Part shown: one piece after another, positions 1 to 32,882 of the stretch | Position numbering within the stretch: position 1 is the stretch's first letter | How the letters are laid out: every line of letters starts with the position of its first letter | Source: a virus | Length of the DNA: 32,882 nucleotides | Direction: 5' to 3' (one strand) | IMG/VR virus record: IMGVR_UViG_3300013093_000149 | Location: 1 to 32,882 of that record | The notes under the pieces: generated by a model | The model's database searches: none | Told to the model about the DNA's origin: nothing | Seen by the model: only the letters and a program-made list of their open reading frames with translations | Made by a program: the position numbers and the translations under genes

Positions 1-97
1 AAATTGGAGTAATACCGGGCGTAAAGTTCTTTGCATTATAAATGTAAGGAGCTACGTGGTTGCCTACCAACTCTTGTATGTTTTCTAATTTTATCAT
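1..97 (-). CDS. Unknown protein, N-terminal fragment
   Basis: The first 32 codons of a gene that runs off the low-coordinate edge of the window. Its ATG at 95-97 overlaps the TGA stop of the preceding gene as ATGA, the translational-coupling pattern used by many genes here, which is the main reason for accepting it. The visible peptide begins MIKLENIQELVG and contains the stretch YNAKNFTPG. This is too short for a family assignment. It follows a DUF3431 gene and a GT2 gene, so a role in sugar metabolism is possible but unproven. Confidence 0.6.
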   Translation of the reverse strand, partial: MIKLENIQELVGNHVAPYIYNAKNFTPGITPI

Positions 98-765
98 TTG
101 TATGTTGGGTTGAATATGTAACATTCTAATCTTTCTATCATCCACGGTGCACTATCGTCGTCCAATAACAGATCGCACACAAGTTCGTAGAATTCTTTAG
201 ATCTTAAGTGAGCGTGTTCTTTGGTAATAGCGAAGTGTCCTCCTGGCATGAACTCGTACTCTGTTGGCTTTTCGTCGGTAAACAATAGGTCCCAGTATTT
301 GTCCACGTTTATGTTTGGATTGGAGTCCTGAGGTTGTCCGTTGCTTTGACACACTAATACATTTCCTGCGCCGTGTTGTTTGGACAAGCTCAAGTCCCAC
401 ATACGACCTCCTAACGGAGAAGGTATTGTTATCGTGTTCCAATGGAATCCATAGTATCCGCCTATCTTTAATTGGCATCGACTATCTTGAGCATCGTTAT
501 TTATTACCTGTACGATGTCTTGCCAATGATCGAACGGATAGTCTTGTGCAAAATAAGTAATATCCGCCAAACTATCGTAATTAATATGCAAGTGATTAAA
601 GAAAGTGTGTACGCACCTTCCTCTGTTTAATTCTATCTCGATCTCGTTCTCTCTTTGTGGTGTCTCGTCTCCCTTTCTATAGACCGTAATCTTTGTAGAA
701 AGATCGATATCGTCCAACCAATCCAAGTATTTATCGTAAGCCGCTATAACTAATTCTTTACTCAT
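94..765 (-). CDS. DUF3431-like protein
   Basis: This 223-residue protein resembles the DUF3431 family, a poorly characterised group often found beside glycosyltransferases. The cues are the N-terminal YDKYLDWLDD segment, the HLHINYDSLADITYFAQ block near residues 57-73, PFDHW at about 77-81, and the C-terminal FMPGGHFAITKE block followed by SKEFYELV. The family has no established reaction. The start overlaps the stop of the upstream GT2 gene as ATGA, and its own stop overlaps the next start, so it sits inside a tightly coupled cluster. It has no signal peptide or membrane segment and is probably cytoplasmic. The family match is from memory of the motif pattern. Confidence 0.7.
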   Translation of the reverse strand: MSKELVIAAYDKYLDWLDDIDLSTKITVYRKGDETPQRENEIEIELNRGRCVHTFFNHLHINYDSLADITYFAQDYPFDHWQDIVQVINNDAQDSRCQLKIGGYYGFHWNTITIPSPLGGRMWDLSLSKQHGAGNVLVCQSNGQPQDSNPNINVDKYWDLLFTDEKPTEYEFMPGGHFAITKEHAHLRSKEFYELVCDLLLDDDSAPWMIERLECYIFNPTYK

Positions 766-1406
766 ATAGTATCATATAAACTATTCTGCTTTTCTTGTCT
801 CTTGATGTCTTTAGGGTGATACAACGCCCAAGTTTCGTCGGTATCTGGTAAATAAGTGTAGATTTGGCATCCGCATATTCTCTCGTGTACTTTACCTTCC
901 CACTTGATCTTGTCAGTGTTCTTACAGATTCTGGTTTGGTAGTCGGGCCAATTAACGTAGCCTTTCTTGTTTACCTGCCATCTCCACTTGGCGATGTGCT
1001 CCTTTGTCAAACCCGTTACTGTATTGACCCTTGGTACGTGGATGCACTCTATAGTAGAGTTGGTTTCTAGTATACCCTTCAAATGCTGTATCAGTGGTAA
1101 AGACAAGTACTCGTCAGCGTCTATGAAGAAAATGTAATCCTTTTTGCAATTGGATTTGATATTATTTTTGAAGTGAGCGAAGTCTTTGTTCAATGGAGTG
1201 GAAACGAATATCAAATTGTCCGAAGTAAACTGTGTCTTGTACTTCTCTATTACGTCCAATACTTTCTGAGTTACGTTATCCGAATCTACTTGGACGATCA
1301 CCTCGTCTTCCTGGTCAGCGTAATTAACCAACTGCTGTAATAATCTATCAAGCTCTTGGTCCTCGTTGCAGGCTGTCACTGCATAGCTGATGGTTACTTT
1401 ACTCAT
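762..1406 (-). CDS. Glycosyltransferase family 2 (GT-A fold)
   Basis: Predicted nucleotide-sugar-dependent glycosyltransferase. The N-terminus (SYAVTACNEDQELDRLL) is the usual GT2 opening, and FFIDADEYL supplies the DxD metal-binding motif at Asp96-Ala-Asp98. The later region RWQVNKKGYVNWPDYQTRIC resembles the acceptor half of small GT2 enzymes that end in a KVHE-type motif. The start was placed at 1406 instead of 1433 because this ATG overlaps the stop of the upstream zinc-ribbon gene as ATGA and gives the expected GT2 N-terminus. Its stop overlaps the DUF3431 gene in the same way. The sugar and acceptor cannot be read from the sequence. Confidence 0.85.
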   Translation of the reverse strand: MSKVTISYAVTACNEDQELDRLLQQLVNYADQEDEVIVQVDSDNVTQKVLDVIEKYKTQFTSDNLIFVSTPLNKDFAHFKNNIKSNCKKDYIFFIDADEYLSLPLIQHLKGILETNSTIECIHVPRVNTVTGLTKEHIAKWRWQVNKKGYVNWPDYQTRICKNTDKIKWEGKVHERICGCQIYTYLPDTDETWALYHPKDIKRQEKQNSLYDTI

Positions 1407-1855
1407 ATATCGAATAATTGAATGTAATCGCAAGCTTCATAAAAATCTCTACCAAAATCTTTAGTTGAAGTAGGATCTGACTTATGAGTTTGATTTTTAT
1501 ATTTTGGTGATGCTAATTCTTCTTCTGTTAAAGCAACGCTTTTTGTTGCTCTCCATTGCCAGTTATCGGCGCTATTACCAAATGCGTACACTGTGCCTTT
1601 GCCCTTTATGTTTATGGTCATTGGGTACCAGACTCTGTGTATTTCGTCTGTTCTCTTTATGTCTTTATATAACATTGGAAAAGCATCGTCTGATTCGTAA
1701 GTTTCGAAGTCGAACTCTCCTTCTCTCATCAAGTCGTTTGTTTCGAATCCGCAAGCCACGCAAGAGTACTTGTTATGGAACTCGTTGATCGGTTCTATGT
1801 TGCAGCACTCGTCTTGTCTGCACAAAGGACACATCATTAATGTACTATCTATCAT
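1403..1855 (-). CDS. Zinc-ribbon phage protein, function unknown
   Basis: This 150-residue protein has an N-terminal zinc ribbon: CPLC at about residues 9-12 followed by CVAC near 32-35, with additional Cys residues between. The rest is rich in aromatic and charged residues (WYPMTINIKGKGTVYAFGNSADNW) and has no motif I recognise. The start at 1855 overlaps the end of the preceding gene by 11 bases; an alternative ATG lies six codons in, directly before the CPLC motif. It precedes the GT2 and DUF3431 genes and may be co-translated with them. No function is assigned. Confidence 0.75.
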   Translation of the reverse strand: MIDSTLMMCPLCRQDECCNIEPINEFHNKYSCVACGFETNDLMREGEFDFETYESDDAFPMLYKDIKRTDEIHRVWYPMTINIKGKGTVYAFGNSADNWQWRATKSVALTEEELASPKYKNQTHKSDPTSTKDFGRDFYEACDYIQLFDI

Positions 1856-2282
1856 TGTCGTCTGGTTTTAAATCGTTAAAATATGTAGCGTACCAATTAG
1901 GACTACCATTGTTGGTAAAGGTGATAGTACTACCCGATGGAAGCGATGTACTTGTTGATATAGATAAATCACCAAAGGATGCTATGTTTGGGTTAGCTAT
2001 TGTAATAGAACTAATTCCCGGCGTTGTTGTTACTGCGAATCCACTACTTACTGTTCCACTTCCTGTAAGAGAAGTAACACGAAATGGACTATCTGAGCTC
2101 CAATATGGAGGATACGATTGAAGAGTATGATCTTGAAACATGCCTGGTGTTTCTTCAAACTCGTCATCATTTACTTGGTCTAATCTTTCTTTTAATAGGG
2201 TCCACTGTTTAGGAGTCACGTTGTATTCGTGAACTCCTTCAGTGAATCCTCGAAGCCATAAAATAAATTGTTGTGAGGTCAT
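1845..2282 (-). CDS. Phage protein with conserved N-terminal helix and Ser/Thr-rich tail
   Basis: The first 40 residues (FILWLRGFTEGVHEYNVTP followed by KQWTLLKERLDQV) resemble a short helical module that I associate with small phage proteins of unknown function. The remaining 100 residues are Ser, Thr, Gly and Pro rich with alternating hydrophobics and look like a beta-structured or low-complexity tail. The ATG overlaps the stop of an HNH endonuclease gene as ATGA, so the endonuclease is inserted exactly at this gene's start. No signal peptide and no catalytic motif are visible. Confidence 0.7.
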   Translation of the reverse strand: MTSQQFILWLRGFTEGVHEYNVTPKQWTLLKERLDQVNDDEFEETPGMFQDHTLQSYPPYWSSDSPFRVTSLTGSGTVSSGFAVTTTPGISSITIANPNIASFGDLSISTSTSLPSGSTITFTNNGSPNWYATYFNDLKPDDNDR

Positions 2283-2950
2283 AAAATTTTTTTTAATTTT
2301 TTTTGTTTTTGAGCTAATATTCGTGCTTCACTCCAAGGTTTTCCTTTTTTACTTTCACTTATTTTCTTTTTTGTTTCTTCAGTTTTAGGAACGCTAAGTT
2401 TTTCTTTATGCGAATTAGATAGTCGTATCCCTTTAAATCTTTTAGAAACATCAGGTTGAGGCTTTCCTTTTTTTGCTTCACTCATTTTTTTCTTAACCTC
2501 TTCTGAATGTTTTATACCAGTTCTACCATTATTTTTTTTAATTCCCTTATTTTTATAAGCGCCTTTTCCTAAATAACTTCCTTCCATTCGACCTTTCATT
2601 ATGTTATCTATTCTTTCTTTAGAGTGTTTTTTTCCAATTAAGGTCTTACTTATTTTTTTCTTAGTATCTTCAGGACACGCTATGCCTTTTCTTTTTTCCG
2701 CAGCGTATTGGTTTATTTTTTTTATTTCATCCTTAGATAAATTTAATCTTTGTCTTATTAATATGCACGCATTCCAATCTTGTTGTTTGTAGTGTATGTC
2801 GTAATGTTCTTGTATCGAAACCGCTTTTAAATTTTCTATTGAATTATTATTTCTATTTCCATCTATGTGGTGAATATCATAATGCACTCCATTTTCGTCT
2901 AATGGAATAGCTCCGTTGTGATCTTTCCAGATTTTTCTATAATTTTCCAT
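2279..2950 (-). CDS. HNH homing endonuclease with NUMOD3 repeats
   Basis: Free-standing homing endonuclease. An N-terminal HNH nuclease module (YDIHHIDGNRNNNSIENL, then HYDIHY) lies at residues 24-53. It is followed by several lysine-rich NUMOD3-type DNA-binding repeats with the pattern KKKIS(K/E)xxxGKxxS, seen near residues 97-115, 150-170 and 190-205. Such genes cut phage DNA near their own insertion site and spread by recombination. It ends in an ATGA overlap with the next gene and is preceded by the TATATTTATA-like motif, so it looks like a self-contained expression cassette. Base composition is more A/T-rich than in neighbouring genes, as expected for a mobile gene. Confidence 0.93.
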   Translation of the reverse strand: MENYRKIWKDHNGAIPLDENGVHYDIHHIDGNRNNNSIENLKAVSIQEHYDIHYKQQDWNACILIRQRLNLSKDEIKKINQYAAEKRKGIACPEDTKKKISKTLIGKKHSKERIDNIMKGRMEGSYLGKGAYKNKGIKKNNGRTGIKHSEEVKKKMSEAKKGKPQPDVSKRFKGIRLSNSHKEKLSVPKTEETKKKISESKKGKPWSEARILAQKQKKLKKIL

Positions 2951-2960
2951 TCTATTTTAT

Positions 2961-2969
2961 TATAAATAT
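2961..2969 (-). promoter_or_regulatory. Putative phage promoter motif upstream of the HNH gene
   Basis: The coding strand reads GATATTTATAATAAAATAGA just before the HNH start. The same arrangement, nearly letter for letter, precedes the other HNH gene at 13105. It lies in the 36-base gap after the GT-B gene at 2987. Promoter function is inferred from recurrence. Confidence 0.5.
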
Positions 2970-2986
2970 CGTGAAAAACAAATTCT

Positions 2987-4285
2987 TTACTTGTCATTTT
3001 TAACTTCTATTTTCTTAAGTTTAGGTAATGTCAATCCAACTTGCTTGGGTACTTTGTCCAAGTAAGTCGACAATAAGTTCTTCATCTCGTCGAAGGAGAA
3101 CATCGTCTTTGACTTGTGCGCTTGTTGTTTTGCCTTTTCTTGATACTTCGTATACTTTTCGAATACGTCTCTTAAATAGAACTCCGCTTGTTTGATATCA
3201 GGCGAGAACCAACCGGATTCTGCGATCAACATGTTTTCCACTACTGCAGAAGGGTGAATCTGAGTTATTTGACCACCTACCATTGAAGTGTACTCTGCGA
3301 ATAAGAAATCGATGTGGCCTGAATAAGCGGTCACAATGATTGGCTTCTTTGATAAGCTGAACTCCAATAAAGGTCTACCGAATCCTTCTCCTTTTGTTAA
3401 GCTGATCATTGCTCTGATCTTACCGTGATTGTACAAATAGTTCATGTCTTCGTCGTCCAATTCACCGTGTATCAAATACAAGTTGGGTAAATCTTTGGAG
3501 TCGATAGTTTTTCTAATTTGATCGATCTTCTCAAGTATAGCGTCTCTGTCCATAATACTTGCACCACCGCTTGATACTTTTAGCACCATTCCTGGCTTGT
3601 TCTTCTTGTTTTTGAAAGTCTCCAAGAAAGTTTTGATCGTCAATCCGATATTCTTTCTGTCTTCTCCCAAATCTCCTTGTAACCAGTGACCAACCACTAA
3701 ATAGTTGAAGTCCTCTTTGATTGTGTCCAATGTCGTCACTAAGTCCGTATCAGGAATCTTTTCGTCCTCGATAAAGAAGTACTTGTTCAAGTCAGCACCT
3801 TCGAATAAAACATCAACCGGTTTTTCTAATTTGATCTCTCTTACTTTCTGACCTTGTTGATTGGTCTCTGTAAACGTAGATTGCTGGAATACGTTCTTTG
3901 CATGTTGAGAAGATACTAAAGTTAAGTTCATTCTGTTAACACCGTCGATCCAGCTAGCGTGACAAAGTGTTGTCTCGATTCCCGCTGTCAAACCAAGGTT
4001 AAATTTACCGATCGATTGGAATTCGTTAGGCACTGTAATTTGGCACCAGAAATCGGGTTGCTTCTTCAATTGACCTGTTGTATTAAACAAAGGTATTACC
4101 CATCCCCATTCTTCTTCGTTGTCTGCGATGTAACCCCAAGGAGTTGCACCCCATCGTTGCGGTAGGATTTCGATCTCCCACTCGTCTTTCTTTAATTCGT
4201 ACAGAGCTTTTACGAAATCTCTCGATCTTGCTCCGTATCCACTGTATGTGTCTATAGGACACGATATAACTGCGTATTGTTTCAT
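2987..4285 (-). CDS. Glycosyltransferase, GT-B fold (GT4-like)
   Basis: A 432-residue predicted glycosyltransferase of the two-Rossmann GT-B type. The N-terminal half begins with ISCPIDTYSGYGARSRDF, a typical acceptor-side opening with a glycine-rich turn. The C-terminal half has the nucleotide-sugar signature KGEGFGRPLLEFSLSKKPIIV, with two acidic residues spaced as in the EX7E motif of GT4 enzymes. It follows the neighbouring GT-B gene at 4293 by only seven bases, so the two probably act on the same glycan. No signal peptide or membrane helix is seen, suggesting a cytoplasmic enzyme. Donor and acceptor are unknown. Confidence 0.88.
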   Translation of the reverse strand: MKQYAVISCPIDTYSGYGARSRDFVKALYELKKDEWEIEILPQRWGATPWGYIADNEEEWGWVIPLFNTTGQLKKQPDFWCQITVPNEFQSIGKFNLGLTAGIETTLCHASWIDGVNRMNLTLVSSQHAKNVFQQSTFTETNQQGQKVREIKLEKPVDVLFEGADLNKYFFIEDEKIPDTDLVTTLDTIKEDFNYLVVGHWLQGDLGEDRKNIGLTIKTFLETFKNKKNKPGMVLKVSSGGASIMDRDAILEKIDQIRKTIDSKDLPNLYLIHGELDDEDMNYLYNHGKIRAMISLTKGEGFGRPLLEFSLSKKPIIVTAYSGHIDFLFAEYTSMVGGQITQIHPSAVVENMLIAESGWFSPDIKQAEFYLRDVFEKYTKYQEKAKQQAHKSKTMFSFDEMKNLLSTYLDKVPKQVGLTLPKLKKIEVKNDK

Positions 4286-4292
4286 AAACTGA

Positions 4293-5744
4293 TTAATATG
4301 TTAAAGGGTGAGGTATGCTTTTAGGTTTTAACGATTCTACTTTAAAGAATTCGAACTTAGCTCTTGGTTTGAACTTATCGAACGTTTCGTTAATTCCATC
4401 GATTACGTTTTTGGCCATCCATCTTGCGCTCATCATTGATTCGTCAGAAGATACCCATTCGCGAGCTGCTTTAGAAGCTTCTTCGTAATTAGCAGGAGTT
4501 TCCGTTTTCAATTCGTACACTTCTCCAATTTTGTTGGCGATGTCTCTAAAGTCAGCTCTATCGTCCCAAATGTAAGGAGTAGGAATCGATCCAACCAAGC
4601 TCATATTCGTAGGAAATACTGGGAATGCCCATTTACCGTGATTGGTATAAGTTCCAAAATGGTTAGACGGGATTTTCTTGGTCGGCGTGAACCAATTTCC
4701 TTCTTCGTCCTCGAATCTCATTTGATCTTGCATTCCTCCTGTTACTGTAGCGATGATAGGTTTTCCGCACATCATGCCTTCTGTTAAACTCAATCCCCAA
4801 CCTTCGTTAGAAGATATTAAAGCAACAGCGTCGCACACGTTGTACATTAAATTCATCTGATCTACCGGTAATCTATCGTCGTTAATGATTACGTTCTTGT
4901 GATCCTCTGAACAAAGCAAGTTAATTACTGCCGGTAAATCCGTACCGTTTTCGTCCATTGCTTGAGTGTGCATTAACAACACGCACTTGCTAGCTTTCTC
5001 CGCTCCGATCTCATCGCAGAAAGAAGACCATGCAGCAATTAAATCCGATACGCACTTACGTCTAATGTTTCTTGCGTTATAGAATAATACGAAATCGTAC
5101 TCTTTGCCTTTGAATACTCTTTGCTTCAACTCTTGTACTTTTGCGTATTCCTCTACCATAAATTCGTTGATAGGGAAAAAGTGCTTCTCGTTGATTCCGT
5201 GAGGAACATACTTAAGGATCTTCTCTTTGATACTTTCGCCCAATACAAGTTCGTTGATAATCTTTGTCTGCTTGGATATCGCGAACAAAGTATCGCATGA
5301 CTCGTAGAAAGATTTGTTGTATAACGGAGCCGGTAAATCGTCCCAAATATTCAAGTAAATAATTGGCATGCTTCTTCTGATCTCGTTCTCCATTTGGAAC
5401 AACCATGTCCAATATCTTGGATCGGTGAATATCATGATTGCATCCGGATTCTCTATCTGAATCATGTTTCTTACTAACTCTTGCGTACCGTAACCGCTGA
5501 TTGGGTATATGAACACCGAAGAGTCTTTGATACCCAAGATGTTGTTGGTATCATCGCAGATGTCCAACCTTTTACCTTGGTCAGGATGGTTGATTGCACC
5601 TCCTAAATTTATCCAATTAAATACGTGAGCAGTACTTACTACTATCTCTCTTGCCATTGTGGATATACCGCTGGTCATTCTAATGTCGTCGCATAACAAC
5701 AGGATTTTTTTCCTGTCTTTTTGTGGTATGTAACCTTCTATCAT
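4293..5744 (-). CDS. Glycosyltransferase, GT-B fold (GT4-like)
   Basis: A 483-residue GT-B glycosyltransferase. The N-terminus (ILLLCDDIRMTSGISTMAREIV) carries the glycine-containing acceptor loop. The C-terminal domain has NEGWGLSLTEGMMCGKPIIAT, the classic GT4 EX7E donor-binding motif, followed by GGMQDQ. Residues 205-215 include FYNARNIRRKCVSDLI, a position where family members bind donor phosphates. It is adjacent to a second GT-B gene and downstream of a ribbon-helix-helix gene at 5761. The pair probably transfers successive sugars, but substrates are not predictable. Confidence 0.9.
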   Translation of the reverse strand: MIEGYIPQKDRKKILLLCDDIRMTSGISTMAREIVVSTAHVFNWINLGGAINHPDQGKRLDICDDTNNILGIKDSSVFIYPISGYGTQELVRNMIQIENPDAIMIFTDPRYWTWLFQMENEIRRSMPIIYLNIWDDLPAPLYNKSFYESCDTLFAISKQTKIINELVLGESIKEKILKYVPHGINEKHFFPINEFMVEEYAKVQELKQRVFKGKEYDFVLFYNARNIRRKCVSDLIAAWSSFCDEIGAEKASKCVLLMHTQAMDENGTDLPAVINLLCSEDHKNVIINDDRLPVDQMNLMYNVCDAVALISSNEGWGLSLTEGMMCGKPIIATVTGGMQDQMRFEDEEGNWFTPTKKIPSNHFGTYTNHGKWAFPVFPTNMSLVGSIPTPYIWDDRADFRDIANKIGEVYELKTETPANYEEASKAAREWVSSDESMMSARWMAKNVIDGINETFDKFKPRAKFEFFKVESLKPKSIPHPLTY

Positions 5745-5760
5745 AACGTTGATTTGATTT

Positions 5761-5982
5761 TTATTTTATTAATCCTGCATTCTCAGATCCTGTGTAATGC
5801 GTATTGATTTGATTGTATATGGTCTTTCTGAATCCCTCGTCAGTCATGTAGAGATACAGGGCTCTTTCTACGACCTCTTGTAAGTTCATCTTAGACTTTA
5901 TACATGTTACTTTGAAGTCCTCGTAAAGTGTTTCAGGGATCTTCAGGGACGTAGTCGCCCTTTTTGGTTTTATTAGTGTCAT
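5761..5982 (-). CDS. Ribbon-helix-helix DNA-binding protein
   Basis: A 73-residue protein with the layout of Arc/MetJ-type repressors: a basic N-terminal tail (IKPKRATTS), a short strand (SLKIP), helix A (ETLYEDFKVTCIKSK) and helix B (LQEVVERALYLYMTD). These proteins bind operators as dimers through the beta ribbon. Its small size and place directly upstream of two glycosyltransferase genes suggest a transcription regulator, perhaps of phage or host genes. The target is unknown. A TATATTTATA-like motif lies 13 bases before the start. Confidence 0.75.
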   Translation of the reverse strand: MTLIKPKRATTSLKIPETLYEDFKVTCIKSKMNLQEVVERALYLYMTDEGFRKTIYNQINTHYTGSENAGLIK

Positions 5983-5994
5983 ATTACTGTTTTC

Positions 5995-6003
5995 TATAAA
6001 TAT
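5995..6003 (-). promoter_or_regulatory. Putative phage promoter motif
   Basis: The coding strand reads GATATTTATAG, 12 bases before the ATG of the ribbon-helix-helix gene, in a 60-base intergenic gap. It matches the recurring motif of this window. A further AT-rich stretch with TATATCTAGATATA lies immediately upstream. Confidence 0.5.
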
Positions 6004-6042
6004 CTACATAAATGTGTAAATATATCTAGATATACAAAATAG

Positions 6043-6942
6043 TTAGGATTTAGAGCAAATTTCTGGCTTGTCCTTGAACTCGCACCACTTACAGCTGTCA
6101 AAATTCTTGGGGTATTCCTTCTCTATAAACTTGGCGTCGGGAGTAAAACAGTCCCTTACAAAGGATTCGAACTCTTCTACCGCTTTCTTTAGCTTCGCCT
6201 TTCCTTGAGCCGGTTTAATCTCTTGTACCCAGTGCGTAGGGAAGTCTTCGCTTATGAACGGTCTTCTTTTGACGATCATGAACATTACGTCCACTTCTTC
6301 TGGGCTTATCTTTAGAGCCCTTGAGTAGAAGTGTTTGTAAAGTAATAACTGACTAAGCTTGGTCTCGTCCTTTTTATCGGAATCTTTCCACCCTCCGGTG
6401 CTTGTTTTGAAGTCAATGACTATGTACTTCTTCAGATCTTGGTCGTAGAATATGATGTCTATATAACCCTGCATGATGACGTTGGGAATATCGTCCACTA
6501 TGTATTGCTCCATTGGAATCTCGATACCCACTAGCTTGACTTTCTTTGTGGTAAAGTACTTCTTTCTGTTCTTCTTGACCCATGACATGATATTGATACC
6601 GTCTTGGATAAAAGCGTTGAAGTCTTCCTTGTTAACGTAGTGCTCGTCCTTGTTTTTCTCCATCTCTTCCTTGTAATTGGCAATCATGCGCTCTTTAAGA
6701 AAGGTCTCGTAATCGAACTCTTCTGACTTCTTAACGGACTCTTCGTACATTAAGCGTAGGTATTCTTGAATAGTTTCGTGAAAGCTAGTACCGAATAGAG
6801 TGTGAATGGAAGGTTTGAATACGCGCTGCTTCTTTACGTAGTTCATGTACCACCTAAAATTGCACTGTTTGTACATTGAATACTGAGAGTACGATACCGA
6901 TTTTTGGTAAGCGTAATTTATGGTGGATTCCCTTTTTGGCAT
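6043..6942 (-). CDS. PD-(D/E)XK nuclease, Cas4/RecB-like with Fe-S cysteines
   Basis: A 299-residue predicted exonuclease of the PD-(D/E)XK superfamily. Visible elements are His55 in FGTSFHE, Asp162 in GYIDI, the catalytic Asp177-Phe-Lys179 in VIDFKTS, and the Gln198/Tyr202 helix (LSQLLLYKHFY). Cys27 together with Cys284, Cys287 and Cys297 matches the four-cysteine iron-sulfur arrangement of Cas4 and AddB nucleases, which clamps the N- and C-termini together. Phage members of this family act in DNA replication or recombination. No CRISPR array or other cas gene is present, so Cas4 here means fold only. A small MazG-like gene lies three bases upstream. Confidence 0.87.
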   Translation of the reverse strand: MPKRESTINYAYQKSVSYSQYSMYKQCNFRWYMNYVKKQRVFKPSIHTLFGTSFHETIQEYLRLMYEESVKKSEEFDYETFLKERMIANYKEEMEKNKDEHYVNKEDFNAFIQDGINIMSWVKKNRKKYFTTKKVKLVGIEIPMEQYIVDDIPNVIMQGYIDIIFYDQDLKKYIVIDFKTSTGGWKDSDKKDETKLSQLLLYKHFYSRALKISPEEVDVMFMIVKRRPFISEDFPTHWVQEIKPAQGKAKLKKAVEEFESFVRDCFTPDAKFIEKEYPKNFDSCKWCEFKDKPEICSKS

Positions 6943-6945
6943 AAC

Positions 6946-7209
6946 TTATTTTTTACCGTCTATGGTAGATTTGATTTTCTTTAAATACAATATTGCGTCC
7001 ATGTGTTCTTCTATTGCATGTTGTAACCACTCTGATAACGATAGATCGGTTCTATCAAGGTCGGTATTGTATTTTAACTTACCCACTCTTGATCTATCGA
7101 TAAACTCATCAACAATAGAATCAACAATAGAATCTGTCTTTAGTATCTGTCTTGTATTTTCTTTTGTATAGATTACGTTGTCTCCGTATATGTCCTTATT
7201 ATTGCTCAT
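6946..7209 (-). CDS. Small MazG-like phage protein
   Basis: An 87-residue protein. Its C-terminal half, GKLKYNTDLDRTDLSLSEWLQHAIEEHMDAILYL, follows the pattern R-x-GxxKYxxxLxRxDLxxxEWLxHxxEExxDAxxYL that I associate with small MazG-like or dATP/dGTP pyrophosphohydrolase-like phage proteins. The acidic EE-x-x-D residues could bind Mg2+. Whether it is catalytically complete is uncertain. The start overlaps the end of the upstream zinc-ribbon gene by 11 bases. Confidence 0.65.
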   Translation of the reverse strand: MSNNKDIYGDNVIYTKENTRQILKTDSIVDSIVDEFIDRSRVGKLKYNTDLDRTDLSLSEWLQHAIEEHMDAILYLKKIKSTIDGKK

Positions 7210-7444
7210 TTGCGTCTTTGATTACTAATTCTGGAGGATAAAAGTCTTGATTAATGTGACCGCACTTAACGCAGTAAAATGTCTGAATGGGTAATACTCC
7301 ATCTTTGCCGTCTGAGGATACGAATTTGCTGACTTTACGAAGTAAGAGTCCTGCGTTGAATACGTTGTGTCCGCATGAATCACATTGTATAGCGGTAGTT
7401 TTTGTTAAGTCTACTTGTGGCTGTGGCTGTGGTCTTGTTTGCAT
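7199..7444 (-). CDS. Small zinc-ribbon phage protein
   Basis: An 81-residue protein with a complete zinc ribbon: CDSC (residues 21-24) and CVKC (about 58-61), separated by a beta-rich stretch (FNAGLLLRKVSKFVS). The N-terminus is a Gln/Pro repeat. Short zinc-ribbon proteins of this shape are common in T4-like phages and generally have no known function. The ATG overlaps the preceding stop as TAATG, supporting both this start and the small gene upstream. Confidence 0.75.
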   Translation of the reverse strand: MQTRPQPQPQVDLTKTTAIQCDSCGHNVFNAGLLLRKVSKFVSSDGKDGVLPIQTFYCVKCGHINQDFYPPELVIKDANEQ

Positions 7445-7524
7445 TATTTATATTGTTTAAATTTTTCAGGGTAAGTATCTTTCATATATTGTTCCCAACG
7501 ATGGGTCATATTTCCATTGTACAT
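7444..7524 (-). CDS. Very small ORF, translationally coupled
   Basis: A possible 26-residue protein (MYNGNMTHRWEQYMKDTYPE...) whose TAA overlaps the next ATG as TAATG. An in-frame ORF extends upstream to 7650, but that extension runs through two clear terminator hairpins, so I reject it and start at 7524 (or at the internal ATG at 7509). The HRWEQYMKDTYPEKF segment looks like a real amphipathic protein segment. Function unknown and reality only moderately supported. Confidence 0.4.
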   Translation of the reverse strand: MYNGNMTHRWEQYMKDTYPEKFKQYK

Positions 7525-7549
7525 AAAGTATCCAATATGGTAATCGAAT

Positions 7550-7578
7550 AAAAAAGAAAGACTTCGGTATAAAGTCTT
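7550..7578 (-). terminator. Rho-independent terminator (second of a tandem pair)
   Basis: The coding strand forms AAGACTT-TATACCG-AAGTCTT, a 7-bp stem with a 7-base loop, followed by TCTTTTTTATT. It stands downstream of a much longer terminator, as a backup at the end of the virion-protein transcript. Confidence 0.75.
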
Positions 7579-7595
7579 GGTTTTACGTACTATAG

Positions 7596-7661
7596 ATAAA
7601 AAAATAAGGTACATTGTATTCAGTAGTTTGATTATTCTACTAATATACAATATACCTTATT
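7596..7661 (-). terminator. Long-stem terminator after the virion protein gene
   Basis: A 17-bp stem with one G-T pair is formed by 7645-7661 and 7603-7619. The 25-base loop contains a further AGTAG/CTACT pairing, and a run of seven T residues follows on the coding strand. It begins about 27 bases after the stop of the 7688-9259 gene. Very strong terminators of this kind usually insulate highly expressed structural genes. Confidence 0.85.
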
Positions 7662-7687
7662 AAGTATAAAATATAAAATCTATGTGA

Positions 7688-9259
7688 TTAAGACATTGCC
7701 TCTTGACCTACGAAGTGACAACCAACGCTAGATGCAGTATTGGCAGTACTTACAGCCACTGTTAAAATGTCAGGTAAGTTACCTCTAATTGTATTGTACA
7801 ATGGGAATAAGTTACTTAAGTCAAATACTTGTAAGCCAGATCCACCTGCTGGTGCAACGAAAGCGTATACAACTTCACCACTACCAGAGTTCATTCCAGT
7901 TGCAGAGATGTCTCTTGTTACGAAAGAGTTAAGAGATCCTAATGTACTCATCGGTACGAAGTTAGATCCTGTTAATACTACCGGGTTATTAGGAGTACTT
8001 GAAATCAACTCTACTGTACAAATGTTATCTGTTGAAATTACCAAGTTCAATGGTAAAATTTGACCTCTGTTTACAAGACCGATAGTGTATTGACTACCTG
8101 CGGTTTGAGCCGATTGAGTCATAGGAAGACCGGTAACAATATCAACGAAGTTAAGTGTGTTATTAGTGTTGCTAATAATACGAGCTGTTTGAGATCCAGT
8201 TACGAAATAAACACATTTACCTAACCATTGATTTGCTGTCCATGGAGTTCCAGTTACAGTCATACTAGACGTTGTTGCCGATGTAATCGCAGCAGAAGCT
8301 TGCGTATACTCTTGAGTACCCATCGTTCTATTCTGAATAGACAACACTGGATATCTGAAAGCTCCTTGTGGTACAGTTCTACCTCTTGGTGCTGTTGGAT
8401 TAATACCGTAAGAGTAAGTGAAACCTCTTTGTGCGTCACGGCCACCTTCAACTACCACAGATACACCGTAGTGTACGAAAGTAGTAGGAGCTGCGATTGT
8501 TTGACCGATAGATCCACTGTTTCTTACTTCGTATCTAACCGGTAAGTTACCAGTTCTAGACCAAGGTCCTTGAGCTATGTTAGCCGTATTGAATGTGTGT
8601 AATACGTATTGTTCGCTATTTGCAGTTACTCCGAATCTAACCGTACCGGCACCGTACCAAGCGTACTCAATCCAAATCATTTGAACGTTTGCCCAGTTAA
8701 GATTCTTTGCAATGTTACTATCACCGTTCCATTGATCCAAAGATACTTTAGTAGTTACAGGTAAAGATCCAGTTAAACTAGCGTCTGAACGTAAACAAAC
8801 GTACATACCTTGAGGGTTCAAAGAAGAAGTCAAACCTTGCTCAAAGAAAGCTCCGTTTGAATCGTCGAAGAAACCAACTCTTTGGTAGTTTCCTATTACA
8901 GGACCACCGAAGTTTGCGTTAGCCGACATGTACATTGTCTTACCTGGTTGATATCTGTGGTAAGGTCTAGATTGACGAATAGCCAAATCGTTAGAACCAG
9001 TACCAACTTGCATTACAACTCCACCTAAACTAGGAACTTGTTGAATAGATGCAGATCCGTAAGTCAAACCTTCCCAACGTAAAGGTTGAGGACCGTATTC
9101 AAAATCGGCCTCGTATACGTTTTGGTGAATTGTTACTTTCTGACGACCGAAGTTATCAGATGTTTTTTCTGAGGGTTGAGTGTGTAAAGAATATCCGCCA
9201 TCAGAGGTATTGGTACCGCTGAACCCATAGTTAGGGTTGGATATATTAAATTGCGCCAT
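7688..9259 (-). CDS. Virion structural protein, fibre- or appendage-like
   Basis: A 523-residue protein rich in Gly, Ser, Thr and aromatic beta-strands, without a signal peptide, as expected for an assembled virion protein. The region from about residue 45 to 270 (YEADFEYGPQPLRWE, RQSRPYHRYQPGKTMYMSA, RVGFFDDSNGAFFEQG, WIEYAWYGAGTVRFG) resembles a jelly-roll-like structural domain seen in large tailed phages. The C-terminal 200 residues are Ala/Ser/Thr-rich and may be a fibre or adhesin section. It is a single-gene unit with its own promoter motif and a double terminator, suggesting strong late expression. The exact location on the virion is unknown. Confidence 0.75.
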   Translation of the reverse strand: MAQFNISNPNYGFSGTNTSDGGYSLHTQPSEKTSDNFGRQKVTIHQNVYEADFEYGPQPLRWEGLTYGSASIQQVPSLGGVVMQVGTGSNDLAIRQSRPYHRYQPGKTMYMSANANFGGPVIGNYQRVGFFDDSNGAFFEQGLTSSLNPQGMYVCLRSDASLTGSLPVTTKVSLDQWNGDSNIAKNLNWANVQMIWIEYAWYGAGTVRFGVTANSEQYVLHTFNTANIAQGPWSRTGNLPVRYEVRNSGSIGQTIAAPTTFVHYGVSVVVEGGRDAQRGFTYSYGINPTAPRGRTVPQGAFRYPVLSIQNRTMGTQEYTQASAAITSATTSSMTVTGTPWTANQWLGKCVYFVTGSQTARIISNTNNTLNFVDIVTGLPMTQSAQTAGSQYTIGLVNRGQILPLNLVISTDNICTVELISSTPNNPVVLTGSNFVPMSTLGSLNSFVTRDISATGMNSGSGEVVYAFVAPAGGSGLQVFDLSNLFPLYNTIRGNLPDILTVAVSTANTASSVGCHFVGQEAMS

Positions 9260-9274
9260 TTAAATAATTATTTC

Positions 9275-9284
9275 TAATAAATAT
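9275..9284 (-). promoter_or_regulatory. Putative late promoter motif of the virion gene
   Basis: The coding strand reads ACATATTTATTAG, 16 bases before the virion-protein ATG. The last position is T instead of A, one of the common variants of the motif. Confidence 0.45.
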
Positions 9285-9300
9285 GTTCAATTATGGATCA

Positions 9301-9504
9301 CTAAGCGTAGGTGCTGATTTCGCCCACTGCTTTTGACTCCAATAATTGTCCTTCGTGATCGTATACTTTGAATAAGAAATCTGCGAAGTTTTTAGCGTAT
9401 TCCTCTAATTTTTTGTATACTGCATCTTGACTACCGTGTTCTGATTCTTGATGTACCAATTCTCCGTTTTCCCAATAAGAGATGTGTAATTTGTGATGTG
9501 CCAT
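9301..9504 (-). CDS. Small unknown protein
   Basis: A 67-residue soluble protein (MAHHKLHISYWENGELVHQES...). The pattern of an N-terminal strand, a central helix (QDAVYKKLEEYAKNFADFLFKVYD) and a short C-terminal strand suggests a compact alpha/beta fold. I do not recognise a family. It lies 41 bases from the virion gene and 10 bases after a glycosyltransferase gene; a TATAAATAT match on the plus strand at 9601-9609, inside the preceding gene, could be its promoter. Confidence 0.6.
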   Translation of the reverse strand: MAHHKLHISYWENGELVHQESEHGSQDAVYKKLEEYAKNFADFLFKVYDHEGQLLESKAVGEISTYA

Positions 9505-9514
9505 TGTGTTATTT

Positions 9515-10573
9515 TTAGTTTTTAAAGTATTCGATCCATATCTTCCTTGTCTTATTAGTATATGACGTTAGGAATGTCCGGTTTAAAAATACGTTCACCT
9601 TATAAATATTATACGTTCTAAGTAAAATCTTGTACATGTCTTCTGACTCTACTGGATTGGCACAGAATAGGGTACTGGCCCATGGAATCTCTGTGGACGC
9701 AATTAATGGAACTCCTTGGCTTATTAAGTCCGCTCCAACGATGTTAAATGTTTCGGAAAATGAACACTGCATACCGATGTCCATGGTCGCACAGGTTTTT
9801 AAGAACTCCTCTCTTGGTTGCCAGATATGATTGATTAGTCTGTGCCCTGCAGGGTAAAGTTGCGTAAAGAATCCTTTTAAGTTGTGAACTATAGCGTCCC
9901 CTTTCATCTCTATTCTGCCCGAGTTTATGTGAAAACGTAATTTCTTGCCTATCTTGTCTGCGAACTTCACGGCAGCAATTGCCTGAACCATGTGATTCTT
10001 CAAAGGTCGTACAGCTCCAAAGCAAGCGATGTCTACGAACTCTTTGGATTTGTCCAATTGTTTTGACTTGTACTCTTGCGGATAAAAGTTTGGTAAATAA
10101 ATTATCTTGTCTTTTACCTCTTCGTTGGAAATTCCCAAAGCGGTCTTTACGTACAGTCTAACCTCTTCCAAAGCTCTTGGTGCGTTTGCTGCAATGGTAA
10201 TGTTTTTGAATCTAGCGTAGTCAGCAACCCAATCGAAAGCTATGCCCTCGTTGGCCAAAAATGGAGTTTCGCTGTGTAGTCTTACGATCCACTTAACGTT
10301 AGGATGTAACTTACACAATACGCTGAATTTGCTTGGGACTACCCACAAAGCTTCGATGATTACGTGAGTGGGTTTGAATTTTGTAACTTCCCTATCGATG
10401 TCGTTGTTGTCCGTAACTACCGATATGTCCGATGTGATGTTGGCCTTTTGTAACATTTCGTTCATGAAATTGGCCGAATTGTATAAACCTGTACTTAAGC
10501 CGATGTGTGAGTCGACTATTCCATTGTAATCTTCTTTTCTCTTCAAGATGAAAAGAATTCTATTGTTTGGCAT
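9515..10573 (-). CDS. Glycosyltransferase-like protein, GT-B fold
   Basis: Predicted glycosyltransferase of about 352 residues. It begins NRILFILKRKEDYNGIVDSHIGLSTGL. The segment THVIIEALWVVPSKF and the motif WIVRLHSETPFLANEG fit the N-terminal GT-B domain, and FGAVRPLKNHMVQAIAA opens the C-terminal nucleotide-sugar domain. The usual EX7E block is replaced by MQCSFSETFNIVGADLISQGVPLIAS, which keeps the SETF...AD..SxGxP pattern. I prefer the ATG at 10573 because the longer ORF needs a GTG and adds a stretch without homology-like features. It is expressed alone, behind a promoter motif. Substrate unknown. Confidence 0.8.
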   Translation of the reverse strand: MPNNRILFILKRKEDYNGIVDSHIGLSTGLYNSANFMNEMLQKANITSDISVVTDNNDIDREVTKFKPTHVIIEALWVVPSKFSVLCKLHPNVKWIVRLHSETPFLANEGIAFDWVADYARFKNITIAANAPRALEEVRLYVKTALGISNEEVKDKIIYLPNFYPQEYKSKQLDKSKEFVDIACFGAVRPLKNHMVQAIAAVKFADKIGKKLRFHINSGRIEMKGDAIVHNLKGFFTQLYPAGHRLINHIWQPREEFLKTCATMDIGMQCSFSETFNIVGADLISQGVPLIASTEIPWASTLFCANPVESEDMYKILLRTYNIYKVNVFLNRTFLTSYTNKTRKIWIEYFKN

Positions 10574-10615
10574 AAACTTGGTTGTGTATGTATTTGGGAG
10601 ATGGTTGTTCGCGAT

Positions 10616-10625
10616 TATAAATATA
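10616..10625 (-). promoter_or_regulatory. Putative phage promoter motif
   Basis: The coding strand reads CTATATTTATAATCG, about 43 bases before the glycosyltransferase ATG at 10573. It lies just after a T-rich stretch that may end the preceding tRNA-like transcript. Confidence 0.5.
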
Positions 10626-10659
10626 GGACTCAGTGGTGGCACAATGTTAATTTATAAAA

Positions 10660-10801
10660 AATTTGCTGTATCGGAAGGATTCGAACCATTCAAACGGAGA
10701 TTCGGAAAGTAACACAATCGCATGCATGCTGGTGGTCAACCCCATATTACTTTTCTATTTCTTAATCCGTGCCCTCGAGACGAGAGGGTGTGTTTGCCGG
10801 G
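10660..10801 (-). other. tRNA-like or degenerate tRNA region
   Basis: No protein gene fits here. The coding strand holds a T-arm-like core (GGTTCGAATCC at about 10676-10686) followed by CGATACAGCA and a run of six T residues, as after many phage tRNAs. The T stem has mismatches, and I could not close acceptor, D or anticodon arms of normal size. Upstream are a CCCTC/GAGGG hairpin with a 7-base loop and the perfect palindrome GCATGCATGC. It could be a decayed tRNA, a tRNA with insertions, or another small RNA. Confidence 0.35.
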
Positions 10802-11038
10802 CTATAACTGAGATAACCCATTTTCACCACGATACAATTTTCTGTCTAAGCTTACGTTACTTTGCAGAGATACATCCTTATTGCTCAATACCCATATATC
10901 ACCGTTGTCGAGTCCACAAACGAAATATACGTAATGTTCCTGAGAATAATCAATAATAGCGTACGCGTAACCTTTCATTCCGTCGCTTCTTCTAACTATG
11001 GGAATAGTAGGATTAAGCTGTAGCATTGTTTGACTCAT
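10802..11038 (-). CDS. Small conserved-type phage protein
   Basis: A 78-residue protein with the pattern LQLNPTIPIVRRSDGMKGYAYAIIDYSQEHYVYFVCGLDNGDIWVLSNKDV, which resembles a small beta-barrel-like protein family common in tailed phages: an LNPxIPV opening, an IDYSxEH centre, and a xGxIW strand. I know of no function for that family. It begins one base downstream of the preceding membrane-protein stop (TAGTATG). It is followed directly by the tRNA-like region. Confidence 0.65.
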   Translation of the reverse strand: MSQTMLQLNPTIPIVRRSDGMKGYAYAIIDYSQEHYVYFVCGLDNGDIWVLSNKDVSLQSNVSLDRKLYRGENGLSQL

Positions 11039-11039
11039 A

Positions 11040-11276
11040 CTAATATATATGATCCTCTTTGTCTATTTTGAAATCGACAGCGTCTTCTTTCTTTTTAGCG
11101 TGTAAGTGTTTGTAAGAAATAATCGCGAAATCAATCGGACCCAAGATCCAACCAATGCACAATACCATTAATAATTCCATGGCGTTTCCACCCATGTCGT
11201 ACTGAGCGTCCCATTTTTTGTACAATCTAACGATGCAGTAAAAAGTACACGCAAAGTAATACAGTTCTAATAACAT
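11040..11276 (-). CDS. Small membrane protein
   Basis: A 78-residue protein with two likely transmembrane helices, LYYFACTFYCIVRLY at the N-terminus and AMELLMVLCIGWILGPIDFAIISY in the middle, and a charged C-terminal tail (KKKEDAVDFKIDKEDH). It could be an inner-membrane protein of the lysis or superinfection type, but there is no specific signature. It follows the tRNA-Gln gene by 21 bases and is nearly contiguous with the next gene, so they are probably transcribed together. Confidence 0.65.
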   Translation of the reverse strand: MLLELYYFACTFYCIVRLYKKWDAQYDMGGNAMELLMVLCIGWILGPIDFAIISYKHLHAKKKEDAVDFKIDKEDHIY

Positions 11277-11297
11277 AATCTTTATTTTTATTTAAGT

Positions 11298-11366
11298 TGA
11301 CCCTCATGGATTCTAACCACAGCTAGATGGACCAAAACCACCTGTACTACCGCTATACTAAAGGTC
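11298..11366 (-). tRNA. tRNA-Gln (anticodon TTG)
   Basis: A cloverleaf of 69 nt folds with a GACCTTT/GAGGGTC acceptor stem (with G-T pairs), a short D stem around TAGCGGTA, and an anticodon stem GGTGG/CCATC with loop TTTTGGT, giving TTG. A T stem of mostly wobble pairs carries loop TTAGAAT, where the second invariant C is A. No CCA end is encoded. The odd T loop and short D arm lower confidence slightly. Confidence 0.8.
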
Positions 11367-11473
11367 AAAATCGGACGAGGTTCGGTTGGCCTACCAAACA
11401 AAGTTACTACTTGCTGCACCACGAGTTACACGTGAATGACGGGTGCTTCCACTTTCGCCTCCTCTCATCCTTG

Positions 11474-11576
11474 CAGTCAGAGCTGGACTTGAACCAGCAA
11501 CATGGTCTCGTAAAAAGAAGCATCACCAATTTTGCCTTACCGAGCTTGAGCCCGCTTACATATCCACTACCTGACT
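11474..11576 (-). tRNA. tRNA-like gene, possibly Lys (TTT), with extra sequence
   Basis: The acceptor halves AGTCAGG and TCTGACT pair over 7 bp, and the T arm GCTGG-TTCAAGT-CCAGC is canonical. A D-arm-like segment (GGCAAAATTGGTGATGC) and a possible anticodon loop TTTTTAC (TTT) are present. The total is 103 nt, about 30 nt more than a normal short-variable-arm tRNA, with the extra bases between the acceptor and D arm. D and anticodon stems compete for the same GC. It may be an interrupted, decaying or unusual tRNA. Confidence 0.45.
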
Positions 11577-11944
11577 ATTTGCAACTTTTAGATTACCCTC
11601 AGAGTTGCTAACTGCGCCGTCATACGATACGGAGGGAGTTTCTGTCAATTAGAAGTCCTCGCGAGCACTAACTAATGTTATCCCTGTCTTCGTCGTTCCA
11701 CGTTCGAACGATTATTAGTTTAGGAAAGGAGAAGATGGTTCAGTGGACAACTCCTTTTATGATTGGCGTTACTAACGATGGTTTAAACTCCGATACAGTC
11801 GGCCAATGCTTTTTGAGCGCCACCAACAGGCTAACCTATATCATTCCCCAATCAACCTTAATATTGAAACAAACTATCCACAATTTTTCTAAGTCGCCAT
11901 CCAAGTCATGCTCTGGTTAAACCAGCGGCGGATAGTTGTTTTTG
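11577..11944 (-). other. Structured noncoding stretch between tRNAs
   Basis: About 370 bases without a protein gene. The coding strand can form a series of separate hairpins: AACTATCC/GGATAGTT (11872-11937), enclosing CTGG-TTTAA-CCAG; GATTGG/CCAATC (11761-11853), enclosing CCGA-CTGTA-TCGG; AAAGGAG/CTCCTTT (11725-11757); CTAA(A)CTAAT/ATTAGTTAG (11668-11723), enclosing TCGTTC-GAACGTG-GAACGA; and GCAACT/AGTTGC (11581-11608). Several span tRNA-like lengths but lack normal arms. The number of stems suggests one or more stable small RNAs, comparable to the extra stable RNAs of the T4 tRNA cluster. I see no RNase P RNA, 6S or intron core motifs. The 107 bases at 11367-11473 contain a further GCACC/GGTGC pairing around CACG-TGTAACT-CGTG. 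Confidence 0.4.
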
Positions 11945-12016
11945 TTGCAGGAGAAGGATTCGAACCTCCGACCTATAGGTTATGAGCCTACCGAGCTACC
12001 TCTGCTCTATCCTGCG
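11945..12016 (-). tRNA. Initiator tRNA-Met (CAT)
   Basis: A 72-nt cloverleaf with anticodon loop CTCATAA. Position 1 is C facing A72, the unpaired end that marks bacterial initiator tRNAs, and the D stem GAGC/GCTC gives the initiator-type A11-U24 pair. The D-arm to variable-arm sequence (GGTAGCTCG...GGCTCATAACC...AGGTC) resembles known initiators. Only two of the three G-C pairs usual in the initiator anticodon stem are present (GTAGG/CCTAT). T arm GGAGG-TTCGAAT-CCTTC. No CCA is encoded. Confidence 0.9.
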
Positions 12017-12024
12017 ATATGCGG

Positions 12025-12096
12025 TACTCTTAACGGGAATCGAACCCGTATTACCAGGATGAAAACCTGGTGTCCTAACCGTTAGACGATGAGAGC
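12025..12096 (-). tRNA. tRNA-Glu (TTC)
   Basis: A 72-nt cloverleaf with the typical Glu D arm (TCGTCTAACGGTTAGGAC), anticodon stem CCAGG/CCTGG with loop TTTTCAT giving TTC, and a T arm ACGGG-TTCGATT-CCCGT. The acceptor GCTCTCA/TAAGAGT has one C-A mismatch and a terminal G-T pair. It starts five bases after the epimerase stop, so the tRNAs may be processed from a shared transcript. Confidence 0.92.
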
Positions 12097-12100
12097 TACG

Positions 12101-13108
12101 TTAATTTACTTGTTTGTGTATCCATTCGTAGGTCTTCTTGACTCCTTCGAACAGTGGATAGAAAACGTCTACGCCCATTTTTTCTTTATATAACGTGTTG
12201 TCAGAAGTTCTTCCTCTTACTCCAGTCGGACATTTGTATCCGTACTTATCGATGAACTCTTGACCGTCTATGTTATCGATCTTAATATTTTTTCCCGACA
12301 CTTTAATCGCTAACTGGGCCAATTGATTGATCGATACCATCTCTTCTGATCCTATGTTAACCGGACCGTCGAAGTTGTCCTGTCTCATGAACAATAAGGT
12401 CTTGTCTATGCACTCGTCGATGTACAAAAAAGATCTTGTCTGCTGACCGTCTCCCCATACTTCTATGCTTCCTCCGTCCTGCGTTTCTGCAGCCTTTCTA
12501 CACATTGCTGCTGGTGCTTTCTCTTTGCCTCCTGTCCACGTACCGTAAGGTCCGTATACGTTGTGATACCTTGCGATCCTCACTTCCAAACCGTAATTAC
12601 GACAGAACGCCAAGAACAATCTTTCGCTAAACAATTTTTCCCATCCGTATTCGGAATCAGGATTCGCTGGGTAAGCACTGGATTCTTCGCAATTGGGATT
12701 GTTTACGTCAAGTTGATTGTGTTCTGGATACATGCACGCCGAAGAACTGTAGAATACTCTCTTTACCTTTTGTCTTGCTGCTTCGTAAGCCACATTCAAA
12801 TTAATCAAAGCAGAGTTGTGCATTACGTTAGCATCGTTGTTTCCAGTAAAAATGTACCCAGCTCCACCCATATCGGCAGCTAATTGATATACTTCGTCAA
12901 AGCTCAAAGTCGGTGCGATCATTATGTCCTTAACGAATTTAGGATCTCTTAGGTCTCCTAAAATAAACTCGTCGCACATTTCTTGCTCTGTAAAGTACTC
13001 GTGACGTTTAATGTCTACAGCACGTACGTAGTGTCCTTCCTCTTTCAACCTCTTGGCCAAATGACCTCCTATGAAGCCACCTGCGCCCAAAACTAATACT
13101 TGTTTCAT
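12101..13108 (-). CDS. GDP-mannose 3,5-epimerase
   Basis: A short-chain-dehydrogenase-fold sugar-nucleotide epimerase of 335 residues. The NAD site is GAGGFIGGHL (8-17). Catalytic residues of plant GDP-mannose 3,5-epimerase (Cys145, Tyr174, Lys178, Lys217) fall at Cys125, Tyr154, Lys158 and Lys197 here, all with the same offset of 20. The surrounding blocks (AADMGGAGYIF, SSSACMYPE, RYHNVYGPYGTWTGG, EKAPAAMCRKA, VWGDGQQTRSFLYIDEC) are strongly family-like. The expected reaction converts GDP-D-mannose to GDP-L-galactose (or the 5-epimer GDP-L-gulose). Its ATG overlaps the stop of an HNH gene. It probably feeds the phage glycosyltransferases. Confidence 0.93.
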   Translation of the reverse strand: MKQVLVLGAGGFIGGHLAKRLKEEGHYVRAVDIKRHEYFTEQEMCDEFILGDLRDPKFVKDIMIAPTLSFDEVYQLAADMGGAGYIFTGNNDANVMHNSALINLNVAYEAARQKVKRVFYSSSACMYPEHNQLDVNNPNCEESSAYPANPDSEYGWEKLFSERLFLAFCRNYGLEVRIARYHNVYGPYGTWTGGKEKAPAAMCRKAAETQDGGSIEVWGDGQQTRSFLYIDECIDKTLLFMRQDNFDGPVNIGSEEMVSINQLAQLAIKVSGKNIKIDNIDGQEFIDKYGYKCPTGVRGRTSDNTLYKEKMGVDVFYPLFEGVKKTYEWIHKQVN

Positions 13109-13668
13109 AGCCTTTTATTTGTAGATCTTACTATTGTTATAAATTCTTCTACCTCTTCTTTAGATGAATTAGACTTAAACTGATTCATCATATCACTGAT
13201 AAACTGTATATTACCTTTTATGTATCCTTTAGAAGAATCGATTCTATCTATAGAAGCTTTATAGTTGGAATTTGCTTTACTATATTCTGGAAATTTAGGT
13301 AACACTAGTTTTGATTTAGTGTACACACATTGTCCAAATTGCGCATTCCATATTTCTATGAGATCTTCTAGCGTTATATCATAATTTCCGAATCTTTCAG
13401 GTTTATTTTTCGCTCTATTCTTAATTCTACGTAAAAATTCTTTCATAGATGCTCTAATAAAACCTTCCTCTGTCAATATCTTATTTTCTCCTCCTTTAAA
13501 AGGTTTCGCTACTTTTTTTATATGTTCTATATTTTGCTCTCTTTTACTTGCGCACTTTAAAGAACAATAAAATATAGTTCTACCTTTTTTAATTTGTCTA
13601 TTGTATTCTGGTTTATGGTAGCCAAATTCAATATCACAATTTCCACATTTTAGGTTTACTTTACTCAT
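13105..13668 (-). CDS. HNH-type homing endonuclease with zinc ribbon
   Basis: A 187-residue free-standing nuclease. The N-terminus has a zinc-binding segment (CGNCDIEFGYHK...FYCSLKCASK), and the C-terminal half carries the phage HNH variant around QCVYTKSKLVL...YKASIDRIDSSKGYIKGNIQFIS, in which IDRID-N-Q replaces the HHxDG core. It ends in an ATGA overlap with the epimerase gene and starts just after the promoter-like motif, the same architecture as the HNH gene at 2279. It also lies beside the tmRNA gene, a plausible intron-less homing target. Confidence 0.88.
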   Translation of the reverse strand: MSKVNLKCGNCDIEFGYHKPEYNRQIKKGRTIFYCSLKCASKREQNIEHIKKVAKPFKGGENKILTEEGFIRASMKEFLRRIKNRAKNKPERFGNYDITLEDLIEIWNAQFGQCVYTKSKLVLPKFPEYSKANSNYKASIDRIDSSKGYIKGNIQFISDMMNQFKSNSSKEEVEEFITIVRSTNKRL

Positions 13669-13680
13669 CCTCTACTTTAT

Positions 13681-13689
13681 TATAAATAT
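13681..13689 (-). promoter_or_regulatory. Putative phage promoter motif upstream of the HNH gene
   Basis: The coding strand reads CATATTTATAATAAAGTAGA followed by GG and the ATG. Only a few positions differ from the sequence before the HNH gene at 2279. It lies 23 bases after the tmRNA 3' end. Confidence 0.5.
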
Positions 13690-13711
13690 GTGTAGAGGAT
13701 GGAAAGTGTCG

Positions 13712-14215
13712 TGGAGATGGGGAGGGTCGAACTCCCGTCTTCACAATGAACAATAATACCAACGTCTCACACGCTTAGCTATTCTGTACACAGAAGCAAG
13801 AGTTAATCTGACGTAATAAGCATTCTACTCCCCGCGGTACGGAATTGCATCTTACTTAGCCCTACGTTAGCGGTACGGGTACTTATTCTATCTGATTAGT
13901 AGGGGTCGTACGGTTTTAAGGTACTTTACCACCACTTGATTTTACGACTATCAAGAAAACTTCCCCCTGACCGGATTTTAGGAGCCGTCAGGTTTGCTCC
14001 TTTGTAAACACTTCTGTTCCTAGGTTATATGTGCACCGACCCGATTGCGGACTAGGCTGCTACAGCTAAGTCGGCACCTACGAAAGACATTAAGTCTGCG
14101 AAGGTCATTGTAGATAATTCTACGGTTATTGTTTGTACGTAGTTTAAAGAGATACAGTACTTATCTCTGCGTGTAGTATTACCTCCGAATTGTGAATCAA
14201 TTCCAAAGCATCCCC
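13712..14215 (-). ncRNA. ssrA: tmRNA (transfer-messenger RNA)
   Basis: Rescues stalled ribosomes by acting as tRNA-Ala and as a short message. The ends pair as GGGGATG/CATCTCC with the G3-U70 pair required for alanylation. A canonical T arm (GGGAG-TTCGACC-CTCCC) lies at the 3' end, and TTTGGAATTGATTC follows the 5' acceptor as in other tmRNAs. Pseudoknot PK1 is visible: stem GAGATA/TATCTC (14167-14162 with 14154-14149), whose loop GTAC pairs with GTAC at 14138-14135. About 11 bases later a likely resume codon GTA (14123) opens a tag of about 23 residues ending ADLAVAA, with TAG at 14052-14054. At 504 nt it is longer than most. CCA is not encoded. Confidence 0.88.
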
Positions 14216-14224
14216 ATGTGAATT

Positions 14225-14234
14225 TATAAATATA
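14225..14234 (-). promoter_or_regulatory. Promoter motif of the tmRNA
   Basis: The coding strand reads CATATATTTATAAATTC, with the motif ending nine bases before the mature tmRNA 5' end. No start codon is involved, so this copy argues for promoter function over a translation signal. It abuts the stop codon of the preceding small gene. Confidence 0.6.
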
Positions 14235-14238
14235 TGAA

Positions 14239-14466
14239 TTAAGAGAAAATTCGATCTAATTCTTCTTGATCAAATTCGAATAATGATGGTAACTCGTCCC
14301 AAATTTCTAATATTTGAAATCTGTTTTTATCAAAGCAATTAAAACCTTGAGGTGGAGTCACTTCTGATAACATGTAATTGCCTTTCGTGGTTACTGCATT
14401 TACTGTATATAGTGCATCTTCTACTAAAATATTAGTATCGTCTGCTTTGATACACTTTACTCTCAT
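14239..14466 (-). CDS. Small phage protein, unknown
   Basis: A 75-residue protein starting at MRVKCIKADD. The pattern VKCI...LVEDALYTVNAV and the later YMLSEV...FNCFDKNRFQIL resembles small beta-rich (SH3-like) phage proteins whose N-terminus reads MKVKCIxxxG...LxxGKxYxV. Two upstream ATGs in the same frame (MYM, MFNF) are possible, but the chosen start fits that pattern. No function is known. It lies directly upstream of the tmRNA promoter. Confidence 0.65.
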   Translation of the reverse strand: MRVKCIKADDTNILVEDALYTVNAVTTKGNYMLSEVTPPQGFNCFDKNRFQILEIWDELPSLFEFDQEELDRIFS

Positions 14467-14545
14467 ATACATAACTAATAATTTAAAATTAAACACGTTT
14501 TGGTTTCCGTAGTGTTACAGGCCTTTTCCTGACGCGATCTCTTAA

Positions 14546-14728
14546 TTACTTTACTTGAGCTTCTGTTTTAGCTCCGCCTTCTGTAGCTTTAGCAGTTGTA
14601 TCCGCAGTTGCTTTTGTTGAATCTACTGTAGTCTTTGTTGAATCTGCAGTTGTAGCAGCGGGAGTGCTAGTACCTCCACAAGCAGCCAATAATAAAGCTG
14701 TTGAGAAAGCGATCATGATTTTTTTCAT
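14546..14728 (-). CDS. Small lipoprotein with Thr/Ala/Lys-rich tail
   Basis: A 60-residue protein with a lipoprotein signal (MKKIMIAFSTALLLAACGG, lipobox LAAC at residues 14-17) followed by a repetitive, disordered tail of DST(K)TT and DTTAKA-like units. It should be lipid-anchored on the periplasmic side, or exposed on the surface, of the host envelope. It has its own host-like promoter at 14764-14771. Short disordered lipoproteins in phages can act in lysis or in blocking superinfection, but nothing here decides this. Confidence 0.75.
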   Translation of the reverse strand: MKKIMIAFSTALLLAACGGTSTPAATTADSTKTTVDSTKATADTTAKATEGGAKTEAQVK

Positions 14729-14763
14729 GGTTTTCTTGTTTTTGATTATTAAATGATAGGATA

Positions 14764-14771
14764 CAAATATA
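14764..14771 (-). promoter_or_regulatory. Bacteroidetes-type promoter (-7 box)
   Basis: The coding strand reads GGTATATTTGTATCC, an exact match to the Bacteroidetes -7 consensus TAnnTTTG. T-rich sequence about 20-25 bases upstream may serve as the -33 element. The lipoprotein ATG lies about 36 bases downstream. Confidence 0.55.
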
Positions 14772-14814
14772 CCCTAACCTGGTAAAATAGAGAAATAAAA
14801 GTTTTTAGTGAGGC

Positions 14815-16209
14815 TTATAAATTTAACCTGCTACCGATCATGAAAGATCTCATTGATGTTGAACCAGTTGTGCTCATCATTGTCTTAAAACTGAAGTTCA
14901 CTTTAAACTTTCTAGTGATCTTAAAGTCCGTACTAAAGCCTGTCAAGAACGTTAGGTCCCTGTTTCTAGTCTGTTGACCCGTATTAGGTGCGTAGGACCA
15001 TGGAGCCGATATCATGAATATGTCCGGGGTTATTATCTTCCTGCCGAACTGTAAGGGATACATGGCGAAGCTGATTATAGAAGGCGATAGATTAAACGAT
15101 CCGCCTTGAACGAACGAGCTGTTAGCGCTCAGGTTGTACCCAGTGATAAGTTTGTCTATTGGCTGAATGTACGTATAGGCAGGGAATACCATGTGATTTT
15201 TGAAGTCGGTGAAATACGTAAGACCGAAATTGTGTAGTGCTTCTAACTGTCCTCTCGAGTTCATTTGATTTTGAGTGTAACTACCTCCTACGGCCACTTT
15301 GCTTAAGTCCAAGAATATCGAAGAGTTAACGCCTATGCTGGACATTCCGGTCATCGAGGACTTGGATATTCCTATGTTCATTGTAGGAACTATCTTTCTA
15401 TTAGGAGCTGTTTCCGCTGCACTCAGATCCGCAGAGAATATCATCGGATTTGTATTCTCCGATTTTTTCTTCTCTTTCTTCTTTTTCTCCTCTTTCTTTT
15501 CTTCTTTCTTTTCTTCTGATTTTGACTCGGATTTTTTCTCTTCTGATTTGGTTTCTGACTTGGATTCGCTCTTTGTTTCAGAAGAGGAACTACTGCTCTT
15601 GTTGTCAGAAGATCCACTCGTAGAAGAGGACGATGAAGACGAAGATGAATTAGAAGAAGATTCTCCGCCTCCACTCGTAGTAGTAGAACTATTAGAAGAA
15701 GAACTTTGATCGCCACCTCCACTCGCTTGGGTCGTAGTGCTAGAACTGCCAGTGGACGGAGCCGCGGTTGGCGCTGCGCTTACGCTTGACGTTGCTGCAC
15801 CGGCGGAACTACTAGCTGCAGAACTTGCAGCAGAAGACGCTGCGGTACTTGCTGCGCTAGATGCAGCCGAAGCCGCGGCAGTTGATGCTGCAGAAGTTGC
15901 CGCTGCAGCAGCTTGTTGTGCTATTACTGTTGTTGCTTGTTGTGATACTGGACACGCTAAAGTAGAATACGATAAGTAAACGCTCTGTAACCATGCTTGT
16001 AACAAACCCAACTGAACTTGTTGTGGAGTAAAGGTTCTAACTTGATCGTAGAAGGATACTACCGCATTTCCGCTTACGTAGGTAGTAGTGGCCACTTTGG
16101 TTTGGCCTGTGCATTTGTCTATGAATGTCTGGGTATAGGTTTGGCCCTTTGCTTTTTCAGCAAACAGGAACGCAACCAATATTAATAGAACTCCCAGCCA
16201 TTTTTTCAT
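14815..16209 (-). CDS. Exported protein: Ala/Ser and Lys/Glu tracts plus outer-membrane-barrel-like domain
   Basis: A 464-residue exported protein. Residues 1-22 are a signal peptide. A folded N-terminal part with two Cys (33, 86) ends near residue 92. Residues 93-150 are almost only Ala/Ser/Thr, 150-210 Ser/Gly/Thr, and 210-252 a KSE/KKEE charged repeat. Residues 255-464 have alternating beta-strand patterns (TMNIGISKSSMTG, GFSTDFKITRKFKVNFSFKT) and end RSFMIGSRLNL, resembling an outer-membrane beta barrel. The linker may cross the periplasm. The start overlaps a tiny basic gene as TAATG. It sits in the exported-protein cluster with a CsgG-like gene. Function unknown. Confidence 0.8.
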   Translation of the reverse strand: MKKWLGVLLILVAFLFAEKAKGQTYTQTFIDKCTGQTKVATTTYVSGNAVVSFYDQVRTFTPQQVQLGLLQAWLQSVYLSYSTLACPVSQQATTVIAQQAAAAATSAASTAAASAASSAASTAASSAASSAASSSAGAATSSVSAAPTAAPSTGSSSTTTQASGGGDQSSSSNSSTTTSGGGESSSNSSSSSSSSSTSGSSDNKSSSSSSETKSESKSETKSEEKKSESKSEEKKEEKKEEKKKKEKKKSENTNPMIFSADLSAAETAPNRKIVPTMNIGISKSSMTGMSSIGVNSSIFLDLSKVAVGGSYTQNQMNSRGQLEALHNFGLTYFTDFKNHMVFPAYTYIQPIDKLITGYNLSANSSFVQGGSFNLSPSIISFAMYPLQFGRKIITPDIFMISAPWSYAPNTGQQTRNRDLTFLTGFSTDFKITRKFKVNFSFKTMMSTTGSTSMRSFMIGSRLNL

Positions 16210-16316
16210 TATTTGTATTTAGCCAATATAGCTAAGTTGTTATTAACTCTCTTTAAAGTCTTAAGTCCCGCTTTGTGACTTCTCATCGGTCTTTTCTTAG
16301 GTGCTGCGTTTGCCAT
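16209..16316 (-). CDS. 35-residue basic protein
   Basis: A short gene between the CsgG-like gene and the barrel-like protein gene. It encodes MANAAPKKRPMRSHKAGL followed by KTLKRVNNNLAILAKYK. It is strongly basic with no membrane segment. Its TAA overlaps the next ATG as TAATG, and it starts four bases after the upstream stop, so the arrangement supports real translation. A nucleic-acid-binding or linker role is possible, but nothing is known. Confidence 0.6.
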   Translation of the reverse strand: MANAAPKKRPMRSHKAGLKTLKRVNNNLAILAKYK

Positions 16317-16319
16317 ATA

Positions 16320-17042
16320 CTAACTTTTGAATATTCCCTTTTTAACCATCCTTAATAAGATTCGAGAACACGCGATGTCTAACGCTTTTTTTGTAGATGT
16401 ACCTATAGTAGATTGATTGAACTTAACTTCGTTTACCGTAGCGTCGCTAATCAAACTTAACTCTCTTGTTGTAGTTGCTTCGCCCAAACCAGAAGCCGCG
16501 AATATTTCTCCGGTCTCTGCGTCAGTGAATCTAACTTGTAAACCCAATCTTGTTACAACCTTGTCTTTCACTCCGTCCTTTAAATTAACTTGTTCATCGT
16601 CGGATACAGAGAAGTCGTACACTTCGATCTCAACAAAGTAGTGAGCCAATCTGATCTTGCCCCTACCGTCCAATTTATCTTGACTGATTCCAGCTTGACT
16701 GGCTTGGAATTGTTTTACCATTCTATTTTTTATCTCTGTCTTGTCTTCTGTAAAAGTGAATCTATTCAAGTTCTCAAGGTATTCCATTGTAATGTTTGCA
16801 ACACCCAGGCCGACTTTCTTTTCTTTCAACTCAGGATACTGCTCGTATACTTCGTCACCGATACCGCATTTCAATATCTGAATAGGAATCGTAGGACCAG
16901 AATAGTCCATGAATTGACTGATGTCCACCTTTGTTTCGAAAGACGCTTTATAGTTTTCGGTCTTAGTTGACCCAATAGTTTGAGAAAAGCTAAATACCGG
17001 TAATAATATTACTAATATTGAGAAAAAAATAAACTGCTTCAT
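16320..17042 (-). CDS. CsgG-like envelope protein
   Basis: A 240-residue exported protein whose body resembles CsgG/HfaB, the outer-membrane curli-type secretion channel subunits. After a signal peptide (1-20, ending FSFSQ) come VGLGVANITMEYLENLNRFTFTEDKTEI and a helix (KNRMVKQFQASQAGI). The later part has strands VEIEVYDFSVS and VVTRLGLQVRFTDAETGEIFAASG, then a C-terminal helix (KKALDIACSRILLRMVKKG). In CsgG these correspond to the alpha/beta periplasmic domain and the strands flanking the barrel. There is no lipobox Cys, unlike classical CsgG. It neighbours lipoproteins and secreted repeat proteins, so export of a fibre or surface protein is possible. Confidence 0.65.
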   Translation of the reverse strand: MKQFIFFSILVILLPVFSFSQTIGSTKTENYKASFETKVDISQFMDYSGPTIPIQILKCGIGDEVYEQYPELKEKKVGLGVANITMEYLENLNRFTFTEDKTEIKNRMVKQFQASQAGISQDKLDGRGKIRLAHYFVEIEVYDFSVSDDEQVNLKDGVKDKVVTRLGLQVRFTDAETGEIFAASGLGEATTTRELSLISDATVNEVKFNQSTIGTSTKKALDIACSRILLRMVKKGIFKS

Positions 17043-17043
17043 A

Positions 17044-17346
17044 TTAGTGTCTTCTATAAGATGGTCTGTAATAAACTCTAGGTCCTACAGGAACAATGAT
17101 TCTTGGAGCAATGAATGGGTAGTACAAACCCCCGTAAATTACAGGAGTTGTTACTACGTTAACGCTTGCTTGAGGTACACTGTAACCTTCGCTTTGTTGA
17201 TAGTACTTTGTCTTGATTTTGATTTGCTTTCCTGTACTGTCGGTAGTAGTTGTTTCTACCACTCTAACTGGAGTGCAGCTGCTCATAAACATAACTAACC
17301 ATAAAAATAAAATAAAGGACGCACAAATTGTAATGATCTTTTTCAT
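17044..17346 (-). CDS. Lipoprotein with Tyr/Pro/Val-rich tail
   Basis: A 100-residue lipoprotein: a signal with lipobox MSSC (Cys24), then a short strand-rich region (VRVVETTTTDSTGKQIKIKTKYYQQ) and a tail rich in Tyr, Pro and Val (GGLYYPFIAPRIIVPVGPRVYYRPSYRRH). The longer frame to 17469 was rejected because it lacks a signal at its start and overlaps the upstream gene. It is adjacent to the CsgG-like gene (two bases apart). Tail composition suggests a surface-exposed, aggregation-prone peptide. Confidence 0.75.
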   Translation of the reverse strand: MKKIITICASFILFLWLVMFMSSCTPVRVVETTTTDSTGKQIKIKTKYYQQSEGYSVPQASVNVVTTPVIYGGLYYPFIAPRIIVPVGPRVYYRPSYRRH

Positions 17347-17347
17347 A

Positions 17348-17563
17348 TTATTTGGTTTTTGGTGATTTGTACCATATATTGTCCGGGCTGTCTTTGAACG
17401 TTGCGTCGAACTTCCATTCGAACTCTGTCGCCATTCTTTGTTCTTTTTCTTCGTCTGTAAAATGGACATAGATCATAAACACTTCAAAAGAAAATGCGAA
17501 TGCTACCCAAGCACAAACGAATACTAAAAATGTTTTACCTAATATATCGATAATTTTTTTCAT
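17348..17563 (-). CDS. Small single-pass membrane protein
   Basis: A 71-residue protein with one transmembrane segment (FLVFVCAWVAFAFSFEVFMIYV, residues 12-34) and a charged C-terminal half (FTDEEKEQRMATEFEWKFDATF). It lies between the holin-like gene and the lipoprotein gene, so a lysis-accessory role is possible. No known family. Confidence 0.65.
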   Translation of the reverse strand: MKKIIDILGKTFLVFVCAWVAFAFSFEVFMIYVHFTDEEKEQRMATEFEWKFDATFKDSPDNIWYKSPKTK

Positions 17564-17591
17564 AGTCTATTTTAAATTTATAGTGGAATAC

Positions 17592-17855
17592 TTATTCCGC
17601 TGTTGGAGGTGCTGGTGTATCTGTTGGTGCTTTCTTGGTGAATTTGTCCAAAGTATCCGCGCCCATTCCTACTGCGGTAATCACCATAACGGCGTTTACT
17701 AATTCTGCAGAAGGTTTGAATCGTTCTTCGGAAAAACTGTTAGCCAACATAGTACCGCATAAAAATAATGCACCAACAAAACCAATTACTGGTTTGATTG
17801 AAGTTGATCCTCTTTCGTCTTTGAAAAGATCAATAAGCCATTCTTTGAAAGTCAT
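17592..17855 (-). CDS. Holin-like membrane protein
   Basis: An 87-residue protein with an amphipathic start (TFKEWLIDLFKDERGSTS) and two hydrophobic segments (PVIGFVGALFLCGTMLAN and AELVNAVMVITAVGMGADTLDKF), ending in a Pro/Thr/Ala tail. This topology and the ADTLDKF region resemble small phage holins of Bacteroidetes phages, which form membrane holes for endolysin release. It is followed by another holin-like gene 26 bases upstream, so the pair may be holin and antiholin. Confidence 0.6.
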   Translation of the reverse strand: MTFKEWLIDLFKDERGSTSIKPVIGFVGALFLCGTMLANSFSEERFKPSAELVNAVMVITAVGMGADTLDKFTKKAPTDTPAPPTAE

Positions 17856-17881
17856 AGTCTTTAATTTTTAGTTTTTATTGT

Positions 17882-18466
17882 TTAGTGGGAATCGTCCCAA
17901 GATTCTTTTAGTAATCCACAGGTTTGGCACTCTAAATGACCGTCGTGATCGCTATCACCCCACACGTGTTGACACTGTCTGTGCTCGTGGTGCTCGAACT
18001 CTAGCTTTTCCATCTCGTGTTGGTGCTTTTGTTGAGCCACAGCCAATTCGTGATCTTGCTTGTTTTCAACTACGGCCAAATCCCTTGCTGCTGAAGCTCC
18101 GGCGATAAACGCGTCTGGAATTAACGGAGTTGGAGGAGTGTTGGTCACCTTCATATCGTTTGTGTTAGAAAGTGTGGTACCGTCTTCCTCGTCCATCTTT
18201 TGAACCAACATTTTGTCTTTGTCCTGATCGCTGAACCAGTAGTCGATGATCTTACCGTAGCTACCGATGAAGGCTCCTAATAATAACATTAGTAACTCTT
18301 TCCATCCAGCGGCCATTGCTGTGTTCATCATGATAGCGGCAAATATACCTGCTATGATTAAAATAAATCCACCTAGAACCATAGCGGTAATATACCATCT
18401 ACGTTTCATTACTGAATTTAATAGGTCTCTAAAACCCGTGTTAGGTTGTTTAACTTCTTCTGCCAT
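17882..18466 (-). CDS. Holin-like two-helix membrane protein with zinc-binding tail
   Basis: A 194-residue protein. Residues 28-50 (ITAMVLGGFILIIAGIFAAIM) and 57-75 (LLMLLLGAFIGSYGKII) are transmembrane helices, followed by DYWFSDQDKDK. The GAFIGSYGKIIDYWF pattern resembles phage holins with a GxxxGxYxxxxxYWFG signature. The C-terminal tail is long, with a His-rich coiled coil (HELAVAQQKHQHEMEKLEFEHHEHR) and a possible zinc site of CQHVWG...HLECQTC. That tail is unusual for a holin. It might regulate opening or bind metal. Confidence 0.65.
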   Translation of the reverse strand: MAEEVKQPNTGFRDLLNSVMKRRWYITAMVLGGFILIIAGIFAAIMMNTAMAAGWKELLMLLLGAFIGSYGKIIDYWFSDQDKDKMLVQKMDEEDGTTLSNTNDMKVTNTPPTPLIPDAFIAGASAARDLAVVENKQDHELAVAQQKHQHEMEKLEFEHHEHRQCQHVWGDSDHDGHLECQTCGLLKESWDDSH

Positions 18467-18469
18467 AAA

Positions 18470-18841
18470 TTACCATTGAGCTGGTTTTTCTTTAAATTCG
18501 TCCCCTTCTTTCTTAGGCTTTGGTTGTTCAGATCTTTCTGCCTTCTTTAAGTCTTTGTCAGCTGGAGCTTTTTCTTTTATAATTACTGTTTTGCTACCCG
18601 CAGCTTGCTGTTGTTGAGCTGGGATATTGATGTTAATGCTTTGCTGAGTTTGAGGTTGAGCTTTAGCATCTGTCTCTTTTGGTTTCTGTAAATAGGTCAT
18701 TAAAAATGCACCACCAGCGGTAACTAAAGTACCGACAGTTCCAATGATTGTTTTCTTCAAACCAGACATTGAGCCATCGTTGTGCTTTTCGTTCTTAGCC
18801 ATTGCTTCGTCAGGCGTTTGTTCTTTTTTTGCTTTTGCCAT
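18470..18841 (-). CDS. Single-pass membrane protein, lysis-cluster
   Basis: A 123-residue protein with a charged N-terminus, one transmembrane segment (KKTIIGTVGTLVTAGGAFLMTYL, residues 29-51), and a long tail rich in Gln/Lys/Pro/Glu (QSININIPAQQQQAAGSKTVIIKEK). No signal peptide, so it is N-in/C-out. It could be an i-spanin-like partner or a membrane anchor, as it lies between two lipoprotein genes and a holin-like gene. I do not recognise a family. Confidence 0.6.
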   Translation of the reverse strand: MAKAKKEQTPDEAMAKNEKHNDGSMSGLKKTIIGTVGTLVTAGGAFLMTYLQKPKETDAKAQPQTQQSININIPAQQQQAAGSKTVIIKEKAPADKDLKKAERSEQPKPKKEGDEFKEKPAQW

Positions 18842-18842
18842 A

Positions 18843-19208
18843 TTATAATTTATTAAAATCTGTTATTGCTAATAATGCACCTTTAGCATCGTATACCGCA
18901 ATTCTATAAGCAGAAGATGGGAAAGCAGAAGTGTACAACTTAAGGATATTGTCTCCTTCTTTAACATCGGCTGTAGATTTGGATACTACGCTATTAGTGA
19001 TATTCAATATTTTGATAGTCACAGTTTGAGCTGTGCTAGTCTTAACGTTCATTGATACTTCGCTGGTTACGAACACAGTCTGTAATTTAATACCAACTGA
19101 GCTACCGATAACCAAATTAGTAGGAGTTTGCACAGAAGCCGTAGACACATCTTTAGTACATCCAGCAAGCAGGATAAACGCAACCGCTATTGTACATAAT
19201 TTATTCAT
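18843..19208 (-). CDS. Lipoprotein with type IX sorting-domain-like fold
   Basis: A 121-residue lipoprotein (lipobox LAGC, Cys16) with one repeat-like beta domain. The C-terminal half (ILNITNSVVSKSTADVKEGDNILKLY, then TSAFPSSAYRIAVYDAKGALLA) follows the plan of type IX secretion C-terminal domains: V.D..G..V......G.N.l.I....l..g.Y.l.v.d..g. It is not long enough to carry a separate cargo. Its neighbour at 19220 has the same pattern, suggesting a duplicated pair. An interaction with host surface proteins or the secretion machinery is a guess. Confidence 0.65.
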   Translation of the reverse strand: MNKLCTIAVAFILLAGCTKDVSTASVQTPTNLVIGSSVGIKLQTVFVTSEVSMNVKTSTAQTVTIKILNITNSVVSKSTADVKEGDNILKLYTSAFPSSAYRIAVYDAKGALLAITDFNKL

Positions 19209-19219
19209 TTTCTATTAGT

Positions 19220-19573
19220 TTAGTTGACAATTAAAGTCGTTTTGACTATTTGGTTCTTTGTGCTGTCCTCTAGCAATAAATATAGGTACTTGCTTTGGAG
19301 AGCTCTGGTATAAATATTTAGCTTATTGGTTCCAATGACGCCCTTGATTATTTCTCTGGTAACCACCTGATTTTCTATGGAGTCCATCATGGTCAACGTG
19401 TAGGTCCCTGCGGATTTTAACGTAAATTGTATCTCTTGTCCGTTGGAAACAGTATTTTGCGCAGCATCAAATACGTTCTTATCCGGCGTTACTTTTTGTA
19501 CGGGCGCAACAGTCTTTGTGCACGATATTATAAAAAGCATACAACACAATATTATAGTTTTCATACATTTCAT
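19220..19573 (-). CDS. Lipoprotein, paralogue-like to the next gene
   Basis: A 117-residue lipoprotein (lipobox IISC, Cys18) with the segment YTLTMMDSIENQVVTREIIKG, then VIGTNKLNIYTRALQSKYLYLLLED and KTTLIVN at the end. This matches the type IX C-terminal-domain-like plan seen at 18843 and is compatible with the sorting-domain ending K-t-I-V-N. The start overlaps the PA14 gene's stop as TAATG. As a small lipoprotein with only this domain, it is unlikely to be a normal type IX cargo. The similarity is by pattern only. Confidence 0.65.
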   Translation of the reverse strand: MKCMKTIILCCMLFIISCTKTVAPVQKVTPDKNVFDAAQNTVSNGQEIQFTLKSAGTYTLTMMDSIENQVVTREIIKGVIGTNKLNIYTRALQSKYLYLLLEDSTKNQIVKTTLIVN

Positions 19574-21183
19574 TAATTTACCGTTATTTTTAATTGGGTC
19601 CCAGATTGATTAACTGCATCTATGGGTGTTATTGTTATTAGACCCAGTACGTTGGTTAATTTTACTAAAGGTTTAAACGATATAACGTATTTGGTCGTGT
19701 TGTCGAGCATCCCAGTGCCGTTTGTGATTAAAGATCCAAAGTTTATGTACTGTCCCTTGTTCGTAGAAAAATTATTAGAGTTATTGACAGTGGTGAAAGT
19801 CGCGCTTTGATACTGCAATATCGAACTATCGTAATTCAAGTGATATTGAGTTCCTACCACTGCCTGCTGTAAAGGATCTAGGGTTATGGTAGCGTAAACA
19901 CTGTCGCCTATCAACTGGGTCACTATCGAAGATTGAATCTTATTCGATACCGGTGACTCAAGGGAAAACGTTGCTACTCCTGCAGTTTGTTTGGTAGAGT
20001 AACTAAGTTTAGCGTCCCCTAACCATATAGTGGCCACGTAGAAAGTATCGTTAAGTTTTCCACTCGGTAAAGTGAAAGGTACTAACGATCTTGTTCCACT
20101 GTAAGCGCTCCAATTGGTGTGATTGATACTATCGTAAGTAGATTGATTGTACAGCTTTAGCATGTTGGGTAAAGTAGACACTAAGGATTTTTTGCCGGTC
20201 AAATGTTGTAAAAGTAAGTAGCAATCGGTTTCGTCAAATTGCCCATCGTTGTTTACGTCAGCGGCTATATATTGAGCAGCAGAGGTAAAGTAATTACCAG
20301 CAGTGTTTCCTAGTAGCCCTTTGTTAGAATATTCCTGAAACGCTAGATACACATTCGACACGGTTATGATACCATTGTATAAGGAAGTTAAATTGGTTGT
20401 GGTCGTTAGTCCCAAAGCTTCGGCCTTATTTTTGGTAGTATCCACGCTAGTACTTACGTCCACAGTATCGCTAGTGCTAATCGCAGTTGCAGTATTGTTT
20501 GGAGTTAAAGTGTAAGCGTTATTAGCGTAAGTGTAGATATTAGTGCTAAAATTGGTCGGTGTTATTAATGTGTTAAAATTGAAATTAAACTGGACTTTCA
20601 ATTGTTGTGTTACTGTAGGTTGCGTAGAATAGAGTTCGTCTGCTTGTACTGCGTAAGAAGATTGAGAAGGTCTTTTCCAAGTTAAATACATTCCCCATCC
20701 TCCGCCGGTTTGTTGCATTCTGGCCACAAAAGTGTACGATTGACCAGCGACTAAATTAATAGATCCATAACGATATCCTGAAAATCCGTGAGGACCGTAC
20801 TCCGAAGTAACCACAGCTCCGTTCAAAGAGAAGTCAACTCCATCGTCTCCGTCTATTGCGAAGGAATAAGTTCCGGTCTCTTTTGGAATAAAGTAACCAT
20901 AGGATTTGATTCCGAAATAAGCGCCACCGTTAGGGACTCCAGTAAAAAAAGTTTGACTAAAGTATATTGCGTTGCTTGCAGTCGTAACTCCGGATTTGTA
21001 TATTGTAGTACCATTTGCGGTATTAAACATATTGTTAAAATCCGTAGCGCTGTTAGCGTAAACGTTCGCACCACCATTGTAAGTTGCAATGTTGTATATC
21101 GTATAATTCAAATAGCCTACTCCCGATTGAGAGTAAGCTATTGAAGAAATTAATAATAAGAATGCAACTATTAAGGATTTCAT
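19573..21183 (-). CDS. Secreted PA14 / dockerin-like / cohesin-like protein
   Basis: A 536-residue exported protein. Residues 1-19 are a signal peptide. Residues 22-190 form a PA14-like domain, with the diagnostic DGDDGVDFSLNG at 111-122 and WGMYLTWKRP near 163-172; such domains often bind carbohydrates. Residues 266-330 resemble a dockerin: VSNVYLAF, then AADVNNDGQFDETDCYLLLQHL with a calcium-loop pattern D-N-N-D-G-x-x-D. Residues 416-536 are cohesin-like beta structure (ATITLDPLQQAVVGTQYHLNYDS). No lipobox. Cohesin and dockerin parts normally pair, so this protein could self-assemble. It is adjacent to a paralogue. Confidence 0.72.
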   Translation of the reverse strand: MKSLIVAFLLLISSIAYSQSGVGYLNYTIYNIATYNGGANVYANSATDFNNMFNTANGTTIYKSGVTTASNAIYFSQTFFTGVPNGGAYFGIKSYGYFIPKETGTYSFAIDGDDGVDFSLNGAVVTSEYGPHGFSGYRYGSINLVAGQSYTFVARMQQTGGGWGMYLTWKRPSQSSYAVQADELYSTQPTVTQQLKVQFNFNFNTLITPTNFSTNIYTYANNAYTLTPNNTATAISTSDTVDVSTSVDTTKNKAEALGLTTTTNLTSLYNGIITVSNVYLAFQEYSNKGLLGNTAGNYFTSAAQYIAADVNNDGQFDETDCYLLLQHLTGKKSLVSTLPNMLKLYNQSTYDSINHTNWSAYSGTRSLVPFTLPSGKLNDTFYVATIWLGDAKLSYSTKQTAGVATFSLESPVSNKIQSSIVTQLIGDSVYATITLDPLQQAVVGTQYHLNYDSSILQYQSATFTTVNNSNNFSTNKGQYINFGSLITNGTGMLDNTTKYVISFKPLVKLTNVLGLITITPIDAVNQSGTQLKITVN

Positions 21184-22814
21184 TATTCTACTGTTAGCTT
21201 AACTTTGTTACCGCTACCGTCTACCGCATCGGCCAACACTGTAAAGAACAATCCAGTTGCGTCAGTCAATGGAACAGTAGGTGTAAAAATTAATGTGTAA
21301 GGAACTCCAACTTTAATTCTAGCAGTTTTAATTTGATCTATAGAACCAAAAGTCAATCTACCGTTATTGTGCGTAGAGAAGTTAGTGATATCGTTTCCTG
21401 CGTCGAATACTACGTTCGATAAGCTTAACTTAGTGCTATCGTATTGTAATATAACTTGCAATCCTGCCAAACCAGCTTGAGTTAAAGTTCCAGTCAAAAT
21501 AACTTTACCGTTAGTTATAGTAGAAGATAAATTCAACGAAGCATCAGTTATAGTTGGAGCCGCTGTGTTTACGGAGAAAGAAGATATTTTATCAGCGCTA
21601 TTAACTGACATGCCTGCAACCGATCCTGGTATTAAAGAAGGATCCGTTGAGTGAGAGAAGTTTAAGTCTCCACCGTAAGCGTAAGCTAAAGTATCGATTT
21701 GATTAATTGAGTTGATGGTGAATGTGTGATCTGACAAAGATCCTGCTGCCCAATTATTATACTTTCCTGACATGAAACTCATTGCAGTAGCCGTTGACGA
21801 TGGGATTCTTGCTTTTGAACTTACGTCTATGCCCATTACGTAAGCAAATAAATAATACGCATCGTTGCTGTCAAACGTAGAATCCTGAATACCAACGTGA
21901 CCGATTATCTTCTGTAAAGTAGGGTAAGTAAAATAGTTGTTAGTTCCGGTCAACCCAACTTCAGAAACACCCAAGAAAGCTTTGTAAGCGTTGGATACTG
22001 TTACGATATTGTCCAAGTAAGGTTTACCAAAAGACGGAGTAACGTAGACTGCAAATTTTTGACCCACTTTTAAAGTCGTAAACGTAGCAATACCTTGAGC
22101 GTTAAACTTAGTTTGCGCAATTGGAGGATTGCTCCAATCGGTAGTTCCATCGGTTTTAAGACCCATTATCTGGGCGTTCAAGTTTGTGATAGTTGTGTCC
22201 CCTTGTGGAAACGCTATAGCAACTTTATAAGACGACGTGTTTCCTATTACGTTAGAAGTAGGAATAGTAAAATCCAACACTTGAGATCCTATGTTTGCGA
22301 TTGCTTTACCTGCAGAATCGGTAGCATTTGATAGATCAAGCTTGTGAATATATGTGTAGTCTTTCTGATCTAATAAAATGTATTTTTGAGAAGCTATCAA
22401 CCCTGAAATTGGTGCGTCGGTTCTTTGTACAGTTAACTGACCAATATTCCAGCTATTGTTTGCTGCGTAATTCCATGGAGTGTGTTGGAACTGTCCGTAC
22501 AAATCTCCTACGCCTATAGTTGGGTAAGAACTAAATTGATAGTTGTTCCAGCTCGTATAGTAAGTTTGAGAAGAAGTACCTTGAGAAAATACTGTACTAT
22601 TAGGAACGTACTGTAACGCACCGTTATTGTATTGGTATCTCAACCAAAAATAACGAGGTGTTGTCCCAGAGTTAGTAACCGTATAGCTGATGGTCAAAGT
22701 ATCTCCTACGTGATAAGGAGGCTGTTGAACTATCGCCTGGTTAATAGTTATGTTTTGAGAAAAAGAACAAAGGGATATCAAAAGTATCCCTAAAAATAAT
22801 ACAATTTTTTTCAT
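21183..22814 (-). CDS. Secreted cohesin-like / dockerin-like protein
   Basis: A 543-residue exported protein with a signal peptide (1-20). Residues 22-130 look like an immunoglobulin-type or CARDB-like domain (PPYHVGDTLTISYTVTNSG). Residues 265-330 (LDNIVTVSNAYKAFLGV ... DSTFDSNDAYYLFAYV) match the dockerin-like part of the 19573 gene, though the calcium loop is more degenerate. Residues 425-543 are cohesin-like (GTLTQAGLAGLQVILQYDS). The two proteins share the C-terminal plan but have different N-terminal domains. The stop/start overlap (TAATG) supports co-expression. Role probably extracellular adhesion or matrix. Confidence 0.72.
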   Translation of the reverse strand: MKKIVLFLGILLISLCSFSQNITINQAIVQQPPYHVGDTLTISYTVTNSGTTPRYFWLRYQYNNGALQYVPNSTVFSQGTSSQTYYTSWNNYQFSSYPTIGVGDLYGQFQHTPWNYAANNSWNIGQLTVQRTDAPISGLIASQKYILLDQKDYTYIHKLDLSNATDSAGKAIANIGSQVLDFTIPTSNVIGNTSSYKVAIAFPQGDTTITNLNAQIMGLKTDGTTDWSNPPIAQTKFNAQGIATFTTLKVGQKFAVYVTPSFGKPYLDNIVTVSNAYKAFLGVSEVGLTGTNNYFTYPTLQKIIGHVGIQDSTFDSNDAYYLFAYVMGIDVSSKARIPSSTATAMSFMSGKYNNWAAGSLSDHTFTINSINQIDTLAYAYGGDLNFSHSTDPSLIPGSVAGMSVNSADKISSFSVNTAAPTITDASLNLSSTITNGKVILTGTLTQAGLAGLQVILQYDSTKLSLSNVVFDAGNDITNFSTHNNGRLTFGSIDQIKTARIKVGVPYTLIFTPTVPLTDATGLFFTVLADAVDGSGNKVKLTVE

Positions 22815-22817
22815 AGT

Positions 22818-23303
22818 TTAAAGTAGTTTAGACACAACCTGAACGCATGTTTTTTTAATTGCGTTTCTCATAACGGTTGAGTTAAACTCTCCAGACTCTG
22901 AAATCAATAACGTAGATGTGGATATTTCAGAAGACTCGTCGGTCACCAACTCCTTTTTAACAACCTTTCCTTGCTTGTCGATTAATTTACCAAGCATTCT
23001 AATAACCACCGCGTTTTCGTCCTTGTGGAATATGGCTACATTGGAAGCAGTCTTTTGCTGGTCCATGTATACGATCTCCACGTCGACAAAAAGATCCGCG
23101 TCTTGTTTGTTAACTAGTGTGTAACCTTTGTCCTGTAAAACCTCTTGAATAATATTTTTGACCCCGAATGTCAGGTTTAAATTCCCGGTCATTGGGCCCA
23201 TTTTAACGCTGTTTCTAACAGTGTTTACCGAAATCTTAGACTTTGCCTCTTGGGATAAAACAAAAAGAGGACATATCAATAGTAATAACGTTAATAACTT
23301 CAT
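22818..23303 (-). CDS. Exported protein with CsgG-like fold
   Basis: A 161-residue exported protein: signal peptide to residue 18 (FVLSQ), then helices and strands (VKNIIQEVLQDKGYTLVNKQDADLFVDVEIVYM; VVIRMLGKLIDKQGKVVKKELV) and a C-terminal helix (MRNAIKKTCVQVVSKLL). The order of an alpha/beta unit, two long strands and a helix parallels the CsgG-like gene at 16320, including a polar STSTLL loop before the last helix. It is smaller than typical CsgG and lacks a lipobox. It follows a TATATTTATA motif by about 42 bases and opens the exported-protein cluster. Confidence 0.55.
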   Translation of the reverse strand: MKLLTLLLLICPLFVLSQEAKSKISVNTVRNSVKMGPMTGNLNLTFGVKNIIQEVLQDKGYTLVNKQDADLFVDVEIVYMDQQKTASNVAIFHKDENAVVIRMLGKLIDKQGKVVKKELVTDESSEISTSTLLISESGEFNSTVMRNAIKKTCVQVVSKLL

Positions 23304-23344
23304 ACAAAAAGATTTTAAACATAACTACGAATAAAACCTTTAGG

Positions 23345-23354
23345 TATAAATATA
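23345..23354 (-). promoter_or_regulatory. Putative phage promoter motif
   Basis: The coding strand reads GTATATTTATACC, 42 bases upstream of the 22818-23303 ATG. It is the copy nearest the start of the exported-protein cluster and may drive it. Confidence 0.5.
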
Positions 23355-23356
23355 CG

Positions 23357-23617
23357 TTATCTAGCCGAAGATAAGAACTGGGTCAATGCTGGCTTACTCA
23401 TTGCGCCCGATTGGCGCTTCACTACTTGACTTGTAACTGGGTTCACTATCAATAAAGTTGGAACGCTATTGATGCCGTACTGTTGGGCCATAGGTCCGTT
23501 TGAATCCACGTCTATATAACTTACTGGGATTCCCAATTCTGATGAAGTTTGTTGTAATACTGGTTTGAAAACCTTACAAGGACCGCACCAAGCGGCAGAA
23601 AAATATAATACTTGCAT
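23357..23617 (-). CDS. Thioredoxin-like protein
   Basis: An 86-residue thioredoxin-fold protein. The active site is Trp10-Cys11-Gly12-Pro13-Cys14, and the cis-proline is in NSVPTLLI (residues 50-57). The sequence starts at the first beta strand and is shorter than typical thioredoxin (about 105 residues), lacking the N-terminal helix, as in many phage versions. It has no signal peptide, so it acts in the cytoplasm, probably in electron supply for ribonucleotide reduction or as a redox chaperone. The gene lies between the LpxH-like gene and the exported cluster. Confidence 0.9.
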   Translation of the reverse strand: MQVLYFSAAWCGPCKVFKPVLQQTSSELGIPVSYIDVDSNGPMAQQYGINSVPTLLIVNPVTSQVVKRQSGAMSKPALTQFLSSAR

Positions 23618-23622
23618 GTTTG

Positions 23623-24375
23623 TTAATTTTTAAATTCGAATAAAGTAAATTTATTATCGTTGTCCATTAAAATCGCTGTTCTATTTTCCACCCAATCTCC
23701 TGAGTTTATGTATCTATTGTTGTTGATCGTCAAATCTGCAGGTTGGTGAATGTGACCGCAAATTGCACCGTAACAGCCTCTCTTTTTGGCCATCTGTATT
23801 GCCGCGGTCTCGAAGTCGTTTATATAATTGGTGGCAGCTTTTACGCCTGCTTTTATGTCCTTTGATATGGATTGGTAAGGTAACTTTCTCCAAGCTCTGT
23901 ATCGGTTGTACCACCTGTTGCACCAGAGCGCTAGGTCGTAACCAATCGATCCTATCTTTGCAATCCATTTGTACTTTGTAATGAACACGTCTATAACGTC
24001 CCCATGAAATACAAAATAGTTTCGTCTATTGTAACTGTCGTTTTCGGTCCATTCAATGGATTCTATAACGTAGTCCTCTCTTATCTCTATGTTACCAAAA
24101 TGCGTACCGATAAATTCTGTCAAGAACTCATCGTGATTACCTCTGATCCAAATTATTTTGGTCTTGTTCGATATCTTTAATAATTTAGATATGACTTTGG
24201 TGTGTTGCTTCTTCCATTTGGATCCTCTATTTAAGGCCCAGCCGTCTACGATGTCGCCGTTCAATATTAAAAGATCGGTTGGATGTTTGTCCAAAAATTC
24301 CATGAAATCCTTCGCCTTGCTGTCTTTTGTGCCAAGATGTAGATCCGATACGATGATCGCTTTGTATTTAATCAT
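23623..24375 (-). CDS. Calcineurin-like phosphoesterase, LpxH-like
   Basis: A 250-residue metallophosphoesterase. All five classical motifs are present: DLHLG (Asp11, His13), GDIVDGW, GNHDE, HGD and GHIH. The order and extra helical insert (RNYFVFHGDVIDVFITKYKW...LALWCNRWYNRYRAWRKLP) resemble LpxH-type UDP-2,3-diacylglucosamine hydrolases, which take part in lipid A synthesis. Start set at 24375 because its ATG overlaps the stop of the GT2 gene as ATGA. With neighbouring glycosyltransferase and envelope genes, a role in altering host lipid A or a phosphoester is possible, but the substrate is not established. Confidence 0.85.
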   Translation of the reverse strand: MIKYKAIIVSDLHLGTKDSKAKDFMEFLDKHPTDLLILNGDIVDGWALNRGSKWKKQHTKVISKLLKISNKTKIIWIRGNHDEFLTEFIGTHFGNIEIREDYVIESIEWTENDSYNRRNYFVFHGDVIDVFITKYKWIAKIGSIGYDLALWCNRWYNRYRAWRKLPYQSISKDIKAGVKAATNYINDFETAAIQMAKKRGCYGAICGHIHQPADLTINNNRYINSGDWVENRTAILMDNDNKFTLFEFKN

Positions 24376-25067
24376 GTCCAATAATTGTGGTCTTTTTTAA
24401 ACCATTCATCGTTGTTTCTGTTCAGCCAAGATTGCCAAGCCAGTTTGATCATATACCATACACCTTTCTTATCAAATCTTCTGCTCGTAGTATGTGCATA
24501 ACAATTAACGATTCTAAATTTTTTGGGCAAAACTTTCGAACTGAGATGATAGTCCTCAGCAACTTTGTCTTCTTCATTGAATCCTCCTAATTTATTAAAA
24601 GTATCTGTTTTAAATATCATGAATCCACCTATGGCAAAGGGCCTAGTCTTTGAACTTAACAATTGGATAACATCGAATACCCTGTACACCCAATTGAATT
24701 TACCACCCAAAGTTTTAAACTTACAAGTAACCAAATCGTAATCTCCTTTTTTGGCTACTTCCAAACATTTTTTGACAAGGTTTTTGTCCTTTAGATACAT
24801 GTCAGCATCAAGGAATAAAACGTAAGGCGTGGTTACCAATTTTGCGCCCTTGTTTCTGGCCACCGAAGGCAATCCACCTTCTATTATTCTTATTACTTGA
24901 GGAGATCTGGATCTATAGTTGTGCATCAAGGTGAAAGTATTGTCCTTGGAAGAATCAGCTATGATAATTTGACAATCCAGTCCTTGTCTTACGATTAACT
25001 TTAGGACCTCTATAATACCTTGGCCTTCATTTTTACATGGAATAACTATCGTAATATCTTTATTCAT
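24372..25067 (-). CDS. Glycosyltransferase family 2
   Basis: A 231-residue GT-A enzyme opening with DITIVIPCKNEGQGIIEVL. The DxD motif is Asp87-Ala-Asp89 in FLDADMYL, and KVAEDYHLSSK supplies the acidic catalytic region that follows in GT2 enzymes (GGFNEEDKVAEDYHL). The start at 25067 is preferred to 25091 because it begins with the family N-terminus; the promoter motif lies three bases upstream, implying a very short or absent leader. Coupled by ATGA to the LpxH-like gene. The acceptor is unknown, possibly lipid or envelope glycan. Confidence 0.88.
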   Translation of the reverse strand: MNKDITIVIPCKNEGQGIIEVLKLIVRQGLDCQIIIADSSKDNTFTLMHNYRSRSPQVIRIIEGGLPSVARNKGAKLVTTPYVLFLDADMYLKDKNLVKKCLEVAKKGDYDLVTCKFKTLGGKFNWVYRVFDVIQLLSSKTRPFAIGGFMIFKTDTFNKLGGFNEEDKVAEDYHLSSKVLPKKFRIVNCYAHTTSRRFDKKGVWYMIKLAWQSWLNRNNDEWFKKDHNYWT

Positions 25068-25070
25068 GTA

Positions 25071-25079
25071 TATAAATAT
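25071..25079 (-). promoter_or_regulatory. Putative phage promoter motif, near-leaderless
   Basis: The coding strand reads GTGATATTTATATACATG, so the motif's last A is about four bases from the GT2 ATG. It directly abuts the stop codon of the upstream glucosaminidase gene. Confidence 0.5.
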
Positions 25080-25642
25080 CACCGGTTCCATTTCATGCGC
25101 CTCGACCTTTTCTTGGGAGTTTTATTTTTCGGTATAAACTTCTTAGAGTGATAAACCACTTTAGTATCGTTGTCGAAATCGTCCAATTTAAGACGAACTA
25201 TAATGTCTTTTAACTGGGACGAGTAGCTACGTCCTACCTCGCTGTATATGTAATCCAAGTAATTGTAATAGGCCTGCTCTGTGTTTATGCTCTTGATGTC
25301 GTTTCTAACAGAAAGCATTAGGTAGTAGTCTATCACGCTTTCTTCCCATTTTTTGTAGTGAGCGTATCCATTGATGGAAGTATCGGCCGTGGTCATTCTG
25401 TTGTAAGGGACTCTCATGCCGTAAAGGTTATTGTTCACTTTAAAGTTCTTAGAAGTAAACCAACCAGTTTCTAATACAGCTTGCGCTACTACTATTCTTT
25501 TAAACTTAAAAGGCAAAGAGTAAACGGCCAGCTCTACGTCCTTTACTGTAAGACTATCGTTAGGGATTGTCATTATCGTAGGTTGCGAAGTGCAGCTCAT
25601 TAGCGTACACAATAAAAAGATCGTCAAAATTATTTTTTTCAT
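25079..25642 (-). CDS. Glucosaminidase-domain lipoprotein (peptidoglycan hydrolase)
   Basis: A 187-residue lipoprotein (lipobox LMSC, Cys17) carrying a glucosaminidase domain of the FlgJ/Bax type. The signature is VVAQAVLETGWFTSKNF followed by NNLYGMR, in which Glu58 is the probable catalytic residue; the later YSEVGRSYSSQLKDII helix fits the family. It would cleave N-acetylglucosamine bonds of peptidoglycan from the host periplasm. Start at the ATG (25642), overlapping the preceding stop as ATGA. It is an endolysin candidate, but a lipid-anchored one. The very basic C-terminus (KKFIPKNKTPKKRSRR) is unusual. Confidence 0.85.
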   Translation of the reverse strand: MKKIILTIFLLCTLMSCTSQPTIMTIPNDSLTVKDVELAVYSLPFKFKRIVVAQAVLETGWFTSKNFKVNNNLYGMRVPYNRMTTADTSINGYAHYKKWEESVIDYYLMLSVRNDIKSINTEQAYYNYLDYIYSEVGRSYSSQLKDIIVRLKLDDFDNDTKVVYHSKKFIPKNKTPKKRSRRMKWNR

Positions 25643-25977
25643 TTCCAAAATATTTGAATTGCAACTATACTGAAAGCAAGTAATATACTCAGTAAAGTTT
25701 TTAAATTAAAGGGTTCTCTAAATAGAATAATGCTCATGGTCGTAAATACGATTATTCCTACAGCAAAGCCTATCAATCTACTCGGCCAAATTTCTCCGGC
25801 GAATCCATGAACAAAGTACCGAACCGACTTGATGTAGCATCAACTCAAAGGCACACTCATCAAGAGTATCAGCCACATGTACTTTTCGTACCATCCGTAT
25901 TTGATAGCTCCTTGTAATTGTAAAAAAGATCCCATTTGGCCCAATACGCCGAATAGAATTCCGTATATTATATCCAT
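25639..25977 (-). pseudogene. Four-helix membrane protein gene interrupted by in-frame TGA
   Basis: A 113-codon frame that reads continuously as membrane protein sequence except for TGA at 25840-25842 (codon 46). Before it: MDIIYGILFGVLGQMGSF...YMWLILLMSVPLS; after it: CYIKSVRYFVHGFAGEIWPS...GFAVGIIVFTTMSIILF. The TGA sits where the surrounding sequence would fit Trp (one base from TGG). The first ATG overlaps the preceding TAA and the final TGA overlaps the next ATG, so the gene is in normal operon context. It could be a recent nonsense mutation, a sequencing error or programmed readthrough. Other genes end at TGA, so the whole genome is not recoded. Family: small membrane/transporter-like, unidentified. 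Confidence 0.75.
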
Positions 25978-26228
25978 TACTCTGTTTGTGTTGTTAAAAC
26001 GTTTTCGAACGTTTGTGCGGCTTTTTTGTCTTCGCCGTCCTTAAGTATTTCTAGGGTCATTTCGTATCTACCCAATTCTGCTTGAGTGTTAAATAACTCT
26101 TGTCTTAACGAATCTGTTATAACTTCGTTTTGTTTGTACTTGGCGATTTGTCTTTGTTGTCCTTCTATGGTGATTAACAATAGAGCAACAGTGGCCAAAC
26201 CCAAAATACCTTTAACGTACTTTTTCAT
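25977..26228 (-). CDS. Small membrane-anchored coiled-coil protein
   Basis: An 83-residue protein. One transmembrane helix (VKGILGLATVALLLITIEG, residues 4-22) is followed by a helical segment with heptad character (QRQIAKYKQNEVITDSLRQELFNTQAELGRYEMTLEILK). This resembles an i-spanin or a membrane-anchored coiled coil, so a lysis role is possible. I start at the ATG at 26228, one base after the stop of the preceding small ORF (TAAAATG), not at 26252 within that ORF. Its stop overlaps the next start as TAATG. Confidence 0.65.
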   Translation of the reverse strand: MKKYVKGILGLATVALLLITIEGQQRQIAKYKQNEVITDSLRQELFNTQAELGRYEMTLEILKDGEDKKAAQTFENVLTTQTE

Positions 26229-26229
26229 T

Positions 26230-26355
26230 TTAATCTTTTTTGTTTTCTTCAATAATATTACCGTCGTCGTCCATTAATGGAGCTCTTTTAAATTCGTAAA
26301 TAATCCAACCTGCTGTAATAGCAGCGATCAATACTAATAATACTTTTCCTAACAT
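26230..26355 (-). CDS. 41-residue single-helix membrane protein
   Basis: A small ORF encoding one hydrophobic helix (LGKVLLVLIAAITAGWIIYE, residues 2-21), a basic pair, and an acidic tail (PLMDDDGNIIEENKKD). It fits tightly between two other genes, with the next ATG one base after its stop. Topology is probably N-out or N-in single-pass. Such micro-membrane proteins are frequent in lysis clusters. The gene is supported by position and composition only. Confidence 0.6.
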   Translation of the reverse strand: MLGKVLLVLIAAITAGWIIYEFKRAPLMDDDGNIIEENKKD

Positions 26356-26389
26356 AACTCTATTTTTTGATTTTTAATAATTTATTTGT

Positions 26390-26908
26390 TTAGTCCCACC
26401 ACTCGAATATATGATTTTCTAATATATCGAATAAAATTCTTGTAGCTCTTAAGTGATTTATGTGACCAATATTAGTAGCTATACCCAATTTTGTATCAGT
26501 TGAAAATGGAGGTTTTTCCATGTTTTCAACGATAACGTACATACGAGGATATTTTACAAAATATTCGTCCAATCTTTCCGATACTAATTTTAAGTCCCAT
26601 TCGAAACAATCTTCGCACTTTTCGCTTGGAGTGAATATAGACTCCGATTCGTGATATTCTGTGTACTCGTGTTCGTAATACCCAATTTGAAGTTTTTCTA
26701 TTAATCTTATGCAAGTCATCATTCTCTGCGCGTCTCTTTCGTTATCTACGTGATGTCCTTTTGTTTTAATATACTCGGCTTGATTCTTTAGTTTAAATTT
26801 AAGTACTTCCCAAATGTAATGATAGTCCCAATCTTGGTCCTTCCAAATAATGGGTAACCATCTGTACAGGTTGTAGATGCGTCTAAAAAATTGTTTTACT
26901 TTATACAT
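26390..26908 (-). CDS. Phage protein, unknown
   Basis: A 172-residue soluble, acidic, aromatic-rich protein (WLPIIWKDQDWDYHYIWEVLKFKLKNQ...). The DxDWDYHYIxxxLxxKL pattern with ALIRLIEKL-like helices resembles a phage protein family of unknown function found in large tailed phages. No catalytic motif is apparent. It starts two bases after the preceding stop, and a short intergenic stretch precedes the 41-residue gene. Confidence 0.7.
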   Translation of the reverse strand: MYKVKQFFRRIYNLYRWLPIIWKDQDWDYHYIWEVLKFKLKNQAEYIKTKGHHVDNERDAQRMMTCIRLIEKLQIGYYEHEYTEYHESESIFTPSEKCEDCFEWDLKLVSERLDEYFVKYPRMYVIVENMEKPPFSTDTKLGIATNIGHINHLRATRILFDILENHIFEWWD

Positions 26909-26910
26909 GG

Positions 26911-27381
26911 TTATAAGTTTTGTTCCCTGCGCTCTCTGGTCAGTTGTTTTACGTGGTCGTATAATTCTAAGGTAGTACTGTCAAAGTCTTCCATAATGAG
27001 CTCCAATTCGTCTGGATGTATATTGAAAGTGGCTTTGAAGTCCTTCTTCATCTTTCTCAGAATTTCTTTTTCTTCTTTTTGGTAATCGTCAATTAATCGC
27101 TTCCATCTAGCACCGAATAGACTTCTGTGTTCTAGCTGATCTTCGTAGAATCTAATGCCGTTGATCTTGTCGGCCAATAGATAGTTTTCCATCTGTGCTT
27201 GATAGTAATAATCCGAGTGTTCGTAATCTCCGTTAATTATCTTGTCGTACAAAGGAGATTTGTCGGGTAATGTCTGTCTAACTTCGTAACGTCTCCACCA
27301 AACAAATTGATTGTATCGTTTGGGCGTTAAGTTGGACAGTTGGTCTTGTAAAAATTCGCGTGATAGTTTGGTTGCGATCAT
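26911..27381 (-). CDS. Phage protein, unknown, charged
   Basis: A 156-residue basic-and-acidic alpha-helical protein (FLQDQLSNLTPKRYNQFVWWRRYEVRQ, and later EEKEILRKMKKDFKATF). No domain recognised. It has a promoter-like TATATTTACC 12 bases before the ATG and is followed within two bases by the next unknown gene, suggesting co-expression. Charge pattern is compatible with a nucleic-acid- or virion-associated role, but this is not established. Confidence 0.65.
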   Translation of the reverse strand: MIATKLSREFLQDQLSNLTPKRYNQFVWWRRYEVRQTLPDKSPLYDKIINGDYEHSDYYYQAQMENYLLADKINGIRFYEDQLEHRSLFGARWKRLIDDYQKEEKEILRKMKKDFKATFNIHPDELELIMEDFDSTTLELYDHVKQLTRERREQNL

Positions 27382-27395
27382 AACTTTTATTTAGG

Positions 27396-27403
27396 TAAAT
27401 ATA
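27396..27403 (-). promoter_or_regulatory. Putative phage promoter motif (variant)
   Basis: The coding strand reads GTATATTTACC, about 15 bases before the 26911-27381 ATG. It keeps TATATTTA but lacks the final TA. Confidence 0.4.
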
Positions 27404-27428
27404 CTCAATACAGGTAGACGGGAGAAAT

Positions 27429-28070
27429 TTATTTTTTTGGTGGTAGATAACTCCAAATAAAGCCTTTAGATTTATTATTTCTTTTTATTGAGTTAACTAT
27501 TGCAGAAGAGTGTATTTTATAATGAGTGGCGGCTTCTTTTAATGTTTTCCATTCTTTAATTAGTTCTAAATTTTCAGAATATTGATATATTTTTCTAGAA
27601 TGTGAATTATTAGAACCTCTTCGTCTTTCCGCCTGATCTTCTGTTAATTTCCATTTTTTACCAAAATTATGATGGAGAGATCCATATTTACCATAATTAT
27701 TATTTTTTTCTCCTTTTGTAGATTCACTTATTTTTAATCTGACCTCTTGCCTTTTAGACCAATGATTTTCTTTTTTTGATAAGTGGTGGTCTTTTATTTT
27801 TTTTCTTGTTTCTTCCGATTGAGAATATCCTTTAAAGTTGAAATTTTGCAATCTTAGACTAATAGCTTTACAAGCTTCAAAATCCCCTTGCTTAAAATGA
27901 ATATCAAAATGCTCTTTTATAGATACTGTGATTAGATTCTCTATTTGATTATTATTTTTATTTCCATCTATGTGATGTATATCATAGCTTCTACCATCAG
28001 AATCTATAGGTATTTCTCCAAAATGATCCGTCCATATTTTTCTATAATTTTTTGTATACCCTTTTGACAT
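27429..28070 (-). CDS. HNH homing endonuclease with NUMOD3 and NUMOD1-like parts
   Basis: A 213-residue homing endonuclease starting at MSKGYTKNYRKIW. The HNH module (YDIHHIDGNKNNNQIENL ... HFDIHF) lies at residues 26-56. It is followed by NUMOD3-type repeats (EETRKKIKDHH, LKISESTKGEK) and a C-terminal NUMOD1-like segment (YQYSENLELIKEWKTLKEAATHYKIHSSAI), a DNA-binding helix-turn-helix. The gene is more A/T-rich than its neighbours. The start at 28070 follows a leader with strong secondary structure, so translation or termination may be controlled. Confidence 0.93.
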   Translation of the reverse strand: MSKGYTKNYRKIWTDHFGEIPIDSDGRSYDIHHIDGNKNNNQIENLITVSIKEHFDIHFKQGDFEACKAISLRLQNFNFKGYSQSEETRKKIKDHHLSKKENHWSKRQEVRLKISESTKGEKNNNYGKYGSLHHNFGKKWKLTEDQAERRRGSNNSHSRKIYQYSENLELIKEWKTLKEAATHYKIHSSAIVNSIKRNNKSKGFIWSYLPPKK

Positions 28071-28081
28071 AAAAAAGAAAA

Positions 28082-28162
28082 GGTCCAAAAAACAAAGGAG
28101 CTACTACCTTCCTAAGTTTAAAGGACCAATAAGTTTATTAGATATATCTTGTAGTAGAAGAT
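28082..28162 (-). promoter_or_regulatory. Structured leader with pseudoknot and possible terminator
   Basis: On the coding strand, hairpin ATCTT-CTACTAC-AAGAT (28162-28146) has a 7-base loop that is fully complementary to GTAGTAG at 28107-28101, which would form an H-type pseudoknot. Between and around these, GGTCC (28127-28123) pairs with GGACC (28086-28082), and TTTTCTTTTTT follows, like an intrinsic terminator. This lies between the thymidylate-synthase-like gene and the HNH gene. The arrangement suggests an attenuator or a ligand- or protein-responsive leader. No known riboswitch consensus was recognised. Confidence 0.45.
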
Positions 28163-28169
28163 AATCTAG

Positions 28170-28178
28170 TATAAATAT
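28170..28178 (-). promoter_or_regulatory. Putative phage promoter motif
   Basis: The coding strand reads GCATATTTATACTAG, immediately after the thymidylate-synthase-like stop and just before the structured leader of the HNH gene. Confidence 0.45.
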
Positions 28179-28179
28179 G

Positions 28180-28815
28180 CTAAAATTTATTCCAATGTCT
28201 CTCATATAAATGAATATTGGTAATGTGCCAGTGCATTTGCCCTATTTTATAATTAGTTTCGTTAGATACTTTTTCCATTAATTTTGCAAAACAATATTGA
28301 TCATTTCCAAATCCATACCATAAATCTATACTTCTTGCGAATACTGTTAGATGTAGCTTATCGTCTTTTATGTAAAAATTAAGAGCAACATTACAAGGCG
28401 TATCGTACTTATATAAATCTAATTCATCTAAATTATAATGTACTATTATAGCCCGTCTTGTTTCTTTGTTATTTTTTATTTCTTTAATAGTTCTATTTAA
28501 TTGATCGTTGTAGTTCCAAAAATATCCATAATTTGAAACTACGTTAGAGGTACCAGGAACCATCATCTGCTTCCAAATCTTTGCTCTTTCTCCTATTTCT
28601 TTTGCATCTCTATTACCTGCACAATACCAATCAAATTCAAAATTTGCATAATCAGCATTGAACTTACGTTCTACTGTAGTGATCACTTTATCGCTAGGAT
28701 CCATTAGTGTAAATGAAACGTTGAACTTAGCTTTAGTACCAGCGAATGATTCTCCGTTGGCGTTAATATCGCTAAATAGTAATTCGAATGCGTCTGTGGC
28801 GTTTTTATATATCAT
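28180..28815 (-). CDS. Thymidylate synthase-family enzyme
   Basis: A 211-residue protein of the thymidylate synthase fold. Seen are the phosphate-binding Arg pair in ETRRAIIVHY (120-121), the catalytic Cys141 in TPCNVALNFYI, Arg161-Ser-x-Asp164 (RSID), and Asn171 in GFGNDQYC at the position that contacts uracil in thymidylate synthases; dCMP hydroxymethylases carry Asp there. It is shorter than ThyA (about 264 residues), having a reduced N-terminus. With the dCMP deaminase and dUTPase genes next to it, which supply dUMP, it probably makes dTMP, or a modified pyrimidine. The start overlaps the deaminase stop by 11 bases. Confidence 0.8.
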   Translation of the reverse strand: MIYKNATDAFELLFSDINANGESFAGTKAKFNVSFTLMDPSDKVITTVERKFNADYANFEFDWYCAGNRDAKEIGERAKIWKQMMVPGTSNVVSNYGYFWNYNDQLNRTIKEIKNNKETRRAIIVHYNLDELDLYKYDTPCNVALNFYIKDDKLHLTVFARSIDLWYGFGNDQYCFAKLMEKVSNETNYKIGQMHWHITNIHLYERHWNKF

Positions 28816-29305
28816 ATTTTTCTACTTCTATAAATTGTGATAAAAATTGTATGCCATCTAAATTTCTATATGTATTCAAATATACAACTTTTTTAACACC
28901 CGATTGTAAAATAAGTTTCGAGCACTCTTTACATGGACTAAGTGTTAAGTACAAAGTACTGCCCTCTACTGAGTTACCTGATTTTGCCGCTTTCAATATG
29001 GCATTGGACTCTGCGTGCAATACTTCGTGTTTGGTGATTAATTTATATTTTCCTAGATCATCTTCAAATGGCCAAAATTCATCTATAGTATCTTGATCTA
29101 ACCAACCTCCAGCATCAGACGACATTCGCTTCTTATCTTCACAAGAATTGTCCATTCCTGCCGGTGTCCCATTGTACCCAAAAGATATCACGTTACCGTC
29201 CTTCACCAACACTGCGCCCACTTTTGATCTGGTGCAGTACGATAATAGGCCTATTTCCTTTGCGATGTTGATAAATGTTTTATCTAACTTCTGTTGTTTG
29301 TTCAT
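28805..29305 (-). CDS. dCMP deaminase
   Basis: A 166-residue zinc deaminase. The His97-Ala-Glu99 motif (HAESNA) and Pro124-Cys125-x-x-Cys128 bind zinc and provide the catalytic acid. The N-terminal SKVGAVLVKDGNVISFGYNGTP segment and a central insert (EDKKRMSSDAGGW...) match the dCMP-deaminase subfamily of phages. The reaction gives dUMP from dCMP, which feeds the thymidylate-synthase-like enzyme downstream. Its ATG overlaps the dUTPase stop (TAATG), placing both in one translation-coupled unit. Confidence 0.93.
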   Translation of the reverse strand: MNKQQKLDKTFINIAKEIGLLSYCTRSKVGAVLVKDGNVISFGYNGTPAGMDNSCEDKKRMSSDAGGWLDQDTIDEFWPFEDDLGKYKLITKHEVLHAESNAILKAAKSGNSVEGSTLYLTLSPCKECSKLILQSGVKKVVYLNTYRNLDGIQFLSQFIEVEKYDI

Positions 29306-29733
29306 TATATACCTGTTGATCCGAATCCACCTGCTCCTCGCTCTGTGTCTCTTTGAGGCAATTCTGGTAATACGTGTACGTCCATATAACTTACTGGAAC
29401 TAACACGAATTGGGTTAATTTTTGACCAGCTTTGATTTCTGTTGCAGCGTTAGACGTGTTGATTAAGTGTAAGTGAATTTCTCCTTCGTAATCTTCGTCC
29501 ACTACGCATGCTCCAACAGAAAGTCCTTGCTTAACTGCAACGCCCGATTTGTTGAATGCGATTAAAGCGTAACCCGAAGGTACGTGAGCTCTGATACCCG
29601 ATGGAATTAATACCGATTCGTTTGGTTTCAACACAACTCCTGCGTAATCCTCTGGTACGTAGAAGTCCAAACCTGCTGATTGGCTCGTGCCTCTACTTGG
29701 TGTTTTTACGTTTCTTACTTTCTGAATGTTCAT
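29305..29733 (-). CDS. dut: dUTPase
   Basis: A 142-residue deoxyuridine triphosphatase. All five motifs are visible: AGLDFYVPED, NKSGVAVKQGLSVGA, VVDEDYEGEIHLHLIN, GQKLTQFVLVP and RGAGGFGSTG. The enzyme converts dUTP to dUMP, which keeps uracil out of DNA and feeds dTMP synthesis. The start at 29733 is preferred to the ATG three codons earlier because it overlaps the stop of the GIY-YIG gene as ATGA, but either is possible. The C-terminal motif is complete. Confidence 0.95.
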   Translation of the reverse strand: MNIQKVRNVKTPSRGTSQSAGLDFYVPEDYAGVVLKPNESVLIPSGIRAHVPSGYALIAFNKSGVAVKQGLSVGACVVDEDYEGEIHLHLINTSNAATEIKAGQKLTQFVLVPVSYMDVHVLPELPQRDTERGAGGFGSTGI

Positions 29734-30458
29734 TCTGTACATTGTTTTTGTAGTTTACAGTTTTCGAAATGGTATCTTTTCATTACTGGATACCCTCCTA
29801 TTTTTTTACAATAAGGACATTCTACTTTTACTTTCTCTTTTTTCAATTTTTGTTTAGTCTCTTCTGGCATTATAGCGCCTTTACGAGATTGAGAAAGTTT
29901 CATTTTGTGTTCCTTAGAAAAACCATTACTATAAACCGCTTTTAAGCTTTTTGATAAATTTTGTTTTTGCTCTTCATTTCTTTTTTTACCTATTAATTTA
30001 GAGACTCTTTTTTCTACAGTTTGTTTACTTTGTTTTTTTCCTTTGTGAGCTACGCTTAGTTTTTCTATCATATCTTCGGAATATTTAAGTCCTTTATTCC
30101 ATGAAGAGTATTTTCCTTTTTTTAAATCATTAGCTTTTTTAAAATTAGATAGCACTTCATTAATTCTATCTTCAGACATCCACATTTTCCAATTGCCGCC
30201 TTTACCTCCTGAAGATACATTATAGCAATTTTCTTTTAAGAGATTTTTATAATATTCTACCCAATAAATTTCTCTTTGGCACAATTTTTCAAAAGTATCA
30301 CAGTATTCCAAAATGTCTTTTTTGAAATTATGCTTACCGTATTTTTTGATTGCGCTCTTTATCACAGATCCACTTCCAAGATAATTTTCATCGTCTTTTG
30401 TGGACATCCCTATATAAACTTTAGAATTTACTAAGCAAGTAGTTTTGTAAATGTACAT
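29730..30458 (-). CDS. GIY-YIG homing endonuclease with C-terminal zinc finger
   Basis: A 242-residue free-standing nuclease. The GIY-YIG module is at residues 2-70 (YIYKTTCLVNSKVYIGMS; LGSGSVIKSAIKKYG), followed by lysine-rich NUMOD3 repeats (EDMIEKLSVAHKGKKQS, EEQKQNLSKSLK). The last 25 residues form a zinc finger (CPYC...HFENCK) that also ends the HNH protein at 32255. It is inserted exactly between the promoter-motif site and the dUTPase start, with an ATGA overlap, like the other endonuclease genes here. Confidence 0.94.
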   Translation of the reverse strand: MYIYKTTCLVNSKVYIGMSTKDDENYLGSGSVIKSAIKKYGKHNFKKDILEYCDTFEKLCQREIYWVEYYKNLLKENCYNVSSGGKGGNWKMWMSEDRINEVLSNFKKANDLKKGKYSSWNKGLKYSEDMIEKLSVAHKGKKQSKQTVEKRVSKLIGKKRNEEQKQNLSKSLKAVYSNGFSKEHKMKLSQSRKGAIMPEETKQKLKKEKVKVECPYCKKIGGYPVMKRYHFENCKLQKQCTE

Positions 30459-30464
30459 ATTTTA

Positions 30465-30474
30465 TAATAAATAT
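30465..30474 (-). promoter_or_regulatory. Putative phage promoter motif
   Basis: The coding strand reads AGATATTTATTATAAAATATG, with the GIY-YIG ATG at its end. The motif lies about seven bases upstream of the start codon. Confidence 0.5.
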
Positions 30475-30497
30475 CTAAATTGAATCAAAAAAGTTAC

Positions 30498-30776
30498 TTA
30501 CTTTGTAGCATCATACTCATCTTTAGAATGATTATACTTAGCGCCCAAATAAGCAATCGCGTCTAGCAGATTATCATACTTTTTATTATATGACTCTCTA
30601 GAAAGCTTTAGTGCAATTAGAGCTGCATACATATCTTCGCCAGTAATATCTTTACCGGTCATTCCTCGCATAATCATTGCGGCTCTATCCATACCTTCAG
30701 AGAATGGTCCGTACTGACGTTCTTTTTCTTGTGATCGTTTATTTACGATGTTATTTGCTTCTTCTAGTATATTCAT
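30498..30776 (-). CDS. DUF6378-like small phage protein
   Basis: A 92-residue protein with the pattern NIVNKRSQEKERQYGPFSEG...ITGEDMYAALIALKLSRES...DNLLDAIAYLGA. This resembles the DUF6378 group of small phage proteins that may have a MazG-like helical fold: R-x-x-x-YG at the front and D-x-x-D-A-x-A-Y at the back. No enzymatic activity is established. It precedes the GIY-YIG gene and follows the 30782 gene by five bases. Confidence 0.65.
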   Translation of the reverse strand: MNILEEANNIVNKRSQEKERQYGPFSEGMDRAAMIMRGMTGKDITGEDMYAALIALKLSRESYNKKYDNLLDAIAYLGAKYNHSKDEYDATK

Positions 30777-30781
30777 AACAA

Positions 30782-31345
30782 TTATTTTTCTTTTTTAAAT
30801 AGTACCAACGTAGGTATGTTCAATAATTTAAACTGACCGTAATTCCAATCTTGACCCAATTTGTTTAGGTTTTTTATAAGAATGGCCTTATAAAGATTGT
30901 GCTTTTGTGGGTCGGAATAAGAGCCGTTAATGGGTTGCCCGGTTTTTGACATGGCCAAAAATAAAAGAGCTTCAACTTGTTTGTGCGATTTAACGAACTG
31001 TATCGTTATTTCGGATACTGTCTTTAGCACTTTTATTAGGGTAGAATAGTCCAGCTTTTTTGCTTGGGTGTCCGTACCGTTAATTATGTATCCAACGTTG
31101 TAGGTATTATCTGCCGATGGGTTGCCAGGAATTTTAAGGCCGTTCAATAAATTCTGATCGATATCTCCTGTGCTAAATTTGACAACTGCGCTTAGGTCTT
31201 GGTTTATGTCAAAAGAGTACTGCAAGTCGTTGATCTTTTTTACTGGGTAAGAAAGCATCTTATCGAGATCACCGACTTCGGACATTATTTCTTCCAGTAG
31301 AATTACTAGCTTTAATGGACTCATGTAGTCTGATTCTGTTTTCAT
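30782..31345 (-). CDS. Phage protein, unknown
   Basis: A 187-residue soluble alpha/beta protein (LVILLEEIMSEVGDLDKML, then LQYSFDINQDLSAVVKFSTGD). No family recognised. The start at 31345 is chosen because the longer frame overlaps intergenic DNA and lacks a plausible initiation region. A TATATTTATT motif ends only two bases before this ATG, implying an essentially leaderless message. The next gene is five bases downstream. Confidence 0.65.
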   Translation of the reverse strand: MKTESDYMSPLKLVILLEEIMSEVGDLDKMLSYPVKKINDLQYSFDINQDLSAVVKFSTGDIDQNLLNGLKIPGNPSADNTYNVGYIINGTDTQAKKLDYSTLIKVLKTVSEITIQFVKSHKQVEALLFLAMSKTGQPINGSYSDPQKHNLYKAILIKNLNKLGQDWNYGQFKLLNIPTLVLFKKEK

Positions 31346-31347
31346 GG

Positions 31348-31357
31348 AATAAATATA
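31348..31357 (-). promoter_or_regulatory. Putative promoter motif, leaderless start
   Basis: The coding strand reads TTTATATTTATTCCATG. If the -7 box rule of Bacteroidetes applies, transcription would begin at or within a base of this ATG. Confidence 0.45.
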
Positions 31358-31380
31358 AAAAATAGTGGGATCCAGTAAAA

Positions 31381-32268
31381 TTAATCTTTGTAGTAGGCCT
31401 TGAAGTCCTTGAAGTCTCCCCACTCGCGACTTGAATCGATGTCCTTGGGTTTAATCGTTGGTTTAGGCATATTACCGGCCACGTTCCAGAACCAATCCCC
31501 CTGCTGTCCATGGCTCTTTAGGAGCTCCCAACCTTTGGCATCGTATGTTTGTATAGAATCGAAAGGAGTCTGCACCCTTGAAGCTTTTAAGAACGGTCTA
31601 TCGTGAGTGTAGAATTTAGCTCTACCGAGTTCTCCGTCCTGTACGTTTCTTGCAACAGCAACCGCATTAAATTTGGTGTTCGGTAAAGCTATCTGTAAAG
31701 TACGAGATAAAACTCCAGTAGAAAATACTGTCCACATTGTTTCGATATCGGTGTTTTTAAAATTATCGTGGAATATTCTAACTCCACCGGCAACCACCAT
31801 CTCGTGTTTTAAACCGAAAGGTAAATACTTTGCACCGATTCTTTCTGCGAACTGCTTTGCCCAAATGTTTGCGGTAGGCATCGCCGGAATCTTTACGAAC
31901 AAGGGAATTCCACCGTTTTCTATTGCGGTTAGTTGGTGCTCTGAAGCCTCTTTGGAAGCTGGCATAACTAAATACAATTTTTTGTTGTACTTCTTGGCCA
32001 AATAGCAAAGAGAATAGGGCGCGTAACCTGTTCTTGGCGCTACGTAAACCATTGCGTCCTCTTTTACTTGAGAGATCATGAAATCTCCCATCTTTGCTTT
32101 GGTACCGAATTGGAATTCTCCATCGTCGACTATGTTGAATCCATCGTACTGTTTTACTTTGAACGTAAAATCGTGCTTGTAATCCTTTGTCATGTTCAAG
32201 TAGTAGTTTAGGTCCCTACCGTTGGACATGTCCAAGTTGGATTGATCTGTTGTTTTATTTAGAAACAT
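31381..32268 (-). CDS. PLP-fold (type II)-like protein
   Basis: A 295-residue protein whose core resembles fold-type II PLP enzymes such as cysteine synthase and ACC deaminase. VYVAPRTGYAPYSLCYLAKKYNKKLYLVMPA corresponds to the SGNTG loop, helix and strand block; STGVLSRTLQIALPNTKFNAVAVAR to the GTGGT region with following strand. The expected PLP-binding lysine may be Lys at TKAKMGDFM, about residue 60. No proof of activity. Start at 32268, chosen because it overlaps the end of the HNH gene by 14 bases. A role in amino-acid or cofactor metabolism, or a scaffold lacking catalysis, is possible. Confidence 0.55.
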   Translation of the reverse strand: MFLNKTTDQSNLDMSNGRDLNYYLNMTKDYKHDFTFKVKQYDGFNIVDDGEFQFGTKAKMGDFMISQVKEDAMVYVAPRTGYAPYSLCYLAKKYNKKLYLVMPASKEASEHQLTAIENGGIPLFVKIPAMPTANIWAKQFAERIGAKYLPFGLKHEMVVAGGVRIFHDNFKNTDIETMWTVFSTGVLSRTLQIALPNTKFNAVAVARNVQDGELGRAKFYTHDRPFLKASRVQTPFDSIQTYDAKGWELLKSHGQQGDWFWNVAGNMPKPTIKPKDIDSSREWGDFKDFKAYYKD

Positions 32269-32882
32269 TAGCTGTGTTTTTAATTTTACAATTTTCAAAA
32301 TGCCATTGTTTCATTTGATTTATTGCCCCTTCTTTATCACAATAAGGACAGTGCACCTTCTTTCTTTTTAGCGCTCTATGTTTCATTTTTTTCTGAACAT
32401 CTAATCTTTTAGCTGGATTATCTATACTTAGACCTCTAAGTCTTCTAGATTCTCTTAAATCGTCTGAAATATTTTTAGCTTTTTCACTCATTATTTTTTT
32501 AGTTTCTAATGAATGTTTTTTTCCACTGTGAATTTTAGACATGTGGTGTTTCATTTCGTCTGACCAAAATTCATTTTTCATATAGCTAGAATGTAAAATA
32601 GAACTTTTTATTTTAGCGTATTCAATTATTCTACTACTAGGTGTATATCTAACTTGATTTTTATCTTTTACACTGCACAACATGCTAAATGCTTTTGCTA
32701 GCTTATAATTCTCAGGATAAATTTCATGTAATAGCCAATGGCATAAAAAATGTTCTCTAGCAGTTAATAAAGCTATATTCAAATGATCGTATTGGGTAGC
32801 CCACCCTGTTCCTCCTAAACATTTTGGAACTATGTGATGACCTTCATAATACTCTCCAAGTTTTTTTTTATTTTTTCTAATG
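32255..32882 (-). CDS. HNH homing endonuclease, 5' end cut by window edge
   Basis: The visible 208 residues read in frame from the window edge. The HNH core is near the edge (GHHIVPKCLGGTG...DHLNIALLTAREHFLCHWLL), with H-H-x-x-P-x-C and N-x-x-x-L-x-x-x-E-H elements. NUMOD3-like repeats follow (DEMKHHMSKIHSGKKHS and LETKKIMSEKAKN). The protein ends with CPYCDKEG...HFENCK, almost identical in plan to the GIY-YIG protein at 29730. An apparent start at 32782 would be a TTG inside the HNH core; the true start lies beyond the window. Its stop overlaps the next gene's start region. Confidence 0.9.
   Translation of the reverse strand, partial: IRKNKKKLGEYYEGHHIVPKCLGGTGWATQYDHLNIALLTAREHFLCHWLLHEIYPENYKLAKAFSMLCSVKDKNQVRYTPSSRIIEYAKIKSSILHSSYMKNEFWSDEMKHHMSKIHSGKKHSLETKKIMSEKAKNISDDLRESRRLRGLSIDNPAKRLDVQKKMKHRALKRKKVHCPYCDKEGAINQMKQWHFENCKIKNTANVSK

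Follow-up and report, generated by a model that had tools for sequence, protein, structure and literature searches.

The virus record IMGVR_UViG_3300013093_000149 of IMG/VR, analyzed here as one stretch of 32,882 nucleotides (the window), carries a genuine one-piece tmRNA gene, and the peptide tag that it encodes, VELSTMTFADLMSFVGADLAVAA, belongs to a family of long tags that is conserved as protein in at least two deep phage clades. That phages carry tmRNA is already known; the conservation of the long tag as protein is the main point. We consider it reasonably probable that this is the tmRNA of a T4-like phage that uses the SmpB and the alanyl-tRNA synthetase of its host, and that its tag places a host-type degron after a virus-specific helix, which acts as a second signal.

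A preliminary description had read a complete tmRNA fold at this locus, including the G3-U70 alanine identity pair, the T arm, and the PK1 pseudoknot, but left out the strand, which is minus. The Rfam tmRNA model RF00023 matches this strand from position 14215 to 13709 with 62.4 bits (E 2.7e-22), above the curated gathering score of 47, and all the parts named are present in the sequence (Table 1). The tRNA-like domain carries G3-U70 and the T arm, the Rfam alignment places PK1 upstream of the resume codon, and an open tag frame runs to a hydrophobic, Ala-rich end, DLAVAA, followed by TAG. Of the searches with tmRNA models that the description had suggested, the covariance search agreed, whereas ARAGORN, run on the window, made no call. 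Most of the relatives are called by ARAGORN as tmRNA with a homologous tag, independently of our pattern search.

Table 1. Features of the tmRNA locus in the window, and ClpP-like genes in related records (positions as in the record named)
Feature	Positions	Strand	Basis
tmRNA gene, mature RNA to discriminator base A; encoded tail CGA, not CCA	13712..14215	-	RF00023 and sequence
Acceptor stem, 5' strand GGGGATG, including G3 of the G3-U70 alanine identity pair	14209..14215	-	sequence, relatives
Acceptor stem, 3' strand CATCTCC	13713..13719	-	sequence, relatives
T arm GGGAG-TTCGACC-CTCCC	13720..13736	-	T stem covariation in relatives
PK1 pseudoknot: stem 1 AGAGATA/TATCTCT, stem 2 GTAC/GTAC	14135..14168	-	Rfam alignment
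Resume-signal heptamer AATAACC	14124..14130	-	aligned position across distinct relatives
Tag frame: resume codon GTA, 23 codons (VELSTMTFADLMSFVGADLAVAA), stop TAG	14052..14123	-	sequence, relatives
Probable pseudoknot GGAGC/GCTCC with CCTGAC/GTCAGG	13964..14000	-	inspection of sequence only
Probable pseudoknot CTTGAT/ATCAAG with GTCGTA/TACGAC	13905..13955	-	inspection of sequence only
tRNA genes Gln, Met, Glu near the tmRNA	11296..12096	-	
Phage ClpP-like protease near long-tag tmRNA	G079 81397-81900; G091 32436-32939; G085 145179-145682; G041 29636-30040		

The length of 504 nt, as first described, is correct to the discriminator base and is long relative to the median of 386 nt (range 358-531) for 114 distinct related tmRNAs. 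Extra sequence 3' of the tag accounts for this, and inspection suggests two pseudoknots there. The 3' end is encoded as ACGA, so CCA would need to be added. In the relatives, G3-U70 is present in 113 of the 114, and the outer acceptor pairs and the T stem pairs vary with compensation, those of the T stem among GC, AT, CG, and TA; the search required at least six acceptor and four T pairs, which predetermines in part how many pairs are seen, but not which types of pair they are. Several relatives have homologous PK1 pseudoknots, for which an automated shuffle test gave weak results. In E. coli the resume-signal heptamer is AATAGTC. Alignment to the relatives sets the resume codon of the window at GTA, in a common register in which AATANN[CT] directly precedes it. 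In relatives with tags of the VELST/EELSS type, the start called by ARAGORN precedes this one by a single codon (Asp, Ala, or Gly), which is missing from the window.

The tag, initially estimated at about 23 residues, has exactly 23, and the Ala-rich, degron-like end noted at the same time is kept in 97 distinct DNA versions, most relatives ending in YA[VL]AA and the window in LAVAA. In IMG/VR, the pattern AD[LF]AVAA-stop matched 58 viral stretches, the majority of which encode this long tag, and the wider pattern F-x-[GS]-A-D-x-A-x-A-A-stop found at least 119 stretches that have it. We define these genes as class A, with tags of 23-25 residues that follow S[TS]x-T[FWY][ED]D[ALV]M[SA]F[VIM]GAD[YLF]A[VLI]AA; 154 loci reduce to 97 different DNA versions of the tag, which encode 63 peptides. 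The window tag fits the class, with Ala at position 9 replacing Glu/Asp, as in 4 of the 97 distinct versions. One viral contig (L004) with a short, alphaproteobacterial-looking tag, ANDNADLAVAA, is a chance match to the narrower pattern.

Selection acts on the class A peptide. In codons 1-12, those not fixed by the search pattern, variation among the 97 distinct DNAs is 0.20, 0.17, and 0.43 at codon positions 1, 2, and 3 (Mann-Whitney p 7e-4, a guide only because related sequences are counted as separate), compared with approximately 0.65 in the upstream flank. A second long tag, class B (ANKTANFDFANNVINMAFANAPVALAA and similar, 27 residues, 20 loci), found in structural-protein relatives of the window, is likewise constrained at the codon level, with values of 0.26, 0.32, and 0.44 (p 0.007). 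In principle, RNA structure in the tag region could conserve the sequence instead of the peptide, and an internal hairpin, ACCT..AGAC-TTAAT-GTCT..AGGT, is visible around CTTAAT in the window. We regard this origin as very improbable, since the third codon positions vary freely, including swaps of Ala, Ser, and Leu codons, and exceed the first and second in variation. What the peptide holds constant resembles a capped helix: position 7 is T or S in 97/97 versions and position 10 is D in 92/97, forming a capping box flanked by hydrophobic residues at 6 and 11. An AlphaFold model places a helix at residues 8-22, although this prediction is weak, its input being one short sequence with nine residues from outside the tag.

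The tags of bacterial hosts are different. In Bacteroidota, tmRNA is present in 141 of 148 genomes, and ARAGORN gives a tag length of 9-10 residues for 74 of 76 sampled, the two exceptions looking like miscalls. The host-type tag GE.NYALAA gave at least 120 matches in genome contigs, nearly all from Bacteroidota, while a pattern nearly identical to that of class A gave none in the genome contigs of 84,980 bacterial and archaeal species. With its 23 residues and LAVAA end, the window tag falls outside the Bacteroidota host type (9-10 residues ending in YALAA, YAMAA, or RLAA). The ssrA gene is a frequent integration site, and the phage gene might accordingly be a decayed or hitchhiking host copy left by integration into the host gene. 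We give this origin almost no credence, since the gene is complete, its relatives retain the alanine identity pair, and the host species surveyed gave no match to the tag pattern; for the family, conservation refutes it.

The window also encodes a virion structural protein, thymidylate synthase, and other phage genes, in agreement with the phage origin assigned at the outset. It contains homing-endonuclease-like genes as well (2279-2950, 13105-13668, 27429-28088, and 29730-30458; HNH with NUMOD3, endonuclease VII-like, and weak GIY-YIG), one of them directly downstream of the tmRNA. In addition, the successive genes at positions 14815-23303 encode secreted or lipoprotein-like products whose signal peptides are of the Bacteroidota style (SQ end or SC lipobox); one of these products has a PA14 domain.

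The PF17289 terminase matched only one record, and hence gp23 was used to relate the phages. Those class A carriers that have a recognised major capsid gene encode a T4-like gp23, in two deep clades. In the first, the nearest cultured phage is Flavobacterium phage immuto (52%); in the second, the nearest is an uncultured huge phage (40%), followed by the Prevotella Lak phages (33%). Between the clades gp23 is only about 20% identical, yet the tags are up to 22/23 identical; VELSTMTFEDAMSFVGADYAIAA (G084) and VELSTMTFEDAMSFVGADYAVAA (G072), for example, come from different clades and differ in one residue. Such near-identity reflects either transfer of the tmRNA or a very tightly held peptide, and the synonymous variation in class A tags indicates that recent copying alone does not account for all of it. 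Because the window fragment is without gp23, its own clade is deduced from neighbours. The virus probably infects Bacteroidota, a host assignment that rests on distant capsid relatives; this fits the Bacteroidota context suspected in the preliminary description, since among cultured phages a Flavobacterium phage has the capsid closest to those of related tag carriers.

No tmRNA match was obtained in Flavobacterium phage immuto or Rhodothermus phage RM378. The tags of the Lak phages and of two huge phages are short. The capsid protein of LR756508, a 484-kb uncultured phage, is 49-57% identical to that of the immuto-side class A carriers. Its tmRNA has a long frame, ...NNADYESAGFTAEDFAQMDGESLYHGSERKPAAV-stop, that ends in AAV rather than AA, and ARAGORN reads a different, short frame in it. 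The class A tag pattern is absent in ten named large phages, and in blastn of the window tmRNA and one relative against named phages only the tRNA-like 3' end matched, never the full length. The tag strings were found in none of the relevant main texts searched. A tblastn search of the tags against phages and plasmids found no match; these negatives carry no weight, as a control query with a putative mycobacteriophage tag of the Bxz1 type (about 25 residues) likewise found none.

As to partners, the preliminary description had raised a matching SmpB gene, and none was found in 40 related phage records, several of them larger than 200 kb. Hence, host SmpB would have to serve. ClpP occurs in 6 of 37 records, and in four of these, two of which are nearly identical, it lies approximately 4-6 kb from the tmRNA, which we treat as a lead only. 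Comparison of neighbourhoods revealed no gene common to all class A carriers, and therefore no dedicated adaptor is visible or named. Upstream of the class A tmRNAs, 28 of 114 relatives have a boxA-like GTTCTTT[AG]A that lies 14-15 nt before the start of the mature RNA (29 if its placement is left free), against a mean of 0.09 in shuffles, and the Bacteroidota-type TAnnTTTG occurs in 13 relatives versus 3.3 in shuffles. Scans upstream of the window tmRNA found no boxA-like leader, TAnnTTTG, or sigma-70-like promoter.

Taken together, these data allow a mechanism to be proposed. If expressed during infection, the tmRNA would presumably be charged by host alanyl-tRNA synthetase by virtue of G3-U70 and bound by host SmpB. 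It would then enter ribosomes stalled on broken mRNA and direct the synthesis of the 23-residue tag. The end of this tag (LAVAA, or YA[VL]AA in most relatives) resembles the host YALAA degron and should direct the product to ClpXP. Either of the roles first proposed, rescue on cleaved host mRNA or re-tagging of proteins, may apply. The preceding 15 or so residues would form the virus-specific, capped amphipathic helix kept by peptide-level selection, and this helix may serve as a second signal, recognized by a host or phage adaptor or protease, that alters the speed or route of degradation. A bolder suggestion, which we make tentatively, is that an adaptor or protease specific to the phage or to infection reads the helix as a second address, through which the phage controls the fate of all ribosome-stalled proteins. 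If so, the phage takes over the fate of stalled proteins, which goes beyond ribosome rescue alone.

The usual explanation of phage tmRNAs is that they add spare capacity for rescue. Applied here, the decay of host mRNA would leave many stalled ribosomes, and the tag would be an ordinary degron whose length provides an unstructured handle for the protease. We consider this unlikely, although worth weighing: the tags end in A[VLI]AA as host tags do, and short tags do occur in phage tmRNAs (LR756511, ANPEFAMAA, 9 residues; LR756500, GNNAEMRMAA, 10 residues; Lactococcus phage AM4, ANTQLAVA, 8 residues). However, the sequence of a mere spacer would be expected to drift, whereas the first and second codon positions show that this one is conserved, and the same short tags, along with those of phage G (13 residues) and an Alcaligenes phage (10 residues), mean that tag length is neither needed by all phages nor a general phage trait.

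A further alternative is that the helix diverts tagged proteins to the membrane, to an aggregate, or to a phage protein partner, or that it is a bioactive peptide and not a protease signal. The three long-tag classes do differ in sequence. Class C (AKTKVSAILAKVKKAANTITEFCLCDEMAPLAIAA, 35 residues, 8 loci) comes from viral contigs, some of them structural-protein relatives of the window (carriers G045 [L140], G044 [L147], and L331-L338), and has two cysteines and a Lys-rich amphipathic stretch, with a helix predicted at residues 5-23 at low confidence; classes A and B share the end M[SA]F..A..A[VL]AA. Nevertheless, the canonical degron end A[LVIM]AA is common to all three classes and would make no sense on a product intended to survive, and we hold this alternative to be improbable. 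Strong peptide-level selection, sharing across phages whose capsid proteins are about 20% identical, and the lack of matches in the approximately 85,000 host species searched argue that the tag itself serves the virus. The question of why phages carry tmRNA thereby becomes directly testable.

Mycoplasma tmRNAs also encode long tags, of about 27 residues; both their sequence and their host differ from those of the class A tag. Among phages, tmRNAs were previously reported in mycobacteriophages Bxz1 and Wildcat and in Bacillus phage G (PMC4131195), in huge phages (PMC7162821), and, in permuted form, in the OM43 phage Melnitz (PMC9004378). In a 2025 tmRNA database, whose viral part derives from RefSeq viruses, the commonest tag length is 10 residues (PMC11915505). 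The earlier phage examples are likewise phage-borne ssrA, but those measured here have short tags, unrelated in sequence to class A. The Bacteroidota host tmRNA, with the tag GENNYALAA and variants, is also a one-piece RNA with the alanine pair and a degron ending in YALAA or YAMAA. In contrast to its tag of 9-10 residues, which the window tag exceeds more than twofold, the phage tags have 23-35 residues and a conserved helix ahead of the degron.

Follow-up and report, generated by a model that had tools for sequence, protein, structure and literature searches.

A conserved envelope-protein module with a CsgG-fold protein and cohesin-containing adhesins in large Bacteroidota phages: a candidate surface-display apparatus

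The envelope gene cluster and its surroundings

The window, i.e., the whole stretch of DNA analysed here, is the complete 32,882-base IMG/VR record IMGVR_UViG_3300013093_000149, a fragment of a large tailed phage. Genes read from the translations include thyA, dCMP deaminase, dUTPase and glycosyltransferases, and three tRNAs and one tmRNA are also encoded. Judged by the most conserved envelope gene of the window, the closest cultured relative is the 160-kb Flavobacterium phage immuto, at 52.6% identity for the product of that gene. Several homing endonuclease-like ORFs of the HNH or GIY-YIG type are present (2279-2950, 13105-13668, 27429-28088, 29730-30458 and 32255-32782 (-)), some of them adjoining thyA, dUTPase or tRNA genes. 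Glycosyltransferase-like genes and a sugar epimerase-like gene are situated around the cluster described below (762-1433, 2987-4285, 4293-5744, 9515-10642, 12101-13108 and 24372-25091 (-)); their targets may be surface sugars or DNA. The tmRNA (13709-14215, minus strand; Rfam RF00023, 62.4 bits, E 2.7e-22), which ARAGORN did not report, adjoins the cluster; phage Melnitz also encodes both a tmRNA and CsgG (PMC9004378).

Thirteen consecutive ORFs with operon-like packing occupy positions 14546-23303 of the minus strand (Table 1), and between 23303 and 18470 neighbouring genes overlap or stand no more than about 12 nt apart. A Bacteroidota promoter pattern gave 2 matches against 1.5 expected, none of them informative, and scans for sigma-70 promoters and terminators gave weak enrichment at best. 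An earlier note on this DNA had described all thirteen products as exported, lipidated or membrane proteins, and the hydropathy and lipobox scan by which protein types were called bears this out, with five signal-peptide proteins, four lipoproteins, three clear membrane proteins and a borderline one (18470-18841). The membrane label of the latter is marginal because its Gly/Thr-rich hydrophobic stretch fails every 15-residue cut-off; its conserved C-terminal tail (...KKKEGDEFKEKPAQW) has W as the last residue. The true start of the 141-aa ORF at 17044-17469 is most likely an internal MKKIIT. The 14815-16209 product comprises an N-terminal domain, a Ser/Ala/Lys/Glu-rich linker and a predicted C-terminal outer-membrane beta-barrel; Leu or Phe is the C-terminal residue in 83 of 91 homologues, and 5 of 40 family members match DUF5777, “membrane bound beta barrel” (best 1.8e-4). 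A role as virion proteins was set aside in view of the signal peptides or lipoboxes on most members.

Table 1. Coordinates and main features of the thirteen envelope ORFs
Product	Position	Strand	Features
Second CsgG-like / YajG-like periplasmic protein (suggestive only), 161 aa	22818..23303	-	Signal peptide, no lipobox; core gene
Adhesin 1, 543 aa	21183..22814	-	Signal peptide, no lipobox; beta-sandwich N-terminal part, dockerin-like helices, predicted C-terminal cohesin
Adhesin 2, 536 aa	19573..21183	-	Signal peptide, no lipobox; PA14, dockerin-like segment
Lipoprotein with divergent T9SS-CTD-like domain, 117 aa	19220..19573	-	Lipobox IISC; family matches Por_Secre_tail
Lipoprotein, free-standing T9SS-CTD-like domain without sorting motifs, 121 aa	18843..19208	-	Lipobox LAGC
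Small tail protein, 123 aa	18470..18841	-	Marginal TM helix, Pro/Gln-rich linker, conserved C-terminal tail; core gene
Two-TM protein, accessory	17882..18466	-	Hydropathy; 29/69 loci
Two-TM protein, putative holin, accessory	17592..17855	-	Hydropathy; 46/69 loci
Single-TM small protein, accessory	17348..17563	-	Hydropathy; patchy conservation
Lipoprotein, 100 aa from internal Met, accessory	17044..17469	-	Lipobox MSSC; in few relatives
CsgG-fold protein (predicted structure), 240 aa	16320..17042	-	Signal peptide, no lipobox; most conserved core gene
Ser-rich barrel-like protein, 464 aa	14815..16209	-	Signal peptide, no lipobox; core gene
Small lipoprotein, 60 aa, accessory	14546..14728	-	Lipobox LAAC; 13 loci

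Folds, sorting domains and conservation

Two of the products had been likened to CsgG and two to large surface proteins with cohesin-like and dockerin-like parts, with structure prediction suggested as a check. For the 240-aa protein, the CsgG assignment comes from structure only, since sequence and profile searches of its family against Pfam and PDB gave no match: Pfam CsgG (PF03783) matches none of 58 family members and, at E<=1, none of 16 related phage records, whereas control genomes are detected. The AlphaFold2 model, built with 44 relatives, has a mean pLDDT of 76.5; ranks 1-18 of its Foldseek search against PDB are all CsgG (E 5.6e-7 to 2.1e-5, probability 1.00), followed by related folds such as PelC and GNA1162, and its top match in the BFVD viral structure library is a phage protein annotated as CsgG (E 2e-7). 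The model thus points to a CsgG fold for the monomer. Against CsgG it reaches TM-scores of only about 0.4-0.55, and compared with the hairpins of E. coli CsgG the amphipathicity of TM1 is comparable and that of TM2 weaker; these values, together with the failure of Pfam CsgG, indicate that the protein may therefore be a non-membrane ring like PelC. Alignment of the family to E. coli CsgG by hhalign covered a short TGEI motif alone and was not significant. Curli CsgG is an N-terminally lipidated lipoprotein that forms a nonameric 36-strand outer-membrane pore; the window protein lacks a lipobox, and a lipobox-like match occurs in 30 of 183 homologues. The search that finds the canonical CsgG of phages HTVC008M and Melnitz, at 37-40% identity to E. 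coli CsgG, does not recover the 240-aa family; this family and the pelagiphage curli CsgG are distinct.

The likeness of the 161-aa protein to CsgG is suggestive only. Lipoprotein_16 is matched by 46 of 64 members of its family (best 4.2e-6), weak TraT and DUF4136 matches are also found, and a weak profile-profile match to the 240-aa family (E 6.5e-4, probability 27%) runs through a KFNQ...KK motif. A protein search against 50,697 phages returned no match for the 161-aa protein, nor for the 536-aa PA14 protein. Of the two CsgG-like proteins proposed, the 240-aa one is upheld by its predicted structure.

In the case of the adhesins, the AlphaFold2 model of the 543-aa protein (mean pLDDT 88.7) yields a cohesin fold: Foldseek against PDB retrieves the cohesins of cellulosomes and clostridial glycosidases, besides Gram-positive pilins, with a probability of 1.00 and, for the cohesins, TM-scores by target of about 0.6-0.7. 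The cohesin covers residues about 423-543 and the dockerin-like helices residues about 262-326. A profile of this protein searched against all PDB sequences gave only two matches at E<1: residues 430-510 align with a scaffoldin cohesin and residues 262-320 with a dockerin (E 0.11); each would be weak by itself, yet both lie where the architecture predicts. Adhesin 2 carries a Pfam PA14 domain (8.7e-11, residues about 87-182) and a Dockerin_1 match below the gathering score (0.0027, residues 299-328), and its C-terminal part is related to adhesin 1. The cohesin proposal is therefore sustained by predicted fold, and the dockerin, with its Pfam and PDB profile matches, is probable. In a set of 78 diverse adhesins from related loci, matches were found to Cohesin (PF00963; 27), Lectin_C (17), the T9SS CTD (9), PA14 (6), GEVED (3), Laminin_G_3 (2) and LCCL (2), which suggests exchangeable heads on a constant module machinery. 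A search with the NCBIfam sorting domains gave no match on 19573-21183 or 21183-22814, and Sec is the only export signal found on the window's own adhesins.

The two lipoproteins encoded next to the adhesins are related to T9SS (type IX secretion system) sorting domains. Immuto gp015 combines a Cohesin domain (5.9e-9) with a C-terminal T9SS type A domain (TIGR04183, 9.3e-12), both above curated cut-offs, and gp013 holds a C-type lectin (3e-15). A single-sequence search with the immuto CTD recovered, besides the C-termini of other adhesins, 14 stand-alone lipoproteins like those of the window (best E 7e-7 for the lipoproteins; 0 matches in shuffled controls), and Por_Secre_tail is matched by 13 of 52 members of the 18843-19208 family (best 1.3e-7). 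Of the 61 loci with a tail-protein gene, 54 have a CTD-ending gene directly 5' of it; this gene encodes a lipoprotein in 31 of them, and in the other 23 the CTD closes an adhesin. All 53 CTD-ending large adhesins of relatives have both the PxP and the GxY motif; in lipoproteins of the 18843-19208 family, PxP is found in 0 of 96 and GxY in 16 of 96. We read this as one gene that was split (or fused) during evolution, with the sorting function apparently lost in the lipoprotein branch. In window-type phages the sorting domain would thus persist as a free lipoprotein devoid of sorting motifs.

An IMG/VR scan with the 240-aa protein gave 462 confirmed relatives, and more distant queries gave 61 and 113, sets that may overlap. 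Co-occurrence, which had been put forward as a further check, was assessed in 69 loci with full context, dereplicated at 95% but still related by descent and hence not independent trials, and it is strong: 68 loci have the second CsgG-like gene (161-aa type), 67 the Ser-rich barrel-like gene and 61 the small tail protein gene, and none of the 69 lacks a large adhesin gene. Core partners thus occur in 88-99% of the loci, against 3-26% for the window's flanking genes used as internal control (thioredoxin 18, phosphoesterase 3, glycosyltransferase 2). As judged from gene content, the cluster is a real module, conserved as a unit beyond chance, and the block appears to be carried by hundreds of large Bacteroidota viruses. 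A host origin was rejected: a GTDB scan for close relatives found them in only two MAG contigs, likely phage sequence binned with the host. Other genes accompany the module in some loci. In 15 of 69, a gene for a DNA/RNA non-specific endonuclease with a signal-peptide-like N-terminus is located next to or within it (e.g., L046 5888-6541 and L138 9189-9797, the latter an Endonuclease_NS); chaperonin-like and iron-sulfur assembly-like genes are found upstream in L046; and a very large protein (about 1900-2130 aa) of no identified family is encoded upstream of the module in one lineage (L129, L133, L137, L150 and L172).

Possible roles of the module

The earlier note had envisaged an envelope or fibre system, and the CsgG and cohesin folds together with the co-occurrence lend support to an envelope module of surface adhesins; the extracellular fibre, modified receptor access and block of other phages that it also proposed are conjectural. 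We give about an even chance to the reading that the cluster is a phage-encoded module by which infected Bacteroidota cells come to display carbohydrate-binding cohesin/dockerin adhesins. Sec would take the proteins, whose signal peptides are evident in their sequences, to the periplasm, where the CsgG-fold protein would form an outer-membrane ring, perhaps with the 161-aa and Ser-rich barrel proteins, and the small protein with the conserved tail may connect the inner membrane to this assembly. The adhesins differ in their glycan-binding heads (PA14, C-type lectin, laminin-G, LCCL), which are exchangeable, and their dockerin and cohesin parts could chain them together. In the immuto lineage, the cohesin protein with its T9SS type A sorting domain could be secreted through the type IX system of the host. 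The CTD of the window lineage is a separate lipoprotein without sorting motifs; its probable role is therefore that of an anchor or docking component at the outer membrane, and the adhesins would exit by another route, possibly the CsgG-like ring. The likely benefit would be an altered surface of the infected cell, favouring adhesion to cells or particles, or masking receptors from competing phages.

More tentatively, the products might assemble into a cellulosome-like phage fibre, in which subunits with dockerin and cohesin are joined head to tail and bear exchangeable glycan-binding tips, exported and anchored by a new CsgG-fold ring, and with a T9SS domain turned into an anchoring lipoprotein. 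Cellulosome scaffoldins share with the module the cohesin fold, as predicted, and a dockerin-like segment within the same chains. Unlike them, the window module shows no catalytic modules among the domains found, has a cell-surface/adhesin context, and its dockerin is only probable.

Unlikely, in our judgement, is a lysis or outer-membrane disruption module, in which ring, lipoproteins and tail protein would act with holin and endolysin, in place of spanins, to breach the outer membrane as infection ends, and the adhesin-like proteins would be envelope scaffolds or be freed with the progeny. A pinholin-like role has been proposed for phage CsgG in Melnitz (PMC9004378). An endolysin gene is found no more than 3 kb from the module in 31 of 69 loci, a putative holin-like gene nearby in 46, and one or the other in 54; the endolysin families differ (GH19, Amidase_2, Peptidase_M15), as if exchanged at one site, and the putative holin 17592-17855 adjoins the endolysin gene in several relatives. 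In the window, a glucosaminidase gene (25079-25648, Pfam 7.9e-13) lies four genes upstream of the module. Furthermore, an outer-membrane lipoprotein gene directly before a putative inner-membrane protein gene is a spanin-like order. The linkage with endolysins could stem from a functional connection or from both being expressed late. Against lysis, the immuto module sits among replication and nucleotide-metabolism genes, with the endolysin about 6 kb off; it is hard to see what lysis would gain from the variable lectin, PA14 and laminin-G heads or from the T9SS sorting domains; PHROG gave no match for the holin-like genes, and no known spanin family was recognised.

Rather improbable is a superinfection exclusion acting through the host T9SS, with the CTD-like lipoproteins as decoys for the T9SS/gliding machinery and the adhesins masking surface glycans. 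T9SS or gliding mutants may resist phages. The lipoproteins are related to T9SS sorting domains, and a good share of the adhesins bear heads that bind surface glycans; but the motifs that the T9SS would recognise are lost (PxP) or mostly lost (GxY) from the lipoproteins. Finally, a genuine type VIII (curli) secretion system that makes an amyloid fibre, the proposal put forward for pelagiphages, is very improbable and a full curli system was rejected, despite the CsgG fold of the 240-aa protein and the annotated phage CsgG as its nearest viral structure, since no Curlin repeat, CsgE or CsgF turned up when the ten main proteins were scanned with matches accepted up to E 1, PF03783 is silent in the related phage records, and the family stands apart from canonical phage CsgG.

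Relation to known phage systems and significance

Phage curli modules have been described in pelagimyophages, pelagipodophages and methylophage Melnitz (PMC7029224, PMC9599517, PMC9004378). As in the module presented here, a CsgG fold is encoded by the phage next to exported genes, and both are widespread in aquatic phages; unlike it, the curli modules descend from proteobacteria and have their own recognisable CsgG and CsgF (and, according to one account, CsgA/B), whereas the window has no PF03783 match and encodes a barrel-like protein, cohesin/dockerin adhesins and CTD lipoproteins instead. As regards the type IX system, the account of Cryophage (PMC7468147) reports variable secreted cargo with T9SS type A tags in a Bacteroidota phage, one of them with PA14. 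The cargo genes are separate there, and the passages on them describe no such module, in contrast to the module presented here, where the sorting domain is part of a constant, operon-like gene set that includes the CsgG-fold protein; in the window lineage the domain stands apart on a lipoprotein. The cultured relative immuto (Immutovirus) has the orthologous module in gp013-gp019, with a C-type lectin, a cohesin with T9SS CTD, the tail protein, the CsgG-fold protein (52.6% identity), the barrel and a second CsgG-like protein; unlike the window, its CTD is fused to the cohesin protein, the second CsgG-like gene follows the barrel, and both the PA14 protein and the CTD lipoproteins are missing. 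Searches among open-licence papers for phage T9SS cargo and phage cohesin-dockerin systems turned up no account of the whole set. In this sense, the claim that no such system had been described stands for the set as a whole in that literature, but both of its themes have precedents, in phage curli and in the T9SS cargo of Cryophage.

The module has gone unannotated, most of its immuto genes being labelled “hypothetical protein”, and it includes a CsgG-fold family that sequence searches do not detect and a secretion tag that appears to have been converted into a lipoprotein. Immuto and its host, Flavobacterium sp. LMO8, are in culture, making the module testable now. A module of several kilobases kept in hundreds of aquatic Bacteroidota phages must pay its way; if the adhesins are indeed displayed, the virus would re-surface the cells it infects, and the aggregation, sinking and grazing of these cells, as well as the competition among phages, would be affected.
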